Positions 1 to 64,000 of a stretch of 64,000 bases of DNA are shown one piece after another. The notes under the pieces were generated by a model, which worked only from the letters and a program-made list of their open reading frames with translations, searched no databases and was not told the origin of the DNA. The position numbers and the translations under genes were made by a program. How positions within the stretch are numbered: position 1 is the stretch's first letter; each line of letters begins with the position of its first letter. The stretch comes from a virus: IMG/VR virus record IMGVR_UViG_3300031371_000001, positions 1 to 64,000 of that record; one strand, written 5' to 3'.

Positions 1-368
1 TCCCCGGCGCGCGGCTTCAGCTTGGCGGCCATGTCGTCAAGCCTGTATTCGATCGCCTTCACTTCGTCGGCATAATCGTTATACGAAATCTCCGCTTCCT
101 CCCGGCGATGCTTCATGATCGAATCGCATTCGTCTTTGTCGAGTAGTTTGGAAAGCTTGCTATAGGCGTCGATTCGCTTCCGGGGAAACTTCGCCTTCGC
201 CGCCTTGACTTGCGCCTCGACGCAAGCGGCGTCGAAGGCGCGCGCCCATTCCCAAAAGGTCGAACGCAGTTCGGCCAGTTCTTCGAGTGTCGCCTTGAAG
301 TTCTTTCGACTAGCCTTCACGGTTCCTTCTCCAATACTCCGAAGTCGCCTCCTCGATTTCGTCGTCAT
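1..368 (-). CDS. Hypothetical protein, 3' end cut by window edge
   Basis: An open frame runs from an ATG at 368 off the left edge with no stop, giving at least 122 residues. The product is charged and helical, rich in Lys, Arg, Glu and Ala (for example RKNFKATLEELAEL). I do not recognise a domain. The ATG lies 2 bases after the stop of the upstream gene. A GTG at 320 follows a good AGGAG-like site (GGAGAAGGAACC) and is an equally plausible start, which would give a product beginning MKASRKNF. It is the last visible gene of the promoter-driven group at the left end. Confidence 0.6.
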   Translation of the reverse strand, partial: MTTKSRRRLRSIGEGTVKASRKNFKATLEELAELRSTFWEWARAFDAACVEAQVKAAKAKFPRKRIDAYSKLSKLLDKDECDSIMKHRREEAEISYNDYADEVKAIEYRLDDMAAKLKPRAG

Positions 369-370
369 GA

Positions 371-724
371 TCAACCCTCGATTCCGGACAGTGCACCGCG
401 GAGGTTCCGCTTGGCTTGCGCGATCCTGTTGTGCTTGACGTGAAGCTTTGCGAGCTTCGCGCTTTCGTGGACGAAACCGTTGAACGTGTTGGCGACGATC
501 CGATCCGCCGCCTTGACGATCGCGATCGAGTCCGCCGTGTCGTTCAGGCTCCGGACGTTCTTGCAAGTGACCGTGGAAATCTCGAAGGCGTCTTTGCCGT
601 GACGCGCGACGACGATTCCCCAAAGCGTCCGGACGGTGCCGATCTTCATTTCGGCAAGTTCGAGCTTCGCGGCCGTGACGTTCATTCCGTGATCCAGTTC
701 GGCAGTCGTGCAAGAAATCTTCAT
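371..724 (-). CDS. Hypothetical protein, first gene behind promoter P1
   Basis: Encodes 117 residues beginning MKISCTTAELDHG, soluble, with no recognised domain. The frame is open to an upstream ATG at 766, but that ATG lies about where transcription from the -10 box at 773-778 should begin. The ATG at 724 follows GGAGGGAACA at ideal spacing, so 724 is chosen. The 5' leader between promoter and start is shared almost base for base with the gene starting at 1638. Function unknown; probably an early-expressed accessory protein, judging only by its separate sigma70-like promoter. Confidence 0.65.
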   Translation of the reverse strand: MKISCTTAELDHGMNVTAAKLELAEMKIGTVRTLWGIVVARHGKDAFEISTVTCKNVRSLNDTADSIAIVKAADRIVANTFNGFVHESAKLAKLHVKHNRIAQAKRNLRGALSGIEG

Positions 725-869
725 TGTTCCCTCCGTTGTTCCCGTGTTGTTGTTTCCCGTTGCCATGATTAAGTTATAGCCCGATAGGTATCGGATGTCA
801 AGCCTTAGAGTCGATTATTTTCGGGTCCTATGTCGTTTTTATGCTAAGTCGTTGAAACAATAGGCGAAA
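722..869 (-). repeat. Direct repeat copy A (leader, promoter and upstream region)
   Basis: About 148 bases here are nearly identical in the same orientation to 1636-1774. The shared part runs from the start codon, through the GGAGG leader and the -10 and -35 boxes, to an A/T-containing upstream stretch ending GGCGAAA on the plus strand. Substitutions cluster in the leader and the palindrome centre. It looks like a duplicated expression module placed ahead of two unrelated genes. Confidence 0.85.
773..801 (-). promoter_or_regulatory. Promoter P1 with palindromic operator in the spacer
   Basis: Read on the minus strand: TTGACA (796-801), 17 bases, TATAAC (773-778). This is close to the sigma70 consensus. 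The spacer contains CCGATA-2nt-TATCGG (781-794), a 6-bp inverted repeat that would bind a dimeric regulator and block polymerase. Upstream A/T-containing sequence could act as an UP element. It drives the gene starting at 724. Confidence 0.8.
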
Positions 870-874
870 CAGGA

Positions 875-1004
875 AATCCCGATCCTGGCGCCCGCATTCG
901 CCTTCTGAAGCCCCGGAGTCCTGGGGAATACAAGGGTAGCCGTCGCCGGCTCCCGGCGCCTTGACGGGCGCCTCCGGGCTTCCTGGAGGGTTCTTGTCGG
1001 GATT
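875..1004. other. Non-coding, GC-rich potentially structured region (element E1)
   Basis: No convincing gene lies between promoter P1 and the tiny frame ending at 1020. The stretch is bracketed by an 8-bp inverted repeat (875-882 with 997-1004) and contains several local hairpins, including a GGCGCC-6nt-GGCGCC pair and AGCCG-4nt-CGGCT. On the minus strand its 3' part, ending in CGAATGCGG (892-900), resembles the 3' part of the repeats at 1842-1928 and 9343-9429. Whether it acts as RNA or DNA cannot be told from sequence. Confidence 0.45.
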
Positions 1005-1019
1005 GTCTGAAGGGGTCGA

Positions 1020-1061
1020 TTACTTCGAGGAAGGCGTGCCGGCTTCGATCTTCGTCGTCAT
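1020..1061 (-). CDS. Possible 13-residue peptide or gene remnant
   Basis: The ATG at 1061 overlaps the TGA of the upstream gene (ATGA) and has a strong GGAGGAGGCGGGATC site, but the frame stops after 13 residues (MTTKIEAGTPSSK). The opening bases ATGACGACGAA are the same as at the gene starting at 368. It may therefore be a decayed copy of that start, or a translated leader. Low confidence as a functional gene. Confidence 0.25.
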   Translation of the reverse strand: MTTKIEAGTPSSK

Positions 1062-1366
1062 GATCCCGCCTCCTCCCGCTTCGGAACGCTCGAAGTCCAA
1101 CCCTCCATCCCGACAGCCTTGACGCCTTCCGGAGTCGCAACCCATCCTCCCATTGGAATCGGAAGCTTGTTCCGATCCGCGAAGGCGCGCGCGCATTCTA
1201 TGAAGCCAAGAACCCGCAACGCTTCGATTGCCCGCTCCGAAGTTGACATTCCTCCGATCGGACTGTACCGGGGATCGATCGTCGCCTTCGCGGCGCAACG
1301 AAGTGTTTTCTTTAGGTATCCGGACGGATGATTGAAAATCTTTGTTGCCTCTTGCTTCGTCATCAT
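1058..1366 (-). CDS. Hypothetical protein
   Basis: Encodes 102 residues starting with tandem ATG codons (1366 and 1363) after AAGGTGG. No membrane segment, signal peptide or recognised domain. There is a central Ala/Arg-rich helical stretch (ERAIEALRVLGFIECARAF). It lies 2 bases downstream of the zinc-finger-like gene 1369-1638 and is probably co-transcribed from promoter P2. Function unknown. Confidence 0.6.
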   Translation of the reverse strand: MMTKQEATKIFNHPSGYLKKTLRCAAKATIDPRYSPIGGMSTSERAIEALRVLGFIECARAFADRNKLPIPMGGWVATPEGVKAVGMEGWTSSVPKREEAGS

Positions 1367-1368
1367 GA

Positions 1369-1638
1369 CTAGACCACCTTCGGAATGCTGTAGCTACCGA
1401 ACCGCCCCGCCTCCTGGATCGTCACGGGCGCCGGCGTGTCCCATTCGTCCCGGTTGAAAGGCGTATGAAGCGCCTCTTGCTCCGGAGCAAAGGGGATGTC
1501 CTTCGGGCAACGCGCATGAATCCATCCCTTCGAGGATTTGATGATCGCGCGCCCCGGTTGGATCCTTGCGCCGCAGTGCTTGCACCGTCCACCGAAACGA
1601 GCGTGCATGATTGGAATGCCGTTGTTCATCGTTGCCAT
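1369..1638 (-). CDS. Small zinc-finger-like protein
   Basis: Encodes 89 residues. A CKHCGARI motif with a later HARC gives a likely Cys/His zinc site around residues 18-42, resembling short PARP-type or treble-clef-like fingers common in phage accessory proteins. The frame is open to an ATG at 1671, but that is next to the expected transcription start. The ATG at 1638 sits behind GGAGGGAACA, as in the paralogous leader at 724. First gene behind promoter P2. Nucleic-acid binding is plausible but not shown. Confidence 0.65.
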   Translation of the reverse strand: MATMNNGIPIMHARFGGRCKHCGARIQPGRAIIKSSKGWIHARCPKDIPFAPEQEALHTPFNRDEWDTPAPVTIQEAGRFGSYSIPKVV

Positions 1639-1774
1639 TGTTCCCTCCGTGTTGCTGTTTCCCGTTGCCATGATTAAGTTATGGCACGATACCTATCGGA
1701 TGTCAAGCCTTAGAGTCGATTATTTTCGGGTCCAATGTCGTTTTTCCGCTAAGTCCTTGAAACGATTGGCGAAA
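1636..1774 (-). repeat. Direct repeat copy B (leader, promoter and upstream region)
   Basis: Second copy of the module at 722-869, in the same orientation, covering start codon, leader, promoter P2 and upstream region. The copies differ by a few substitutions and a short deletion in the leader. Short conserved stretches persist on both sides of the promoter. Confidence 0.85.
1678..1706 (-). promoter_or_regulatory. Promoter P2 with palindromic operator in the spacer
   Basis: Minus strand: TTGACA (1701-1706), 17 bases, CATAAC (1678-1683). The spacer holds CGATA-2nt-TATCG inside 1686-1699, the same arms as in P1 but with the centre bases inverted (CC for GG on the plus strand). It drives the genes starting at 1638 and 1366. 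Confidence 0.78.
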
Positions 1775-2089
1775 AAAGATCCCGACGATCGGGCGCGCGA
1801 TCATGCAAACCAGCGAAAACTCGACGTGTCTTCGAGAATGGCCCTAGAACGCTCGTGAATCGATCCAAGCCCCGGGGGATACCCTCGCAAGGGGACGACG
1901 CCCTGGACGCCCTGACGGACGAATGCGGACCTCCAGCAAGCCCAACAAGAAAAGCGCCCGTCGGTTAGGTTGGGGGGATACCTTCCGAGGGGCGCCAGAG
2001 TCCAGGTTATCGCCTGTCCGCTTCGTTCGTCAAGCCTTGCCCGTCCGAACGCCGCGGGCGCCTGTTCCATAGTTGAAGGGCAGGAGGGA
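1775..2089. other. Divergent intergenic region without a recognised gene
   Basis: Lies between minus-strand promoter P2 and the plus-strand cassette. It contains a CCCGA-3nt-TCGGG hairpin (about 1782-1794), the 87-bp element at 1842-1928, and a direct repeat of GGGGGATACC followed by AGGGG (1874-1894 and 1973-1992). I find no clear sigma70 promoter for the plus-strand genes; they may use a phage-specific or regulator-dependent promoter here. Confidence 0.5.
1842..1928 (+). repeat. 87-bp non-coding repeat (element E2)
   Basis: Begins CCCTAGAACGCTCGTGAATCG without its last base counted as variable, and ends CGAATGCGG. The offset between the two conserved blocks, 78 bases, is exactly that of the element at 9343-9429. 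The interior is less conserved but keeps ATACC and GCCCTG blocks at similar positions. No coding potential is apparent in either copy. Confidence 0.55.
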
Positions 2090-2281
2090 ATGATGTTCCA
2101 GGAAACGCCGCGAAGGTCCGATGCTTGGCTCACGATGTCGCTCGCATTCGCCGCTGTCGCCGTGTGCGATCTCTTTTTCTACCTCCTCGACTTCCCACGA
2201 ATCGCAGATTGGTTCGGCCCCTTCTCCGGAGCAATGATCCTGTTCGCGATCTGGCTTCACCTATATCGAAAGGGAAAGTGA
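2090..2281 (+). CDS. Small inner-membrane protein
   Basis: Encodes 63 residues with two hydrophobic segments: about residues 14-33 (LTMSLAFAAVAVCDLFFYLL) and 41-58 (FGPFSGAMILFAIWLHLY). It ends in a basic tail (RKGK), so both ends probably face the cytoplasm. Tandem ATGs at 2090 and 2093 follow CAGGAGGGA. First gene of the plus-strand cassette, whose next start codon follows its stop directly. Function unknown; two-helix proteins of this size in phages are often holin-like or superinfection-exclusion proteins, but nothing here decides. Confidence 0.65.
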   Translation: MMFQETPRRSDAWLTMSLAFAAVAVCDLFFYLLDFPRIADWFGPFSGAMILFAIWLHLYRKGK

Positions 2282-2608
2282 ATGTCGCTTACAAAGAAGG
2301 TCGAAGCGTTGAAAGCGGAAGTTGCCGAACTCGAAAAAGAGAACACGCGGCTTGAAGGCGAGTGCGCCAAACTCGAAGGGCGAAATGACGAATTGAGTTC
2401 AGAGTTGAATAGCGCGGAGGAAGAAGTCGAGAAACTGAAAGATCAGTTGCTTGAATTCTACGGCAACGAAGAAGTGATCCACACCGCGAAGGAATTGATC
2501 GAACACGTCGAACGACATTTCCCCGGCGGTAAGATTCCAAAGACGAAAGATCGCGACTTCGGGATCTTCTTCGAGCGGTTACACAACGAAGTCAGGAAGG
2601 CGAGATAA
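2282..2608 (+). CDS. Coiled-coil hypothetical protein
   Basis: Encodes 108 residues. The first 60 or so form a heptad-patterned coiled coil (LKAEVAELEKENTRLEGE). The remaining part is mixed and includes the phrase HVERHFPGGKIP. A closely similar phrase (HVDRFWAGFFPGGSMP) occurs in the protein encoded at 2814-3398, so the two share a C-terminal module behind different coiled coils. The start abuts the stop of the membrane protein gene. Function unknown. Confidence 0.65.
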   Translation: MSLTKKVEALKAEVAELEKENTRLEGECAKLEGRNDELSSELNSAEEEVEKLKDQLLEFYGNEEVIHTAKELIEHVERHFPGGKIPKTKDRDFGIFFERLHNEVRKAR

Positions 2609-2817
2609 TGGAGATCCACAACACGATCGAAGGCGATTCGATTTCCGGCGGCGGTAAGATCGCGATCGATTGCGAAAGCCCGAATAGTTGCAAGCCGTTC
2701 ACCTTCACGATCGAATACACTGACGGAGGCTCGAAGAAGAAAACCTTGATTTGCCTTGACAGGACGGGTGCCCTTCAGCTTGCCTTGACTCTCGTTAAAG
2801 CTATCGCGCTACTGTGA
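2608..2817 (+). CDS. Hypothetical protein
   Basis: Encodes 69 residues, starting at an ATG that overlaps the upstream TAA (TAATG). The sequence alternates hydrophobic and polar residues (FTFTIEYTDGGSKKKTL), suggesting a small beta-rich domain followed by a C-terminal helix (ALQLALTLVKAIALL). No recognised family. Translationally coupled to its neighbours. Confidence 0.6.
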   Translation: MEIHNTIEGDSISGGGKIAIDCESPNSCKPFTFTIEYTDGGSKKKTLICLDRTGALQLALTLVKAIALL

Positions 2818-3398
2818 ATGACGAAGCCGAAAATCCCCGGTTCATATCGGGTGATATCGCCGCACTCCGCAAGGGGATCCACGAAAACAAGGTTGGGGAA
2901 CTCACGAAACAGATCGAGGAGGCGAAGCTTCGCATTCATGAATTGGAGATCGAAAGCGAAGCGCGCCTTCGACAGTTGAACGAACGCGGCGCGGCGCTTG
3001 TAAAAGCCGAAGCAAAGATCGACGAACTCAAAAACGAATTGAAGTGGAGGATCGATCGCCTTCAGGCAATCGAAAGCGACGGTAACAAGCCAAGCGAGAA
3101 CAAGCCAAGCGAGTTTGACGATTACTTCGGTGTTGAAATCCCGAAAGGCGAGCTTGAAATCCTTCGAACCGCAGTCGAGGCTTATGAACACGTCGATCGC
3201 TTTTGGGCGGGTTTCTTTCCCGGAGGTTCCATGCCGGTCGATCCGCAACTCGAACTGATTATAGTCAAGATGCTCGAAGCCTGTAAAAAAGAATACGGGC
3301 CGAAGCCTAATGATAGTTTTCCTAAAGGTAACTGGAACTCGAAGAAGCACGTATTGAACCCAACCGTGACGTCGCAAAAGAAGGACACGGACGAATGA
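2814..3398 (+). CDS. Coiled-coil hypothetical protein
   Basis: Encodes 194 residues from a GTG at 2814 that overlaps the upstream TGA (GTGA). Residues of about 25-95 are a coiled coil (LTKQIEEAKLRIHELEIESE). A short repeat NKPSENKPSE follows. The C-terminal part carries EHVDRFWAGFFPGGSMP, like the HVERHFPGGKIP phrase encoded at 2282-2608. The shared module suggests duplication within the cassette. Function unknown. Confidence 0.62.
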   Translation: MNDEAENPRFISGDIAALRKGIHENKVGELTKQIEEAKLRIHELEIESEARLRQLNERGAALVKAEAKIDELKNELKWRIDRLQAIESDGNKPSENKPSEFDDYFGVEIPKGELEILRTAVEAYEHVDRFWAGFFPGGSMPVDPQLELIIVKMLEACKKEYGPKPNDSFPKGNWNSKKHVLNPTVTSQKKDTDE

Positions 3399-4027
3399 TC
3401 GAAACCCCGAAGCTGGATCAGTTGAAGTCGCTTATCGAATATCTCGAAGTAACGGGCGGCCAGCGTTGCAAGACTGTCAACGACTTCTTCAACGCGATCG
3501 ATGATTCGCCTCCCGATGATCCGGACGAAAGGAAATTCGCGGCCGTGTTCCGGGAACAGTTATTCAAGGAGGCGATCGCCGGAACGCGCGCAACCTTCGC
3601 CATGTACTCGCCGCGATTCTTCTACGTCCACGACGGGACAGCCGATCCCGAAGCCGGCTTGTTCCTCCGGTTCGTCTACCTTCGCCCCGTGCTTTCGATC
3701 CGCTTCGCCGCCATGACGATCGCCCCGGGTGACAACACGTTCCTTGACGTGCTGTTCTCCGGATATGCGACGGGGATCCAGTTCGAGCGAAAGTCCGTCC
3801 AAGCCGCGCCCCTGGCGGCGTTGAAGGTTGCGGAGTCGATAGCGGACGCAAGGGGAACAACCGACTTCGCCCAATTCCTCCCGCAATCGCTTGACGAAAT
3901 TTACGGGAGGTTCCTAGCAACCCTCCTTGAACAGTTGAAGGACGGTTGCTTTCGATCGAAGGGTGGGACGCAAGCGCCGCAAGGCGGAAGGACGATCAAG
4001 CAATGGGACGACTTGAAGAAGGACTGA
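3395..4027 (+). CDS. Hypothetical protein
   Basis: Encodes 210 residues, with ATG overlapping the upstream TGA. Mixed alpha/beta composition with a hydrophobic middle (GLFLRFVYLRPVLSIRF) that is too polar to be a clear membrane anchor. No recognised motif. It lies in the plus-strand operon and overlaps the next gene by about 25 bases. Confidence 0.6.
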   Translation: MIETPKLDQLKSLIEYLEVTGGQRCKTVNDFFNAIDDSPPDDPDERKFAAVFREQLFKEAIAGTRATFAMYSPRFFYVHDGTADPEAGLFLRFVYLRPVLSIRFAAMTIAPGDNTFLDVLFSGYATGIQFERKSVQAAPLAALKVAESIADARGTTDFAQFLPQSLDEIYGRFLATLLEQLKDGCFRSKGGTQAPQGGRTIKQWDDLKKD

Positions 4028-4287
4028 AGCCTCGTGACATGGAAGAATTGGATCTTTGCCATAACGTCGATCGATTCGCGATCGCCATGAAAGAAAAGCT
4101 GATCCGCAAGGCGCGCGAAGGCTTCAGGGGTTGGAATCACGGTCACAACAAGATCCGGCTTCGACAACACTTCAAGGATCATCTTTACCGATACCTGACA
4201 GGGGACGACGCGCGGCCGATCATGCTGATTGATATCGCAAACTTCGCCTTCTTTCTTTGGTATCACTCGAAGGACGACGAATCGTGA
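4003..4287 (+). CDS. Hypothetical protein
   Basis: Encodes 94 residues from the ATG at 4003 (MGRLEEGLKPRDMEELDL). A later ATG at 4039 is possible, because neither start has ideal ribosome-binding spacing. The product is basic in its middle (KEKLIRKAREGFRGW) with a hydrophobic stretch near the C-terminus (IMLIDIANFAFFLWY). No recognised domain. Its stop overlaps the next GTG start. Confidence 0.5.
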   Translation: MGRLEEGLKPRDMEELDLCHNVDRFAIAMKEKLIRKAREGFRGWNHGHNKIRLRQHFKDHLYRYLTGDDARPIMLIDIANFAFFLWYHSKDDES

Positions 4288-4526
4288 GATTGAATCTAAG
4301 CAAGGAAAAGCTCGAAAAAGTGAGGGACGCAATCCATGAAGCACAAGTCGCAAGACAAGTTCAAGCCGCAAGGTGCCTCCACTTCGCAAAACGAGAAGAA
4401 GACGAAGCAAAAGCGGCAAAGCTCTATCGCAAAGCGAAAGCCCATTCGGAGAAGGCGAAAGAGTACGAAGCGATCTTCGTCATGCTCGCAAGGGAATCGT
4501 ACTCTGACAATCGCATTCGACGTTGA
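4284..4526 (+). CDS. Coiled-coil hypothetical protein
   Basis: Encodes 80 residues from GTG 4284, coupled by a GTGA overlap. The product is almost entirely helical and charged (REEDEAKAAKLYRKAKAH), resembling a short coiled coil. Most of the gene (from 4336) also has an open +1 frame that continues into the HAD phosphatase gene. Function unknown. Confidence 0.55.
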   Translation: MRLNLSKEKLEKVRDAIHEAQVARQVQAARCLHFAKREEDEAKAAKLYRKAKAHSEKAKEYEAIFVMLARESYSDNRIRR

Positions 4527-5052
4527 CGGAGTGCTTCGGAATCTCATGTCCGTTTACGTCGAACGCCTCGATCCTCCCCGGCGTGTCGAGGAAATCACGA
4601 CGTATCAAAGCGCCATTGATTTCGTCGGAAGCTTCGGAGATATGATCAAGATTCTTGACGACGAACGTTGTTGGATCGACGCGCCTTCGCACCTGGATCT
4701 CGTCTCAATGCTAAAACATTGCAAGTCGATCGGACATCGGGTGATCATCATTACGAACAACCCTTCATATCTTGGGAGGGTAATGACGATCCATTGGTTG
4801 AAGATCCGGGGAGTCCTCGATTGCGATCTTCACTTCACGAAGGACAAGTTGGAGATCCCTTTCGACGCTATCGTTGAAGACGATCCGGCAATGGCGAAGA
4901 AGTGCGCGATCGCGGGACGACTCGCCTTCATGGTGCGGCGGCCGTGGACCGTGCGCGTTCGATCGCTTTGGAATGTCGTCAGGTTGCCAGCGGACGAAGA
5001 AGCCTTTGAGGTCTTCTTCGATCGTCTGAACGATTGGAAGGCTACAGGGTAG
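4504..5052 (+). CDS. HAD-superfamily phosphatase (5'-nucleotidase-like)
   Basis: The conserved part begins LTIAFDVDGVLRNLM, the HAD motif I DxDGxxxN-like nucleophile segment. It is followed by a motif II-like region (HRVIIITNN) and a motif III/IV-like region (DAIVEDDPAMAKKC). HAD proteins with this layout remove phosphates from nucleotides or other small substrates. No ATG or GTG occurs just before motif I. The nearest candidate is CTG at 4504 with AAGGGA 8 bases upstream, giving 182 residues. An ATG at 4336 would add a very basic extension that overlaps the previous gene and looks like an out-of-frame reading of it. Start uncertain, fold fairly sure. Confidence 0.6.
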   Translation: MTIAFDVDGVLRNLMSVYVERLDPPRRVEEITTYQSAIDFVGSFGDMIKILDDERCWIDAPSHLDLVSMLKHCKSIGHRVIIITNNPSYLGRVMTIHWLKIRGVLDCDLHFTKDKLEIPFDAIVEDDPAMAKKCAIAGRLAFMVRRPWTVRVRSLWNVVRLPADEEAFEVFFDRLNDWKATG

Positions 5053-5401
5053 CGATCCAATCGACAACGCCTGTAAAGGCTACGCTTGTCTTGACAGTGA
5101 ATCCCGCCGTCGATTTCGCTGAAACGTAAGTGTTGACGTTCCCGTTCGGAGTCACGACGATCTTCGGAGTCGAAGCGAACGCGGTTGCGAACGTAACGGC
5201 AACAGTATCGACAGCCGCGAAGACCGCCGATCCGCGTTGCGTTGCGTCCGGAGTAACGTTCAACTTGTCGATGATTTCGTCCGTCTTGTCGATGACCGCA
5301 TTCAGGATCTCCGCAAGGTCGGAATCGGAGATCGTGTCCGTGACGTGTGCGCCGCCCGCAAACCATTGGTTGTCGATGTTCGACAGCTTAGTGATCGCCA
5401 T
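5042..5401 (-). CDS. Tail fibre or receptor-binding accessory protein
   Basis: Encodes 119 residues. The C-terminal two thirds reads as a beta-rich domain (VDTVAVTFATAFASTPKIVV ... VSAKSTAGFTVKTSVAF), a pattern common in H-type-lectin-like and related phage fibre tip domains. The N-terminal part is helical (SDLAEILNAVIDKTDEIIDK). The start has GGAGGTGAATC. It is the last gene of a three- to four-gene fibre block and overlaps the convergent plus-strand phosphatase gene by 11 bases. The fibre role is inferred from composition and neighbours. Confidence 0.6.
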   Translation of the reverse strand: MAITKLSNIDNQWFAGGAHVTDTISDSDLAEILNAVIDKTDEIIDKLNVTPDATQRGSAVFAAVDTVAVTFATAFASTPKIVVTPNGNVNTYVSAKSTAGFTVKTSVAFTGVVDWIATL

Positions 5402-5413
5402 GATTCACCTCCA

Positions 5414-6031
5414 CTAGACCTGAAGCGCGATCGCAGAAATGATCCAGGAATTCACCTTCACGGCTGTAACCCCGTCGTCCATGACTTGCAGCTTGCAAGT
5501 CCGGGCGCCCGCGGCAAGGCCGGCCTGAAGGTGATGAGCCATTCCGGGAAGTGCGTCTTGCGTTGCGAGAAGATCGACGGGGATCGCTTGTCCGTTGTTG
5601 CCGTCGATCACGACCCGGAATTGGGCTTGCACTGCCGCCGCTGCGTTCGCTTCGGCCGAAGCTTGCGCGATCGCCATTGCGGCGCCGGCGTCGTTCAACG
5701 TGACGTCCACCGAAGCGCCCGTCACATCCTCCCAGGTTCCGCCTCCGCTCGAAGTGAACGGCCCGGTCGAAGCGTCGGAGGCGGAAGGAACCGCCTTCTT
5801 CACTTCATCGGGTCCGCTTTCGTGCGAAGCGGCGTGCGCGGTCGGCGTCCGCGCGTCCGTCATGCGGGAATCGGAATCCGAGACGTAGGGATCCCCGGCG
5901 GCCGGCGTCCCGGTGCCAGCAAGTGCCGCCTTTTCGTCAGCACTCGGAAGTTGTCCGGGGATGTCCTCCCCGTTGACCGTTGCGGTTCCCGCGCCGATCA
6001 CAATTCCATCGGTTCCAAATTCGCCGGCCAT
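5414..6031 (-). CDS. Tail fibre protein
   Basis: Encodes 205 residues. The phrase SDSRMTDARTPTAHAASHES is a hallmark linker seen in many phage tail fibres. It sits around residue 52 after a short N-terminal domain and is followed by an Ala/Ser/Gly-rich shaft-like stretch and a beta-rich C-terminus (VTAVKVNSWIISAIALQV). Start at 6031 behind AGAAGGAGGAATC. A candidate promoter lies upstream at 6064-6092. Likely a structural fibre or collar component; the receptor is unknown. Confidence 0.7.
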   Translation of the reverse strand: MAGEFGTDGIVIGAGTATVNGEDIPGQLPSADEKAALAGTGTPAAGDPYVSDSDSRMTDARTPTAHAASHESGPDEVKKAVPSASDASTGPFTSSGGGTWEDVTGASVDVTLNDAGAAMAIAQASAEANAAAAVQAQFRVVIDGNNGQAIPVDLLATQDALPGMAHHLQAGLAAGARTCKLQVMDDGVTAVKVNSWIISAIALQV

Positions 6032-6063
6032 GATTCCTCCTTCTTTCCCCCGCGTCGTTCGCT

Positions 6064-6092
6064 ATATTGTCACGATTCTGTTTGCTTGTCGA
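6064..6092 (-). promoter_or_regulatory. Candidate sigma70-like promoter for the fibre genes
   Basis: Minus strand: TCGACA (6087-6092), 17 bases, CAATAT (6064-6069), 33 bases before the start at 6031. The -35 is one base off consensus, but the -10 matches at only three positions. It lacks the CCGATA-type palindrome of P1-P3, so if real it belongs to another class. Confidence 0.35.
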
Positions 6093-6124
6093 GAGGTTGG
6101 CTAGATCCGCCTTATCAAAGCGGT

Positions 6125-6361
6125 TCAGGTGTTCATCTTGAAGTTCGGCCCCGCGTTGACTTCGATCCATCCCTTCTTTTCTTCGTCCCATCCTCGAAGT
6201 GTGTTGTCCTTTGTGTCAATGACGAAGCGATTTCGCTTTGACTTTCCGGGGAATGCATCAAGGTCTTCAGGATCCGGATATTCGGCCGGCCCATAGCATC
6301 GTTGAAAGCCTCCGAGACTTGCAATTAGATTCCTGACATTCGGAATTCTCAGGATGAACAT
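6125..6361 (-). CDS. Hypothetical protein in the fibre block
   Basis: Encodes 78 residues with start ATG behind GGAGGAAGCG. A segment NRFVIDTKDNTLRGWDEEKK resembles a tail-protein phrase in which a bound tag or capping segment is described by DTxDxxLxxWDxxxxxW repeats. This similarity is loose. It sits 9 bases after the spike-like gene and before the fibre gene, so a small virion accessory or chaperone role is reasonable but unproven. Confidence 0.5.
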   Translation of the reverse strand: MFILRIPNVRNLIASLGGFQRCYGPAEYPDPEDLDAFPGKSKRNRFVIDTKDNTLRGWDEEKKGWIEVNAGPNFKMNT

Positions 6362-6370
6362 CGCTTCCTC

Positions 6371-7546
6371 CTACGGAATTACTGTTCCGGCACCGTCAAC
6401 CCATGCAAGCCCGGTCCATCGCAACGGCGTACCCGCCGGCCCGATATCGAGCGCCAAGAATTCGTAACCAATCGGGATCCCTGTCGGACGTTGATCGGGG
6501 CCGCCGGCGCCTGTCGTACCGTAGCCAAACGTTCCTGTCCAAATACGAAGACAAGCCCCCGCAACGTTCCAACCGTTCCAAGGTGCGGTGCCAAGAGCGT
6601 CGATTGCAACGTCCCCAATCAAAAGGATCGAAGTCGGGTCCATATCGATCGGAGTCGTTATCCCGCCTCCAATGTTTTGAGTCTTCAACAGGAACGCAGT
6701 CGATCCGTTACGCCCCTTGATCCCCGTCGCGGCTTGCCCGATCATCGTATCGAGCGAAACGAAAAATCCTCCGTCCATGTCGATAACGGTTCCCGTCGCA
6801 ATGTTCGGATTGATCCCGAAATGGTTTCCGACCATAGCAAACCCGCCGTCACAAACGATCCCGCGATCCGGACCCGGAGTTCCGAACGATCCGCCACTTC
6901 CTCCCAGGAAGAAGATACAACCGCCATTTTCGAGATAGGCGGCGTCCCCTCCGTTATCGCCGTCAACGCCGCAATAGATGCAAATCAGGTTTGCATCTGG
7001 ATCCGGGTTATCGACGTGAAGCGCACGGGCGCCCGATCTCGATACGAAGTGACTGTTGACAACGAACGATTCGGACGAAACACCGATCGGCGCGTCGTTG
7101 AAAAAGTGAAGCGCCGTGTCTGTCGGATCCGTTGATTCCGTAACGATCTCGACGCCAAAAATCAACGATCCACGATGCGGCATCTTACAGGTGATTTCAT
7201 CCGAGACAACACGAGTGGCGCCGCTGATCCCAAATCCGACAGGGCTTACAAGCGAGAAGTTGCGGCGCAACTCGAAGACGTCTTCGTAATCACGCCCCGG
7301 CATAAGTTGAAGGATATATTTATTGTCTTCGGCTTCGTCCGTGATATCTGCAAGAGCGTCAGAAGGAAGGCGATAGTCGCCACCTTCGTGATCGATAACA
7401 ACGACGTTGCTTCCACGGGCCGCATTCAGATTCGTAATGATCTGATTGATCAAAGTCGCAAGATCGTCATTGCCGTCAGCGAATCGTGTAATGTTGTCTT
7501 GTCCGTCGAAATGGTCGTAAGGGATGGGTGGCAATGGGGTTCGCAT
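6371..7546 (-). CDS. Tail spike or fibre with parallel beta-helix core
   Basis: Encodes 391 residues. The centre is rich in Gly, Asn, Asp and short hydrophobic runs (GGCIFFLGGSGGSFG, FAMVGNHFGINPNIATG), typical of right-handed beta-helix phage spikes. The end (RPTGIPIGYEFLAL ... TPLRWTGLAWVDGAGT) matches the RPTxxxxGxxFxD...PxWWNGxxWVDAxGT motif found at the C-terminus of many phage fibres. The start has AAGGAGGCGGCC. A virion adsorption protein, possibly with glycan-binding or depolymerising activity. Confidence 0.72.
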   Translation of the reverse strand: MRTPLPPIPYDHFDGQDNITRFADGNDDLATLINQIITNLNAARGSNVVVIDHEGGDYRLPSDALADITDEAEDNKYILQLMPGRDYEDVFELRRNFSLVSPVGFGISGATRVVSDEITCKMPHRGSLIFGVEIVTESTDPTDTALHFFNDAPIGVSSESFVVNSHFVSRSGARALHVDNPDPDANLICIYCGVDGDNGGDAAYLENGGCIFFLGGSGGSFGTPGPDRGIVCDGGFAMVGNHFGINPNIATGTVIDMDGGFFVSLDTMIGQAATGIKGRNGSTAFLLKTQNIGGGITTPIDMDPTSILLIGDVAIDALGTAPWNGWNVAGACLRIWTGTFGYGTTGAGGPDQRPTGIPIGYEFLALDIGPAGTPLRWTGLAWVDGAGTVIP

Positions 7547-7642
7547 ATTGGCCGCCTCCTTCTAAGGCTTTACCATGCTTCGGTGAACGTTTCTAGTCAA
7601 GGTGAAACGGAATTTGCTATCGATAGGTAACGCGCGCGAAAG

Positions 7643-9277
7643 CTAATCGTCGGAAGGTTCGGAAGAATCACCGATGATAAGGCGATCAAGGTCTTCAACG
7701 ATCTTCTCCGAAATGCGCCCCATGTAATCCTTCATGAAGTCGTCTTCGGAAGCCAGCTTCGGATCGACTCCTTCAGGAATTTCGACCTTCACCTTGAAGG
7801 TTTTGGCGTCTTTCACTTCTTCGATCGCCGGAACCGTTCGCTTCCAAATGAAACCGTTTTCATCGAAGCGATAAGTTGCGAGGATCACACCGTCGATATC
7901 CTTGAAATCGATCGTGCGATCGCCGTGAAGCGAATCCGTTTCGCGCGTTGCCGAAACGACGTCAAATTTCTTCAGTTCATCCAGCGTAGCAGGTAGATCA
8001 TTGATTTGAATTTCAGCCGGGAAGATTGTAAGACCGTCTTTGAATTCGACTTTCGGCTTTGCTGAAGACGCCTTCTCGATCGTCGTCTCGATTTCTCGCT
8101 TGCCTGCTTCGTCGGACGGCTTCGAGAATTTCGCACGGAAGTCTTCGAGCGATTCGTCTTTCATCGGTTCGTCTTCAGAATCGTGCTTGCCCTTCTCGAA
8201 CAAATCGGGTGGGTCTGTTCCCTTCAATCCGGTGAAGACTCCGATCGTTTTCCCGTCAACAACGATCTCGAAGTCGGGTCTTGCGTGTTCGGGCAAATCG
8301 AACCCAAGCGGTTCGGGGGGCGCCGGCGGCTTCGCCGTCGCGACGAAATCTTCATATCGCCCCGCTTTTTCAAATGCGATGATCGATCTTCTGTATCCGC
8401 GGCCGTCCGACATCCGGATCTTGAAGATCAATCCGAACTCTGAAACTTCAATCCTCCACCGTCCGCTCGAATCAGTCCCTTCATTGATGATCGATAAGCC
8501 GCCCGAATCCATCCCGGCACGATTGAAGGCGCGCATGATTGCCGATCGCAGATCAAGATCCCAAAGCGCCTTCAACTCTTGTTCAAGCACGTCAGCAAGT
8601 TCCGGAGGTTTGGCGATGTCAACGACGGGCGCCGCCCTTTCCTTTATCGTTCGAGCATAGGAACGCATGGCCTGAAGTGCGCGTTCGTGAGTTACTGCGA
8701 ATCGCTTTGAGACTTCCTCCCGTTCGTAGTCAAGCTTGCGAACGTCGAAGCCTACGCTTTCGATCCGCTTGACGGCGGCGGACATCGCTTCGGCCTGAAG
8801 GATTCCGATATCTCCCCCGCCACTATCGATCTTCGCGACTCTGAAAGATGATGTCGGGTAGTGTCCTCCGACTTCGACAGCGAACAGCGTTGCAAGTCGC
8901 CTCTTGTTTTTCGCGTTGTCTATCCAGTCGATCCCGACGACTCCAACCCCGTGTTCGGATACGCGTCCTCCAATCGCCCCATAGCTGAAATCCCAACCCT
9001 CCCCGGGCGAAGCGCCGGCTTTCGTCATGATGTCATTGATCGGTTTGGCAAGCTTCATATAGAACGGGGATCCGACATCCTCCGTGCTCCCCCACGTAAC
9101 TAGCAACCCTGTCAACGATTGTCGCAATCCGATCACGAAGCCTCGTGTCCAATCCGGCAATGGTTCCGGATTCAAGTTCGGGAAACCCGACTTCTTTGGG
9201 GCCGGTCCACGGATAGCTCCCGGATCTTTTGAAAACGCCTCCCGGAATTCTTCGAGCGTGCCGCTTGTCTTCGTCAT
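7643..9277 (-). CDS. Large unknown protein with two copies of the LEDFRxxF motif
   Basis: Encodes 544 residues from ATG 9277 behind GGAGGTGAGC; a GTG two codons upstream is less likely. The N-terminus carries GTLEEFREAFSK, and a second copy (ESLEDFRAKFSK) occurs near residue 370 after a Pro-rich linker. The product may therefore be a fusion of two tagged modules. No signal peptide, membrane segment or known catalytic motif was seen. It is the last of four consecutive genes behind promoter P3, all carrying the motif. Function unknown. Confidence 0.7.
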   Translation of the reverse strand: MTKTSGTLEEFREAFSKDPGAIRGPAPKKSGFPNLNPEPLPDWTRGFVIGLRQSLTGLLVTWGSTEDVGSPFYMKLAKPINDIMTKAGASPGEGWDFSYGAIGGRVSEHGVGVVGIDWIDNAKNKRRLATLFAVEVGGHYPTSSFRVAKIDSGGGDIGILQAEAMSAAVKRIESVGFDVRKLDYEREEVSKRFAVTHERALQAMRSYARTIKERAAPVVDIAKPPELADVLEQELKALWDLDLRSAIMRAFNRAGMDSGGLSIINEGTDSSGRWRIEVSEFGLIFKIRMSDGRGYRRSIIAFEKAGRYEDFVATAKPPAPPEPLGFDLPEHARPDFEIVVDGKTIGVFTGLKGTDPPDLFEKGKHDSEDEPMKDESLEDFRAKFSKPSDEAGKREIETTIEKASSAKPKVEFKDGLTIFPAEIQINDLPATLDELKKFDVVSATRETDSLHGDRTIDFKDIDGVILATYRFDENGFIWKRTVPAIEEVKDAKTFKVKVEIPEGVDPKLASEDDFMKDYMGRISEKIVEDLDRLIIGDSSEPSDD

Positions 9278-9446
9278 GCTCACCTCCAGGATTGCGAGAT
9301 CCAGGACGAAAACGCCACGCTTCGGCGCCCCGCCGTCACGCCCCCTAGAATGCGCGTGAATCGCCTCGAAGCACTATCCATGCGAGCATACCTCCGGGCG
9401 CCCTGAAAGCCTTCAGGGGCCGAATGCGGCGCCGTGGCGTGGCACC
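9278..9446. other. Intergenic gap within the P3 operon
   Basis: 169 bases without a supported gene, on the minus strand between the gene ending at 9447 and the start at 9277. It holds the 87-bp element at 9343-9429 and a 7-bp hairpin CCCTGAA-4nt-TTCAGGG (about 9401-9418) lacking a T-run, so it is not an obvious terminator. Confidence 0.5.
9343..9429 (+). repeat. 87-bp non-coding repeat (element E3)
   Basis: Opens CCCTAGAATGCGCGTGAATC and closes CGAATGCGG with the same 78-base offset as element E2 at 1842-1928. In the first 21 bases the two differ at only two positions. It also shares its 3' part with the minus-strand copy in 875-1004. The interior forms a small hairpin. Purpose unknown. Confidence 0.55.
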
Positions 9447-9716
9447 TCAAACGATCGAGCGAATCCACCCCGCCTCCCCCGTCGAAACGTACCCTAAGCC
9501 GTAGGAGGTGAACACCCCGCGCCCCTCGATCCCGATCACGTCTCCATCCTGTTTCACCTTGTATCCAGCGAGCCTCCACTTGCCGAACCAGCGAAGGCGT
9601 GCGGCCTCCGTGAACTCCGAAGGGAACATCCAGGTTGGAGGGTCCTTGCGTTCCTCCCCGCCTTCCTTGCGAAAGACGTTCCGCAAGTCGTCCAAGTTGC
9701 CGCTTGTGCTGTTCAT
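9447..9716 (-). CDS. Small LEDFRxxF-motif protein
   Basis: Encodes 89 residues from ATG 9716 behind GGAGGCGCAAGCT. The N-terminus contains GNLDDLRNVFRKEG. The body (RLRWFGKWRLAGYKVKQDGD) resembles the next protein upstream (DEWIELWRSQGYEANRTSEF), suggesting the two are diverged paralogues. No known domain. The start overlaps the upstream stop by 4 bases. Confidence 0.65.
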   Translation of the reverse strand: MNSTSGNLDDLRNVFRKEGGEERKDPPTWMFPSEFTEAARLRWFGKWRLAGYKVKQDGDVIGIEGRGVFTSYGLGYVSTGEAGWIRSIV

Positions 9717-9988
9717 AGCTTGCGCCTCCACTTCTTCGCCGGCCCGTTCAAGAAATAGATCGCGTCCTGGATCATGCGTCCGCTTGGACTCACACCATAG
9801 ACGACCGCCGAAAACTCGCTTGTCCTGTTCGCTTCGTATCCCTGCGAACGCCAAAGTTCGATCCATTCGTCAATCAAATCCTCCCTGATTTCCTCCGGGA
9901 AGAAAGTGTTTACGATTGGATCTGGTTTCTGTCCCTTCGCGATCCGAAATAACGCCCGGACTTCTTCTATCGTCGTCGTGTAGATCAT
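9713..9988 (-). CDS. Small LEDFRxxF-motif protein
   Basis: Encodes 91 residues from ATG 9988, coupled to the upstream gene by ATGA. The N-terminal motif is TTIEEVRALFRIAKG. The body contains LIDEWIELWRSQGYE, similar to the protein encoded at 9447-9716. No enzyme motif visible. Part of the P3 operon. Confidence 0.65.
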   Translation of the reverse strand: MIYTTTIEEVRALFRIAKGQKPDPIVNTFFPEEIREDLIDEWIELWRSQGYEANRTSEFSAVVYGVSPSGRMIQDAIYFLNGPAKKWRRKL

Positions 9989-10509
9989 GGCGTGTCCCAA
10001 TGATAAAGCTTTCCGTCCTTGCCGCAGACAACACGCTTCGAGATCGCGTCCGCCCAATGGCCGCCCTTCCCCGCCTTCGATGCGTTCAGGATCACGACGT
10101 ATCGCCAGTCCCCATGCCGCGGCGAAGACGTGACGACGATCGCCGGCTTCCAACGACACGTCGATTGACGATCGAAGATCACGAGGCGATCCTCCTGTCC
10201 CTTCCTCGCATGATAGGCGACGGCATAGGCGCAAAGTGCCCGGTCGATCATCCGGTGCCTCGAAACGTGATCGGTCCCACGGAAGACATGGAAGCGAAAC
10301 TTCCTGAAGTTCGGCTGATTGTCCGCCGTCCAGTTGATCGCGTTCACCTGTTCTTGATCGTGGACGCACATTTCGGTTGCTTCCCTGTCGGGAAGAAGAA
10401 ACGTAGGACGGATCCAAGCCTCCCCGTCCGCAACCTTCGGCTTCGGCTTCTTCGGCTTGTCCTTGACCGGCGCGCGGAATTTCTCCCGCAAGTCATCGAT
10501 TCCTGTCAT
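9985..10509 (-). CDS. Unknown protein with N-terminal LEDFRxxF motif, first gene behind P3
   Basis: Encodes 174 residues. It opens MTGIDDLREKFRAPV, followed by a Lys/Pro-rich linker (KDKPKKPKPK) and a folded domain of about 140 residues of no family I recognise (includes RYVVILNASKAGKGGHWADA). The tag-linker-body layout suggests the N-terminal helix is a docking or targeting element. Start behind CGGAGGAACC, 24 bases from the -10 box of P3. Confidence 0.68.
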   Translation of the reverse strand: MTGIDDLREKFRAPVKDKPKKPKPKVADGEAWIRPTFLLPDREATEMCVHDQEQVNAINWTADNQPNFRKFRFHVFRGTDHVSRHRMIDRALCAYAVAYHARKGQEDRLVIFDRQSTCRWKPAIVVTSSPRHGDWRYVVILNASKAGKGGHWADAISKRVVCGKDGKLYHWDTP

Positions 10510-10532
10510 GGTTCCTCCGTTGTCTATATGGG

Positions 10533-10561
10533 GTTATACCACGATGGGAATCGGTTGTCAA
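10533..10561 (-). promoter_or_regulatory. Promoter P3 with operator-like spacer
   Basis: Minus strand: TTGACA (10556-10561), 17 bases, TATAAC (10533-10538). The spacer holds CGAT-4nt-ATCG (within 10540-10553), a weaker version of the palindrome in P1 and P2. The -35 is preceded by GGC, as in P1, P2 and P4. It drives the motif-tagged genes 10509 to 7643. Confidence 0.75.
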
Positions 10562-10563
10562 GC

Positions 10564-10923
10564 CTAATCTTCGGATGGTATCGCTTGCTTACTGTAAGGC
10601 GTAGGGCGGAAGATCCGCTTGTCGGACTCTCGATACGGTCCAACGACGTAAAGCTTCCATTCGTTTCCCTTGCGATTGAACAGGAGGCGCGCGTCCCCCG
10701 TGGCGTCCGACGCGACGATCATTCCTTGTCTTTCGTTCTCCGCAACGGCGGCAACCTTCACCTCGACGCCCCCTCCTTTCAGCCGCGCTTCAACGATCTT
10801 CGCAAGGTCCCGGAGCGAACCGACTTCGATCACCGTCGAGGGTTGCGCGACAGTGATCACCTTCGCGATCCGCTGTCCCAACGCCGCGCCGGCAACCTGG
10901 GGACACTTCTTCCCTTCCTTCAT
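10564..10923 (-). CDS. Hypothetical protein
   Basis: Encodes 119 residues. Mixed alpha/beta, with a basic N-terminus (MKEGKKCPQ) and an even spacing of short beta-like strands (GVEVKVAAVAENERQGMIVA). No recognised family. Its ATG overlaps the upstream stop and its own stop lies just before promoter P3, so it ends the preceding transcription unit. Confidence 0.6.
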   Translation of the reverse strand: MKEGKKCPQVAGAALGQRIAKVITVAQPSTVIEVGSLRDLAKIVEARLKGGGVEVKVAAVAENERQGMIVASDATGDARLLFNRKGNEWKLYVVGPYRESDKRIFRPTPYSKQAIPSED

Positions 10924-11363
10924 GATCCCTCCTTTACGTCTTCAGGAACGGGAATCGAGAACGCGCCCGCCTCGCAATGCTCCTCGACGGAAACGATCTT
11001 CCAGTTCCCATATACACGAAGCCCCTGATCCTTCGGCAAAAGGTCTTCCGCCTTCGCGCCCTTGAAGACGCCCTTGATCACCTGTTGCGGATCGTCGGGT
11101 CGGACGACGACGACGGCCGGCATGGTTTGGGTTAGGTGATTCGCCTCCCCGCCGGAAGGAGGGATCGCCGTCACGTCCCGGGCAAGCGTCACCATGAAGA
11201 CCGGGAGATCCTCCCCCGGGGCTTCACCCTTCATGGCGGATTCGAATCCTAGTTCCTCGATATGAAGCGCCTCGACTTCCGCCCGAAGCTCCGGATCCGC
11301 CTTCGCGGTTTCCAACGCGATCAATGCGTCAGCCAAGATTGCGCTTTTGTTCCGTGTGGTCAT
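10920..11363 (-). CDS. Hypothetical protein
   Basis: Encodes 147 residues from ATG 11363. The N-terminus is helical (ALIALETAKADPELRAEVEA) and the rest mixed, with PAVVVVRPDDPQQVIKGVF. No recognised motif, membrane segment or signal peptide. It overlaps the next gene by 4 bases. Confidence 0.6.
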   Translation of the reverse strand: MTTRNKSAILADALIALETAKADPELRAEVEALHIEELGFESAMKGEAPGEDLPVFMVTLARDVTAIPPSGGEANHLTQTMPAVVVVRPDDPQQVIKGVFKGAKAEDLLPKDQGLRVYGNWKIVSVEEHCEAGAFSIPVPEDVKEGS

Positions 11364-11408
11364 TAGGTAATTACCATCCTACTTGGTTATATGGAATTGT
11401 GCTTCTAA

Positions 11409-11945
11409 CTATTCGTTGAAACCCAATTCGAGATCCCCGATCACGTCGAGTCCCCACGAATCCCAACCCTTCCGCGTGTCGCGTGCGAACAATTCGACTC
11501 GCGGCGTCAAGTGGGTCTTTTCGAGAATCGAATAGACGCGATCCGGTTTCTGCGAATGACGACGCGGCGCATCCTCGAAGTGATTTCGCATTGCGAAGTG
11601 GAATGCAGGCACCTTGCCACGGATCCCGAACAACAAGACTTCGACGTTGCCGCGGAACCAGTATCCCAAGCCAAGCCTTCCCGTCTTGATCCAGAAAAGC
11701 GCCGTCTTGTATTTGAATCCCCACGCCTCCATGACTCGAAAGCCTTCGTCAAGCAACGGCACCGTAACCCAAAGAAAGCAAGCCGAGTCACGAGCGGCGA
11801 TCGAGCGAACGTCAAGCTTGCAAAGTTCGTCCGTCGTCAACGTCGGATATTTGTCGGCTGAACCGGAGGACATCGAACCTCCTGTTTTCTTGCTGTTGTA
11901 AGTCCAGGGTGGATCAGCTAACAGAAGTCGATACGGTTCATCCAT
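11409..11945 (-). CDS. MT-A70 family adenine-N6 DNA methyltransferase
   Basis: Encodes 178 residues. MDEPYRLLLADPPWTYNSK gives the DPPW catalytic motif of the MT-A70 family, followed by family-typical SADKYPTLT and LFWIKTGRLGLGYWFRGNVE. The C-terminus has RVELFARDTRKGWDSWG, the usual closing signature. These enzymes transfer a methyl group from S-adenosylmethionine to N6 of adenine; in phages they usually modify DNA to evade restriction. No cognate nuclease is nearby, so it is an orphan enzyme. Target site unknown. Confidence 0.88.
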   Translation of the reverse strand: MDEPYRLLLADPPWTYNSKKTGGSMSSGSADKYPTLTTDELCKLDVRSIAARDSACFLWVTVPLLDEGFRVMEAWGFKYKTALFWIKTGRLGLGYWFRGNVEVLLFGIRGKVPAFHFAMRNHFEDAPRRHSQKPDRVYSILEKTHLTPRVELFARDTRKGWDSWGLDVIGDLELGFNE

Positions 11946-11953
11946 ACACTAGA

Positions 11954-12133
11954 CTATGGATTCCGCTTCGACCTCGTTTCGTTGATTCGAGGACGTTTCG
12001 GCAAGGTAGGGCCGCCGTTCAATCCAAGAGTCGCGAACCAGATATAAAGCGTTCCGAGGATCACGAACGCTCCGATCACCTTCAGCACGTCAACCGCGAT
12101 CTGCCCTGTTTCTGGCGTCACTTCTTCCCCCAT
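11954..12133 (-). CDS. Small single-pass membrane protein
   Basis: Encodes 59 residues, MGEEVTPETG at the start. One hydrophobic segment (VLKVIGAFVILGTLYIWFAT) at about residues 16-35 is followed by a basic, Pro-containing tail (PKRPRINETRSKRNP). ATG 12133 sits behind AGGGGAAGC and overlaps the end of the lytic transglycosylase gene by 16 bases. The position directly after a secreted peptidoglycan enzyme hints at a lysis-related role, but this is inference. Confidence 0.6.
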   Translation of the reverse strand: MGEEVTPETGQIAVDVLKVIGAFVILGTLYIWFATLGLNGGPTLPKRPRINETRSKRNP

Positions 12134-13254
12134 GCTTCCCCTAGCGTGGTAGGGTCAAGGGGAAAATCCTCCCCTAGCCTGTCGATCCATTCCTGATTTT
12201 CTTCGATGCTAGGAACCTGCCCTTCGAGTTCGGGCCAAAGGTAGCATTTGCAATGCTTCGAGTCCCCCGGGTAGGGAAGGAGGTTCGCGGGTCGAACCGG
12301 GATGATCGGCTCCGTCCACGGGATACCGTTCGGGTACATAGGTGAAAAGATTTCAACGCCAGCCCTTCCGCGCGCGAAGCGGAAGAATACGCGCCCCGGA
12401 TTGCGTGCGAGCATCGAATAAACATCGTAAGTGTAGAATTTGCCCTTCCCCGTCTTGTCCGCCCAATGACCCCACTTCAAAACACGATCGTGCGGCTTTG
12501 AGTATTTCAACGTCCCGTCGTCGTTCGTCCGAAGCGCCCCGCTTCGCTGGATCAAGTAATCGACTTTATTGGAGCCGATCGCGCCGCAAGCGCCGGCAAG
12601 TAACCATTGCTGTTCAAGCGGCGCTTGCGTCACTTGCGGCCAGCGTTCCCGTAGCTTGATCAATCGAAGGTTCCTGAAGTATCCGGAGGCGTAGATGTTC
12701 GCTTCGGGTTGGCAAGCATTGACGTCCGCCTTCTGCGCGTGAAGATTATCGATCGATGCAAGGCCGCATTCTTGCGTTTTCGATTTCGTCTTTGAGAACG
12801 TGACACCTTCACTTTCAGTCCGGATCGTTCCCGCCATGAAAAGACCGGCTTTCCCACCTGTGTACTTTTCGATCCACGCCAAGAACTTCATATAGATTTT
12901 GAAGCTTTTATTCTGTTGAGTGAAATAGCACTTCGGCGGCTTGCCCCCTTTCTTATTCGGCAAACACCAGTGAAGGCCGGCGAAGATCCCGTCAGCTACA
13001 GAAGGACAGTATTGACCGGGCGGACAAATCTTCTTCCAAGGTTCTTCGTCGTCAGGAAGCGGAACGACCTCCCCGGCACCCGCCTTCTTCGTCGCTTCTT
13101 CATATTCCTTCCAAGCTTCTTCTTCGGCTTTCGGATCGTAGCTTGGATCGGATGGGTCAATCGAGTTGTCTTCGATCTTCGCAAGCGCCGATATCGAGAT
13201 CAGGAAAAGGACCACGAGTATAAAACAAGCCTTGTAGACGAAACCGTTTTTCAC
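12118..13254 (-). CDS. Secreted lytic transglycosylase-like protein
   Basis: Encodes 378 residues from GTG 13254 behind AAGGAGGAAAGC; the longer upstream frame is not supported. Residues 1-25 form a signal peptide (ACFILVVLFLISISALA, cut before KIEDN). The central part contains FMAGTIRTESEGV and later ECGLASI, the Glu-Ser and G-L-x-x-I pattern of the SLT/lysozyme-like fold, with the Glu as likely catalytic acid. Cys residues in ICPPGQYC and KHCKCYL suggest disulfides outside the cytoplasm. Expected to cleave peptidoglycan; the exact family is uncertain because spacing from Glu to the GL motif is long. Confidence 0.62.
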   Translation of the reverse strand: MKNGFVYKACFILVVLFLISISALAKIEDNSIDPSDPSYDPKAEEEAWKEYEEATKKAGAGEVVPLPDDEEPWKKICPPGQYCPSVADGIFAGLHWCLPNKKGGKPPKCYFTQQNKSFKIYMKFLAWIEKYTGGKAGLFMAGTIRTESEGVTFSKTKSKTQECGLASIDNLHAQKADVNACQPEANIYASGYFRNLRLIKLRERWPQVTQAPLEQQWLLAGACGAIGSNKVDYLIQRSGALRTNDDGTLKYSKPHDRVLKWGHWADKTGKGKFYTYDVYSMLARNPGRVFFRFARGRAGVEIFSPMYPNGIPWTEPIIPVRPANLLPYPGDSKHCKCYLWPELEGQVPSIEENQEWIDRLGEDFPLDPTTLGEAWGKK

Positions 13255-13292
13255 GCTTTCCTCCTTGTTGAATTGTTGAGATTGGATCGGGG

Positions 13293-13802
13293 CTATTTGT
13301 CGAACATGGATGCAACGACCTTTGCGGCCCTTGCCTGAACGACGGCCGCGATCTTCTTCTCGGAAAGCATCGCGTCCCGTTCCTTGTCCGTCAGCCCTTC
13401 GCCTCCGATCAAGGTGTCGATTTCCTTGATCCTGTCGTCGGCCGCCTTTTCGATCCATGCGAAATGAGAAGGAAGGAAAGAAGCCGACGTCTCGACGTAG
13501 CCTTCAACTTCCTTCGCCGTTGCGTCCGACTTGACTTCGACGCATTCGGGGCATTGCAGAAAGACGATCGGACGACGCGCGCCGTTTTCCAAATGGAAGA
13601 CGACGGAAACGCTGTCCCAAGATGTCGAATGACCAGCGGGACAAACGTAAGTCTTGCCCACGTCGCCAAGAGTCGCACGGGCCGAAAGCCTCTTGCGAAC
13701 ATCGGCCACGATCGAGGCTTGGTAACTTTCATCCCCGGGGGGAATCTTGCACAAGTCGAGGACCCTGTTGATCTCGCGTTCGATCACTTGTTCTTGCAGC
13801 AT
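13293..13802 (-). CDS. Hypothetical zinc-ribbon-like protein
   Basis: Encodes 169 residues. The centre has VCPAGHSTSW and, about 25 residues on, LQCPECVEV, which could form a zinc ribbon (Cys...His, Cys-x-x-Cys). The C-terminal 60 residues are helical and charged (KEIDTLIGGEGLTDKERDAM). No enzyme motif is visible. A regulatory or DNA-contacting role is possible. Confidence 0.6.
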   Translation of the reverse strand: MLQEQVIEREINRVLDLCKIPPGDESYQASIVADVRKRLSARATLGDVGKTYVCPAGHSTSWDSVSVVFHLENGARRPIVFLQCPECVEVKSDATAKEVEGYVETSASFLPSHFAWIEKAADDRIKEIDTLIGGEGLTDKERDAMLSEKKIAAVVQARAAKVVASMFDK

Positions 13803-13814
13803 GATCCAACCCCT

Positions 13815-14072
13815 CTATTGAAGCTTTGCGGACAAGTTCAAAGAAGCATCCTTGATCGCCTGTCGCGCTTCGTTCAGTTGCTTCAGACCTTCACGGAGAA
13901 CCTCCTCCGCGCCTTCCGGAAGTTCCTTGCGATCGAGTTCGGTGATCGCCTTCTCGATCTCGCCTTTCGAGAATCGGGCGTTCGTGATCGCCTTCGCGAG
14001 ATTGACGATCGCCCGATGCTTCGGCTTGCCTTCGGTTCGGCGTGCGAGTTCCGTTGCGTCGAATGCCGGCAT
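13815..14072 (-). CDS. Small helical hypothetical protein
   Basis: Encodes 85 residues, nearly all helix-forming (GEIEKAITELDRKELPEGAE), with a likely coiled-coil C-terminus. Start ATG 14072 behind AAGGAGGTTCGAGAA. The 54 bases upstream contain a TATAAG but no matching -35. Function unknown. Confidence 0.6.
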   Translation of the reverse strand: MPAFDATELARRTEGKPKHRAIVNLAKAITNARFSKGEIEKAITELDRKELPEGAEEVLREGLKQLNEARQAIKDASLNLSAKLQ

Positions 14073-14126
14073 TTCTCGAACCTCCTTGCGGCTTATAATG
14101 CCCCCAAAGTCAACCCGTGTCCAGGT

Positions 14127-14537
14127 TCATTCATGGACATCGGAAAGTGACAGCACGAGACGAAGCGGTTTCTTCTTATCGATCCGCGTCTTGAAGAACT
14201 TTTCGATCCGTTCGTTCTCACGAACTGCAACGATGATCGAGACGCCGCCGCCCTGGATCGCGAAGCGTCCCTTCAACGCTTCGTAAACCTCGACCTTTTC
14301 GATCTCGATCATCTTGACGTCAAGACTTCCAGCGCCCGCCATGACGGAAAATCCGTCCGCAAGCTTCTTCAGATTCTCTCGCGTCCCTTGCGGAATGATC
14401 GAAACGCCCTTCTCACCTGATAGGATGATCGCGAAGGCTTCCTTTTCGTCGTCCTTGCCCGTCCAACCGGATCCCTTCTTCGCTCGATTCCAGAGTTCGG
14501 CAAACGGGATCCCCTTCGGCTTCTTACCATTGGGCAT
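14127..14537 (-). CDS. Hypothetical protein
   Basis: Encodes 136 residues. The frame is open to 14696, but ATG 14537 (MPNGKKPKGIPFAELW) fits the operon, overlapping the kinase-phosphatase stop by 14 bases. The product is alternating alpha/beta and basic (RENERIEKFFKTRIDKKKPL). No known family recognised. Confidence 0.6.
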   Translation of the reverse strand: MPNGKKPKGIPFAELWNRAKKGSGWTGKDDEKEAFAIILSGEKGVSIIPQGTRENLKKLADGFSVMAGAGSLDVKMIEIEKVEVYEALKGRFAIQGGGVSIIVAVRENERIEKFFKTRIDKKKPLRLVLSLSDVHE

Positions 14538-15411
14538 CTTGGGGTTCCATCGAAAGGGAAGCTTCGAGGTTTTCGAGCGACACGCCGCGATCGTCAACGT
14601 AAACGTGCGCGAAAAGCTTTCGGCCTCCGAAGTCAACCCACGGGTTGCAGTTGACGAAATCGCAAGGGATCCCGTTCTCCCGGACGAAGGCAACAACGCG
14701 GTTCAAGTCACCTTCGGTTATGCTGGATCCGTTCGGTCGGATGAAACGATCCTCCCGGCAAGTGTGGAGGATAATGAAATGGTGCGGGTCTTCCCAAAGC
14801 CGCCGCATGATCTGGATCGTTGAATCGATCGGCCCCCCAACGTCCGGGAAACTGTTTTCAACGATCGTGCCGTCCACGTCGAAAGCGAAGAAGCGAAACA
14901 GCTTGTTATCGACTTCAACGATTTCGTCAATGCCTTCGAGCATTCGCGGCTTTTCGTACTTCGCCCGAAGCGTTTGGAACACGTTTGCCCACGTCGAAGC
15001 GAGAACGCCGCGCGGCTGTCGGATGCGACGATAGAGATCGGAATCATTCCCGGGGCCGAAGTCGTAACAGACGACTTTCACCTCCGGAGCCTTGCTATCG
15101 TGATATCGCCGCTTGTCTGAAATGAACTTCGCGATTTGGAGGAAGCGTGCGCGGGTCGCTTCGTCAAGGTTCGTGCGATCGACAATGACATCCCCTCCCC
15201 TCGTGAGGGTTCCGCCGATCACGTCCTCCTCCATTTGATGATAGACCTCCCGCATTTCCGGGACGTAAGCGCCGCCGTGCATCATGGACAAAAGATCGTC
15301 GTGACAAACACGGACGGCGCCGTTGACGACGAAGCGTTTCGAAAGAAGAGTCTTGCCGCTTCCGATGTTTCCAACCAGGAGGATCAACTTCGGTTCAGTC
15401 GTTACAGTCAC
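14524..15411 (-). CDS. Polynucleotide kinase-phosphatase-like protein
   Basis: Encodes 295 residues from GTG 15411 behind GGAGGCCGATC. The N-terminal half is a P-loop kinase: Walker A GNIGSGKT at about residues 14-21, then CHDDLLSMM and DVIVDRTN, as in T4-type polynucleotide kinases. The C-terminal half is a HAD phosphatase starting at FAFDVDGTIVEN (about residue 171), with HVYVDDRGVS near the end. Such two-domain enzymes transfer phosphate to 5'-OH ends and remove 3'-phosphates during nucleic-acid repair. The half with the HAD motifs is shorter than in T4. Domain calls are secure; the substrate is inferred. Confidence 0.82.
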   Translation of the reverse strand: MTVTTEPKLILLVGNIGSGKTLLSKRFVVNGAVRVCHDDLLSMMHGGAYVPEMREVYHQMEEDVIGGTLTRGGDVIVDRTNLDEATRARFLQIAKFISDKRRYHDSKAPEVKVVCYDFGPGNDSDLYRRIRQPRGVLASTWANVFQTLRAKYEKPRMLEGIDEIVEVDNKLFRFFAFDVDGTIVENSFPDVGGPIDSTIQIMRRLWEDPHHFIILHTCREDRFIRPNGSSITEGDLNRVVAFVRENGIPCDFVNCNPWVDFGGRKLFAHVYVDDRGVSLENLEASLSMEPQDAQW

Positions 15412-15580
15412 GATCGGCCTCCAAGCACTCTAGACAAGTGCATTCATCGAAACACATTTTGAACCCGCAAAACGCGCGGATATTATCGTCGTCTTCCCAA
15501 TACCCGATCAGCTTGCCGCAATGACGACACGCGATAACGTCCGTTTCGTCAACGTCGTCAGGAAGTCGATCGTCGTTCAC
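15395..15580 (-). CDS. Cys-rich zinc-ribbon miniprotein
   Basis: Encodes 61 residues from GTG 15580 (GTGA overlap). It has ACRHCGKLIGYW, then AFCGFKMCFDECTCLECLE, giving at least six Cys residues for one or two zinc sites. Very acidic N-terminus. No further identity. Overlaps the kinase-phosphatase start by 17 bases. Confidence 0.6.
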   Translation of the reverse strand: MNDDRLPDDVDETDVIACRHCGKLIGYWEDDDNIRAFCGFKMCFDECTCLECLEADRDCND

Positions 15581-16044
15581 CGTTTGCGTGGGTCCTTGAT
15601 CTTGACGATTTGAGCGAAGGTGATTTCGTCTTCGTCGTCAAGGATGATCGAAACGGGAAGTGCCACTTCACGCCCGAAGACGTTGACGGCTCCACCGAAG
15701 CGGATCGAAGTCAGGACGCCCGTTCGGGTGATCCCTTCCTTTGTGTCAACCGCGATCTTCTTCCCGATAAGGGTCGAAAGATCGATGTCCCATGAGAATA
15801 CAACGTCTGTCGCCATTTGTTCCTCCACCGAATCCCATAGCCTTTGCAGTCGTTGATATATGGGATCGTCCTTCAGTTCAATGCCCTTCAGCTTGCAAAC
15901 AAGATTTCGATCGCGGATCATTTCAGCGAACGATTCGAGCATCAAAGAAACGTCGGGGATCTGCAAGTTACGCTTGACGGTCCCGGCGATTGCCGCCGCG
16001 CCGTCCGCCGCCTCGACTTCCTTTTCTTTCGGTTCGTCCGTCAT
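15577..16044 (-). CDS. Hypothetical protein, C-terminal small beta-barrel-like domain
   Basis: Encodes 155 residues. The N-terminal half is helical (VSLMLESFAEMIRDRNLVCK). The C-terminal 60 residues read as five short strands (KKIAVDTKEGITRTGVLTSI ... SIILDDEDEITFAQIVKI), a pattern reminiscent of Sm/Hfq-like barrels. That fold guess is weak and needs structure prediction. Operonic overlaps on both sides. Confidence 0.58.
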   Translation of the reverse strand: MTDEPKEKEVEAADGAAAIAGTVKRNLQIPDVSLMLESFAEMIRDRNLVCKLKGIELKDDPIYQRLQRLWDSVEEQMATDVVFSWDIDLSTLIGKKIAVDTKEGITRTGVLTSIRFGGAVNVFGREVALPVSIILDDEDEITFAQIVKIKDPRKR

Positions 16045-16595
16045 GATTTCTTTCTGAACAGATCCCGGACGCCTTCAAGATCCTTCGGTGTCGGAACCTC
16101 GATAGGTTCTTCGTCTTCCTCGAAGATCAAGATATCGTCGTCCGCCGTGTCTTCGAGTCGGACGGATTCGCCGCGCCTTCGCTTCTTCGTCTTATAGCCA
16201 GCCTTCGCCTTGTAACCGTCCGGAACATCCGTGGAGTCTTCGACTTCAACGGGTTCGTCAAGAGTCGAAGCAAGCGCAATCGCATTCGCGCGTGTCATTG
16301 GCAGGAGGACAAGTTCATTATGTCCAACCCTCTCGACTTGGAAGTGAAGACGGACCTTCGATGAAGAAGCCCCGCCAACCTCGATCAAGTCGTTGTTGTG
16401 TAACGTCCCAACCGAGAAGAAGACGCCAGAATAGGAACGGGGTTCAACACGTTTCAAGAACTTGCGATCGAATCCGTAATTGGGATCTGTTCCCTGGATC
16501 TTCGCAATGTACTTGACGCCTCCCGGCGCCGCGGCCTCGAATGCTTCGGATTCGATACAAGCGCGACCTCGGATCGTTGTAAGCCTGACTTCCAT
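16041..16595 (-). CDS. Unknown protein ending in a LEDFRxxF motif
   Basis: Encodes 184 residues. The N-terminal domain is beta-rich, followed by a basic linker (KAKAGYKTKKRRRGE) and an acidic stretch (DDDILIFEEDEEPIE). It ends with KDLEGVRDLFRKKS, the same motif carried at the N-terminus of the P3-operon proteins. A C-terminal copy on an otherwise different protein suggests a portable docking peptide. Function unknown. Confidence 0.65.
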   Translation of the reverse strand: MEVRLTTIRGRACIESEAFEAAAPGGVKYIAKIQGTDPNYGFDRKFLKRVEPRSYSGVFFSVGTLHNNDLIEVGGASSSKVRLHFQVERVGHNELVLLPMTRANAIALASTLDEPVEVEDSTDVPDGYKAKAGYKTKKRRRGESVRLEDTADDDILIFEEDEEPIEVPTPKDLEGVRDLFRKKS

Positions 16596-16616
16596 TCTAC
16601 CTTGTATATATGGGAT

Positions 16617-17201
16617 TCAGCCCGTAACCGTTTCGACGGCAAGACTCAAGTCTTGTTTGAAGGCGGCCGTCCGTTCCTTTGAATGCGATCGGAGAAGTCC
16701 GGAGGGATGGAATGTCGCAAGCGCCTTGAATTCTTCCAGTTCGCCGGCGTCGTTGAAGACGTATCCGGGGAGCATCTTTCCATGATGCTTGCCGATCCCG
16801 ACCTCCCCGGTTAGCGCCGTCAGCGGCACGGCTCCGACAGCAAGGATCAACGAAGGTTGGAGGATCCGGATCGCCGCGTCGAACAGTTTTCGGCAAGCGT
16901 TCACCTCGGAAGCAACCGGCGCCCGGTTCCCCGGTGGGAAACAAGCGACAGTGTTGACCGTGAAGGCGTCCTCCATGTCGAACCCGATGTCCTCGAACGT
17001 CTTTCGGATCAGCTTCCCCGCGCGTCCCTGGAAAGGCTTTCCCGTCTTGTCTTCCTCGGCTCCCGGCGCTTGTCCAAGAATCACGAGCGGAACGGCGTAG
17101 CGCCCGGAGCCGTAAACGACGCGGCGCCGCGTGCGCGAAAGCCGGCATTTGTCGCAATGCTTCCAGGCTTTCGCTTCGTATAGCAACGCTTCAGGAATCA
17201 C
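16617..17201 (-). CDS. Family 4-type uracil-DNA glycosylase
   Basis: Encodes 194 residues from GTG 17201. Family 4 signs are clear: HCDKC near residue 17 and two later Cys (VACFPPG and VNACRK) for a 4Fe-4S cluster; motif 1 GQAPGAEEDKTGKPFQGRAG; and motif 2 TFHPSGLLRS. Length matches the family. It removes uracil from DNA to start base-excision repair. Presence beside the 5'-3' exonuclease and resolvase fits a repair/replication block and suggests the phage DNA contains thymine, not uracil. Confidence 0.9.
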   Translation of the reverse strand: MIPEALLYEAKAWKHCDKCRLSRTRRRVVYGSGRYAVPLVILGQAPGAEEDKTGKPFQGRAGKLIRKTFEDIGFDMEDAFTVNTVACFPPGNRAPVASEVNACRKLFDAAIRILQPSLILAVGAVPLTALTGEVGIGKHHGKMLPGYVFNDAGELEEFKALATFHPSGLLRSHSKERTAAFKQDLSLAVETVTG

Positions 17202-17400
17202 TATCGACCTCCTTGAAGTCGAAGATCAAGTTCAAGATATCTTCAGCCGCTTGATTGCGCGTCTTCGGATCCGTGATTCCGTATCGATCATGAAGAAGCA
17301 TTGCGACATTCGAGCGATAACCCTCCCGAAGATCCTCCTCCTTCAAATGCTTCGCCATTGTTCGACGCGCCTCCGCGAATTCGTTTTCAATCTTCGCCAT
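17191..17400 (-). CDS. Small helical hypothetical protein
   Basis: Encodes 69 residues, start ATG 17400 behind GAGGAGGTAGATC. Charged and helical throughout (FAEARRTMAKHLKEEDLREG), acidic C-terminus. It overlaps the glycosylase start by 11 bases. Function unknown. Confidence 0.6.
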   Translation of the reverse strand: MAKIENEFAEARRTMAKHLKEEDLREGYRSNVAMLLHDRYGITDPKTRNQAAEDILNLIFDFKEVDSDS

Positions 17401-17647
17401 GATCTACCTCCTCGTTTCGTCCCATTGGATGAAAGAAGATCAACCAAGATGGATCTTCGTGCGGTTCCCGTGTGCTAATCGCGCCTATGAAATAGCGCGA
17501 ATGATCGTCCTTTTTTTCGTGAAACACTAGATCGTGCAAGTGCAAAGACAACCCGTTGATCCGAATCAAAGGTGCGTCCCCTTCTTTGAAGACAAGCATT
17601 GGCACTTGTGGAGCGACGACAAGCCCGGGATAAAATGGCTTCCTCAC
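17387..17647 (-). CDS. Hypothetical protein
   Basis: Encodes 86 residues from GTG 17647, coupled to the exonuclease gene by GTGA. Beta-rich, with His residues (LHLHDLVFHEKKDDHSRYF). Nothing identifies a family. Confidence 0.58.
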   Translation of the reverse strand: MRKPFYPGLVVAPQVPMLVFKEGDAPLIRINGLSLHLHDLVFHEKKDDHSRYFIGAISTREPHEDPSWLIFFHPMGRNEEVDHGED

Positions 17648-18519
17648 TCGTCCTCCTCGATCAAAGACTCGAAGACGAACGGATCCAGGGCTTCACGGAT
17701 CTTGTGCTTGAAGATCAGCTTCTTCGCCTTCTTCCGATTGGCCGCCTTCTTCCGTTCCTTGAAGTCGATCAACCGAAGCGCCGCAAGCTTCCAGGACAGC
17801 ATTGCGGAATCACGCCCCGCTTGCATCTTTTCGGCAAGCTTCGGCGGCTTCACGTCGCCGTTATCGAGTGCGCGATAGATCGAGAACAAGTCCCCATATT
17901 GCTTGATCAGCTTGACGGCGTTGACGGGTCCGACTCCGTGGACGCCCTTGTAATTGTCCGACGAATCGCCGGCGATCGCCTTCAGCGTTTGGACCATTTC
18001 CGGAGGAACGCCAAGCTTCGATTCGACGTATCGCCTCGAAAGAGGCTTCCCTGTCGGATGCAAGACGAAGACCCCCGGGAACCTGACAAGCTGAAGAAGA
18101 TCCGCGTCCATAGAATAGACGATCACTGTCGGAGGGTTTTCTTCCTTTCGCGCCCGAATCACGATCGAATGGATCACGTCGTCAGCCTCGAACCCTTTCC
18201 GATAGGCTTGCGTGATTCCCATTGCTTCGAGCAACGGGATCAGAATCTTGATCGCATCCTTGACAGCGCCTCGCATCATTTCGAGGTTCGCGTCTTTGCG
18301 CCGCTTCGACTTGTAATCAACGAAGATCCGTTTGCGGAACGATTCGCCAACGTCCCACGCAACGATCGTCTTCTTCGTCTTGTGGTATCGCGGCAGGGTC
18401 GAAAGCCAACCCATGAAGCGGCCGGCGTGCTTGCTCGATTCTTCGAGCGGCGCCGCGCCGACAACGCGCCAGATCAATTGATTCCCGTCGATAACCGCTA
18501 GTCTCGTTTCACTATCCAT
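17644..18519 (-). CDS. 5'-3' exonuclease / flap endonuclease (FEN family)
   Basis: Encodes 291 residues, the usual size for phage T5/T4-type 5' nucleases. Metal-binding motifs are in order: AVIDGNQLIWR near residue 11, a conserved DYKSKRRKD arch segment, FEADDVIHS, and YSMDADLLQL. The helix-3-turn-helix GDSSDNYKGVHGVGP follows. It removes RNA primers and 5' flaps during lagging-strand synthesis, supplying the activity missing from a DnaE-type polymerase. Overlaps the resolvase gene by 22 bases. Confidence 0.9.
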   Translation of the reverse strand: MDSETRLAVIDGNQLIWRVVGAAPLEESSKHAGRFMGWLSTLPRYHKTKKTIVAWDVGESFRKRIFVDYKSKRRKDANLEMMRGAVKDAIKILIPLLEAMGITQAYRKGFEADDVIHSIVIRARKEENPPTVIVYSMDADLLQLVRFPGVFVLHPTGKPLSRRYVESKLGVPPEMVQTLKAIAGDSSDNYKGVHGVGPVNAVKLIKQYGDLFSIYRALDNGDVKPPKLAEKMQAGRDSAMLSWKLAALRLIDFKERKKAANRKKAKKLIFKHKIREALDPFVFESLIEEDE

Positions 18520-19199
18520 TCGCGCCCCAACAAGTTCACCGGGTTTGATTTCGTCGCACGTTGAAAAACTCGAATGACCCCTTCCGGCAGTTGATCGAGT
18601 CGGAGCTTTCCGAATCGAAGAAGTGCCTCCGTCCTGACAAGATCCGCCAATATGTAAGCGTCTGCCAAGTCGTAAGAGATCAGATCCTTGGACCCGACGT
18701 TGAAAGCCCCGAAGTCAACGTCCCTCTTTTCCTTTATGGCGTTTAGGACATCCTCCTTCGCGGCAGATCCGAAAGCGGTTGCGTAAAGCTTCACGTCGTT
18801 TGTCGTGTAGAGTCGGAAGGGAATCCCGGTGTGATAGATGATCAGTTTTAGAAGCCCTGCGATTTCTGCGATCGTATAGGCTTGCGTCCTGCGGCTGAAA
18901 GCGTAATCCTCGATCGCAACGTGCGTCGGTTGCAATTCCTCGATCACGTTCCGAAACGTCCTGTAATTGAACAACAGCCTTTGCGTTCTGAAGATATCCC
19001 GATCGGCGTTCTTTTTCTTCTTCGGGTGAAAGTAGCTTTTCGGATTGAATTCTCGAAGCGACCTCTTCCCTGCGAGATCGGCAAGCTTCTTCACGTCGCA
19101 AGTGAAGCGCGTTGCGAGTATTTCCGCCGTGTGATTCATGAGAACGAAGCCCGTATGATTCGGCGCAACGTCGCAACCTAGAAGTCGAAGTTCATTCAT
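18498..19199 (-). CDS. RuvC-like Holliday-junction resolvase
   Basis: Encodes 233 residues. RNase H-fold motifs: LGCDVAPNHTG (first Asp), THVAIEDYAF (Glu), and DLADAYILADL near residue 175 (last Asp). This is the pattern of phage RuvC-type endonucleases, which cut branched DNA during recombination and packaging. It is longer than bacterial RuvC (about 170), with a basic insertion (YFHPKKKKNADRD). Neighbouring repair genes support the call; junction specificity is not shown. Confidence 0.75.
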   Translation of the reverse strand: MNELRLLGCDVAPNHTGFVLMNHTAEILATRFTCDVKKLADLAGKRSLREFNPKSYFHPKKKKNADRDIFRTQRLLFNYRTFRNVIEELQPTHVAIEDYAFSRRTQAYTIAEIAGLLKLIIYHTGIPFRLYTTNDVKLYATAFGSAAKEDVLNAIKEKRDVDFGAFNVGSKDLISYDLADAYILADLVRTEALLRFGKLRLDQLPEGVIRVFQRATKSNPVNLLGREWIVKRD

Positions 19200-19407
19200 G
19201 ATTGTTGATCTGATCTTCCAGGTTGTTGACGGTTTCCCATGCGGCGCCGATCGAAGCGTCGAGGGTTTTGACTTCGAGTTCTAGCGCCTCGATCTTCTCC
19301 GCCTGTTCTTCGATCGCGTTGTTCAATCTTCTTTCCGTGACAATCAAGGTTGCAAGCAACAGGAAGAAGGAAACGGCAACAAGCCAACGCCAATAATCAT
19401 TTTTCAT
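19192..19407 (-). CDS. Membrane-anchored coiled-coil protein
   Basis: Encodes 71 residues. A signal-anchor (WLVAVSFFLLLATLIV) at residues 8-23 is followed by a coiled coil (EEQAEKIEALELEVKTLDAS) to the C-terminus. The arrangement matches inner-membrane spanins in outline but is too short to be sure. ATG 19407 has GGAGGATCT and overlaps the methyltransferase stop. Function unknown. Confidence 0.6.
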   Translation of the reverse strand: MKNDYWRWLVAVSFFLLLATLIVTERRLNNAIEEQAEKIEALELEVKTLDASIGAAWETVNNLEDQINNHE

Positions 19408-20891
19408 AGATCCTCCTTTATCTCGATCGCTTCTTTCGCAATCTTCGCAAAGATAGGATCCTTCTCGATACCGATCCACTTCATGTTTTCTTCAATGGCG
19501 GCTATCGCCGCCGTGCCGCTCCCGATGAAAGGATCGAGAACGATTCCGTCCGGGGGAACGACAAGGCGAAGAAGCCAGCGGATCAAGGTGAGAGGTTTTT
19601 GTGTCGGATGGGAAGTGATTTCCCCGTGTTCCTTGTGGACCTTTCGCTTCCGGGCAGGGAAAGACCGTTCGCAAGCGTGACAGTAGATCCGGCGTTCTTT
19701 CCTGGCGGCCTTTGCGTTGTATTTGAACTGTGGAAAGAAACGGGCGGCGGTGCCGGTGTCGGCGCGTCCGGGTTCTTTTTCATCGGCTCCTCTCGCCTTC
19801 ATGCCCCACCCTGGCGACGTGGCCCCTTCACGTCCTTCCCTGGCAGACCAAATTCCCGTCGTGTCATGGCTGGACGTGACCCCGCTCATCTCCCCCAACG
19901 CCTTCACCGGGCAATCGTCGGCGCATCGCATGTCGGGCACTATCTCGGTGCCATAGCCGCCGGAAACGTCAAGTGTCCGATCCCCGTCCCCGTATAGGTT
20001 CGCAGCACCATACCCCCCCGCCCCTTGTCCGTGATTGCCTGATTTCACCCGCTTGACACCCACCTGCTCGCAGTCCGTGTGGCTGAAGCAAAGGTTTGGG
20101 GGCCAGCGACCGGAATTGTTTTCCCATGCTTCACCTTCTAGCGTCGGTTCGCCACGCCCCGCGCCTCCGGTGAACTTGCCCGTCTTGAAGCCGCAACCCG
20201 TCGTTGTTTTGATCGTTTCACTAGTGGCAACCTTGCAAGCTCCAACGTTGATCGCCCCCGCACCGTGCTTCAAGACGTTATCGACAAGCGTTCCCTTGAA
20301 AGGTTTTCGCGCAACGCAGATCGGTTCGTGCGCCGGCTTCAATGTACTATTCCAACCTTGCCAACGCTTCGCCTCCTCCGACGCCGCCTCCGTGACTTCG
20401 TATTTCCCGGGCCATTGATAAGAATCGTCGGAGTGAACGGAACCCCCTTGCGGTTGCGCCGCCGCGCCGGTGCGCCCCTTGCCTTTTCCGACAACCCTTC
20501 CTTTCACGCCGCGCTTCTTATCGATCGCCTTTGCTATGTTCGTTCCCTTCGGAAAGCCCGTTCCATAGATCCATTCGATCCCGTCCCGAATCTCGAAGCC
20601 AGCGTCTTCGATTCCAGCGATCATCCGGTGCGCCGTTCGAGCGCCGCCGAACGAAAGCAAGTAACCTCCAGGCTTCAAGACTCGCAAACATTCACGCGCC
20701 CATTGTTCGCACCATTGTTGAAACGCAAGTGGACTTTCGATCTTGTCCCATGACGCCCCCATGAATGCGATCCCATATGGCGGATCCGTCACGACGGAGG
20801 AAACGCTTTCGTCCGCGATCGATTCCATTGCTTCGATACAATCGCCAACAAGCAACGAACCGGACTTGAACTTGTATCGAGTGTCAAACAA
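19404..20891 (-). CDS. DPPY-type DNA methyltransferase (N6-adenine or N4-cytosine, beta class)
   Basis: Motif IV TDPPYGIAFMG lies near the N-terminus, and the S-adenosylmethionine-binding motif DPFIGSGTAAIAA lies near the C-terminus after HPTQKPLTLIRWLL; this order defines the beta class. Between them is a long region with RIYCHACERSF, a Cys-x-x-Cys that may bind zinc. The start is uncertain: TTG 20891 overlaps the HU gene stop (about 495 residues); ATG 20957 or 21005 would overlap it more. The enzyme methylates adenine or cytosine in DNA. No restriction partner is seen. Confidence 0.85.
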   Translation of the reverse strand: MFDTRYKFKSGSLLVGDCIEAMESIADESVSSVVTDPPYGIAFMGASWDKIESPLAFQQWCEQWARECLRVLKPGGYLLSFGGARTAHRMIAGIEDAGFEIRDGIEWIYGTGFPKGTNIAKAIDKKRGVKGRVVGKGKGRTGAAAQPQGGSVHSDDSYQWPGKYEVTEAASEEAKRWQGWNSTLKPAHEPICVARKPFKGTLVDNVLKHGAGAINVGACKVATSETIKTTTGCGFKTGKFTGGAGRGEPTLEGEAWENNSGRWPPNLCFSHTDCEQVGVKRVKSGNHGQGAGGYGAANLYGDGDRTLDVSGGYGTEIVPDMRCADDCPVKALGEMSGVTSSHDTTGIWSAREGREGATSPGWGMKARGADEKEPGRADTGTAARFFPQFKYNAKAARKERRIYCHACERSFPARKRKVHKEHGEITSHPTQKPLTLIRWLLRLVVPPDGIVLDPFIGSGTAAIAAIEENMKWIGIEKDPIFAKIAKEAIEIKEDL

Positions 20892-21309
20892 GCTTCGTCC
20901 CGCCTTCGCCGTCGAGTTCCCAACGCCGCCCCCTGTAATCGACGTGTGGCCCTTCATGCCCCGCGCCGTCCGGGTGATAACAAGTCTTCGTGTTGAAGCC
21001 CCCATGTTTGCCCGGAACCTTCGGATTGCAGATCGATTGACGATTCTTCACGGCGTCTCGAAGCGCCTTCCAGGGCTTGAACCTCGCAAGCGTGACGACG
21101 TGCGATATATAGAACGAAGCGTCTTCGTCCATTGGATGATCGACCGGCGTTTGAAGACTCGAAAGGTAGAACTTGCCGAAACCGGGAATCCTGATCTCCC
21201 GCTTCGCCGTCAGTTCCCGAACGATGATCGCCGCCGCTTCGGCAAGGATCCCGCGTTCCTTTCGCGTCAGTTTCGCCGGCGTCAAGTTGAACAGATCGCC
21301 ACGTTTCAT
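20884..21309 (-). CDS. HU/IHF-like DNA-binding protein with Cys/His tail
   Basis: Encodes 141 residues from ATG 21309 behind GGAGGGGTGAA. The N-terminal 95 residues fit the HU/IHF fold: two helices (RGILAEAAAIIVRELTA) then REIRIPGFGKFYLS, matching the family GFGxF motif. A tail of about 45 residues (KTCYHPDGAGHEGPHVDYRG) with Cys and His residues is unusual for HU. It likely bends or packages DNA. A second HU-like gene lies at 26145-26444. Confidence 0.75.
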   Translation of the reverse strand: MKRGDLFNLTPAKLTRKERGILAEAAAIIVRELTAKREIRIPGFGKFYLSSLQTPVDHPMDEDASFYISHVVTLARFKPWKALRDAVKNRQSICNPKVPGKHGGFNTKTCYHPDGAGHEGPHVDYRGRRWELDGEGGTKLV

Positions 21310-21310
21310 T

Positions 21311-21628
21311 TCACCCCTCCGCTTTCTTCGTGTATGGCTTGCCGTCAAAGTCGAAGTAACCGACTTCCTTTCCGTCTTCGAGTTCAATCAACAGCGGTCC
21401 CCGGAACAAGCCGTATGAACACCAATTGCAACCGGCGTCTTCGAGATAGCGGCCGATACACTCTTGCGCCGGTGCCCAACCTTTGCCCTTCAATTCCGGG
21501 TAATTCTTCTTCGCCGTGTTGACGGACTGAACATCGCCGCAAGACGGACAGACGAAACGCCAGTTGCAACGATCCTCCCCGAAAAGTTCAACGCCCTTCG
21601 CTTCCCAATCGGCAAGCTTGACCGCCAT
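21311..21628 (-). CDS. Zinc-binding hypothetical protein
   Basis: Encodes 105 residues with FVCPSCGDVQS at about residue 25 and GCNWCSYGLFRGP at about 67, giving a four-Cys zinc site. Many large phages of Gram-negative hosts carry small proteins with this VCPxCG...CNWCxYGLF pattern, but I know no function. It may bind nucleic acid. Short gaps on both sides indicate operon membership. Confidence 0.62.
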   Translation of the reverse strand: MAVKLADWEAKGVELFGEDRCNWRFVCPSCGDVQSVNTAKKNYPELKGKGWAPAQECIGRYLEDAGCNWCSYGLFRGPLLIELEDGKEVGYFDFDGKPYTKKAEG

Positions 21629-21629
21629 T

Positions 21630-21812
21630 TCACGCCTCCGGTTTCAGGACAAGAATCTTGTCCGGGTAGATTGAATCGAGGGTTTTGATCCATCGCAACT
21701 TGTAAACGCGCCCGCACTTGCGACAGGTTCGCTTTTGACACGATCCATCTTGCGGCCGCTTGTCGCTCGAAAAACCAATGCGAAAGCCGCAACAAGTGAT
21801 CGTGAAATGCAA
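21630..21812 (-). CDS. Small Cys-rich protein
   Basis: Encodes 60 residues. Contains ITCCGFRIGF and SCQKRTCRKCGRVYKLRW, a likely zinc finger with a basic surface. It starts 2 bases after the stop of the SbcD-SbcC gene. Function unknown. Confidence 0.55.
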   Translation of the reverse strand: MHFTITCCGFRIGFSSDKRPQDGSCQKRTCRKCGRVYKLRWIKTLDSIYPDKILVLKPEA

Positions 21813-21813
21813 A

Positions 21814-24711
21814 TCACGCCTCCGCGATCGTCGTCCGGTTCCCTTTGCGAACCGCGATCAAGACGTTATCGAAAACGGCTGAAAGTTCGGCGTCATGAGA
21901 AATCACGAACGCCGCGCCTTTGCGCCTTCGCAGTTCGTCAATCAACGTGACAACCCGCGCGCGTCCTTCGGCGTCCAGCCCATCGAGGATTTCGTCCAGG
22001 ATCACGAGTCCGATTTCCGCCCCGTCGCGTTCCGACAGGATATCCATGAAGGCAAGGTCAGTTGCGATCTCGATCTTCTTCCGCTGTCCCCCGCTTGGCG
22101 TTGCGTCCTCGATTCCCTCGACGTCGAAGGTGACTGCGATCTGTTCCGACTCTGATCCCCGCTTCGTCGTCCGGGTGGCGGAAAGCCGGATCTCGATATC
22201 TCCGTCCGTCAGAATCGACAGGTAGCGGTTCGCGTATGCTTCGAGCTTCGGGAGGTAGAGTTCAACCAGGAACGAAGCCAATCCCCGGTTCCCAAATCCG
22301 GCAACCCAAAAGTTCAAAAGTTCAACGGCCCTGGAAAGCTTCGCCGCCCGCCCCTTCGACTTCTTCAGATCCTCGCGGCTGGATTCCAAGTTTTCCTTCG
22401 TCTTTTCGATGGCTTCCGTGTGAGCGTTACGCCAACCCTTCGCTTCCCGAATATCGGCTTTCAGCCGTTCCCGGGTATCCTCGACGTGCGAAAGTTTCGC
22501 TTCGAGCGCCCGGATCGACCCGGAGAAGGTTTCGGCACGGAGGCGCGCGTCCCTGGAGGCCAGTATTTGCCCGTCAAGCCGTTCGATCGCCGCCTTGACC
22601 TTGGACACCTGTTCCCCGATTCCGTCGATTCTAGCGCCATTCTCGCGCGCCGTGGACTTGCTCCGGGAGATCCGGGCGGAAACGTCCTTCAAATGCGCCC
22701 TGATATGGTCCGAATCGGCCGGCGTCCCACACGTCGGACAGCGCCCTTCGTCAAATTTGGCGATCGCCACTTCATCGATCCCGATCATCGTTTCGAGCTT
22801 CGCGGTTGACGACTCGATTTCGGACTTGTCGGAGGCCAGTTCTTCAAGCCGCTTCTTCAGCTTGTCCCGGGACGCGATCGCCTTTTCCTCCCCGGCGCAT
22901 TCCTTGTAAGCGTCCGCCTTCCGCTTCTTCAGCTTTCGGAGCTTCGCCTCCGCGCCGGCGACGTCCGGGAGTTCGTCCAGTTCGACCTCCAAGCTTCGGA
23001 TCTTGGCGGCCCGTTCCTCCTCGAAGGCGTTTGAAGCCTCCTCGAATTCGGACGCCTGTTCTTTCAGCTTCAGGATCCAACTTCGCGTGTTCTCGATCTT
23101 GCCGTTCTCGACGGACAGATCGGCGGCCTTTCGCGACTTGAATTCGGAGGCGGCCTTCTGTCCCGCCTTGATCGTGTCGTCTATATCGAGCGCCGATCGG
23201 AAGATCCGCTTGCGTTCTTCGTCCTTCATTTCGGGATCCGCGAATCGCATCCGATCCCCTTGCCCGAACAGGACGGAATTTCTGAAGGACAAGAAATCAA
23301 GCCCTAGCAGTCGAACGATCTTCGCTTGCGTGTCCTTCTGCGAACCTTCGGCGCTTACGTCTTCGCCGTTCATCGAAAGCGATAGCTCGCCTTTCGACTT
23401 TCCCCGACGTCTGACAATCTCGTATTCGTCGCCGCTCTTCTCGAACGTCAACTTCACTTCGGCAACCCCACGGGCGCCCCGCGTCCGGACGTCGATCTTC
23501 CCCTCTATCACTTCACCGTAAAGCGCCCAAACGATCGCACGGAAGAAGGTAGACTTCCCCGCACCGTTCGAGACGGCGGCCGTCGTGTCGAGGTTGCGTC
23601 CGATAACGAGAGTCACCCCCGGACGTTCGAGATCGACGGGGTGCATTCGCTCGAAGCAAAGGAAGTTCGACGCCTCGACGGACTTGAAGGTGACAAGCCC
23701 GGGGATTGAACCAGCGCGGGAAGACGTATCGCCTATCAGACGACAGCCCAACTCGACAAGCTTTGTCTTGTCGGATTCTTCCGGAGCCTTTAAATCGACG
23801 TATTGCGCGATCGCTTCTTCGAGCGTGAAACGTTCGGCGTCGAGTTCGAGGCGCCCCCGCGATTCGATTTCCTCCGTCCGCTTCGTCGTCAGAAGACGCG
23901 CGCGGCCGTGTGGTTCTTCTTCGGGATCGAAGACGATCACGTAATCGTCTTTTCCGAAGTGTCCCGGTTCCCCCTCAAAGGTCCGAAACCGCGGCATCTT
24001 GCTTTCAACGAAGTCGAGTTCGAGCGTTTCGGTGTCGAACCTATGGAAGCCTTGAACCTGATTCGCCTCCCTGAAGTCGAGGTTGTAAGTAGACCCGACG
24101 AACTGGACCCTCCCGATCCGTTGCTTGTGGTGCGCGTGTCCAGCCAACACGAGATCGAATGGGTTGAAGATTTCAGGAGGAACGTCTGTCGGAAACTCCA
24201 TCCCGGCTTGCTTCACGCCCTTGACGTATTGATGAACCAACGCGACGTTTTCGTAGTCGTCGTCAAGCTTCGAGATCCCCTCCTTCACTGATTCGATAAA
24301 TCCCTTCGGCGGCAGGTACGGGAAGGCGTGAAACACAACGCCTTCAACCTCGACGGTTTGCCCGTGCTTCAAGATCGTGATCTTGTCGTCTTCGAGCGCC
24401 TCCAGGTATTGAAGCGTGTTGTGATTCCCTGCCGCGTCTTCGGTGTCGTGATTGCCGGGGAGTAACCACACGAAACCAGCGTTTCGCGCAAGGTGTTTGA
24501 TTGCGCGCGTGACGACCTTGATCGTCACGGCGTCGAGGCGGCGCCTATCGAATAGATCCCCAAGGACGATCACGCCTTCGGGTTTCGACTTCGACAATCG
24601 AAGGAGGAAGCGCGCAACGTCCTTCAGACGGTCGGAGATCCCATCCGTCCCCGCGCGCGAATATGGGAGGTTATTTGAAGCGTGAAGGTCTGAAAGGATG
24701 GTAACGTGCAC
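21814..24711 (-). CDS. Single-chain SbcD-SbcC (Mre11-Rad50-like) nuclease-ATPase
   Basis: Encodes 965 residues, from a GTG with a weak ribosome site. Residues 1-240 are a metallophosphoesterase nuclease: SDLHAS (7-12), GDLFDR (51-56), GNHD (86-89), GHAHH (191-195). Then comes a Rad50/SbcC ATPase with Walker A SNGAGKST (381-388), a long coiled coil, a zinc-hook RCPTCGTPA near the coil apex, the signature SGGQRKKIEIA and Walker B GLVILDEILDGLD. In T4 (gp47, gp46) and in bacteria these are two separate proteins forming a complex that processes DNA ends. Here they are one polypeptide with an insertion inside the P-loop segment (GRNLDTTAAVSNGAGKS). Confidence 0.9.
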   Translation of the reverse strand: MHVTILSDLHASNNLPYSRAGTDGISDRLKDVARFLLRLSKSKPEGVIVLGDLFDRRRLDAVTIKVVTRAIKHLARNAGFVWLLPGNHDTEDAAGNHNTLQYLEALEDDKITILKHGQTVEVEGVVFHAFPYLPPKGFIESVKEGISKLDDDYENVALVHQYVKGVKQAGMEFPTDVPPEIFNPFDLVLAGHAHHKQRIGRVQFVGSTYNLDFREANQVQGFHRFDTETLELDFVESKMPRFRTFEGEPGHFGKDDYVIVFDPEEEPHGRARLLTTKRTEEIESRGRLELDAERFTLEEAIAQYVDLKAPEESDKTKLVELGCRLIGDTSSRAGSIPGLVTFKSVEASNFLCFERMHPVDLERPGVTLVIGRNLDTTAAVSNGAGKSTFFRAIVWALYGEVIEGKIDVRTRGARGVAEVKLTFEKSGDEYEIVRRRGKSKGELSLSMNGEDVSAEGSQKDTQAKIVRLLGLDFLSFRNSVLFGQGDRMRFADPEMKDEERKRIFRSALDIDDTIKAGQKAASEFKSRKAADLSVENGKIENTRSWILKLKEQASEFEEASNAFEEERAAKIRSLEVELDELPDVAGAEAKLRKLKKRKADAYKECAGEEKAIASRDKLKKRLEELASDKSEIESSTAKLETMIGIDEVAIAKFDEGRCPTCGTPADSDHIRAHLKDVSARISRSKSTARENGARIDGIGEQVSKVKAAIERLDGQILASRDARLRAETFSGSIRALEAKLSHVEDTRERLKADIREAKGWRNAHTEAIEKTKENLESSREDLKKSKGRAAKLSRAVELLNFWVAGFGNRGLASFLVELYLPKLEAYANRYLSILTDGDIEIRLSATRTTKRGSESEQIAVTFDVEGIEDATPSGGQRKKIEIATDLAFMDILSERDGAEIGLVILDEILDGLDAEGRARVVTLIDELRRRKGAAFVISHDAELSAVFDNVLIAVRKGNRTTIAEA

Positions 24712-24721
24712 GGGTCAAGGT

Positions 24722-25792
24722 TCAGTCAAGCAAGGAATCAAGATCGTCGTCTTCGTCGCCGTCGTCCGATCCGCCGTCGTCCGTCCCGGTGTCGTCTTCC
24801 TCCTCCTCCGGGGCTTCGTCGCCCTTCGACTTGCCTCCCGCCTTTTCCTGACATTCCCCGACCATCTTGCAAGCCTCGCAAGCCGGATCGTCTTCGTCGT
24901 AATCGATCCCGAAACAAGGAGGCTTCTTCACCTTGTCCTTCTTCTTCCCGTCGTCCTTCTTCGTCTTCTTCTTCTTCGAGGAGGAGGATGACTTCTTCTT
25001 CTCCGTCTTCTTTTCCTCCCCGTCGTCCGATTCCTCCCCGCCGGCGTCGTCGTCCTCGAACAGATCGTCCGCCTCCTTCGGTTCGTCCTCGACTTCCATC
25101 CCGTCCGCCGCTGCGGCGAGTTCATCGCCCGTCTTCAGCATTCGGACAAGGATCTTGTGACAGTCGCAAGCCCCGTCCTCGACGGCGGCCTCCAGGACCA
25201 TTGCCGCATACTTCTTCGGAAGTGGCTTCGGGTCCTTCAACGACTTCATGTGAGCCATGACGGTGTATTCCGTGTCGTTCTTCTTCCGACCGGAACGCTT
25301 GATCTTGAAGAAGACGGCGCCCTTCAGATCGCAGATCGACTCCCCGACTTCGAGAAGAAGATCGGCAACCCCGTTCCAAACGGAACGCGGAGCAAGGTAG
25401 GGCCGAACCTCGATCGGATCGTACTTTCCCCACTCACGATCGCGCGGTCCCTTCAGTTGGAGCGGAAGGACGGCCATCATGAACTTGACGGAAGGCTTGT
25501 TGCCCTTCTCGCAAAGCGGACAGGTCTTCGGAAGCTTCTTCCCTTCCCCCTTCAGGACGGAGCGGAAGATCGGATCCTTCAGGATTGGGTTCTTCTCCGC
25601 ATTGGCGCAAACGATCCCGGCGTCCCCCGTGTAATGCATCGCAACGGGATAGTAGGGTTCGCTTGCATCCCGGATCGGTGGGCAAAGAAAGATGATATGC
25701 TCCCCCTCCGCAGCGGCGAAGAACGGGGCGCCGTCGCCTCTACCTTGCTTGTATCTGTCCTTGTCTGCGGCGATCTTGTCCTTGTCGATCAT
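24722..25792 (-). CDS. Candidate single-stranded DNA-binding protein
   Basis: Encodes 356 residues. The N-terminal domain has HIIFLCPPIRD and KTCPLCEKG, with strands in the middle (VRPYLAPRSVWNG). A long Lys/Ser/Glu-rich linker follows, then a second Cys group (PPCFGIDY, ACEACKMVGEC) and a strongly acidic tail ending DEDDDLDSLLD. A folded domain with zinc-like Cys plus acidic C-tail is the layout of gp32-type SSBs. It lies beside SbcD-SbcC, HU and polymerase genes. The fold is not proven. Confidence 0.6.
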   Translation of the reverse strand: MIDKDKIAADKDRYKQGRGDGAPFFAAAEGEHIIFLCPPIRDASEPYYPVAMHYTGDAGIVCANAEKNPILKDPIFRSVLKGEGKKLPKTCPLCEKGNKPSVKFMMAVLPLQLKGPRDREWGKYDPIEVRPYLAPRSVWNGVADLLLEVGESICDLKGAVFFKIKRSGRKKNDTEYTVMAHMKSLKDPKPLPKKYAAMVLEAAVEDGACDCHKILVRMLKTGDELAAAADGMEVEDEPKEADDLFEDDDAGGEESDDGEEKKTEKKKSSSSSKKKKTKKDDGKKKDKVKKPPCFGIDYDEDDPACEACKMVGECQEKAGGKSKGDEAPEEEEDDTGTDDGGSDDGDEDDDLDSLLD

Positions 25793-25809
25793 GTTTCTTC
25801 CCTTTCCTG

Positions 25810-26148
25810 TTAGCCCTTGATTGAGTGGGTTCCTAGAAGCGTCCGGAGAATTTCAACGTCGTGTTCCGCTTCGAGGAATCGCTTTCTTCTGGCGACGTAT
25901 TCGCGAGATTCCTTGACCTTGATTCGCCCTTTCCACTCTGCAAGCTTCGGTTCGCTTGCAAGCGCCTTCGTCAAGAAATCGGCCTTGAAGTATTCGAGAC
26001 GGAGATCGGCAACCGCGCGGTTCTTCAACGCCTCCGAAAGAAACTCGACAAGATCCCCCTTCGAGGTATCAACAGCGACACGTCGTCCTTTGCCGCCCTT
26101 TCCTTCTTCGTCGGGTTCCTTCTCGAAGACTGTTTGAAGCGTGATCAT
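25810..26148 (-). CDS. Hypothetical protein in the replication operon
   Basis: Encodes 112 residues, charged and helical (REYVARRKRFLEAEHDVEIL). Start overlaps the HU gene stop by ATGA. No motif recognised; a replication accessory role is suggested only by location. Confidence 0.6.
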   Translation of the reverse strand: MITLQTVFEKEPDEEGKGGKGRRVAVDTSKGDLVEFLSEALKNRAVADLRLEYFKADFLTKALASEPKLAEWKGRIKVKESREYVARRKRFLEAEHDVEILRTLLGTHSIKG

Positions 26149-26444
26149 GATTTGCTCCCGGAGTGCGCTGATAGTGCCTTGTTCGCTTGCTTGGAAGAAT
26201 TGAAGTGAAGCACCTTGCGTGCCTCGACGTGGACTTCTTCATCGCCAAGCATCAACGTCCGCTCCGCATAGTCGCGCGCCGTGAATCTTCCGAAGCCTCG
26301 AATCCTGACTTCTCCGTGCTTTCGGATCAGAAGAACGATAGCGGAGAAGACCCGCTTGACATCGCCCATTCCGAGATCCGCGGCCTTTGCCAGTTCTTCA
26401 ACGCCAACGAATGACGGCGCCGGCTTGCGTTCCTTGTTCTTCAT
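26145..26444 (-). CDS. HU/IHF-like DNA-binding protein
   Basis: Encodes 99 residues, normal for the family. Two N-terminal helices are followed by GEVRIRGFGRFTARDYAE, matching the HU GFGxF hallmark, then a C-terminal helix (NSSKQANKALSAHSGSKS). It should act as a dimer that bends DNA. It lacks the Cys/His tail of the other HU-like protein. Encoded just after the polymerase. Confidence 0.8.
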   Translation of the reverse strand: MKNKERKPAPSFVGVEELAKAADLGMGDVKRVFSAIVLLIRKHGEVRIRGFGRFTARDYAERTLMLGDEEVHVEARKVLHFNSSKQANKALSAHSGSKS

Positions 26445-26466
26445 GGCTACTTACCTCCTATGGAAA

Positions 26467-29079
26467 TCATGCCTTCCGTATTCGTTGGAAGATCACGGAA
26501 CGTTTCCCGTCCCGCATTTCCTTTTTGATTTTCAGTTTGACGGGATCTCCGTATCGGATCCTTTCGTCCTTCACGTCGATCCAGCTTGACGAAAAGCAAA
26601 CGCCGTCCGCCGCCTTGCCCGGTCCCTGGACCGTAACGAAAGCCATTTCGTTGCCGTTCTTATCGTTGATCGTCCGGGCGCCGGCGTAGATCCGAAGCCC
26701 CCGGGGAAGTTCCTTGCGGATTATCAGTTCCCAATAGTCGAGGTCCGCCCCTTCTCGAAGCTTGTTGTCGAGGTCCGAAACCGACACGAGGAATTGGAGG
26801 ACGGGTGCCTTCCAGCCCCGGTGATAATGGCCGATCACGAGATCCCCTTCCATCGCTTCCGGATTGCAAGCGTTCAAAGCTTCTTCGTCCATCTTGAAGC
26901 GATTGGGTTTTATGTCCCCGCCGTCGATCGAAAGCGAACCGTAAATCCGAGTTTCGCCCTTCGAGTTGATCGATTCGTTGATCTTGCATTCCTTCAAGGC
27001 TCCGATGAAGAATCCGTCGTCCGTCTTCTCGACCCTTTCGGGTTCGACAGTCTTGACCTTGACGACACGTTCGACAAGTTCGGCCGAACGCTCCAACGGG
27101 TGAGTCCTGATCACGAATGGGTTGACCTCCGAAGCAACGTCGTTGAATTCGTCGTTGTCGAAATCGTCCTTCGCCTTCGACGCTTCAAGGAACTTCAGGA
27201 TCTTGATCTTCCCTTCTTCACTCGCCTTCAACCTCCAAAGCTTGTCGAATCGCGCCAACGTCTCGCGTGCGTTCGGGATGATCGCCTCCATCGCCCGCGC
27301 CTGAATCAACGTCGAGACAACACGCTTGTTCGCAGACGGGCAACGTTCGATGAAGTCGATCAAGTTCTTGAACGGCTGTCCCTCTTGGATTTCATCAACC
27401 GCCTTCTTCGATACGAACTTGATATCCTCCAGGGACGGGACGATCTTTCCGTCAACGACCCTGTAGACCCCGCCGGCGTTTTGCACGTTCGGCGGCTCGA
27501 ACCCGATCCCCCGGCGTTCGAGTTCCTTGACGTATGCAAGGATCTTTTCTTGCTTCGGTTCGTTCTTCATGACTGCGAGAAAAAACGCTTCGGGATAATG
27601 GACCTTCAACCATTGTGTCCAATAGGCGATCACGCTGTAAGCCGTAGCGTGGGACTTGTTGAAGCTATAGCCCCCGAACTCGCAAAGCTGATCCCAAAGC
27701 CCCTCCGCGCGATCGCCTCGCATCCCGGCGCCCATTGTCGCGCCGTCAATGAACTTGCCAGCGTATTCACGCAAGGCGTCCGCCCCCTTGGACTTGCCGA
27801 TTAACTTTCGCACCTTGTCGGCTTCTTCCGGCGTGAAGCCGCCCAACTCGCGGCAAAGCTTGATAACGTGTTCCTGAAAGACGGGAACCCCCAACGTGTC
27901 AGCCGTGATCGAATCATAGACGGGATGCAACGATTCGATCTTTTCAGGATCCGCGTTTCGTTCGAGGTAGGCTTGTGCGAGTCCGCTTCGAGCGGTCCCA
28001 GGACGATCAAGGCTTGTCATCGCAACGATCACGTCAAAGTCCGTGAACTCGACTCCGCGGCAAAGCGCGATCGCTGAAGGTGAATCGAACTGGAAGACCC
28101 CAATCATATCGCCAGCCGTGAAAGCGTCGAGTGTCGGCCGGTCGTCAAGGTCGATCTTCGTCAAGTCGATTTTGTCCCCCGTCATTGCGTGCGCCACTTC
28201 GATCGCGTCCTTCACGATCGAAAGCGTCCGCAAGCCGAGAAGATCAAGCTTCAGCAATCCGCAATCCTGGACACCCCACATATCAAAAGCCGTGACAGCT
28301 TCACCGTCGCGCGCCTCGATAGGTGTGATCCTCGACAACGGAACCGGCGACACGACGACACCCGCCGCGTGGACTCCAAGGTTTCGGACGTGCCCCTCGA
28401 TCACTTCGGCGTATTCGAGAACATCCGGGTATTTGTCAAGGAAGGCTTGGACGTGTTCGCTTGCATCGGCCGACATCGCAAGCGGAACCTTCGGATCTAT
28501 CGCTTCGGAAACCTTGTTCACTTCGTCCAGACTGATCAGCATGACGCGCCCTAGATCCCTGACTAGAAGGCGTGCGCCCATTTTGTTTACAGTGCCGACC
28601 CTGGCAACACGATCGCGCCCGTATCGTTCCGACAAGTAGCCGATCAATTCGTCGCGGCGCCTGTCCTCGAAGTCGAGGTCAACGTCCGGAAGATCGATCC
28701 GTCCGGGAGCAAGGAACCGTTCGAACAACAGATCATGCCGAATGGGATCAACGTCCGTCACTCCAAGCAAGTAGAGGATCAGCGAACCGGCGGCGCTTCC
28801 ACGTCCCGGTCCTACCAGGATCCCGCGGCGCTTCGCCTCCGCGACAAGATCACGGATGATCAGGAAGTAATCGATCACCCCGCGCCTGTCGATTTCCTTG
28901 ATCTCGTGTCGAAGCCTTTTCGTGTAGACCTTCAGGATCTTCGACTTCGGGACGCCGCGCCGCCCGCCAAGCGCCTCCGCGCGCGTCGGAATCTCGCGTT
29001 CCTTCCAGCCTAACTCGCAAAGGTATTCGAGATAATGGAGGTTCCGCTCCCGCTCGATCGTCACTGTTTCACTTTTCAT
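26467..29079 (-). CDS. DNA polymerase III alpha-type (DnaE) catalytic chain, split from its PHP domain
   Basis: Encodes 870 residues from ATG 29079. It opens in what is normally the interior of DnaE. Key motifs: GPGRGSAAGS (90-99) and the catalytic aspartates PDVDLDF (131-137), then DnaE finger segments (FSFDSPSAIALC-like, HAAGVVVSP, KSHATAYSVIAYWTQWLKVH). The C-terminal region includes a likely OB-type domain. The upstream gene encodes the PHP domain, and the two overlap as ATGA, so the C-family replicative polymerase is made as two chains. Confidence 0.9.
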   Translation of the reverse strand: MKSETVTIERERNLHYLEYLCELGWKEREIPTRAEALGGRRGVPKSKILKVYTKRLRHEIKEIDRRGVIDYFLIIRDLVAEAKRRGILVGPGRGSAAGSLILYLLGVTDVDPIRHDLLFERFLAPGRIDLPDVDLDFEDRRRDELIGYLSERYGRDRVARVGTVNKMGARLLVRDLGRVMLISLDEVNKVSEAIDPKVPLAMSADASEHVQAFLDKYPDVLEYAEVIEGHVRNLGVHAAGVVVSPVPLSRITPIEARDGEAVTAFDMWGVQDCGLLKLDLLGLRTLSIVKDAIEVAHAMTGDKIDLTKIDLDDRPTLDAFTAGDMIGVFQFDSPSAIALCRGVEFTDFDVIVAMTSLDRPGTARSGLAQAYLERNADPEKIESLHPVYDSITADTLGVPVFQEHVIKLCRELGGFTPEEADKVRKLIGKSKGADALREYAGKFIDGATMGAGMRGDRAEGLWDQLCEFGGYSFNKSHATAYSVIAYWTQWLKVHYPEAFFLAVMKNEPKQEKILAYVKELERRGIGFEPPNVQNAGGVYRVVDGKIVPSLEDIKFVSKKAVDEIQEGQPFKNLIDFIERCPSANKRVVSTLIQARAMEAIIPNARETLARFDKLWRLKASEEGKIKILKFLEASKAKDDFDNDEFNDVASEVNPFVIRTHPLERSAELVERVVKVKTVEPERVEKTDDGFFIGALKECKINESINSKGETRIYGSLSIDGGDIKPNRFKMDEEALNACNPEAMEGDLVIGHYHRGWKAPVLQFLVSVSDLDNKLREGADLDYWELIIRKELPRGLRIYAGARTINDKNGNEMAFVTVQGPGKAADGVCFSSSWIDVKDERIRYGDPVKLKIKKEMRDGKRSVIFQRIRKA

Positions 29080-30125
29080 TCGGCCGCCCCCTTGCCGTGA
29101 CGTTCCCGACGCCACTTGTCGAAACCGTCCAACAAGCCGGGTTCGATCTCGACAGCCGGGAGAAGGGCCGCGAATTTATCGACCTTGAAGGTTGCGTTGC
29201 AACGTTCCCCGATTTCATCGGTCGAAGCGATCGCTTCGTCTATCGCGTTCCCGTCGAGTCCTTGCGCCTCGAAACCTTCGCGCATTTCCTCCTCCGATTT
29301 CATCCAGTATTCGGATCCGGTGAACCGAAACCGCTTCGGTGAAATCAGGTTCCCGTGTGTCGTGATCGCAAGCAACGCTTCGTGAGCCGCCGAGTCGCCG
29401 GGTTCGGTGTAATGCGCGTCCTGAGTTGCTACCAGGGGGAGATCGTATCGGCGCGCGATCTTCACAAGCCCCTGATTCGCCTTCGCCAAATCCTCCCCAA
29501 GCGATACGTGGGGCATGATTTCGAGGTATAGCCTAGAATCTCCGTAAATAGCCCGTAGACGCTCCAAGTGTCGAAGGGCTGTCCTTGCGCGTCCCTCCCT
29601 GAGTTCGCGCGCCACGGGGCCAATGGGACAGCCTGACAGGCAAACGACGCCTTCGGAGTAGTCCTCCAGGATCCCGAAGTCGAGTCGGGGCCGCTTGAAG
29701 GCGAATCCGTCGATCCATCCCCGGGAGGAAAGCTGGAAAAGGTTGGAAAGTCCTTCGTCGTTCTCGGCTAGAAGCGTCAGGTGATAGCGCGGCCGGATCC
29801 CAAGCTTAATTTCCGCCTGATACGTCGCCTCCCGCTGTTGCGACCTCGGGAAGCTCGCCTTGATTTGCTCCGACACGTCCGGGGGAAGTTCTTTCGTGAA
29901 CCTGTCGTTTGCAAGATAAGCTTCGAAACCGAAGATAGGCTTGATCCCGATCTCCGAAAGCGTCTCGTTTTGATTGCGGACTCCACGCATCGATCCATGT
30001 TCAGTGAAGGCGATCGCCGTATGTCCAAGCGACTTCGCCTTTTCACCGAATCGCTTTTGCGAACCGCAACCGTCGAGGATCGAGTATTCGGAATGAACGT
30101 GCAAATGGATCAAAGGATCCTCCAT
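29076..30125 (-). CDS. DnaE N-terminal PHP-domain chain
   Basis: Encodes 349 residues. It begins IHLHVHSEYSILDG, the first PHP motif, followed by HTAIAFTEHGSMRGV, CLSGCPIGPVA and ATQDAHYTEPGDSAAHE. These are the metal-ligand motifs of an intact PHP domain, which in DnaE may support proofreading or structural stability. It ends near the position where the DnaE palm begins, and the next start overlaps its stop. Together the chains total about 1219 residues, similar to whole DnaE. Confidence 0.88.
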   Translation of the reverse strand: MEDPLIHLHVHSEYSILDGCGSQKRFGEKAKSLGHTAIAFTEHGSMRGVRNQNETLSEIGIKPIFGFEAYLANDRFTKELPPDVSEQIKASFPRSQQREATYQAEIKLGIRPRYHLTLLAENDEGLSNLFQLSSRGWIDGFAFKRPRLDFGILEDYSEGVVCLSGCPIGPVARELREGRARTALRHLERLRAIYGDSRLYLEIMPHVSLGEDLAKANQGLVKIARRYDLPLVATQDAHYTEPGDSAAHEALLAITTHGNLISPKRFRFTGSEYWMKSEEEMREGFEAQGLDGNAIDEAIASTDEIGERCNATFKVDKFAALLPAVEIEPGLLDGFDKWRRERHGKGAAE

Positions 30126-30556
30126 TCGTCCAGGAAGAACGGTTCGGGAAGGGTCGGAAGCTCAATCACCCCAACGTCAACAAGCCTCCGGATCATCCTC
30201 GCCGCTTCCTTCGCCTCGCAAGCCGTGAATTTGACAAGTGTTCGATATCGCTTTTTCCTATCGCGAGTCGCCTTCAATGGTGCCGCGTGTTTTGAGACTC
30301 CACTAAACCTATATGGCAAATACATTAGAATCCGATCACCATCGAACCATAACGAAAGGAAAGCGGAGGGTGGATGGGTTCCACCGTTCAAGATCGTGAC
30401 GGTTCGCGCGTGCTGTTCCCCAAGGTGATCCTTGATCCAGAATTGCCCCGTGACGTCGAACCCCTCCTTCGCGAAGCAACGTCCGGGGAATAGTTGTCGG
30501 AATTCCTCCAGGAAGATCGCAACCGCTCGAAGCGCCGCTTCACTCTGATTCGACAA
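30110..30556 (-). CDS. Hypothetical protein with TTG start
   Basis: Encodes 148 residues from TTG 30556, which has GGAGGCGCGGCGCA upstream; the ATG-based frame from 30661 would overlap the sigma gene by more than 100 bases. Beta-rich middle (GQFWIKDHLGEQHARTVTIL) and a helical Lys/Arg/Glu-rich C-terminus (FTACEAKEAARMIRRLVDVG). No recognised family. Sits between the sigma-like gene and the PHP chain. Confidence 0.6.
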   Translation of the reverse strand: MSNQSEAALRAVAIFLEEFRQLFPGRCFAKEGFDVTGQFWIKDHLGEQHARTVTILNGGTHPPSAFLSLWFDGDRILMYLPYRFSGVSKHAAPLKATRDRKKRYRTLVKFTACEAKEAARMIRRLVDVGVIELPTLPEPFFLDEWRIL

Positions 30557-31034
30557 TGCGCCGCGCCTCCTCGATAGAACGAATGATCGCGGCGACAGAA
30601 ACGCCAAGATGCCGCGAGAGATCCAAGTATGAAGGGACTGTCGGAATCGGCTTGTCGACACGTTCGTAATAGTCGGACATTGCGCGCGGATCGAGTCGGA
30701 GTTTGATCACCTCCCGTGCCTCCGATGAGAGCGATTCGATCACTTCGTTGACGAAGACCTCCCCTTCAACGTCCGTCGCTTCGTCCTTCGGATCGTAGAA
30801 GTATCTAAAGTCCGAAAACTTGTGAAATGGGATCACGCCTCCCTCCGGATAGCGTTTCTTCGCGCGTTCCCTTTCGATGATCATTCCGAGTGCGTTTCGA
30901 ACCGTCCGGTTCCTGTATCCGGCCGGCTTGGATGCAACCGGGAGTTCGGCAAGTGCCGCCTCCTGTTCGAGATCCTCACTGTCGATTCCGTGTCCATAAG
31001 GGATGTAAAATCCCCGTGCCTTTCGTGCCATCAT
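30540..31034 (-). CDS. Small sigma-70-like RNA polymerase factor
   Basis: Encodes 164 residues. The region DSEDLEQEAALAE near residue 18 fits sigma region 2.1-2.2. The C-terminal part (LDLSRHLGVSVAAIIRSIEE) fits the region 4 helix-turn-helix. Total length matches minimal ECF-type or phage sigma factors. Tandem ATGs (31034, 31031) follow GGAGGAA. It could redirect host RNA polymerase to later phage promoters. Region 2.4 is poorly conserved, so promoter specificity cannot be predicted. Confidence 0.6.
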   Translation of the reverse strand: MMARKARGFYIPYGHGIDSEDLEQEAALAELPVASKPAGYRNRTVRNALGMIIERERAKKRYPEGGVIPFHKFSDFRYFYDPKDEATDVEGEVFVNEVIESLSSEAREVIKLRLDPRAMSDYYERVDKPIPTVPSYLDLSRHLGVSVAAIIRSIEEARRIVESE

Positions 31035-31049
31035 TTCCTCCGTTGTTCC

Positions 31050-32900
31050 CTACCTACCAAGCGCGCGCCGAAGCTTACGGAACAGGACCCCCGGCAGTTG
31101 CGAGAGATCGTCCACGGTAACGGCGTTCTTGTAATAGTTCGTGATCCCACTATACCGAAGTCCGATCGCGATCACCTCGACGCCCTTGTGATTGTCGATC
31201 CAGCCGGTGATCCGCTTCAAGTGCTGTTGCTGTTTCGTATCAGGTCCACAAATAGGCGATCCGTCCGACAGGACGAAAAGCACCTTGCGCGCCTCCGGGC
31301 GATGAAGAAGACGCTTCGCCGCCCACTCGACGGCTTCGCCGTCGCCGTTCTCGCAATCGGCTTGCGCCGATCCAAGCCGCGTCTTCTCGGTTTCCCATGA
31401 TTCCCCGAACGCCTTGTAAACGTTGAACCGGAAAGGGAGGGTCCTGTCGTATCCGTCGCGGCTCGGCGGCGTACCGCTGTAAACGTTCGTGAATCCGTTG
31501 ATCTCGAACTTGATCCCGATCTGATTCAGCGCCCGGGAAAGTGCGACGACGGCGGCGATCGTGTCGTCCATGTCCCCTGACATCGAACCCGATTCGTCAA
31601 TCAGGATCCCGACCGCTGTATCGGCATAACCGATTTCCCGCTTGTCGTCCCTCTTGAAAACCTTCGTGTTGAACCGGGCAAGCCTCGCAAGCTTCGTCCT
31701 ATCGATCTTCCCATGACGAAGCCCGTAATCCGTCGAGTGATCCGTTGACAGGAGGACAAGACGAAGGCGGCTGGCAAGTGCGCCAACAATCTTCTTCGCC
31801 TTTTCGTCACGAACCCTGAATCTCGCAACGTTCTTCGGCGCCCTGACGATCCTATCGTTTTGGAGTGCGATCGGATGGGTCGAGTAGACCCCGCGTGTTT
31901 CCTCCTCTGCAATCCGCTTCGTTTCTTTGTGAAAGGTCCCGGTTTCTCCGTCCGAACCGGACGCGGCCTTCAGCGCCTTGATCAATCCGGCCAGATTTTC
32001 GGCTTCCTCCTTCGTCAGCTTGATCGCCTTCCCGCCGCTCGCCGCTTCGCCTTCCTTCCCCTCGGAAGCCTCGACGCCAGCCGCGGAACCGCCTTCGCCT
32101 TCCTCCCCTTCGCCTTCGCCGTCCCCGCCGATCGTGATCACAAGGTCCCCCTCCGCTTCGTCGGCGGCCTTGCGCGCCTCCTCCGCTTCATCCCCCATTT
32201 CCTCCAGCCGATCGCAAAGCTCGATCGCAAGATCAAGCGTGTCGTCCGTCCAACGCGATTCTTTAGCCCGGGGAATGAAGTCGGAAAGATGCTCGATAAC
32301 GAAGGCCGCTCCCGCCTGAAGGATTTCATTCTTCGACTCACGAAGCGACGGCGACAGCGCCTCCGCGATGAAAGCCTTTCCAACGGCGTCGGCAAATTCG
32401 GGTGGCTTCGGCTCCGCTTCCAACTTCTCGATCATGAAGAAGCGAGTTCGAGTTAGGTTGACGTGGACACCGGCCCAACGCTTCATTCCCTCCGTCTCGA
32501 TCGATACGTCCTCCAAGACGTTCAACCACATTGGGAGGATCCCGTATTTCTCCGGGTTCGATTTCTTCAATTCGTCGGCCCGCTTCGCGCAAGCCTCCCA
32601 GGTTGCTGACTTCCTCTTGATCGCGTTCTTCAACGCCTTTTCGTTTCGGAGGACGTGCAACCATTCGTGATCGAGTTCCCCGTCAACGATCCACCGTTCG
32701 GCGTACATTTTCGGGAGCGTGATCGTTGAAGTCGTGTCAGTGTAACAGCCCGTCCCGAAGTTCACCTTGATCCCTGTGTTCTTCGAGAACACTCGCGCGA
32801 TCTTCTCGCAATACCTTTCATCAACTTTCTTGCGATAGTGATCGCCAACGTCGATCGTCAGTTCGGAAGGAAGCGGGGTTTCCATCGTTGCGGCCGACAT
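31050..32900 (-). CDS. CobT-like protein: metallopeptidase motif plus VWA domain
   Basis: Encodes 616 residues. HEWLH at residues 78-82 is an HExxH zinc-peptidase motif, followed by NVLEDVSIE, a plausible third ligand segment. A highly acidic Gly/Glu linker (EGEGEEGEGG) sits near the middle. The C-terminal von Willebrand A domain has an intact MIDAS (DESGSMS) and later VLFVLSDGSP. With the AAA+ gene next door, it mirrors the CobS-CobT pairs of cobalt chelatases and MoxR-VWA chaperones, which remodel or insert metal into targets. A phage role is not established. Confidence 0.82.
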   Translation of the reverse strand: MSAATMETPLPSELTIDVGDHYRKKVDERYCEKIARVFSKNTGIKVNFGTGCYTDTTSTITLPKMYAERWIVDGELDHEWLHVLRNEKALKNAIKRKSATWEACAKRADELKKSNPEKYGILPMWLNVLEDVSIETEGMKRWAGVHVNLTRTRFFMIEKLEAEPKPPEFADAVGKAFIAEALSPSLRESKNEILQAGAAFVIEHLSDFIPRAKESRWTDDTLDLAIELCDRLEEMGDEAEEARKAADEAEGDLVITIGGDGEGEGEEGEGGSAAGVEASEGKEGEAASGGKAIKLTKEEAENLAGLIKALKAASGSDGETGTFHKETKRIAEEETRGVYSTHPIALQNDRIVRAPKNVARFRVRDEKAKKIVGALASRLRLVLLSTDHSTDYGLRHGKIDRTKLARLARFNTKVFKRDDKREIGYADTAVGILIDESGSMSGDMDDTIAAVVALSRALNQIGIKFEINGFTNVYSGTPPSRDGYDRTLPFRFNVYKAFGESWETEKTRLGSAQADCENGDGEAVEWAAKRLLHRPEARKVLFVLSDGSPICGPDTKQQQHLKRITGWIDNHKGVEVIAIGLRYSGITNYYKNAVTVDDLSQLPGVLFRKLRRALGR

Positions 32901-32901
32901 C

Positions 32902-34059
32902 TTACAGGCTCCCCGGGATATGGCGCTGAATCACCCCGTCCACGAAGTCCCTGTCCTCCGTCAGCCTGTCCAGGACGGAAAGCTTCGACGCAAGCTTGAA
33001 GTTCTTGAGATCCTGAATCGAGCGCCCCCACGCAATCAGCTTGCGAGTCGAGAACGTGCAAGCGCAATCTTCGTTCTTGAATCCCTGTCGAACGTCGCGC
33101 GCGATCTTGACCATTTTGGAAGCCAGCTTCGGATCGACTCCAAGCTTCTTCAGGATCTCGACCTCGACCTCCTCCGAAGGGTATTCGGTGCGGTAGACCC
33201 TGAAGCGATCGATCGAAGCTTCGTTCAGGATATGGGTTCCGTCGTAAACGACGCCTCCCTCCCCCTTGCCGACCGTGTTCCCGGTTGCAAGGATCCGAAA
33301 CAGCTTGTGCGGCACGATGATCTCGCCCGTGTTCGGAACGGTGAAGTAGCCGTCATTCAAGATTTGCTGAAGGCAAAGGATCGTTCCGCTCGAAGCGGCG
33401 TCCATTTCGTCGCAGATCAACCAGGACCCTTCGATCATCGCCTTGATCAAGATTCCCGGCTTGAAGGTCGTAACCGGGGCGCCGTCCTTCACGTCGATCG
33501 CGTCCTCCCCGATGAAGTGCGATCCGTCCGTGTCGTGTGAAAGGGAAATGTGGCGAATGGGCTGATTCACCATCGCCGCAACCTCCTTCAACAAGGACGT
33601 CTTCCCGCAACCCGTGTCCCCGACAAGGTACAGGGCTTGCTTCGTGCGAATGCAATACGCGATCACCTCCAACCGTTCGTCGTTCGGGTCAACGACGTAT
33701 CCGGGATCGTGCTTCGGGATGAAAGGGTGATCGTCCGCCTTGCGGATCTTCAAGGACTGCGATCCGAAGTAAAGACGATCATTCTCGAAGTCGGGATCGA
33801 CAGGGTGGATATCGTCCGCTTCCGCGGCAAGAGCATTCGCCGCCGCGCGCGAAGCCGTCGCCGTCGCCTTACCCTGATTCTTGAAGGGATTGAATTCGTC
33901 CCTCAGACCGTCCGCCAAGATCGGGGCGTCCGGGAACTTCGCTCGATAGTCGTCCGCCGTGATCCCGTGCTTGCTGTTGAGGTGAACGGGAAGCGCCTTG
34001 AAGTGTCTGCCGCAGATTCGGCAAACGATCTTCCCGTCCGTCGTCGTTGTCGTGTCCAT
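32902..34059 (-). CDS. MoxR/CobS-like AAA+ ATPase with N-terminal zinc finger
   Basis: Encodes 385 residues from ATG 34059 behind GGAGGGTTCA; the ATG at 34089 is too near the transcription start of promoter P4. The N-terminus has CRICGRHFKALPVHLNSKHG, a Ros/MucR-like C2H2 finger. AAA+ motifs follow: Walker A GDTGCGKTS, Walker B LICDEMDAA, sensor 1 ILATGNT. It ends 2 bases before the VWA-peptidase gene, its likely partner. The DNA-binding finger suggests recruitment to nucleic acid. Confidence 0.85.
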   Translation of the reverse strand: MDTTTTTDGKIVCRICGRHFKALPVHLNSKHGITADDYRAKFPDAPILADGLRDEFNPFKNQGKATATASRAAANALAAEADDIHPVDPDFENDRLYFGSQSLKIRKADDHPFIPKHDPGYVVDPNDERLEVIAYCIRTKQALYLVGDTGCGKTSLLKEVAAMVNQPIRHISLSHDTDGSHFIGEDAIDVKDGAPVTTFKPGILIKAMIEGSWLICDEMDAASSGTILCLQQILNDGYFTVPNTGEIIVPHKLFRILATGNTVGKGEGGVVYDGTHILNEASIDRFRVYRTEYPSEEVEVEILKKLGVDPKLASKMVKIARDVRQGFKNEDCACTFSTRKLIAWGRSIQDLKNFKLASKLSVLDRLTEDRDFVDGVIQRHIPGSL

Positions 34060-34100
34060 TGAACCCTCCGTTGTTCCGTTGTTTCCCATAACCTACTAAC

Positions 34101-34129
34101 CTTATAGCCTGTTACCTTTCGAGAGTCAA
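34101..34129 (-). promoter_or_regulatory. Promoter P4 ahead of the AAA+/VWA/sigma/polymerase genes
   Basis: Minus strand: TTGACT (34124-34129), 17 bases, TATAAG (34101-34106). It shares GGC before the -35 and an upstream TAATCGG-like block with P1 and P2, but the palindrome in the spacer is degenerate. If the operator is a repressor site, P4 should escape that control. Confidence 0.7.
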
Positions 34130-34196
34130 GCCGAAAAGCCGATTACTATACGTTTATAGCCTAAATGTACGAAATGGTTAGGAATTCGGAAGGTAG

Positions 34197-35141
34197 CTAG
34201 TAGCTGATTCCGGACAGTTTCGCGAGAATCCAGCTTCGATCCGCGGCCTCGATAGGCGCCGCGCCGCGTATCCGTTCGGCAAGTTCGGCTTCCTCGTGAT
34301 CGTCGGGATCGCCTTCCTTCAACAATGCACAAGTGACCGGGAGGATCGATTGCAGTTGCGCGGCGATTTGGCGTGCTTCCAACCATGCGTCGGAATCGAG
34401 CATAACGACAAGCCGGGACAATTTCAGTTCCTTGATCCTTCGTCGTTGCGTCCGTCCAAGCCCCTTTCCCAACAAGGCAAGCGGGGTGAATCCGGCTTGA
34501 TAGACTCGCAACGCATCGAACGGACCTTCGACAAGAACGGCCGACTTGCGCGCCCTGGCGAATTGCCAACCAAGGAGGAAACGGCGCCCGTTGCCTTCGT
34601 CAACTTCGGGACCGATATATCCTGGCCGCATTCCCGGCAACGCGGCGCGCGCAACGAAGGTCGATTCGTCGCCACTGACGACAGGGATCACAATTCGATC
34701 CTTGTATCTTCCGCGTTGACAGAAACCGATCCCCCAATCCTTGATCGTCTTCTTCGTAACGCGACGGCGCTTCAAGTAAGTTGGGATCCTCCAGCGTCCC
34801 TCCTCGAAGCACGGGATGAATTCCGGAGGAAGCTCGATCTTCACTTCTTCATCGGGTTCTTCCTCGATCGTTCTCTTGAAATCGAGCGAACGGATACCGT
34901 CCGACTTGATTTCGATCAAGGCTTCTGAATACGTCATGCCGGCAAGTTCGGCGTACAACTTCGGGAGGTCCCCGCTTTCGTTGCACTTGAAACAGATCCA
35001 AAGACCAGTCGAAGCCGAAGCGTAAAGGTGCCTTCTCGAATCGCAATAGGGGCAACGGTCAATGATGATCTGGCCGCTTCCCGTCTTCTTCCAAGACCAT
35101 TCCGCAAGGAAGGCTTCGATGATATCGGCGTCCGCCTTCAT
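34197..35141 (-). CDS. DnaG-type primase
   Basis: Encodes 314 residues. An N-terminal zinc ribbon (DRCPYCDSRRHLY ... ICFKCNESGD) fits the CHC2-type finger of DnaG. The TOPRIM domain includes VLVEGPFDALR and VVMLDSDAWLEA, the catalytic Glu and Asp motifs. It is shorter than bacterial DnaG and lacks a helicase-binding domain, as is usual for phage primases. It makes RNA primers, presumably with the adjacent DnaB-like helicase. Confidence 0.88.
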   Translation of the reverse strand: MKADADIIEAFLAEWSWKKTGSGQIIIDRCPYCDSRRHLYASASTGLWICFKCNESGDLPKLYAELAGMTYSEALIEIKSDGIRSLDFKRTIEEEPDEEVKIELPPEFIPCFEEGRWRIPTYLKRRRVTKKTIKDWGIGFCQRGRYKDRIVIPVVSGDESTFVARAALPGMRPGYIGPEVDEGNGRRFLLGWQFARARKSAVLVEGPFDALRVYQAGFTPLALLGKGLGRTQRRRIKELKLSRLVVMLDSDAWLEARQIAAQLQSILPVTCALLKEGDPDDHEEAELAERIRGAAPIEAADRSWILAKLSGISY

Positions 35142-36493
35142 GCCTCCGCGCCGCCCCCTCCTTCTTCGCCGTCGTCGTCTTCGCCCGCTAGTTCCTCGAA
35201 GAACATCGTTGGACGATCGACCTTCACGGGAACAAGGAATTTGTCTTCACCGTCTCGATACTTCGCCAGATATAGATCCAGAAACCGCTTCACGTCCTCG
35301 CGGCCCTTCGTCTTGCTCCGGTTGATTGAAATAATTATGTCCGCAATCCTCGACTTGTCGTAAGACTCCGCGGCGCCTTCGGCTTTGATTAGACGATCAG
35401 CCCATTCCTTCGACGCATGAGTTGACGTAATGATCGCGCAATCGAGTTCTTGTGCCAACGCTTTCAAGTCCCAATAGACGGCGGCTTGTTCGTGTCGAAA
35501 CGCCTCGAATTTTCGAACGCTTCGCATATGATCGGCACTGTCCACGATCAACAAGTCGGTTCCCTCGATCCCCCTGTCCTTCAACGAAGTCATGATCGAA
35601 CGAAGAGTATTCCCGTCGCATTGATGAACCGGGACATGGACTATCTGAACGCGCCCGTTTAGCTTGTGAGCGGCAAGCCGTTTCTTCGCATCCAAGACTT
35701 CTAGTTGTTCGGGTTCAAAGTCGAAGTTCTTGAACAGTCGCGCCGATAGGCGGCTCCATCGTGCATCGTATCGAGTAGCGACTTGATATTCCGACATTTC
35801 AAGCGTGACGTGCGTTACTTGAAACCCCATCGCCGCCGCCTTGAAACCGGAGTGAACAAGGATCATCGACTTTCCGCGCGCGGTTGGCGCAAGCATCAAA
35901 GCCAACTCGCCGCGCGCCACCCCGCCGTCAAGTGCTTCGTCTATCTTGGCGAACCCGGTTGGAACAGTCCGGAATGGATCGTCACTCGATTCAAGCCGCT
36001 TCGCTTGTCGTTCGTCCAATTCTCCGAACCAGTCCACGATCCGAACGCCTGTCGGCCGCGCGTCCCTGACGACAGCTTTCCCGACAGCTTCGTAAGCGCG
36101 ATCGGGATCCTTCTCGATCGCTTCGGTAGCTTCAACCAAAGCTATATGAAGGCGCCGCGTTCGAAGCCAGTTGTTCAGTTCTTCAAGTGCAAGCCGTGGA
36201 TAACCTTCTTCGTCGTCGTCAAAGACCTTCGCTATCAGTTCGAGCTTTTCTTCTGATCCACGCTTCGAACGTGCCGCCCGTCGTTCGAGAACGAGACGCG
36301 GCACGGCTTCATGGTGCTTCGTCCACACGTCAACGATCTGTCGATACACCCACTTCAGATCACGATCCGGCAAATCGTCGGAATCGAGCGACGTGATCAC
36401 GGACTGGAGGTAACGAGTGTCTTTCAAGCAATGATGAAACGTTTGAATCAGAATTTCGGCGGCGCTTTCGCCAATCCCGGGATCTTCTAGCAT
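35138..36493 (-). CDS. DnaB-like replicative helicase
   Basis: Encodes 451 residues from ATG 36493 behind GGAGGCGCT. The N-terminal 160 residues resemble the DnaB N-domain. The RecA-like core has a P-loop LAPTARGKSM, HVTLEMSEYQV (the motif after Walker A in DnaB), LLIVDSADHM for Walker B, and CAIITSTHASKEW. The core P-loop reads APTARGKS, a slight change from GxxGxGKS. An acidic tail (EDDDGEEGGGG) ends the protein. Functions as the hexameric replication-fork helicase with the primase. Confidence 0.85.
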   Translation of the reverse strand: MLEDPGIGESAAEILIQTFHHCLKDTRYLQSVITSLDSDDLPDRDLKWVYRQIVDVWTKHHEAVPRLVLERRAARSKRGSEEKLELIAKVFDDDEEGYPRLALEELNNWLRTRRLHIALVEATEAIEKDPDRAYEAVGKAVVRDARPTGVRIVDWFGELDERQAKRLESSDDPFRTVPTGFAKIDEALDGGVARGELALMLAPTARGKSMILVHSGFKAAAMGFQVTHVTLEMSEYQVATRYDARWSRLSARLFKNFDFEPEQLEVLDAKKRLAAHKLNGRVQIVHVPVHQCDGNTLRSIMTSLKDRGIEGTDLLIVDSADHMRSVRKFEAFRHEQAAVYWDLKALAQELDCAIITSTHASKEWADRLIKAEGAAESYDKSRIADIIISINRSKTKGREDVKRFLDLYLAKYRDGEDKFLVPVKVDRPTMFFEELAGEDDDGEEGGGGAEA

Positions 36494-37923
36494 AGCGCCT
36501 CCTCGAACGAACCGCGAAGAAGCCGACATTTCAAGCCTTCGGCCCGATAGTGCTTCAAGCGTTGCTTCGAGTGCTTTCGAAAGTCCTTGTGATTCACGTC
36601 TGCGAAGTCGAGAACGAAAGCCGTTTCCTTGCCTTCGTGCGCCGTCATGTTCCGGAGCTTTTGAATCGTGCTTCCCCGGGACGCGCCGCCGCTTGCGTTG
36701 ATCACGATTTCAGCCGGGGGAAGGTCGACCGTTTCGTTGAAGACGGTTCCGACAAGCACGCAAAGATCGGAGTCGGGATCGCAAAAGCTGTCGTAAGCTT
36801 TTCGGCGTTCCCACAATTCGACGGGTCCTGTCAGGACGGCGTGCTTGACCTTGCGCGCCTTCAAGAGTTCCCCGATCGCCTTCGCTTGTTCAATTCGACT
36901 TGTGACGACGATCACTTTCTTCCTCGCGGCGGAACAGACTTCAGCGGCGTCAACGATCTTGCGATTGCGGAAGGGATGATTCAAGAGTTCCTTGAACGCC
37001 TCTTGATAGTTTGGAGCTTCGATCCTCCCTTTGAATGGAAGGAAGAAAACCGTTGGCTCAACAAGGTAGCCGAGTTCGATCAATCGTCGCATTGAAATCG
37101 AGTAGACGATCGGACCCGCGATCGCCCGCAACCAAATATCCTCCTCGTTTACTTCGCGTTCGTCAAGGTAAATCGTGCCGCTGAATCCCACTTTGTACGG
37201 AACGTCAAGCCCCTCGACAAACGAACGCCAGCCCTTGCCCTTCTTTCCTTTCGTGTAGTGGTGGAATTCATCTATCAACAGGAGGGAAACGTCCTTGAAA
37301 AGTGCCTCCGCTTCACGCTTATCGAACGACGACGATTGAACGGACGCGATAGTGATCGGGCGTGCCGATCGCTTCCCGTCACCGAAGACTCCGACCTCCC
37401 CGCGGCCGAATACCTTTCGGAATACCTTGTATGTTTGCTGAAGCGCGCTTTTCGATCCGACAAGGACGACGCAACGGCGCCCGTGCTTGTGAGCTATTCG
37501 AGCTTGAATGATCGTCTTCCCGCTTCGGATCGGGGACCGGACGATTCCGTGAAGATTCCCGATCCCTCCCCTGAAGACGGATTCGACGGCGGCCGTTTGA
37601 AAGTCGCGCGCCTCGAATTCCGCCGGCCACTCCGGACACTCGATCGCCTTGTCCGGGAAGTCCCTCCCTTCGATAATCTTGAAATCGCCAAGCGCCTCCA
37701 AGCTTTCGATCGCTTCGTCCCACAATCCGAAAGGCAAGTGTGCGCCCTTGCTGTTGACACGAAGAAGGCGGACCCTTCCATCCCAACGCCCCTCCCGGAA
37801 CGCCGGCGTGAACTGGAAGCCTTTGACCCTGTAGCTTGTGCGCCTGTCAAGTCGTCGGAGCGCCGCCCGTGAAATGGCCCCCCGAATTAGAAGCCTTTGA
37901 GAAGTGATCCCTAGCCTGTTCAC
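36487..37923 (-). CDS. UvsW-like SF2 helicase
   Basis: Encodes up to 478 residues. Motif I SPIRSGKTI, motif II LLIDEFHHYTKG, motif III VGFSGTIYL and motif VI-like ASGGASRGSTIQKLRN are visible. The N-terminal FTPAFREGRWDGRVRLL matches the T4 UvsW DNA-binding region. UvsW unwinds branched DNA in recombination and stalled forks. The start at GTG 37923 has no clear ribosome site; a nearby downstream non-ATG start is possible. It directly follows the intrinsic terminator. Confidence 0.82.
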   Translation of the reverse strand: MNRLGITSQRLLIRGAISRAALRRLDRRTSYRVKGFQFTPAFREGRWDGRVRLLRVNSKGAHLPFGLWDEAIESLEALGDFKIIEGRDFPDKAIECPEWPAEFEARDFQTAAVESVFRGGIGNLHGIVRSPIRSGKTIIQARIAHKHGRRCVVLVGSKSALQQTYKVFRKVFGRGEVGVFGDGKRSARPITIASVQSSSFDKREAEALFKDVSLLLIDEFHHYTKGKKGKGWRSFVEGLDVPYKVGFSGTIYLDEREVNEEDIWLRAIAGPIVYSISMRRLIELGYLVEPTVFFLPFKGRIEAPNYQEAFKELLNHPFRNRKIVDAAEVCSAARKKVIVVTSRIEQAKAIGELLKARKVKHAVLTGPVELWERRKAYDSFCDPDSDLCVLVGTVFNETVDLPPAEIVINASGGASRGSTIQKLRNMTAHEGKETAFVLDFADVNHKDFRKHSKQRLKHYRAEGLKCRLLRGSFEEALC

Positions 37924-37933
37924 TCAATCGACC

Positions 37934-37984
37934 CAAAAAGAAAATTTCGCCCTTCCCTTTCGGCCGAAGCCTCCAGGGAAGGGC
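37934..37984 (-). terminator. Intrinsic (Rho-independent) terminator
   Basis: A perfect 10-bp stem, GCCCTTCCCT with AGGGAAGGGC (37949-37958 and 37975-37984), has a GC-rich loop that can form an inner GGC-TTCG-GCC hairpin. On the minus strand it is followed by a T-rich run (complement of 37935-37947). It marks the end of the virion and lysis transcript ahead of the helicase gene. Confidence 0.85.
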
Positions 37985-38051
37985 TAGGTTTGGGAACAAC
38001 GGAGGTGTTCGGCCTCCTACTTGATCACTATGGCAAACGAACGACGGAGAT
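37985..38051. other. Short intergenic spacer
   Basis: 67 bases between the terminator and the gene ending at 38052. No supported gene, but one small GGAGG-7nt-CCTCC hairpin. No promoter motif found for the helicase, which may depend on readthrough or an unrecognised promoter. Confidence 0.4.
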
Positions 38052-38426
38052 TCAAGGAATGTCCTTACAAGATGCCGTCTTCTTCGAATGGCACTCGATC
38101 CGATGTTTGAGTAACTTTCGATCGGTATCGCCGTCAACGGCTTCGAGGATTTCTTCTTTCATCACCTTCTGTTCGTCAGAAAGATCGGACACGTCGTCGG
38201 ACACGTCTTCGATCGCATCGGTGTTCTTGTTCACCTGTTCGATCACTTCGTATTTAGTATCCTTGATGTCCGCTCGAAGCGTGTTCGTCATTTGGAAATA
38301 GAAAGTGATCCCTCCACCGATGATCACAATGATCTGAATTGCAAGAGGGATCGCGATCTTTGCGTGTCCATTGATGACGAATTTCCGGGGGGGTATGCTC
38401 GGTTTGACTTCGCTACTAGATGACAT
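38052..38426 (-). CDS. Membrane-anchored coiled-coil protein (possible spanin)
   Basis: Encodes 124 residues. One transmembrane segment (IAIPLAIQIIVIIGGGITFY) at about 24-43 is followed by an extended polar coil (ADIKDTKYEVIEQVNKNTDA, VSDDVSDLSDEQ). An N-in, C-out topology with a coil is compatible with an inner-membrane spanin. Last gene before the terminator; part of the likely lysis block. Confidence 0.55.
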   Translation of the reverse strand: MSSSSEVKPSIPPRKFVINGHAKIAIPLAIQIIVIIGGGITFYFQMTNTLRADIKDTKYEVIEQVNKNTDAIEDVSDDVSDLSDEQKVMKEEILEAVDGDTDRKLLKHRIECHSKKTASCKDIP

Positions 38427-38459
38427 TTACCGACTCCGAACGAAATAGGTTTTCTGCCG

Positions 38460-38684
38460 TTATATCGGAAGCCCCAAGGCTTCGCGTTGCGCCGTCTTGA
38501 TCTTGTCGTTGAATTCGGTTCGGTATTCGTCAGGGATCAGTTTGCGGACCTCATGATCCGTCACGTCGTCGCCAGCCATCGCCTTGACAACGAAATCTCG
38601 AATCTTCGGAGCAATGTACTTGACGACTTCGAACACGAGACTTGCGATAGCCGCGGCTTGCGCGGGATCGATCTTCTTCGTCAT
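38460..38684 (-). CDS. Small hypothetical protein in the lysis block
   Basis: Encodes 74 residues from ATG 38684 behind GGAGGTGGATC, overlapping the upstream stop. The product has an amphipathic helix (SLVFEVVKYIAPKIRDFVVK) and a C-terminal acidic/basic region. No certain membrane segment. Role unknown. Confidence 0.55.
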   Translation of the reverse strand: MTKKIDPAQAAAIASLVFEVVKYIAPKIRDFVVKAMAGDDVTDHEVRKLIPDEYRTEFNDKIKTAQREALGLPI

Positions 38685-39259
38685 GATCCACCTCCGGAAA
38701 GGTATTCGTAACAGACCGAATCTTTCAACGCCTCGAAGGTGAATGCGAATTCGATCTTCGGCCGCCCGATCAATCCCGACAGGAACCCCCAAACCTTATC
38801 GAGCATTTCCGGAAGCTCGATCCCCCATAGCTTCAGCATATTGATCACCCCGTCGATCGCGGCGATCACTGAAACGGAAAGGTCAAGCCATTTCGACTTA
38901 CTGGATAGAACGTCACTCCAATCGGCGTCGGTTGAAGTTCCGAGTTCCTTCCGAGTCTCGTATGTATCGAGCGCCTTTTCCCAAAGGAGGATCGCGTCGA
39001 GTGCCTCCGTCAGAAGGACCCTCGTTTGAGCCAGCATGAAGGCCGCGATCTTGTTCCGGCAATACGCAACGGTATCCTCCGGGGGAGCATTCCCGTAAAG
39101 ACCGTCGATCGTCTTGTCGGTTGTGTCGGCCGCGATTGCGGACGCTTCGACGGCTAGTCTCGCATCCTTGATCCCGTTGTGCTGTTTGCGGACAGCACAA
39201 GCGACAGACGTTAGAGAAAAGGCGAGAAGGACAACAAGGAAAAGGCTTCGCCGCTTCAT
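38681..39259 (-). CDS. Exported or lipoprotein-like envelope protein
   Basis: Encodes 192 residues from ATG 39259; the longer frame upstream is not supported. The N-terminus KRRSLFLVVLLAFSLTSVAC resembles a lipoprotein signal with Cys after an imperfect lipobox (S-V-A-C). The mature part is mainly helical (AAFMLAQTRVLLTEALDAIL). A periplasmic outer-membrane spanin or other lysis factor is possible; the length exceeds typical o-spanins. Confidence 0.55.
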   Translation of the reverse strand: MKRRSLFLVVLLAFSLTSVACAVRKQHNGIKDARLAVEASAIAADTTDKTIDGLYGNAPPEDTVAYCRNKIAAFMLAQTRVLLTEALDAILLWEKALDTYETRKELGTSTDADWSDVLSSKSKWLDLSVSVIAAIDGVINMLKLWGIELPEMLDKVWGFLSGLIGRPKIEFAFTFEALKDSVCYEYLSGGGS

Positions 39260-39834
39260 GATCTCTTTTCCCTTTCGTTCTTCGACGTGACAACGGAAAT
39301 GAATTCGTGGAATCCGCTCGATCCGAGTCCAGCAAGGACGCCAGCAAGGATCGTCGCAAAGACGCTTTGCCCCGTGTAGAAAGCGGACACGGCGCCTCCG
39401 AATCCACCGAAGATCGCGGCGAGAACAGGGCGAAGCCATTTGATCCCATTCGCCTTCAGGAACCGATCGAGGGGTCCGAACTTCGATGCAAGAACGAGCA
39501 AGTAAGCGATCATCATGACGCCAACAAGCCAGCCGAATTGTTGCCAGTTGTCGATCGTCTTCATGACGGTGCCGCCGATTTCTTCGATCTCCGTCTCGCC
39601 TTCAGGAACGACGGGAACGACGGGCGCCTCCTTGATCTCGGCTTTCGCAACGGGCGCCGCAACGATTGGAGCCGCAACGGGCGCCGGCGTCTCGACGGGC
39701 GCCGGGACGGCAACGGGATTGTCGGGAGTGACAGCCGCGGGCGCCGAAGCGTCCGGGGCTTGCGCCACGGTTGCCGGCGCAACCGAAAGGAAGCACGCGG
39801 CGAGAAGAACGAACAACAGACTTCGAGGCTTCAT
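39256..39834 (-). CDS. Signal-peptide membrane protein, holin-like
   Basis: Encodes 192 residues. An N-terminal signal peptide (LLFVLLAACFLSVAPATVA) is followed by a Pro/Ala-rich linker (PAPVETPAPVAAPIVAAP). Three hydrophobic helices follow (GWLVGVMMIAYLLVLASKF, LRPVLAAIFGGFGGAVSAFY, VFATILAGVLAGLGS). The tail is charged. The position beside the amidase suggests a holin-like or signal-arrest protein; the membrane topology is only predicted by eye. Confidence 0.6.
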   Translation of the reverse strand: MKPRSLLFVLLAACFLSVAPATVAQAPDASAPAAVTPDNPVAVPAPVETPAPVAAPIVAAPVAKAEIKEAPVVPVVPEGETEIEEIGGTVMKTIDNWQQFGWLVGVMMIAYLLVLASKFGPLDRFLKANGIKWLRPVLAAIFGGFGGAVSAFYTGQSVFATILAGVLAGLGSSGFHEFISVVTSKNEREKRS

Positions 39835-39870
39835 GAGTTCCCTCCTTGTTCTTAGGTTGACGATAGAAGC

Positions 39871-40776
39871 TTATTCGCCCGTCGTCAAGATTGCACGGGC
39901 GGCGTTGACATCGAATGGCGGTTGTGGATCTACCTTCTTCGGTGTGTAATCGTTATGTCTTCCGATCAACTCGACAGGGATCGAATAGGCTTCAACGACA
40001 GCCCGCAAGACTTCGATCCACGTCTGAACCTGAAGTTCAGAAGGTTTCTGATAGACACGCTTCCCAACCGTGACGGTTGGGAGGTTCTTCCAGGACGGGT
40101 GAGCCTTCAGACGTTTCGCTCCGATCTGTCCGACGTTCATAATCTCGATCCCAAAGCCTACAGCATTCGGGGACCACACGATCCGATCCTTTCCGTGCGC
40201 GTCCGTGACGTGCGGCCATTGCACGTTTTTTCCGTCGAACCGAATGTCTCCGTCGAGAGTCTTGATCACCTGCCCCTTGTATTTCTTGCGCCACTCCCAA
40301 AGCTTGCCGGGACCGGCATTCCAGCTTCCGACAGTTTCGAAGTTCGGCGTGTATTGGCAGACGAAAACGCGGCCGTCCTTTTCCATCCCGATGCAAATTT
40401 CCCAACTTGCCTTTCGAGGCTTCCCCGCGTTTTGCAAGCAAAGCGAAACGGCGTCAGGGATGAATCCGATCGCTTCGAGATCCGATCGCAGTTCGTCAAC
40501 GCAAGACGGAACGATCTTCGCCTTTGCAAGTAGCTTGTCGAGATCCTTGATCGTGCGATGCGAAGCGATAACCGCCGTGTAATGATTCTGGACGACAAGA
40601 GGCTTGCCCCCGGTCCACTCCGGGCGATCGTAATACTTCCAGCTTGTCGGAGCATAGATCACGTCCGGGCCGATCAAGCGCCCGTCTTCGATCCGATACC
40701 TTCCGGGAGATTCCATCGAACCCGCGTTTGGAATCGGCTTCGGTCCTCCTGGAATCAAATCAAGCCTGTCGTCCAT
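39871..40776 (-). CDS. N-acetylmuramoyl-L-alanine amidase (endolysin)
   Basis: Encodes 301 residues with Amidase_2-type zinc ligands: VQNHYTA (first His), GFGIEIMN, and LIGRHNDYTPKKVDPQPPFD (second His, then Lys and Asp ligands). No signal peptide, so export relies on the holin-like neighbour. It cleaves the amide bond between N-acetylmuramic acid and L-alanine in peptidoglycan. The N-terminal 40 residues are of unknown role. A second peptidoglycan enzyme is encoded near 12-13 kb. Confidence 0.87.
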   Translation of the reverse strand: MDDRLDLIPGGPKPIPNAGSMESPGRYRIEDGRLIGPDVIYAPTSWKYYDRPEWTGGKPLVVQNHYTAVIASHRTIKDLDKLLAKAKIVPSCVDELRSDLEAIGFIPDAVSLCLQNAGKPRKASWEICIGMEKDGRVFVCQYTPNFETVGSWNAGPGKLWEWRKKYKGQVIKTLDGDIRFDGKNVQWPHVTDAHGKDRIVWSPNAVGFGIEIMNVGQIGAKRLKAHPSWKNLPTVTVGKRVYQKPSELQVQTWIEVLRAVVEAYSIPVELIGRHNDYTPKKVDPQPPFDVNAARAILTTGE

Positions 40777-40839
40777 CTTTCAGCCTTCCTCGGCTCTCGG
40801 ATCCGGCTCCGGTTCGTCGCCGTCAGAATTGCGAGTTTC

Positions 40840-41328
40840 TTACGATTTTTCGTCCGTTTCAGGAGGCGCCCCGCCGTCCGCATCCGCGCCGTCAGGACCG
40901 GAGCCTTCAGCGTCCACGGAGGCGCCCGCACTTGCCACCTGAAGCCCGTTTCCGCCTTCCCCCTTGTCCTTGTCCGTGTCGGGGACTGAAGCGCCTGAAG
41001 GGGACAATTTGCCCCCTGGCAAGGAAGCCAGCGCGTCCGCCCGGATCGCGGCCTCCTCCTTCTTCATTTGCTGAAGCATTTCGAGCGCCCCAAGCCCCTT
41101 CAGAAGTTGCTGTTTCACTTCCTCCCGCTTCGCGTCCAGTTGCTTCAAAGCCGCGTCGAGGGATTGGACTTGCTGTTGCGTTTGCTTGATCTTCTGATCC
41201 AGGTAGCTCGATTGTCCCTTCGACTTGCGCGGATCGGACAAGTCGGGACGCGGCTTGCGGGGTCCGACTTGTGACAATTCGGCAACGGGCGGCGGTTGAC
41301 GGTGTTCCTTACGACGATCTTTCGACAT
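40840..41328 (-). CDS. Coiled-coil structural or accessory protein
   Basis: Encodes 162 residues. The central coiled coil (QKIKQTQQQVQSLDAALKQL) is flanked by a basic N-terminus (KDRRKEHRQ) and a low-complexity acidic Gly/Ala/Asp tail (GADADGGAPPETDEKS). Encoded directly downstream of the spike; it may be a spike chaperone or virion accessory. Function not established. Confidence 0.55.
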   Translation of the reverse strand: MSKDRRKEHRQPPPVAELSQVGPRKPRPDLSDPRKSKGQSSYLDQKIKQTQQQVQSLDAALKQLDAKREEVKQQLLKGLGALEMLQQMKKEEAAIRADALASLPGGKLSPSGASVPDTDKDKGEGGNGLQVASAGASVDAEGSGPDGADADGGAPPETDEKS

Positions 41329-41354
41329 GATTCCTCCTGCCCTTCTTCTATGGA

Positions 41355-44300
41355 TTAGGGGGGAGTTATGTTATGCGCGAGATCGTTTCCGGTTCCTGCG
41401 TCAGCCGTTGAAGCCTGATTCGCGATCACCTCGTTATTGTCCGCACCGGCAACAAGGTTGATCCCGATAGTCCCCGGCGTCTTCACGACGTTTCCGTAAA
41501 TCGTGCAATTGTCCGCACCGCTTGTCGTATTGATCCCGTAGGAACCAGGGAGATAAATCACGTTGTTGCCAACCGAGTTCAAGGCACCGTCGAGAAGGAT
41601 TCCTTCGACGGCTTGATCCTGAAGATAGTTGTTCGAGATAACGCAACGTTCGGAAGTCGGGTAGCCGCTGATCCCCGTCTCGCCTCCTTCGATCGAGTTC
41701 CCGATCACAACGATCCCGTCTTCGCCTCCAAGGTCGATCCCGATCGATGTCGAAGCGGCGTTCTCGTAAACGGAAATGATATTCCCTTCAACGATCGTGC
41801 CTGCGGCTCCCGACAGGGTTATTCCGTCAACCCCGTCGTCGTAGCAATAGACGTGATTCCCGACAATGAGGTAATCCGTACCAGGGCCGGCCGTTATCCC
41901 TGACTCGATCGCGCTATCTACGCCAGCGCCTCCAACATAGTTCCCGACGATCGCAACCCCGTCCTTCGTCGGACAAATGATCCCGGTTGCTCCAATGGTG
42001 AAGACTTGATTTGCTTCAACCCTTGCGCCGTCAGTCTGAAAAGCTCCGGAAACTTGAACCCCAAAGGCGTTCGATCCTCGATAGCCCTGAACTTGATTCC
42101 CGACAACGGTTGTGAACGTGCCTCCAATCGTCGCCGTCGAAGCAACCTCGATCGCCGTTCTCGAACTCGCATCCCCGGAATCCCCTCCGTTTGCAACAGC
42201 GTTATAACAGACGAACGATTGACTGTCGCAAAGGATAGCATTCACCATGAATGCCGACGTTGCTCCAAGCTTGTTCAGACAACCGTTATAGATGATCTGG
42301 CAATTCTCGGTTCCGCCGAGATCGATCCCATGATCGTAAGGGGCGGGATCGCCAATGATGACATTGTGAGCAACAAGCACTTCTTCGGAATTGATGCACT
42401 TGATCCCCTCCAAGTGCTGTCCAATCCCCATATCGTTCTGAAGGTAGTTGTCGCGAATAAAGACCCTCGAAGAACCGTCCCCAACGTCAATAGTGATCAC
42501 CGTTGTTGAAGGCGTCCCGCCTGTCGATCCTTTGCTAACCGCGTTTTGCTCGATATAGACGTAATCGAAAGAGCCTCCCGCACCGTCGAACAACGCGAGA
42601 TCGCCATAGACGAAACAGCCTTTGATGATCAAGAACGCGAACGTTGCGCCTGTTGCTTCAACAAGCCCTGTCGTCCCTCCGTAGCAAAGGCCAGCGGACG
42701 GAATCAAGTAGACCCCATCCATTTCGAGAAATTGCCCTGTCGTCGTTACGGCGTTCGCATTCACGACATAGGCGTTGTCGATAGCCGGCGTCCCCGTGTT
42801 CGTATAATAGAAGATCGCTTGTCGGATCGAGAACCCGGAGAATCCATCCGATAGGTAGAAGTAAGGGCCGTCACCGTCCCATTCAAGCCGATACTCGAAG
42901 CTCCCGATGATCTCCAGCCCTTCGATCGTTGCAGGGACGGTGATCCCGTTTCCGCTGTAAGTCGGAACATCCCCGATCACCCGAAGGCGATAACGCCGGC
43001 GACGTGTCGAGGCGGACGACGTTTGCGAAAGCATATCGAGATAATCGATCGCGGTTTGAAAGTCCGGGAAGTGTCCGCTATCTCCGACCGTGTATTCAAG
43101 CACGTCGTCGGCACCGTGCGCCGTCATGCGGCGCGCGTCCCTCCAAAGTGTGACGCTCGAACCGTCAGTCTCGACATAGGCGAGAACGGCACCTCCATCG
43201 TAAGCTGTATTTGCAACGGTCGTGAACACGAGTCCGCCATTGCTGGCAACGTAAACCCATCCTTGCGAAGAAGCCGGAAGGGTGACAAGTTGCGGGGAAG
43301 CCCATTCAACCCGCTTGCCATAGACGATCGCTTCGCCGGCGGCAAAGACGATCCGGATCGGAGCCGTCAACGTTACCGTCACGTTCATTCCGGAAATGAT
43401 CGTGTTTCCAAGCGCCGCAGCGAATTCGTCAAGGTGATCGTCTATCCCGCCAAGAATGCTTTGATGATAGGTGTTAAGTGAAGCGTAACCGACCTCCGAC
43501 AGTGCGACGGGCGATCCCATCAAAGAATCCTGGAATTGCATTGATGTGAAGTTCGCGACGAAAAGCCCTTTGTCGGATCGGATCTCTCCTTCGACGTTCA
43601 GTTTCAGTTCATACGTCGCGTCGAGATTTTGCATGAAGATCGAGAAGTCAGCCGCCGCATAGTTCGCGTTCATAAAAAGGCTAGGACCGTTCAGGTATTG
43701 ATCCAGACTTCCAAACGAATTCGTCAAAACGAAATTCGGTGAAATCACCGCCGAACCGTCCCCGATTTCGACATCATGAGTGAACAGCGCGCCAACGCCG
43801 CCGCCCGCTCCGAGGTTCTCGAAGCGAACCGTTCGAGTCGCCGCTTGCGCGTCGTTCCTTCCGAAGTAGAACGCCGGCACCGTTTCGTCTGCGAAGATTT
43901 CCCAATCGACATTAGATCCGCCGGCAGGATCGAATTTGATCGCCGGCGTCTTCGTCGTGCTATTGTCGAATTCAGCGTCCTTCGAAAACCAAGCTCGAAG
44001 ATCCGTGATCGTCAAGACGTTCCCAAGCGAGTTATCCCAAACGCTGATTTGCGGTTCGTCAACGTCCAATGCGTCCGCCGTGACGCGGATCTTGACCTTC
44101 CCGTGCGCGTCCTTGTAGAGAACCTCCGCAACGTCGGCAACAACGTCGAAGACGGTTTGTTGTGTAGTGTCGAACGTCGAAGGCGCAAATCCAGCGCCGG
44201 CGCCTTGAACGGCTCCGATATAGCAAAGCCCCGGAGTTCCCTTCAGCGTCCCCGGAGCGCCAACCGCCCGAACGCTTGGACCGTCAACAAGGACTTCGTA

Positions 44301-44921
44301 ATCGGCGGCGACAAGTGAAGGCGTCGATTGTCCAAGCGTCCCCGTGATCGTGACAATGTTTTGCGTCCCACTCCAAGTGATATTCACAGTCTCGAATGCA
44401 GTTGCGGGAACATTCGTCGCCGCCTTGCCAGTCAACCAAACCGTCGCACTTCTTCCAGCGTGCGAAGTTCCAGGGCCTCCGAGCAACGTGTCAACGACGA
44501 ATTGAAGTCCAGGTCCGGGAAAAGTTACGGAATCAGGGTTGCCAAGATCCCCGATCGCTTCTTCCGTGTTCTCATATTCAAATTCACCCGTGCGCGGGTT
44601 CGTTTCGATGTTTTGATCCGGGACTTCCTGATAAAAGAAGCCGACGTCATACCATTGAAGATTCGTGTTCTCGAAAGACCAGTTGCCGGCAACTGCGGCA
44701 AGGTGTCTTCCCTGATCGTCCATTCCGTCAAGTGCCGAAAGGTCGAACATATCGGGAGCGGATCCAGTGATCGCCACGGCTGAAAATACGCCTTCACCGA
44801 AGACAAGGGAAATCAGATCCGCGCTTTTGTCCTTCAAGTAATCGAAAAACTTGGTTTGAAGCGCAACGTCACCAATGATCTTTTTTCCGTATAGGTGAAC
44901 GAAGCTATCGCCCGTTGCCAT
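41355..44921 (-). CDS. Large tail spike with right-handed beta-helix
   Basis: Encodes 1188 residues. The C-terminal half is a series of parallel beta-helix rungs with Asn-Gly turns (YLIVGNHVYCYDDGVDGI, TIVEGNIISVYENAAS, GIVVIGNSIEGGETGIS). The N-terminal third is likely virion-binding (QTKFFDYLKDKSADLISL). Such proteins bind, and often cleave, host surface glycans. The product is the last tail protein after baseplate gpI and lies before the lysis genes. No catalytic residues can be assigned. Confidence 0.82.
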   Translation of the reverse strand: MATGDSFVHLYGKKIIGDVALQTKFFDYLKDKSADLISLVFGEGVFSAVAITGSAPDMFDLSALDGMDDQGRHLAAVAGNWSFENTNLQWYDVGFFYQEVPDQNIETNPRTGEFEYENTEEAIGDLGNPDSVTFPGPGLQFVVDTLLGGPGTSHAGRSATVWLTGKAATNVPATAFETVNITWSGTQNIVTITGTLGQSTPSLVAADYEVLVDGPSVRAVGAPGTLKGTPGLCYIGAVQGAGAGFAPSTFDTTQQTVFDVVADVAEVLYKDAHGKVKIRVTADALDVDEPQISVWDNSLGNVLTITDLRAWFSKDAEFDNSTTKTPAIKFDPAGGSNVDWEIFADETVPAFYFGRNDAQAATRTVRFENLGAGGGVGALFTHDVEIGDGSAVISPNFVLTNSFGSLDQYLNGPSLFMNANYAAADFSIFMQNLDATYELKLNVEGEIRSDKGLFVANFTSMQFQDSLMGSPVALSEVGYASLNTYHQSILGGIDDHLDEFAAALGNTIISGMNVTVTLTAPIRIVFAAGEAIVYGKRVEWASPQLVTLPASSQGWVYVASNGGLVFTTVANTAYDGGAVLAYVETDGSSVTLWRDARRMTAHGADDVLEYTVGDSGHFPDFQTAIDYLDMLSQTSSASTRRRRYRLRVIGDVPTYSGNGITVPATIEGLEIIGSFEYRLEWDGDGPYFYLSDGFSGFSIRQAIFYYTNTGTPAIDNAYVVNANAVTTTGQFLEMDGVYLIPSAGLCYGGTTGLVEATGATFAFLIIKGCFVYGDLALFDGAGGSFDYVYIEQNAVSKGSTGGTPSTTVITIDVGDGSSRVFIRDNYLQNDMGIGQHLEGIKCINSEEVLVAHNVIIGDPAPYDHGIDLGGTENCQIIYNGCLNKLGATSAFMVNAILCDSQSFVCYNAVANGGDSGDASSRTAIEVASTATIGGTFTTVVGNQVQGYRGSNAFGVQVSGAFQTDGARVEANQVFTIGATGIICPTKDGVAIVGNYVGGAGVDSAIESGITAGPGTDYLIVGNHVYCYDDGVDGITLSGAAGTIVEGNIISVYENAASTSIGIDLGGEDGIVVIGNSIEGGETGISGYPTSERCVISNNYLQDQAVEGILLDGALNSVGNNVIYLPGSYGINTTSGADNCTIYGNVVKTPGTIGINLVAGADNNEVIANQASTADAGTGNDLAHNITPP

Positions 44922-44934
44922 TTAAAGCCTCCGG

Positions 44935-46047
44935 TTATGGTCCTATCAGGACATATTCAAGCGGCGTTTCAAACACTTCGACATTATCGGTTTCAACGTC
45001 GTTTGCCGCATTCTGGTTTTCGATCTCGATTCCGCCGCTAGTCCAAAGCGGAGGGTTTATATAATCTTCAGCTTCAAGGTTCACGTCAATAAAGACGCGA
45101 ATATGGATCCCTGTCGTCTTCCATTCCCGAACTTCAACCCGAAGCTTGTATTGCTCCGCAAGGAACACCTTCGTCGTTGTCACAAGGACGGTTTCAACAC
45201 CACCATTTCTTTCGATGATCCGAACGCCGTTCGGCCGCAGTTCGGCAATATAGCAGTTGTCCAAGTCTTGAACATAGAACCGCATTCGGAAAACGTCCGT
45301 TGTCGGATCAGTGATCCGCCGCGCAGACGCAACGGCTACAAAGTAATTCCATCCAGTGATCCACGAAACGTCAATCCGCTCCCGCCCCGTCGCCGGAATG
45401 ACCATTCGATGATTCACCGCGTCGAGGTATCCTTCAGCGCCTCCGACCTCGTGTGACCAGTAACGAAGGTCTTCGTTGAACCAGTCAAGAAAGTCGAGAT
45501 AGACAAGCTCGATCCTTTCGTTGAAAGGACGCTCGATTTCAACGACACGTTCGAGCAACGTGTGATCGAGATCCGGGGAATCCATGACTCGAAGGTTCGA
45601 GTAATATTCCCCGTAATCGCTGATCTCGCCTCCAAGGATCCAAGGGTCCGATCCGGCTTGTTCTTCCCAAAGCCCGGTTTCCCCAAGGATCCAGCGGAAC
45701 CAAAACCAGTTGGCATAGATCACGTTTTTGCCCGTCAGCAAACGAGCGAGATTGACAAGCCCTAGCTCCGTTCCTTTCTGTTTCCAGATAGGGATCGCAA
45801 GCGTGATCAGTTTGCGAAGTTCGCGCGCCGTCAACGAAGACGTGATCCCCGTGTCGTCCGTCCAGCCGACAAGATCCTTCGCGTATTGCAAAAGGTCGTC
45901 AGGGATCAAACGCGGATCGACGTAGGTTGGAACCTCCACGATCTTGCTATTGAGTTCCCCACGCCAGTATTCCATGCGTTCGAGGTATCGAAGAAGAAGA
46001 TCGTTCCGGAGCGGTTCGATCACCATTTTGTAAAGCGTCGGCTTCAT
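44935..46047 (-). CDS. Baseplate/tail protein I-like
   Basis: Encodes 370 residues, longer than P2 gpI. It begins MKPTLYKMVIEPLRND and has ELRKLITLAIPIWKQKGTEL and LARLLTGKNVIYANWFWF, matching Tail_P2_I family patterns. A C-terminal extension is beta-rich (RMRFYVQDLDNCYIAELRPN). In P2 gpI is a baseplate component that helps attach fibres; here it precedes the large spike. Start ATG 46047 directly follows the baseplate J gene stop. Confidence 0.8.
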   Translation of the reverse strand: MKPTLYKMVIEPLRNDLLLRYLERMEYWRGELNSKIVEVPTYVDPRLIPDDLLQYAKDLVGWTDDTGITSSLTARELRKLITLAIPIWKQKGTELGLVNLARLLTGKNVIYANWFWFRWILGETGLWEEQAGSDPWILGGEISDYGEYYSNLRVMDSPDLDHTLLERVVEIERPFNERIELVYLDFLDWFNEDLRYWSHEVGGAEGYLDAVNHRMVIPATGRERIDVSWITGWNYFVAVASARRITDPTTDVFRMRFYVQDLDNCYIAELRPNGVRIIERNGGVETVLVTTTKVFLAEQYKLRVEVREWKTTGIHIRVFIDVNLEAEDYINPPLWTSGGIEIENQNAANDVETDNVEVFETPLEYVLIGP

Positions 46048-48222
46048 CTAGATCACCGTGATCGAAATCGTCCCCGCCTTCGGCAATTCGCGCGCGCCTA
46101 GCACAACGTCCGCCGCCGGCGTCGTTATCGTTACATTCGTCACCCCGCTAATCCCGAAGAATAGCGCGATCAAAGCCGACAGGTAAACGGTATCCCCGAA
46201 TTCCCAACGATAGTTTGGAGGCGTTTCGTCGTCCAATGCTTCGGGATCAAGCCAACCGACGATCGCCGTTTCGATCGCCGTCTTGTTCCCCCCTTGAACC
46301 GTTGCCGTCACGTCGATCACCTTCGGAACGTAATTCGTCGCGTGAAGTTCGGAATTCAATTGAACGACTCCGCGCCGCGTCGGATCCCCCGTGACTCCGT
46401 TGAAGTGTTCTTCGATATCCGAAAGCACGCCCGGGGAAAGGGGCGCCCCTCCAGTTGCAACGCAAACGGCTTCGATCGTCTTCGGGCCTAAGCCTTCTTC
46501 GATAGCGAGGCAACGGGCGATCGGGCGCGCGCCGCTTGTCACGTCTTCCCAATCTAGAACCAGGGCTTCGACATCTTGCGAAGTAACCGCCCGTTCTTGC
46601 GCCCTGAGTTGCGCCGGGTGGGTTCGCTTTGCCTTCGCGAGATCGGCGGCTGTCGAACCTTCGCGCGCCGCGTAGCCGCTAGCGGCTTGCGGGTTCGTGA
46701 CGCTTTCAATCCATCCGACACCGGAGCGGTTGATCTTGATCATACCTGCCCCGACGTTTCCGTTTTGCCCTTCGACGAGCGTTCGATAGATAGCGGATAT
46801 CGCGTCGGCGGCCGGGGGAATCTTTCCGTTCTCGCCGTCACCGAAGATCCCGGACGCTTCGCCGTCGTCCCCGAAGTCAACTTCGTAATGCTCCGAAAGT
46901 TGATCGCTCGAAAGTAGGTTTTCCTGGCGTTCCCACTCGACGGCGGCGACGTAATATTTCAACGTCGCGTCGTCGATCACCGGGTATCGTGAAGCCGTGA
47001 AAGACTGATCCGCCGTTCCGTCAGAAACTCCGAGCGGATCATCCTCTCGCGTGCGACCCTGATAGATCGTCGGAAGTTGATAAAGTCTATCCTCCTCGAT
47101 CGAAACCGCGTTCAGAGTCGGGGAAGAAGGGGCGCCCCCGATCTCGACAATTCGATACCGAAGCCAACAAGCTTCATAATCGCCAAGCACCGAATCCGAG
47201 ACGATCCCTTTTTGCCAAAGGCGGCTTTGCGTCCAGGGCGGATCGAATTTGATATGTTTCGTCCCCGTTGCGGAGAAGTCGAGGATCGTGTCCTCCGTGA
47301 CTTCAAGTTCGTGCCAAAGCGTCCCGACCGTGTAATCGGAGGCGTCCGTCGAAGGGCTTGTCTGTCCAAGGAAACCCGTCGTCGTCGCGAGATTTTGTCC
47401 ACCTGAAAACGTCGAGGTGACGTCTTCGTATGCTCCGGTTTGATTGTAGGTGATCCGGACTGTCAGACCTTCGCGAGTCGCGCCCGGATTCCCAAGCATC
47501 CCGTCGATCGCGAATTCAAGAGCCGTCCCAAGGTTCGTCACGCTATCGGGGATGTCATCATACCAATTGTCGTCATAGAATTCCCAAACTCCGGTGATAT
47601 CGGCCCCGATACTGTTGACAAGAATTTCGAGCATATCCCAAAAGAGATCGTCATGTCCGAAATAGATCGAATCCCCAACCGCCGGGGCGCCGGCCCACGG
47701 ATTCCAGTTCGCCGGCGTGTTTACTTGTGTCGTGAAGTCGGTTGCGGACCCGGACTCGAAAGCCCAAACCTTCGACATCGTATCGGAGGGATCCGTCGTC
47801 ACGTCTTCGAGGTTTTCGTATTCGATCGCTTCTTCGCTTGCCGTCGCTTCAGTTGCGAAGACGCTTCGCGCCGGGATCGTCGTCAATGCCGTCGAGAACT
47901 TCCGGGAGAACTTCACGAGGAGGGGCACCGTCGCCGGGGAAGCTTGCGCCAACGAATCAGCGATCAAGTGGAGGTGTGCGTCAACGCTTGCCCGAAGTTC
48001 GGCTGTCGTGAAGAAGGTTTCCTTCGCCCAAAGATCGATGTCAACCGCGTTCAGGTGAGACGATAAAGAGAACGCCCGCATAAGCTGAATCGTCGGTTCG
48101 TGCGGGTCTTCATCGGAAAGTTCAGGAAGATAGATCCGCTTCCACCGGATCAGATCCTCCAGGATTTCGTAGTAATAAAACCCTGTGGTCTTGAAGTCGG
48201 GGAAAGTGATCGTCGTCGTCAT
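46048..48222 (-). CDS. Baseplate J-like protein
   Basis: Encodes 724 residues, longer than P2 gpJ (about 300) but within the range of large Baseplate_J family proteins. The C-terminal region has family-like phrases such as ALVLDWEDVTSGARPIARCL and TKVI-type spacing (VPKVIDVTATVQGGNK). The middle has beta-rich domains. It is a wedge component contacting the tail hub. ATG 48222 is 2 bases after the gp25-like gene stop. Confidence 0.82.
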   Translation of the reverse strand: MTTTITFPDFKTTGFYYYEILEDLIRWKRIYLPELSDEDPHEPTIQLMRAFSLSSHLNAVDIDLWAKETFFTTAELRASVDAHLHLIADSLAQASPATVPLLVKFSRKFSTALTTIPARSVFATEATASEEAIEYENLEDVTTDPSDTMSKVWAFESGSATDFTTQVNTPANWNPWAGAPAVGDSIYFGHDDLFWDMLEILVNSIGADITGVWEFYDDNWYDDIPDSVTNLGTALEFAIDGMLGNPGATREGLTVRITYNQTGAYEDVTSTFSGGQNLATTTGFLGQTSPSTDASDYTVGTLWHELEVTEDTILDFSATGTKHIKFDPPWTQSRLWQKGIVSDSVLGDYEACWLRYRIVEIGGAPSSPTLNAVSIEEDRLYQLPTIYQGRTREDDPLGVSDGTADQSFTASRYPVIDDATLKYYVAAVEWERQENLLSSDQLSEHYEVDFGDDGEASGIFGDGENGKIPPAADAISAIYRTLVEGQNGNVGAGMIKINRSGVGWIESVTNPQAASGYAAREGSTAADLAKAKRTHPAQLRAQERAVTSQDVEALVLDWEDVTSGARPIARCLAIEEGLGPKTIEAVCVATGGAPLSPGVLSDIEEHFNGVTGDPTRRGVVQLNSELHATNYVPKVIDVTATVQGGNKTAIETAIVGWLDPEALDDETPPNYRWEFGDTVYLSALIALFFGISGVTNVTITTPAADVVLGARELPKAGTISITVI

Positions 48223-48224
48223 AT

Positions 48225-48596
48225 CTAAGCCCCTCCCCCGCTTGGGGTGTATTGTAAGTTTTCGCTTCGATCGGTCAGCATATCGAGATATTGAATATCG
48301 ACTATAATTTCTTCATTCTTCGACGTGAAGGTGTACTGCGAAAGCTTCGCGCGGTTTTCGTCTTCGAGGCGATTGAAGACTTTCTTGATCCTTCTGGCAA
48401 GCCTCGATTGTGTCGACACGTCGTTGATATCGAAAACCGGATAGTCGATCCCCACGTCGTCGTTGAACGGGTTTTCAGAAGGACAGAAGTTCAAGGCAAG
48501 CATTATGATCTTCTTCGTCTGATCCGAATCGATCTCCGTCGCAAGTCCCCCGTTCTTGTTCGCTTGCAACGGTGCCTTCAGTCCCTTGTATTCCAT
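48225..48596 (-). CDS. Baseplate wedge gpW / gp25-like protein
   Basis: Encodes 123 residues. The family pattern is visible as KIIMLALNFCPSENPFNDDV, then YPVFDINDVSTQSRLARR for the core helix and a C-terminal strand (EIIVDIQYLDMLTDRS). This is a small T4 gp25/P2 gpW-like wedge protein that seeds sheath polymerisation. It is immediately followed by baseplate J, as in most contractile systems. Confidence 0.8.
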   Translation of the reverse strand: MEYKGLKAPLQANKNGGLATEIDSDQTKKIIMLALNFCPSENPFNDDVGIDYPVFDINDVSTQSRLARRIKKVFNRLEDENRAKLSQYTFTSKNEEIIVDIQYLDMLTDRSENLQYTPSGGGA

Positions 48597-48600
48597 TCGC

Positions 48601-49332
48601 CTATTCTACCTTTTGATTCGTTGAATTCAAATCGGTTGGGACAGACGGAGGAGGCGCCGAAGGAGGCGAAGGTGCGCCCGGTGCCGCTGTCGGGTGCATA
48701 TGCGCCAACTTCCAAGCGTAATCTTGATTTAGATACGTCAAAAGCTTGTCGCCTCGAACGATGAAATAGGTTGCGGCCGCTCCAAGCTTCGAGTCGCCGT
48801 CCAAGGTTATATTCGTCCCGTCGAGGGTCAGCTTGTCGCCTCCCTTGTGTTCAAGTTCGATCTTGTCCCCGTCAAGAGTCGCCTTGTTGCCGTCCTTCTG
48901 TTCGAGAGTGATCACGGCTTCCGTCACGTCGATCCGGCTTCCGTCCTTGAAGACGACAGCAAGATCCCCGGTCGACTTGTTGATCGTGATATAGCTTCCA
49001 TCCGGCGCCCAAACCGCCATGACGTCCGGATATCCGTCAAGGATTTCATCCGGGATCACGTCTTCGTCAACGAATGCCGGTTGCCAACGGATCGACCTTT
49101 CGTTGATCCTGGCGGCATCTTGGTTATCCGCCTTCCCTGCGATGATCAGAAGTTCGACACGATCGCCTATCGCCGGGACGTCCCAAAGGCGGGCGGCGGA
49201 AGCCGGCCGGATCCAGAATGGAAGCTCTGCGTCTTCACGAACGATAGCAGGACAACGGACCTTAACTCGACGTTGCTTATCCGGATCGCCGTTGTCCGTG
49301 ACTTCTCCGAACACCTTTTCAAACAAAGCCAT
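48601..49332 (-). CDS. Baseplate spike protein (gpV / gp5-like)
   Basis: Encodes 243 residues from ATG 49332 behind GGAGGTGGACGA. The N-terminal OB-like part (RRVKVRCPAIVREDAELP) is followed by a repetitive beta-helix spike (TLEQKDGNKATLDGDKIELE, GGDKLTLDGTNITLDG). The C-terminus includes LAHMHPTAAPGAPSPP, a HxH/Pro-rich ending typical of gpV-type spikes. No lysozyme domain is inserted. It forms the membrane-piercing needle. Confidence 0.8.
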   Translation of the reverse strand: MALFEKVFGEVTDNGDPDKQRRVKVRCPAIVREDAELPFWIRPASAARLWDVPAIGDRVELLIIAGKADNQDAARINERSIRWQPAFVDEDVIPDEILDGYPDVMAVWAPDGSYITINKSTGDLAVVFKDGSRIDVTEAVITLEQKDGNKATLDGDKIELEHKGGDKLTLDGTNITLDGDSKLGAAATYFIVRGDKLLTYLNQDYAWKLAHMHPTAAPGAPSPPSAPPPSVPTDLNSTNQKVE

Positions 49333-49343
49333 TCGTCCACCTC

Positions 49344-50522
49344 CTACGGAACCGCATCGGTCGGAATCATTTCCTTGTTTGCGACGAAGCGGCATTTGTA
49401 ACCGCCGCCGGCGAATTCGTGCTTTACCGAAGTGAAGTAATACCCTCCGGAAAACCTGTTTCCCAATCCGTCAAGCTTGTGAACCTGTCGGGGCTTCAAG
49501 CTTTCAAGTCCAATCACCGATCCGCGTCCGACAAGGAAGCCGTCCTTGCGCGCGCGGAACCATGCTTCAGCGAACGTCGTTGCTTCTTCCGCCGTGTGCA
49601 AGATGCGATCGGGAACAACGTCTATCGAGTGACCGGCCGCCACGATCCGAATCGAGGCGGCGTTATCGAGTTCTTCTGTCACGTCGTCACCGCTACCTTG
49701 AAAAAGCCGCGGGTCCGCAACGTCGCCGCCCTTCTCGACAAGATCGACCGAACGCCATTCCTTATCGTTCAAGTCGTAATACATAACTTTCAGTTCGGTT
49801 ATGTCCTGTCGCATCCCGTATTGCGGCTCGAAGTTCAACAAGGTCCCGACATCAGATCGATAGGTGAATGTGTAAACCTTCGATTGATTCCGTGAAGGAC
49901 GCTTCCAGTGAAGGGTCCACGCCTTCATGTCCTTGTCCCAATCGATCCAGAAATCTCGATCGTTCAGGTTCGCAAGCCCTTTGATGAATTTGAAATCAGA
50001 AGTCCCCTTCTTCTGAACAAGCGTTTCTTTCTTCGTCGTCGCGTCGATCTCGACTTCTAGTCCCCACTTACCGGCGATTTCTTCGACCATTGACGAATGG
50101 GACATATCAACGAACGATCGCCCTTCTTCGTCCGTCGCAAGCCCTAGTTTCTTGTGCGCGGTCTGCGAAGCTTTGATCTCCGATTCTTCGTCCATTAGCT
50201 TGAAGCTGTAATCGTAAGCGCGAATCGTCATAACCGGAGTTCCAGATTGCGGGAACTTCGGGAGGTGCTTCGCAACGATCGTCCTCCCCATGAATTCAAG
50301 TTCGGTTCCGTATCCGGCGTAAAGATCGATCGCGTTCCCCGGTTGAAGCGCCCGATGATCTGTAAGCCGCAAGTTCTCGTTCGTAAGATCAAGTTGCAAT
50401 GCGTCCATAAGCCCGATCGTCTGTTCGAACGTGAGCTTTTGAACGTGTGCCGGGAAGTCTATCGGGGCGCCTTCAATGTAAAGCTGGAAGTTCGGCGCAA
50501 GGTCTTTGTACCCATTCGTCAT
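49344..50522 (-). CDS. Baseplate hub protein (gpD / gp27-like)
   Basis: Encodes 392 residues. The C-terminal region EEATTFAEAWFRARKDGFLV, then QVHKLDGLGNRFSGGYYFTS and VKHEFAGGGYKCRFVANKE, is the standard ending of late-control D/hub proteins. Two beta-barrel domains precede it. The hub caps the tail tube and holds the spike. It precedes the spike gene, as in P2-like order. Confidence 0.82.
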   Translation of the reverse strand: MTNGYKDLAPNFQLYIEGAPIDFPAHVQKLTFEQTIGLMDALQLDLTNENLRLTDHRALQPGNAIDLYAGYGTELEFMGRTIVAKHLPKFPQSGTPVMTIRAYDYSFKLMDEESEIKASQTAHKKLGLATDEEGRSFVDMSHSSMVEEIAGKWGLEVEIDATTKKETLVQKKGTSDFKFIKGLANLNDRDFWIDWDKDMKAWTLHWKRPSRNQSKVYTFTYRSDVGTLLNFEPQYGMRQDITELKVMYYDLNDKEWRSVDLVEKGGDVADPRLFQGSGDDVTEELDNAASIRIVAAGHSIDVVPDRILHTAEEATTFAEAWFRARKDGFLVGRGSVIGLESLKPRQVHKLDGLGNRFSGGYYFTSVKHEFAGGGYKCRFVANKEMIPTDAVP

Positions 50523-51271
50523 TATAGGATATGCGAGACGTAGGTATAATTTCGCGCGTCGAACATCGCCTTCCGATAATCAATCCGTTCCGCCGTTCTC
50601 TCGAACGGGATCGACTGCGGCGTGACTTGTTCAGTTCGCAAAACCCACGCTTCCGGGATCTCGACTTTATCACCCGGGGAAAGGTTGACGAATTGAGGAT
50701 TGCGCCTCCTGATCAGATCGCCCCACGAAGGTTGCTCGAAATAATAGGCGGCGATCGATTCGAAAGTGTCGCCGTCCTTCGCGAAATGAATGAAGCTTTC
50801 ACCGTTCGTCAGTTCTTCAACGGCGACTTCGTATTCTTCATATCGAACAAGTTGAATCTGAAGGACGCAACCCCGGATCGTTCCGTCGATCTTGATATCG
50901 TCGTATCGAATGCCACCGATCGAAGGGCAAACGCATTGCATCGAAATTTCCCTTCCCCACGTAAAGAGGAGGGGAGGCGGCGAACGACGATCGGGATCCT
51001 TCCTTGTAAACGACTTCAGAGTTTCGAGCTTCGACGTGATCGATTCAGCGATCGACGCGGCGTAAAGCCGCGCCGTGAAAGCGATAGTGTCAAGCTTCCC
51101 GTTCGTCCATTGCGTGACAGGGTATTCGGCGCCGAAACCGGACGTGAAGGCGAACTCCGTTGCGATCCCTTCTTCAAGTTCGGTCGGTATGAATTGTCCT
51201 TCGACATATTGAGTCGGATCGTCAAGGACTTCGAGCTTCCAAGGTTGCTTGAACATGGATGCAAGACTCAT
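50522..51271 (-). CDS. LysM-like baseplate/tail protein
   Basis: Encodes 249 residues. The C-terminal segment AKDGDTFESIAAYYFEQPSW ... LIRRRNPQFVNLSPGDKVEIP fits a LysM domain, the pattern in gp53-type or XkdP-like tail proteins. The first 150 residues are beta-rich (EGIATEFAFTSGFGAEYPV). Located between tape measure and hub genes. Start overlaps the hub by one base. Confidence 0.75.
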   Translation of the reverse strand: MSLASMFKQPWKLEVLDDPTQYVEGQFIPTELEEGIATEFAFTSGFGAEYPVTQWTNGKLDTIAFTARLYAASIAESITSKLETLKSFTRKDPDRRSPPPLLFTWGREISMQCVCPSIGGIRYDDIKIDGTIRGCVLQIQLVRYEEYEVAVEELTNGESFIHFAKDGDTFESIAAYYFEQPSWGDLIRRRNPQFVNLSPGDKVEIPEAWVLRTEQVTPQSIPFERTAERIDYRKAMFDARNYTYVSHIL

Positions 51272-54225
51272 GTTGGAACGCCTCCAGTTGCCGGGATCGC
51301 TCCGACTTCGAGGATCTTTCGCTGTTGCCAGGGCGTCGTTTCGCCGCCGGAACGTTCGGAAATCTCGGCTTGATGCTTCGCTGAAGCAACAGACATTTCT
51401 GAACCGTCAACGCTAAGATCAGACTTCACATCAACGCCAACCTTGTTATCGACCGTCACGCAAGGTTGTTGCGCCCCGACTGTTTGCCCTTGCTGTTGTG
51501 CCTTTGCCTTCATTGCCTTCGTTGCCGGGGATTTCTCCGCTGCTTCGATGGAACCTTCTTCAACGGCTTTCGCCAACGGTTCGCCCTTGATCGCTTTGAT
51601 CCCGGTCGTCGCAACCGTCGTTTGAAATTTCTTCACTGCTTCAAGAGAAACGCCAGCAAGCTGAAGCGCCGCCTTCCCGATCTCCGTCCCTGCGATCTTC
51701 TTTATGATCCCTGCGATGAAATCGAGGACGGTTTGAAATGGGGCGGCAAGGATCGTCGTGAGCTTTCCGAAGATCGAAGCCGCGACGTTTCGAATCGACG
51801 TCAACGCACTAACGAAGGCGTCTCGTATCTTGGAGGCGATTCCCTTAATCCAATTCCAAGCCGGCAAGATCACCTTGTCAGTGATCCAACTCCAAGCCTT
51901 CTTTGCAACGTTGGCGACCCATTGCCAAACACCGGCGATGAACTCCCCGGCTTTCTTTACGACAGGCATTATCACTTCAGCGATAGCGCCCCAAATCGTC
52001 GTCGCCATATCCCAATAGGCTTTTGCAATGATCTTTGCAGCTTCCCAAAGGTTCGCAAGATACGCGATCACGTTCTTGACTCCATTGACGACAAGATCCC
52101 AAACCGGGGCGAACTTATCACCGATCCAACCTGCGACCTTCACGACAAGCCCGAAAATCCAAGCGACACCTTCGATCACTTTTCCGAGCAACGGGAGGAG
52201 GACTTTGTAAGTCAAGATGAAGCCGCCGATCACCGGGGCGAAGTTGACAAGCAAGATCGGCTTCAAGATCGTCCAGATACCTTTCAATGCAGGAAGAAGC
52301 GAAGTTGCAACCGTGCTTCCGGCCTTGATCAACGAAGTCAAGAACGATTCCATTGAGGGGCCGAAGAACTTATAGAACGACGAAGCGAACCCTGCGATTG
52401 TTTTCCCGATCGCCTTCCAGTCGGTTTCAAGAACGCCAGAAGATTTCACGATGTCTTGGATCTTCTTTTGCGCCCCTGCTACTTCCTTCCTCAAATTCGA
52501 CAGCATATCAACAGCGACCTTGAAGGCCGGTTGTATTCCTTCCTTGTATCCTTGCGCGAATTGCTTGATCGCATTCCAAGCATAGGAAACGCCAGCCTTG
52601 ACGTTATCGAAGATCCTTTTGAAAGTGTCCATGACGCTTTCGCCGTCCTTCTGGATCAATACGAAAGCTCCAACGACAGCGGCGACAAGGCCGGCGATCG
52701 CAAGGCCGCCAAAACTGAAGACGGCACCGAAAATGGTTCCCAACCCCGTAACGATGGATGCAAGCCCGGAGAATGCGATCCCCAAGGTGAAAGCGATAGC
52801 ACCTATCGGAGCAAGGGCCGCAAGGATTGCAACAATGATCGTCCCAACCTTCGCAATTTGTGTGATCATGTCGCCGCCAAAGGCGAACCCGAATTGCTCG
52901 CCTATCTTGCGAACCCAATTGATCGAAGTTTTGATCGCATTCGATATGAAGTCGATACCTTGCTTCAACCCCTTCGCCACACGACCAGCGGTTGTCGTCG
53001 CAAGTTCATACTTCACCATTTCCCCGTTGACGTCCTTGACTCGTTCCTTCTCGCCTTGAAGGGTCAACACGAGATCGGCAATGAAAGCCGTTAGACCCTG
53101 GACCCCTTCCTTCAACGCAGTCTGTTTCGTAATATACCCGCCAACCTCGATCGACAGACCTTCCCATGCCGATTTCAAAATTGTGACAGCGCCGGCGATG
53201 TTATCGAGTCGGGTTCGTGCCATTTTTTCAGCGGCTCCGACACCTTCGCTTGATTGTTCGAGCATCTTTGTCAGATCGGAAATCGCCTCCGGACCCGCCG
53301 CGGCAAGTGCACTAAACGCTTTCTGTCCACGAATACCGAAAAGTTCAGTCATGGCGGCGGCGCGTTGAACAGCGCCGGGGATTGCATCTATATTCGTCTT
53401 GAATTGTCCGACGATTTCGGACAGCGGTTTGATTGACCCGTCCGCGTTTTCAAGTTCAATGCCCCATTGTTTCATATAAGCTGTCGCCTTCGCAGAAGGA
53501 CGGCCCAACTTGACAAGCATATTCGTGAATGAAGTTCCGGCCAAAGTTCCTTTGATACCAGAGTCGGAAATCTTTCCGAGTGCCGCAACTGTTTCTTCAA
53601 GACTGAATCCAAGTGTCCTAGCTTGCGGAGCTGCGAATTTCATCCCTTCGCCAAGAGAAACCATGTTTGTATTCGCTGAAGCGGACGCTAGAGCTAGAAC
53701 GTCAGAGACGTGGGCGGCATCCGTTGCTTGGAGGCCCATTCCACGAATCGAGTTCGCGACAATATCCGCGGCTGTCGCAAGCTCCATCCCTTCTGCCGCC
53801 GCGGCTGAAAGAATCGCGGGGGTTGCCGAAAGAACTTCGTTAACACTGAAGCCGGCGCGCGACAAGAGTTCTTGTGCTTCACCTGCTTGAACAGCCGTGA
53901 AAGCCGTTGTCGCTCCAAGCTTCTTTGCTTGCGAAGTCAAAAGCTTCATGTCTTCGGCGCTTGCCCTGGACACGGCTTGCACTCCGGACATTTGCTGTTC
54001 GAAATCAACGAACTTCTTCGTCATGCTTCCGACGACAAGACCGGCGCCCGCTCCGACGATCGATAGCTGGCCTAGACCCATCCCCATTTGACGAACGCCG
54101 GCGCCCATTCTCTTTGCCGACGTTCCTAGGGATTTGAAAGCCGCCTTCGCCCGATTCATCCCACCGATCGCGCGCGTCGGATCAAATGAGAGGATCCCGC
54201 CAAGCCCTATCTTTTCGAGCGCCAT
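51268..54225 (-). CDS. Tail tape-measure protein
   Basis: Encodes 985 residues. The N-terminus is helical (ATTAFTAVQAGEAQELLSRA, VSLGEGMKFAAPQARTLGFS), and this region is typical of TP901-type tape measures. The middle has a large set of hydrophobic helices (IVAILAALAPIGAIAFTLGI, FGGLAIAGLVAAVVGAFVLI), and more hydrophobic helices follow. Start overlaps the TAA of the frameshift extension (TAATG). Length implies a tail of about 150 nm, using the rough rule of 0.15 nm per residue. Confidence 0.88.
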   Translation of the reverse strand: MALEKIGLGGILSFDPTRAIGGMNRAKAAFKSLGTSAKRMGAGVRQMGMGLGQLSIVGAGAGLVVGSMTKKFVDFEQQMSGVQAVSRASAEDMKLLTSQAKKLGATTAFTAVQAGEAQELLSRAGFSVNEVLSATPAILSAAAAEGMELATAADIVANSIRGMGLQATDAAHVSDVLALASASANTNMVSLGEGMKFAAPQARTLGFSLEETVAALGKISDSGIKGTLAGTSFTNMLVKLGRPSAKATAYMKQWGIELENADGSIKPLSEIVGQFKTNIDAIPGAVQRAAAMTELFGIRGQKAFSALAAAGPEAISDLTKMLEQSSEGVGAAEKMARTRLDNIAGAVTILKSAWEGLSIEVGGYITKQTALKEGVQGLTAFIADLVLTLQGEKERVKDVNGEMVKYELATTTAGRVAKGLKQGIDFISNAIKTSINWVRKIGEQFGFAFGGDMITQIAKVGTIIVAILAALAPIGAIAFTLGIAFSGLASIVTGLGTIFGAVFSFGGLAIAGLVAAVVGAFVLIQKDGESVMDTFKRIFDNVKAGVSYAWNAIKQFAQGYKEGIQPAFKVAVDMLSNLRKEVAGAQKKIQDIVKSSGVLETDWKAIGKTIAGFASSFYKFFGPSMESFLTSLIKAGSTVATSLLPALKGIWTILKPILLVNFAPVIGGFILTYKVLLPLLGKVIEGVAWIFGLVVKVAGWIGDKFAPVWDLVVNGVKNVIAYLANLWEAAKIIAKAYWDMATTIWGAIAEVIMPVVKKAGEFIAGVWQWVANVAKKAWSWITDKVILPAWNWIKGIASKIRDAFVSALTSIRNVAASIFGKLTTILAAPFQTVLDFIAGIIKKIAGTEIGKAALQLAGVSLEAVKKFQTTVATTGIKAIKGEPLAKAVEEGSIEAAEKSPATKAMKAKAQQQGQTVGAQQPCVTVDNKVGVDVKSDLSVDGSEMSVASAKHQAEISERSGGETTPWQQRKILEVGAIPATGGVPT

Positions 54226-54437
54226 TAGCGCCTCCCTTTCGGGCGCCGCCCCCTTCCGGCCGCTTTCTTGATTTCCTTTTCTTCGTCCTTCAGTTGTTTC
54301 GCGTACCTTTCAAGATACCACGAAATTTCCTCCGGCGTCTTCCGTTCGGCTTCGCTTGGTTGCATCTTGCATCCGTACAAAAGCGCGAATTCTATTTCTA
54401 GGACTTCCTCCCATCGCCGGATCTGGAGGAAGTCGCG
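54225..54437 (-). CDS. Tail-assembly chaperone -1 frame extension (gpGT-type)
   Basis: In the -1 frame relative to the gene ending at 54398, an open frame continues as RDFLQIRRWEEVLEIEFALL and on to a highly basic end (GRGRRPKGRR). It has a standard chaperone T-part look (MQPSEAERKTPEEISWYLER). It has no start codon or ribosome site of its own and stops at TAA directly overlapping the tape-measure start. It is expressed only as a fusion through the slippery site at 54437-54443. The fusion would be 337 residues. Confidence 0.82.
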   Translation of the reverse strand, partial: RDFLQIRRWEEVLEIEFALLYGCKMQPSEAERKTPEEISWYLERYAKQLKDEEKEIKKAAGRGRRPKGRR

Positions 54438-55237
54438 AAAAAAGCGTCATAGTTCCAATCTAACATTTGGCTAAACGAAGAACGGCAACGCTTACAGCGC
54501 GTATCGATCACCATTTCCAGACCCGGCGCCTTTTCGTTGATGAACTCCGAAAGATCATCAACGTCCAGCTTCGAAAGATCGTCCAGGAATCCAGTTGCAA
54601 GAACCGCCTTCGTCGTCGCTTCGTCAAGCTCCCCAAGAGTCTTGATCGCGCCCTTCAAGATCCCTTCGAGGATCAAGGCGTCGTTCGAGAATTCCTCCGG
54701 GGTGATCATTTCGATTTCACTCCACCGGGGCGGCTGAAGAACGGCCTTCGAGATCGAAGAATCCGTTTCCCCGACCTTCGCCGTATAGGTTTCGGTGAAG
54801 TCGAACTCAGTTTCAAGATCGGCAGGATCATCGATCACGCGAACCATTGTCGTTTCGAGATCGACGATATCGCGAAAGCGATTCTGACAGAAAGGACAAG
54901 TGATCATCGGTTTGAAGATCCGCCCCTTCGCCTTGATCCGGATCGCGAAATAGAGCGCCATTGCGTCAGCCATCCAAAGACGATTGACGAACAACGTTCG
55001 TTCGTGCGGTTTCATTTCATCGAAGGTCTTTCCTCCGATGTGTTCAACGAAACGCGAAATCACCTCCGAGGCGAAGCGCCCCGCCGTGATCGAATCTTCA
55101 CGTCGCTTCGCAAGTTTCTTGTCGTCCTTGAAGGTGTAACGCTTGATCGCGTATTCCTTGACGAAGCCGCTTCCAGTCGGATCGAGGATCCCGACAGGAA
55201 GATTGAAACCTAGTTCCTTGAAAGACTGTTTCTTCAT
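54398..55237 (-). CDS. Tail-assembly chaperone, G part
   Basis: Encodes 279 residues from ATG 55237 behind GGAGGGACGC. It has two Cys-x-x-Cys pairs (TCPFCQNRF and RCKRCRSSF) for a likely zinc site, with LDWNYDAFFATSS at the C-terminus. It precedes the tape measure, which is the conserved place for gpG/gpGT chaperones. The last codons overlap the slippery heptamer TTTTTTC, with most ribosomes stopping at 54398. It is longer than lambda gpG and has a T4 gp26-like zinc-ribbon character. Confidence 0.8.
   Translation of the reverse strand: MKKQSFKELGFNLPVGILDPTGSGFVKEYAIKRYTFKDDKKLAKRREDSITAGRFASEVISRFVEHIGGKTFDEMKPHERTLFVNRLWMADAMALYFAIRIKAKGRIFKPMITCPFCQNRFRDIVDLETTMVRVIDDPADLETEFDFTETYTAKVGETDSSISKAVLQPPRWSEIEMITPEEFSNDALILEGILKGAIKTLGELDEATTKAVLATGFLDDLSKLDVDDLSEFINEKAPGLEMVIDTRCKRCRSSFSQMLDWNYDAFFATSSRSGDGRKS
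54402..54443 (-). promoter_or_regulatory. Programmed -1 ribosomal frameshift signal
   Basis: On the minus strand, the heptamer T-TTT-TTC (54443 to 54437) is in the correct zero-frame register for tandem slippage of two Phe tRNAs. Two bases later, GACTTCCTCC (54425-54434) can pair with GGAGGAAGTC (54402-54411) in a perfect 10-bp stem with a 13-base loop. The zero-frame TAG follows the stem directly. Confidence 0.82.
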
Positions 55238-55291
55238 GCGTCCCTCCAAACGCCCATTCCGGGCTTGTGAAGAACCTTAAAGGTTGGAGCC

Positions 55292-55314
55292 GCCTCCCTA
55301 CGTGGGGAGGAGGC
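55292..55314 (-). other. Strong hairpin at the end of the tail-tube gene
   Basis: GCCTCC-type arms flank a loop that contains the stop codon of the tube gene. No T-run follows, so it is probably not a full terminator. It may protect the highly expressed tube mRNA from 3' decay or lower downstream expression. Confidence 0.5.
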
Positions 55315-55738
55315 GATCGATCGAAAGCGTATAGGTGTAATTCAGCATTTCACCTTCGTTGTTGCGATCGAGGTCGGCCGTCATTCGCTTCGTGATGAAG
55401 ACTCCGAGCATTGTGAAGGTCCGGGGAACCTGTCCGGTGACGTTCGACTCTTGAAGAAGGGTTGCAACCTTCTTATAAGTTGGCGTCACGGGATCCTGGC
55501 ATTCCGCGTACCATGCCTCCATTGCGGCGATCTCGACATGATGGTGTGCGGGGATCGCAACGTCGGTTTCAACGGATCGGGTTTCCCCTCCGCTTGCCTT
55601 CGTTCGATCCGGCAGTTCAACAACGTCGAGTTCCTCCTCCAGCGCGCCGATCGTGATCGGTGTCAGCGGCGGAAGGCCGGCGACAAGCAATTGGAACTTG
55701 TTGACGGGGATATGGGCTTCCTGGATATCACCTTTCAC
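55298..55738 (-). CDS. Tail tube protein
   Basis: Encodes 146 residues, the normal tube size. Beta-rich with PVNKFQLLVAGLPPLTPITI and HHHVEIAAMEAWYAECQDP, then TFTMLGVFITKRMTADLDRN and LNYTYTLSIDRLLPT. These match the gp19/FII-type tube layout. The gene lies directly downstream of the sheath, as in T4-like and P2-like phages. It ends at a stable hairpin, supporting high expression. Confidence 0.85.
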   Translation of the reverse strand: MKGDIQEAHIPVNKFQLLVAGLPPLTPITIGALEEELDVVELPDRTKASGGETRSVETDVAIPAHHHVEIAAMEAWYAECQDPVTPTYKKVATLLQESNVTGQVPRTFTMLGVFITKRMTADLDRNNEGEMLNYTYTLSIDRLLPT

Positions 55739-55771
55739 GGCTTCCTCCTATCGGGTTTCTTGCCCGTCCGA

Positions 55772-58060
55772 CTATGCCAACGACTCGAAGACGCCAGCCT
55801 TGCCGATCGTGATAATGAACCTTTCCACGGTGTCGGAAAGACGCAACGTGATCTCAGCGTTCAAGTCGCCAGCGGCGCGCGTCAAGTCGGTGTTGATTTC
55901 GTTGTCCACCTTGATCGAAGCGGCCTCCTCGAACGTGTCGCCGCGGATCGCACGCTTGACCCATTCGGGAATGAAAAACGATTTGAGTGCGGACAACGCC
56001 TCTTGTTGCGTCACGGGATCGTTGATCGCGAACACAATCCAATCGAAGTTTTCGAGGAGGACGTGTTCATAGTGCGACATGAGTTCCCTTTGATGCTTCC
56101 ACTTCCAGGAAGGATCGGAAGCAACGGTTCGATCGCCCCAAATGACGAAGTTGCCCTTGACCTTTTTGATCACCCCGATGCCGCGCGGGTTGAGCTTTTC
56201 TTCATTCAGGACCGTATCGCCGGTCGGCAGTTCAACGATTCGCGGAAGCGTCACGTCGATACCGGCGGCCGCCTTGTGGAATCCGTTGTAATTCTTCGCA
56301 ACCAGCGCCTCCCTCCCGTGGATCGCTCCAGTCGAAGAAATGGTCTTCAAGGCGGTCAGTTCCTCCACTTGCACCTTGCCGAACGACGGGAACGAAACAA
56401 CGGCGAAGTCATTTCGTCCAAGCGTGTCGTCAATGTGAGAAATCGCGGAATCTTCGTCCGTCGTCCCGGAGGGGATCTCGTATCGCCATTCATAGCCGAA
56501 GGCTTCGGCCAACGCGGCGCCCGCCTTCTGAACGGCTGTAGCCGTGACACCAGGGGAGGCCAGCTTGATCAAGCCCTTGTTCTTCCCCTGGAATTGCTTG
56601 ATCAACGTCGTCGCCGGATTCATGGCGGACGTGTAATCGGCGTCCGCAAGGTCCGCGATCCCGTCGTACCCTCCCTCCAGTTCGGAAGGGAAGGACGCCA
56701 TGAAATCCTTTCCGGCGGCGGTAACTGCCGTCAGGTCAATGGAAGCGTCCACCGTGATCGTGTCGTGATCGTTGTCCGTCACTCGATAGGACAACTTCGG
56801 CGTGTCCGTGTAGTTCGGGAACAGTTCATGTCCGATCAATGCGTCCGGTTCGAGGGGCATATAATCGAGCGTGATCACGTCACCGGCGGCGAGGATGGTT
56901 CCGCCATTCACGACGGAGATCGGGGGAACATACGGGCAATCAGGTGCCCACGCGCCGCCGATCGTGTGCGTCGGGCCGATCGCGCCGAACTTGTCGGATA
57001 CCCAATCGATCCCGGTTGCCAGCGCGTCCACCGTTCCGACAAGGCGATCGGGAACCATGTCGTCAGTCGTCGCGCCAAGCGTGACGGTCGGATCGGCGCC
57101 CGTGACGGAAGCGACGACGTGTTGGAAAAGCTCCCGCGTCAGGATATTCGCGGACACGACGTCGACAACCCCAAAGGCGTTGGCGGGTCGAATCTCCGGG
57201 GTGTAACCTCCGGTCCAGAGGTTTTCAACCAAGATTTCGTAATTCGCCCCGTCTTCATTGACGACGGCTTCAACGTTGTTCTTCTTCGTGGGATCTTGGT
57301 TACAGTTCGGGAACGGCTTGATAAGCGCGCCGTCAACGTAACATTCGATCCCGTATTCGTTCGTCGGATCGTCTTCCCCGCCTTCGAGGAACTTGACGGA
57401 AAGCGCCTTGCCTTCGTTGTCCAGCTTCAAGAGATATCCGAGATCGCCTCCACCTCCAGCCGTCCAGTCGGTTTTCATGGTTGCGTCGGCTTCGACCGTG
57501 ACAACGCCGGCAGTCGTGTTCCCGATGATCTTGTATGACTTGGTTGGCACTTCGTCCAGGACGATATACCCGCCGACCCATTCGTCGGTCAGCATGGTAA
57601 GGCCGGTCGTGAGAGTCGTTTCCGTGATATCGCCGGCGCCGGAAACTTCGTTCCAAAGGCGATTTTTCTTCCCACCCCAACGGCCTCCGTTGTGAGCCGT
57701 CACCTTCAGGATCTTCGTCAGGGTTGCCCCCTCCTTGCGATTCCAGAAGGTAAGTTCCGACTTCCTTTCGTTGCCGTCCGTGACACGAATCAACCAGAGT
57801 TCCCCGGCGCCTTGTGAGTGTTGCCAGAAATCTTCGCAAGCGTCCGGGCCGACAAGCGAGAGATCGTCAAGGCGAGTCCCGCACTTGCGGAACAGATCGC
57901 GGGATCCGTTCGTGGGGATCAACTTGTCCATGTCCCCCTTTTCGAGAACGGCAAAGTAGCAAGTCACGCCAAGCGGCGCTTGCTCGATCGGCTTGGAAGC
58001 TTCCTTTTCTACAACCACGACACCTGCCGCAAGCGTGGGTCCAAAGCGCCTTTGAGCCAT
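55772..58060 (-). CDS. Contractile tail sheath protein
   Basis: Encodes 762 residues. Sheath features include GVTCYFAVLEKGDMDKLIPT at the N-terminus, a large protease-resistant insert, and a C-terminal GIGVIKKVKGNFVIWGDRTV ... WKWKHQRELMSHYEHVLLEN, the common sheath core. Longer than T4 gp18 (659). Polymerises around the tube and contracts on infection. ATG 58060 lies 2 bases after an inserted homing endonuclease gene. Confidence 0.92.
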   Translation of the reverse strand: MAQRRFGPTLAAGVVVVEKEASKPIEQAPLGVTCYFAVLEKGDMDKLIPTNGSRDLFRKCGTRLDDLSLVGPDACEDFWQHSQGAGELWLIRVTDGNERKSELTFWNRKEGATLTKILKVTAHNGGRWGGKKNRLWNEVSGAGDITETTLTTGLTMLTDEWVGGYIVLDEVPTKSYKIIGNTTAGVVTVEADATMKTDWTAGGGGDLGYLLKLDNEGKALSVKFLEGGEDDPTNEYGIECYVDGALIKPFPNCNQDPTKKNNVEAVVNEDGANYEILVENLWTGGYTPEIRPANAFGVVDVVSANILTRELFQHVVASVTGADPTVTLGATTDDMVPDRLVGTVDALATGIDWVSDKFGAIGPTHTIGGAWAPDCPYVPPISVVNGGTILAAGDVITLDYMPLEPDALIGHELFPNYTDTPKLSYRVTDNDHDTITVDASIDLTAVTAAGKDFMASFPSELEGGYDGIADLADADYTSAMNPATTLIKQFQGKNKGLIKLASPGVTATAVQKAGAALAEAFGYEWRYEIPSGTTDEDSAISHIDDTLGRNDFAVVSFPSFGKVQVEELTALKTISSTGAIHGREALVAKNYNGFHKAAAGIDVTLPRIVELPTGDTVLNEEKLNPRGIGVIKKVKGNFVIWGDRTVASDPSWKWKHQRELMSHYEHVLLENFDWIVFAINDPVTQQEALSALKSFFIPEWVKRAIRGDTFEEAASIKVDNEINTDLTRAAGDLNAEITLRLSDTVERFIITIGKAGVFESLA

Positions 58061-58062
58061 GA

Positions 58063-58914
58063 CTAAACCTCCGTTTGCCTTTCAGCAATTAAAGCGCGAA
58101 AGTATTGTGTCCAATACTCCCGATCGTGCAAGTTAGTTTTCGAATGGCAAGAATGGCAAAGCGTGATCAAGTTCTTTGGATCAAGATTCGCCTTGTCGTA
58201 ATCTATGTGATGGACACTCAAGGACTTGCCTTCTTCGTCCTGTTGCTTACCGCATTCGACGCAACGATAGCCGTCCCTTTCCCTTATAAGTTCTTTAAAC
58301 TTATTCGTCCATCCTATCGGATACGGCGCAAACGAAGAACCGCCCTTCCATGCCGAAGAATCAGGGCCGGATTGAACCGGCTTCCTTCCAATTGCGTAGG
58401 CTTCAAGTACAGCATTTGAAATGCGCTTCTTTGTTTCTTCTGAATGCTTACAACCAATGCGCGGATCCGGCTGTTGCATCCTAGAAGCGCGAAGCTTTTT
58501 CTTCGTTCCTTCTGAATGCGATTTGCCGAAGAATGGGTTTGCTTCGCCCCGAACCATTGCGCTAGTTGTCTCGCTCATTTTGCGCTTGGACGCTTCAGAG
58601 TGTTTCTTGCCTTGCATTGGATGGACAATCGAACCTTCGGTATAACGCCGCTTCAAGGTTTCCGAAATCTTCCTCCGTTGTTCTTCAGAAATCGAAATTC
58701 CATTGTTGTGCGGCACGTTGCCTTTTTTGAACCTTCCGCTTCCTGGATTCGCGCGCACACCTTCAGATATCTTCCTCTTGTGTTCTTCGGAGTGCTTCTT
58801 CCCAAGTCTTGCGTTGACTTGCCGCGTGCGGTGTTCGGGATCTTGCCAACTCTTTTTGTGCGAAGCGGACATTTTTGCCCGTGCTTCTTCGCTATGTCGG
58901 CTTCCCTTTTTCAC
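58063..58914 (-). CDS. Free-standing HNH homing endonuclease with NUMOD3 repeats
   Basis: Encodes 283 residues from GTG 58914 (site AGGATC). The N-terminal 190 residues contain several NUMOD3-like DNA-binding repeats (GKKHSEEHKRKISEGV, GKKHSEASKRKMSETT, GKSHSEGTKKKLRAS). The C-terminus has an HNH domain (YRCVECGKQ, LSVHHIDYDKANLDPKNLIT, CHSCHSK). Such enzymes cut DNA at a sequence to promote gene spread. It sits between two virion genes with almost no spacer and is visibly more A/T-rich than its neighbours, so it is likely a recent insertion. Confidence 0.9.
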   Translation of the reverse strand: MKKGSRHSEEARAKMSASHKKSWQDPEHRTRQVNARLGKKHSEEHKRKISEGVRANPGSGRFKKGNVPHNNGISISEEQRRKISETLKRRYTEGSIVHPMQGKKHSEASKRKMSETTSAMVRGEANPFFGKSHSEGTKKKLRASRMQQPDPRIGCKHSEETKKRISNAVLEAYAIGRKPVQSGPDSSAWKGGSSFAPYPIGWTNKFKELIRERDGYRCVECGKQQDEEGKSLSVHHIDYDKANLDPKNLITLCHSCHSKTNLHDREYWTQYFRALIAERQTEV

Positions 58915-58918
58915 GATC

Positions 58919-60157
58919 CTACGCTTCTTTTTGAAGGTCAAGGTTAAACGTCTTGACCCCGTGCGTTTGCTCCGCGGCGCCTTCAATCATCGCATTCTTC
59001 ACAGTCACGCGATAGCGGGAAGAAAGACGACCCTTGTTATCGGGTCCACTTCGCCCGCCGTATGATTCGTCAATGACGACATCAAAGCGTTCATCCAGCG
59101 CCAGTGATCTAATTTGGTTCAATGTAGCAAAGAACTGTTCCGCTTGTCCAGTGACCCGGAGGTGATCCGACGGATCCGACGTCTCGATCGCCATATAGAT
59201 CAGCACGTCCCCAACGCGCGTGTTCTTCCATTGATAGGCTTCATTAGTATCGCGCCTCAAAACGTGATTGCGATACTTACCGCGAACCGTCTTAACCGAA
59301 GCGTCCTCGATCCAAATCGCCGGGACTTTCGATGTTTCGAGATAATCAACGTCCGTCGCAAACGCCACTTGCGGCGAGTATTCGAGATCGATCCATAGGA
59401 CGTGCCCGGTTGAAACAACGGACGTCAATGTCAGGACCGGATCCGCCCAACTCGAAAATAGGTTGTTGTTGTGATTCGGGTCAACGTCGTGATCGTAGAC
59501 CGCAAGGATCGAGACGATCGACAAGTCGAGTTCCGGAGGGTATTCGGTCGAAAGGTTGAAGGTGTCGGAATCGGCTGTCACTTCTAGGACGTGTTGACGC
59601 CAAGCGACGAAGTTTTCTTTCAGTTCTTCCGTGAAGGACGTTATCAAGTCCTTCAGGAAATCGATCCGCCCGCTGTATGCAAACCGCAGTTCGAGGACTT
59701 CCGGCGTGATCGTCTTATCGCTTGTTCGAGGATTGACGATAACCCCGATCGTGTTCCCGCTCCAAGACGAAAGCCCTTCGTTGATCTCTTGTTCGGTGTT
59801 CCAAAGGGTTGTCGAAACGGTCCACGCGGCGCCTGTCCAATAGAATTCGTCCGTCCCATCCGTCAGCCTGAAATAGTAACTCGTGACAACCGTTCCGGTG
59901 TCGTCCTTCTTCTCCGTCGTGATCGCCTCGAATGCCAACCATTGAAGGCAAGCTTCCGGGGAGGTCGTCCAGGTCGTAACGTAGGCGTCCGAATCATTCT
60001 CCGGATAGTAGCCGTCCGAATCCTTCTTCAAGAGGACTCGCAACAATTCAGGCGAAAGGCGAATCTTCGTCGTGTCGGAGAACGTCAGGAGGGATCGGTT
60101 CTTCTCGATCAACTCGAAAAGCTTGATTAGGTTCCTTGCCGCATAGGTAGAGGTCAC
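58919..60157 (-). CDS. Virion/tail structural protein of unknown function
   Basis: Encodes 412 residues. N-terminal helical part (LIKLFELIEKNRSLLTF) followed by beta-rich domains, and a conserved-looking region LEVTADSDTFNLSTEYPP. It lies between the head-tail connector genes and the sheath, where neck, tail terminator or collar proteins are usually encoded. I cannot assign it to a family. Its TAG stop precedes the inserted endonuclease start. Confidence 0.6.
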   Translation of the reverse strand: MTSTYAARNLIKLFELIEKNRSLLTFSDTTKIRLSPELLRVLLKKDSDGYYPENDSDAYVTTWTTSPEACLQWLAFEAITTEKKDDTGTVVTSYYFRLTDGTDEFYWTGAAWTVSTTLWNTEQEINEGLSSWSGNTIGVIVNPRTSDKTITPEVLELRFAYSGRIDFLKDLITSFTEELKENFVAWRQHVLEVTADSDTFNLSTEYPPELDLSIVSILAVYDHDVDPNHNNNLFSSWADPVLTLTSVVSTGHVLWIDLEYSPQVAFATDVDYLETSKVPAIWIEDASVKTVRGKYRNHVLRRDTNEAYQWKNTRVGDVLIYMAIETSDPSDHLRVTGQAEQFFATLNQIRSLALDERFDVVIDESYGGRSGPDNKGRLSSRYRVTVKNAMIEGAAEQTHGVKTFNLDLQKEA

Positions 60158-60798
60158 GACTTGATCGCCTTCTTCAACGCGCGCTTCACGGCGTTTTGCA
60201 TTTCCACTTGAAACTTAGCACGGAACGTTTCATCAGCAAAGGAAAGCCTGATCCAAGGACGCGACGGGATCACGATATGTGTCGTTGTCCTGCGAAGGGG
60301 CTTCCAATGCTGGTATCGCTCGAACAATACCTTCGCACGTCCGGTCAACTCGCCCGGATCGATATGACCTTCCGAAGCAAGCGACAGATACCAAAACATC
60401 CGCCGCATTTTTGCAGTCACTTCGATCCGCATTCCCTCGTGTAGACCTTCACCGATGTTCACAAGCGACTTCCCGTCGCGCGCCTTCGCCGTCGCAAGAA
60501 CTCCGATGAAACATTCCATCCCGTCAGACGACAACCTATGTGTTTGAGCGGCGAAAAGATCCCCGTAATCCGCAAGAGGTGTCGTTGATCCCTTGATCGC
60601 AATCGTCAAGGCGGCGTTCTTCACTCCAACCTTGCCCGTGATATGACTTCGCATTGTCTTTCGCATCGCAAAGCCGGCGACGTCGAGTGACTTTTTGATC
60701 TCAGGTTTCAGGAACTTCATGAAACGAGGGTGGGATAACGCCTTCTCGTAAACCTCCCATCCCTTGTCAAACTTGAAATGTACGGGAGTGACGGGCAT
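60154..60798 (-). CDS. Tail completion / neck protein candidate
   Basis: Encodes 214 residues, basic, with FKFDKGWEVYEKALSHPRFM and a C-terminus rich in Lys/Arg (MQNAVKRALKKAIKS). The order after the connector protein, and its HK97-gp10/virion-morphogenesis-like composition, suggest a tail completion or terminator role. ATG 60798 overlaps the upstream stop by one base. Assignment is by position. Confidence 0.5.
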   Translation of the reverse strand: MPVTPVHFKFDKGWEVYEKALSHPRFMKFLKPEIKKSLDVAGFAMRKTMRSHITGKVGVKNAALTIAIKGSTTPLADYGDLFAAQTHRLSSDGMECFIGVLATAKARDGKSLVNIGEGLHEGMRIEVTAKMRRMFWYLSLASEGHIDPGELTGRAKVLFERYQHWKPLRRTTTHIVIPSRPWIRLSFADETFRAKFQVEMQNAVKRALKKAIKS

Positions 60799-61190
60799 TA
60801 CTTCACGGGCGATCGATCGTGATAGAAGATCCGGACAAGGGTTTGACCGTCTTGATCCGTATATCCGGCCTTGTATTCAAGGCGAGTGACATAATAGACG
60901 ACGGTTCGCTTCCCGACCTTCACGATCTTGTCCCCGATGTTGATCGTGATCCCCGCCTTGTCTAGATCATGCGTCCTCGCAAGAACGTAGCCCTCCGCAA
61001 GTTCCTCCCGTCCGCCGGGATTCATTGCAAGTTGATCATGTCGCTTGTTCGACAGTTGCGCGCGGATCGTCACGGTCGATCGAACCGGGGATCCGACAAC
61101 GGTTCGGGTTCGCGGATCCGTGATCGTCTTCGTGTCGTCCTTCTGTTCAATGACGACGTTGACAGGATGGATCAGATTGGGGAGGACCAT
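60798..61190 (-). CDS. Head-tail connector / head-closure candidate
   Basis: Encodes 130 residues with a beta-rich layout (NVVIEQKDDTKTITDPRTRT, DKAGITINIGDKIVKVGKRT), similar in size and shape to head-closure proteins of the SPP1 gp16/HK97 gp7 type. It is encoded between an adaptor-like gene and the tail completion candidate. Assignment is positional. Confidence 0.5.
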   Translation of the reverse strand: MVLPNLIHPVNVVIEQKDDTKTITDPRTRTVVGSPVRSTVTIRAQLSNKRHDQLAMNPGGREELAEGYVLARTHDLDKAGITINIGDKIVKVGKRTVVYYVTRLEYKAGYTDQDGQTLVRIFYHDRSPVK

Positions 61191-61933
61191 TACGGCGACT
61201 CCATGAAATCGCCGGGTTCGGAGTAGACGACGGCGACGATTCGCGGCGCCATGAACATTTTCAATATCCCATTGATGACAGGATCTTGCACAACGTCAAT
61301 CCAATCCGTCTTTTTCGCACCCGACGAACCCCACAAGGAAGCGTATTCGATCGAATGTCCATCCGTGACTTCTCGACGCTTCAAGGCGGCAAGAGGATCG
61401 ACGCCCGGGCCGGAACCTGGATCGCCAAGCTTTCCAAGATGATTGATCACGAGCTTTTTCAAAGCATAGATGATCCGCGCCGGCGTTGCGCCGTTTTCGA
61501 GATAGCCGAAGTGGCCCTTCACTTTCTGATTAAGGTGGCCCTTCTCGAAAACGCGATTCAGGAAGGCTTGATCGTAGATCGTCCCGTCAACGTCGCGGCT
61601 TCGCTTGATCGATATCCGGGGATTCTTCCTGTCGTCCTTCAGCGCGTCCGAAGGCGTCCTGTTGTAAACAGCGATCGCATCCAGGTCAACGGCGTTCGTG
61701 AAGTCGCCGTTGATATAGAGTTCGTCCAAGCTGATCACGGGGACTTGGAACCAAAGCGATTCCATCCCTGTTCCGTCAATGTAGAATTCGACAAGCCGAT
61801 CTTCGAACCATTGCTTCGTCGCAGCTTCGATGAACTCTTGCCAAAGATCGATCTGGATCTGAACGTCGGGAGCCGGGTAATCCGCCGGATCGATCCCTTC
61901 GTCGTAAATGTCGGTGGGGGTTATGTAACTCAT
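61190..61933 (-). CDS. Head-tail adaptor candidate
   Basis: Encodes 247 residues. It opens SYITPTDIYDEGIDPADYPA and has EFIEAATKQWFEDRLVEFYI, the helical start seen in gp6/gp15-type adaptors. The middle is beta-rich and the C-terminus helical. The location downstream of capsid genes is appropriate. Family not certain. Confidence 0.5.
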   Translation of the reverse strand: MSYITPTDIYDEGIDPADYPAPDVQIQIDLWQEFIEAATKQWFEDRLVEFYIDGTGMESLWFQVPVISLDELYINGDFTNAVDLDAIAVYNRTPSDALKDDRKNPRISIKRSRDVDGTIYDQAFLNRVFEKGHLNQKVKGHFGYLENGATPARIIYALKKLVINHLGKLGDPGSGPGVDPLAALKRREVTDGHSIEYASLWGSSGAKKTDWIDVVQDPVINGILKMFMAPRIVAVVYSEPGDFMESP

Positions 61934-62250
61934 GGCCCGACGCGCCTCCCTAGTCTTTCAATACCCGAAACCGCGATCCCCGACAAGTATAGCGTGATCG
62001 TGTAGACGACGGAACCGGCGAAGTATCGAACCCGGACGCCCTTGAATTCGTCGCCCTTCTTCATGGGTTCTACCTTGACGTTGCAATGTCGGAACTTCCG
62101 GGGCGGCAGGAAGCGCGAAGCCGTCGCGCCGTTTTGCAAGGTGAAGCCGCGCGCTTCACTCGACTCGATAATGGAAGCCCATTCTTCCCATTGCTCGAAC
62201 GGGAAGGTTAGTGTCTGGCCGCTTGAAAGGTTTACGAGGAGGGACGGCAC
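61930..62250 (-). CDS. Small structural-operon protein
   Basis: Encodes 106 residues from GTG 62250. It has alternating beta strands (RFLPPRKFRHCNVKVEPM, VRVRYFAGSVVYTITLYLSG). It may be a small capsid decoration or connector component. No family recognised. Confidence 0.5.
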   Translation of the reverse strand: MPSLLVNLSSGQTLTFPFEQWEEWASIIESSEARGFTLQNGATASRFLPPRKFRHCNVKVEPMKKGDEFKGVRVRYFAGSVVYTITLYLSGIAVSGIERLGRRVGP

Positions 62251-62265
62251 GGCGGCGCCGCGCGA

Positions 62266-62754
62266 CTAGCCGGCGGTGATCTTCGCAAGCTGAATCAGAT
62301 CATCCTTGCGGGCGTTCGACGGATAGTCAACGCCGGCGCCGTCAAGGTAGGACTTCAGTTCCGAAACCGTCATTCCGTCGAAGTCTTCTGGTTCGTCGTC
62401 GCCGTCGTCTTCGTCGTCAAACGGGTCCGCTTCGTCGCCGTCGTCGTCGGGATCTTCGGGTTCACCGTCAGAATCGCCGGAATCGGCCCCTGAAGCTCCG
62501 GAGTCGTCGCCCCCGTCCTCCGGGTCGTCTCCGTCTTCGGGGACGATAGGAGGCGGTTCAGGCGCCTTCCTCGGCTTTTCCGTGACAGGGGAAAGCCTGA
62601 ACTTCTGGCCGCCTTCCATTTGACGCAATGCGTCGGCTTCGGCGTCCGTCAGTTCGAGGTTCGCTGGACGATTCTGGTAGAAAGTCCGTCCCGTCGAATC
62701 CGTGTAAGAAAACCCTTGCACGAGAACGACGTTGTAAAGCTTGCGTTCGGGCAT
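62266..62754 (-). CDS. Acidic structural-operon protein with SAP/HeH-like C-terminus
   Basis: Encodes 162 residues. The N-terminal 55 residues are beta-rich (LYNVVLVQGFSYTDSTGRT). A long acidic linker (DDPEDGGDDSGASGADSGDS) follows. The C-terminus FDGMTVSELKSYLDGAGVDY is like an HeH/SAP or Rho-N helix-extended-helix motif that often binds DNA or protein. It sits just downstream of the major capsid gene, the usual site of head accessory proteins. Confidence 0.6.
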   Translation of the reverse strand: MPERKLYNVVLVQGFSYTDSTGRTFYQNRPANLELTDAEADALRQMEGGQKFRLSPVTEKPRKAPEPPPIVPEDGDDPEDGGDDSGASGADSGDSDGEPEDPDDDGDEADPFDDEDDGDDEPEDFDGMTVSELKSYLDGAGVDYPSNARKDDLIQLAKITAG

Positions 62755-62781
62755 TGTTTCCTCCGATTCCCGGAAGCGAAA

Positions 62782-62807
62782 GCGCGGGGCGCCTCGACGC
62801 CCGCGCG
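62782..62807 (-). other. GC-rich hairpin after the major capsid gene
   Basis: An 8-bp GCGCGGGG-type stem lies 20-45 bases past the capsid stop on the minus strand. A short TTTC follows, too short for a reliable terminator. Like the hairpin after the tail tube, it may stabilise a heavily used mRNA or attenuate readthrough. Confidence 0.5.
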
Positions 62808-62826
62808 CTATCGTCCGAAGGAATGG

Positions 62827-64000
62827 TTAGATCGTGTCCCCGACGTTGTAGCCCTTGACCAGCGCGGACAGTTCCTCCACCTGGACCGCGACCTTCGCCG
62901 TGATCGCGTATTGGTTCACCCGCTTGAAGATATCCCGGTCCTTCTCGATCCGGATGTCGCGGCCGATCCCAATGATGAAGTTGTCCATGTGGGTCAAGAT
63001 AACCTGCGGCATCGCCTGATACGTCACCTTGACGGCGGCGCCGAACAGCGAAGCGGCAGGGGTGATCGTCCCGTTCGTGGCATCGAACGTGTAGTCCGTC
63101 CCGGCGCCCGTGTACGGAGTCACCGGAACCTCCGCAAGGGTCTGATCCGTCACGATGTCGCTTCCCACCACAAGAGGCTTGTAACGAAGCGTGTAAGGGG
63201 TCGCACCACCGGGGAGGGTGATATGCTCGACCACCGTGGGGTTGAACGGCATGAGTGCAACCGGGACGATCGGGATCCCGAAGGCTCCCGGCGGCTTGTC
63301 CATTCCGAGCGCCGCATCGCCAAGACCCGTCGCACGGGTCGAAAGCTTTTCGGCGTACAGTTGTGCGAGGTCCGCCGGGACGAAGTAGCGGAGATTCGCG
63401 AGGTTCTTTCGGAACTTCGTAGGCATCGCCCGCTTCAGCTTCGCGAAGACTCCCGCGCCGATCGAAGCGTCGGAAATGTCGACGGTGTTCCCGCCGTCCG
63501 CCAGCCGTGCCCACCCGTTGAACATCGCAAGGTAGCTGTCCTTGATCACCTGCGAAGTCGATCCAGGAGGATAGATGTTATCCTCCAGGTCCGCGATTCC
63601 AAGCACGTCAGCATTCAGGTACAACTCCTCCAAGTTGTTCCCAAGTTGACGGGCCATCATGCGGATAATGTGGTCTTCCGCACCATCGCCTTCGATGTTC
63701 ACTTCCTTGAAGTTGTCGGAAATCTCGAACGGCACGATGATTTCCTTGGGGGTGAGCGTGATCTTGCTTGTCGTCACGCCGCGACGGTGCGATGGAGCAA
63801 CCGCCTCCGCGGCCGGCATTGCCACGCGGCCGCCGACACCGATCTTGTCGATGTCGAGGTCTTCGTTGCGGAAGCGAACAACGCGGGCGTTGTTCTTCAG
63901 AAAAGTTTCATCGATCACGTAATCGATGAACTTGTCGGATTGCTTCGCGTTCAGCTTGCCGGCAGTTGCGATCGTGTCAGTCGTGATCGCCGCCTTCTCA
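62827..64000 (-). CDS. Major capsid protein, N-terminus beyond the window
   Basis: 390 residues are visible. The frame is open through the right edge (…AAITTDTIATAGKLN), so a GTG at 63918 (beginning IDETFLKNN) is an internal codon, not the start. The visible part has FRNEDLDIDKIGVGGRVAMP, ITLTPKEIIVPFEISDNFKE, LADGGNTVDISDASIGAGVF and VILTHMDNFIIGIGRDIRIE, which are typical capsid core phrases of HK97-fold proteins in large myoviruses. It forms the head shell. The downstream hairpin supports high expression. True start and any scaffold or protease gene lie outside. Confidence 0.87.
   Translation of the reverse strand, partial: EKAAITTDTIATAGKLNAKQSDKFIDYVIDETFLKNNARVVRFRNEDLDIDKIGVGGRVAMPAAEAVAPSHRRGVTTSKITLTPKEIIVPFEISDNFKEVNIEGDGAEDHIIRMMARQLGNNLEELYLNADVLGIADLEDNIYPPGSTSQVIKDSYLAMFNGWARLADGGNTVDISDASIGAGVFAKLKRAMPTKFRKNLANLRYFVPADLAQLYAEKLSTRATGLGDAALGMDKPPGAFGIPIVPVALMPFNPTVVEHITLPGGATPYTLRYKPLVVGSDIVTDQTLAEVPVTPYTGAGTDYTFDATNGTITPAASLFGAAVKVTYQAMPQVILTHMDNFIIGIGRDIRIEKDRDIFKRVNQYAITAKVAVQVEELSALVKGYNVGDTI

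Follow-up and report, generated by a model that had tools for sequence, protein, structure and literature searches.

The internal proteins of phage T4 are a diverse set, united by nothing but a conserved targeting sequence (PMC3012670), and DarB of phage P1 carries an N-terminal packaging signal (PMC9024508). Encapsulation peptides of bacterial microcompartments are short helices that are joined by a flexible linker to either end of the cargo and have conserved hydrophobic positions (PMC11157265). Sliding-clamp-binding peptides are short peptides on many proteins that dock on one hub (PMC3716654), and the nucleus of jumbo phages imports proteins selectively (PMC11087766). Here, we describe a short tag that recurs in the predicted proteins of another phage; a literature search found no description of it in the open-access set, which is not proof of novelty.

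The IMG/VR record is 100,651 bases long, and its first 64,000 bases are the window, i.e., the whole stretch of DNA under analysis. The bases beyond the window were added, and the motif scan took in every predicted protein of the whole record (127 proteins, called with a simple codon-usage and ribosome-site model). Because this model is simple, gene starts are our own estimates; for the gene at 7643-9277, for instance, the start is better placed at ATG 9277 than at GTG 9283. Since the ends of the record (1-203 and 100449-100651) overlap by 203 bases with one mismatch, the genome is most likely complete and circularly closing, with a length of ~100.4 kb. The record carries no mark of closure, despite its overlapping ends.

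Tag copies, their carriers and their promoters

All six tag sites named in the preliminary description are present in the genes to which it had assigned them. They are given below with their genes, tag coordinates being those of 14-residue stretches.

9985-10509, minus strand: tagged gene, 174 residues, body without known relatives; tag TGIDDLREKFRAPV (core GIDDLREKF) at the N-terminus, 10465-10506, minus strand
9713-9988, minus strand: tagged orphan gene, 91 residues; tag TTIEEVRALFRIAK (core TIEEVRALF) at the N-terminus, 9935-9976, minus strand
9447-9716, minus strand: tagged orphan gene, 89 residues; tag GNLDDLRNVFRKEG (core NLDDLRNVF) at the N-terminus, 9660-9701, minus strand
7643-9277, minus strand: orphan gene with two tags, 544 residues; tag GTLEEFREAFSKDP (core TLEEFREAF) at the N-terminus, 9221-9262, minus strand, and tag ESLEDFRAKFSKPS (core SLEDFRAKF, at residue 377) in an internal linker, 8114-8155, minus strand
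16041-16595, minus strand: gene with a C-terminal tag, 184 residues, weak match to phrog_26647, a family of unassigned function; tag KDLEGVRDLFRKKS (core LEGVRDLF) at the extreme C-terminus, 16044-16085, minus strand

Over the whole record, the scan yielded 13 tag sites in 12 proteins. Those outside the window are as follows (record coordinates).

78262-78303: tag in the N-terminal region of the gene at 76930-78366
84202-84243: tag in the gene at 83605-84327
96072-96113: tag at the N-terminus of the gene ending at 95235
97418-97459: tag at the N-terminus of the gene ending at 96131
97978-98019: tag
98613-98654: tag
99263-99304: tag at a C-terminus

The tag is N-terminal in most of its carriers, internal in the 7643 (second copy), 97471 and 98271 proteins, and C-terminal in the 16041 and 99260 proteins. 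In the gene at 7643-9277, the second tag, ESLEDFRAKFSKPS, is preceded by a methionine, so that this gene may have arisen when two tagged genes fused.

The bodies of the tagged proteins do differ, as had been claimed, in that Pfam and PHROG searches gave none of them a function-bearing match. Some are partly related: the 95235 and 96131 proteins share zinc-ribbon sequence, and the 97471 and 98271 proteins are similar around the tag. Neighbouring tags also share longer flanks (PVETIGG in 97471 and 99260, PVEKVSG in 98271). Homologues of two tagged proteins were sought in cultured phages and homologues of four in IMG/VR, with none found in either case, and a single-sequence structure prediction of the 16041-16595 protein gave no usable fold (pLDDT 35). 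A separate observation concerns a cluster of zinc-ribbon-like, cysteine-rich proteins outside the window (record 82599-84327 and 95235-97393), several of which are tagged; in this cluster, the 95235 and 96131 proteins consist of CxxC units repeated many times.

Three promoters that belong to a single sigma70-like family head the operons of ten of the 12 tagged genes; the members of this family are listed here.

10533-10561, minus strand: sigma70-like promoter TTGACA-17-TATAAC, a consensus match, heading the four-gene tagged operon (P3 of the preliminary description)
773-801, minus strand: promoter of the same sigma70-like family, TTGACATCCGATACCTATCGGGCTATAAC
79011-79039 of the record: promoter TTGACATCCGATACCTATCGGGCTATAAC, identical to the copy at 773-801
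1678-1706 (minus strand), 34101-34129 (minus strand) and 94984-95012 of the record: weaker promoters of the family

The promoter at 773-801 would read across the record ends into the operon at 99260-95235, which lies outside the window and holds five tagged genes. Promoters of this family also head operons without tagged genes. Their shared spacer is partly palindromic, with CCGAT-N4-ATCGG in the two identical copies and a variant at 10533-10561, and could serve as an operator for a phage repressor. Promoter function is predicted from these elements, and the tagged genes would then be transcribed early by the host polymerase.

Specificity and nature of the motif

The tag has a consensus of ~12 residues, roughly [GS]-[ST]-[LI]-[ED]-[ED]-[LVF]-R-x-x-F-[SR]-K. 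Along its helix, positions i, i+3 and i+7 are hydrophobic and positions i+1 and i+2 acidic, and the arginine at i+4 is invariant. The strict core, [ILVMF][DE][DE][ILVMF]R..F, occurs eight times in the 127 proteins against 0.11 expected (mean of composition shuffles, with a maximum of 2 in 300 shuffles; Poisson 6e-13), five of the eight sites being ones that had defined the pattern. The out-of-sample sites, in the 83605, 98271 and 99260 proteins and at the N-terminus of the gene ending at 95235, number four against the same expectation (p ~6e-6). A blind search for recurrent 11-residue words returned the tag as the largest cluster in this phage, where zinc-ribbon words rank second, and again in a relative (G006).

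With a profile built from all 13 tags, the tags score 14.4-22.6 bits and everything else in six frames scores at most 6.8 bits. When each tag was held out in turn, 10 of the 13 outscored the best non-tag; the exceptions were GALEEVRRRFRRKP, KSLERMRSLFRAKP and TAIETTRSLFSKPK, of which the last two are the least certain members. An earlier profile gave its ten training tags 27.5-36.7 bits and one tag kept out of training 29.3 bits, while its best match in 58 genomes from the phylum of a myxobacterial bin (~310 Mb) scored 18.1 bits, below all tags. The best outside matches sit in long open frames of ordinary proteins, and this location of the look-alikes suggests that the tag sequence is physically a capped helix start. 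The preliminary description would have been undermined by a profile that is widespread in unrelated helices; across the ~310 Mb, we found only weak, single look-alikes in folded proteins, none near tag scores, and the reading of the tag as a widespread helix was rejected. Against the PDB, the profile gave chance-level matches only, so that the motif was not found there as a known structural motif. A degenerate DNA pattern of the exact tag form matched one locus in IMG/VR, with a score well under those of the tags; in its exact form, the dialect therefore seems to be confined to this phage.

At residues shared between pairs of tags, the codons are the same in 224 of 451 cases, compared with 192 expected from codon usage. 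This near-randomness indicates that a peptide has been conserved and not that a DNA segment was recently copied, and recent duplication of the tag as DNA was rejected on this ground. The claim that linkers persist around the motif is also borne out, with the flanks of 12 of the 13 tags reaching or exceeding the 90th percentile of disorder propensity in this proteome.

Tag dialects and gene content in related phages

Relatives were gathered by means of the capsid protein (43 IMG/VR contigs), and several of them have variants of the tag on differing bodies of their own. G006 has them on five proteins, four N-terminal and the fifth, FGSLEELRDWLREKNQ, at the very C-terminus; G003 on three proteins, of which one is tagged at the C-terminus and two at the N-terminus; G009 and G005 on two or three proteins each; and G008 and G017 on one protein each. 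In G001, two proteins are tagged, one N-terminally with MPTLDELRRRFST and the other, a DUF6011 protein, with LPSIEEIRSRF in its linker. Four of the variants are the N-termini of related proteins with an ExoX-like_C domain, an assignment for which the three scanned proteins score just under the Pfam cut-off, and two more are the N-termini of a small protein that contains cysteines and is orthologous between its carriers. In the AlphaFold model of a tagged ExoX-like_C protein, residues 4-12, where the tag lies, form an isolated helix, followed by a linker of low confidence and by a C-terminal domain of high confidence; a fold search with the model of a tagged relative gave no significant match. 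The ExoX-like_C proteins in G003 (5148-6225), G004 (54413-56076) and G008 (54732-56034) adjoin kinase-like nucleotide-binding genes and the one in G009 (16310-18248) adjoins a thymidylate-synthase-like gene, all of these labels having been given by eye.

Tags from one genome resemble each other more than tags from different genomes do (permutation p 0.0005, and 0.003 when this phage is left out). On the orthologous small protein, the G001 tag is nearer to further G001 tags than to the G003 tag, and the converse holds for the G003 tag; the ExoX-like_C proteins give a mixed result, with two of four tags nearer to those of their own genome. Part of this within-genome likeness could come from gene duplication, e.g., of adjacent genes in G005.

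The tagged phages have in common with this one a replication module of DNA polymerase III alpha, a PHP protein, a DnaB-like helicase (35138-36493 in this phage), a primase-like protein (34197-35141) and the following two proteins, which co-occur with the tag and are candidate hubs.

32902-34059, minus strand: MoxR/CbbQ-type AAA+ ATPase
31050-32900, minus strand: CobT-like vWA protein

The head genes of this phage are found from 62827 onward. Contigs that share the capsid and tail genes and are without the AAA+/vWA pair have no tag (G007, G010, G014, G015 and G016, as well as shorter contigs). Another contig, of 101 kb and from a Myxococcales bin, is related in its capsid and tail genes and has neither the pair nor a tag. 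There are two exceptions: G004 carries the module, but all that it shows of a tag is a similar N-terminus, unscored by the profile, and G002, which is probably a fragment, has one tag and no module. Among contigs of at least 50 kb, the rough table of tag against AAA+/vWA pair reads 7/1/1/6 (Fisher p ~0.01), drawn from few, partly incomplete genomes and from linked genes, such that any early gene would correlate.

Several further observations were made on this region and its relatives. The AAA+/vWA pair at 31050-34059 is often annotated as cobaltochelatase in other phages. At 26467-30125, the PHP protein and the polymerase of DNA polymerase III alpha are encoded separately, whereas a relative (L115) has one 1200-residue gene. 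The protein encoded at 24722-25792 was considered as a single-stranded-DNA-binding protein for its N-terminus and acidic tail and was dropped, with nothing found in Pfam or PHROGs; a search with it returned one further locus, covering the untagged replication region only. The capsid protein of the phage-like 101 kb contig in the Myxococcales bin (L103, G021:C63) has 52% identity, which hints at a myxobacterial host for the clade or may be a binning artefact.

Candidate partners and comparison with known systems

The preliminary description had proposed a docking tag bound for a compartment, capsid or complex. Its portability stands, given the varied positions and bodies, the disordered flanks, the divergent codons and the dialects, while the destination is a candidate only; as a reading of these sequence features, a portable docking tag appears well supported. 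We infer that the tag binds a protein and that all copies bind the same one. Our preferred reading, to which we give about an even chance, is that a genuine short docking motif recruits mostly unrelated, probably early proteins to one common hub, most likely in the early/replication module of the phage. A helix of 9 to 12 residues would be carried on flexible tails and linkers, and such flexible short helices could bring diverse accessory proteins to one binding groove, offered by replisome proteins or by the MoxR-type AAA+/CobT-like vWA pair in preference to the capsid. Since the presence or absence of the tag appears to follow the module more than the capsid genes, a hub in this module is the more likely, with the AAA+/vWA pair as one candidate among several.

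The main rival, less favoured and in our view unlikely, is a tag for capsid targeting. The tagged proteins would then be cargo of the virion, brought in via the scaffold or the head and delivered into the host by ejection. The architecture is as in the T4 case (PMC3012670) and in P1 DarB (PMC9024508), and most tags are N-terminal; however, internal and C-terminal copies occur too. Tags are missing from phages, the 101 kb contig among them, that combine another replication module with the same genes for capsid, portal and tail, although several of these contigs are incomplete and a lineage without cargo would give the same picture. In addition, the tagged proteins are not consistently basic (pI 4.7-9.7), and their promoters look early, which is a weak point because cargo genes can be early.

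Somewhat more doubtful is a hub of the host, such as a polymerase, clamp, protease, or membrane or chromosome factor, that several early phage proteins seek out. The early-type promoters agree with this, short peptides on many proteins do reach host hubs such as the sliding clamp, and the dialects could track different hosts. On the other hand, the presence of the tag tracks phage gene content among the relatives, the motif is unlike the clamp motif, and the 58 genomes have no high-scoring comparable tag on host proteins, although a hub need not carry the tag itself.

Improbable, and ranked below a host hub, is an element of self-assembly or turnover, in which tagged helices would pair mutually or mark proteins for degradation. 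The hydrophobic spacing could allow packing in bundles, but nine-residue helices are short for stable self-pairing and an internal position is unusual for a degradation tag. Chance or local duplication, i.e., an ordinary capped helix start without shared function, is very improbable: single look-alikes in folded proteins and the longer flanks common to some neighbouring tags speak for it, but the count, the codon divergence and the dialects at N- and C-termini in several other phages do not, and the score gap and the recurrence in relatives have already largely refuted it.

Returning to a docking motif with a hub in the replication module, one specific form of it, which we hold to be speculative and only slightly less doubtful than self-assembly, is that the AAA+ ATPase and the vWA protein at 31050-34059 recognize the tag, perhaps by way of its acidic pair and the metal site of the vWA protein, and act on a dozen interchangeable early proteins by assembling or remodelling them. 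If this were true, new proteins would join simply by gaining a tag, and tag and receptor would co-evolve within each phage lineage. More generally, most early phage genes are orphans without predicted function. The tag would group at least 12 early proteins as probable clients of one hub, and finding the partner would make the set interpretable. This would be a modular recruitment code inside a tailed phage, and not obviously of the capsid-targeting kind.

The tag appears to work like known docking systems, with membership in any of them as a candidate only. Clamp-binding peptides occur in flexible segments of unrelated proteins and have a consensus of the QL[SD]LF kind, which by inspection is absent from the tag, and no phage clamp was recognized in the replication module. 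The jumbo-phage nucleus is similar in its phage-encoded sorting of selected early proteins, whereas the phage described here is of ~100 kb and has an ordinary replication module; no nuclear shell protein was recognized among the annotated proteins. Encapsulation peptides place a helix on a linker, as the tag probably does, to judge from one AlphaFold model and from flank disorder. However, they form amphipathic helices of 15 to 20 residues, whereas the tag has 9 to 12, is strongly charged and has an invariant arginine, and no microcompartment shell protein was recognized among the proteins annotated here. Capsid targeting of the T4 type is N-terminal, while the tag is also internal and C-terminal; moreover, unlike in T4 and P1, no tie to capsid genes was seen among the relatives, and the tag comes in dialects by genome. 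What it shares with T4 and P1 is one short peptide on phage proteins of unlike fold that could recruit them to one place, and what it shares with short linear docking motifs in general is unrelated carriers, disordered segments and few fixed positions under selection.
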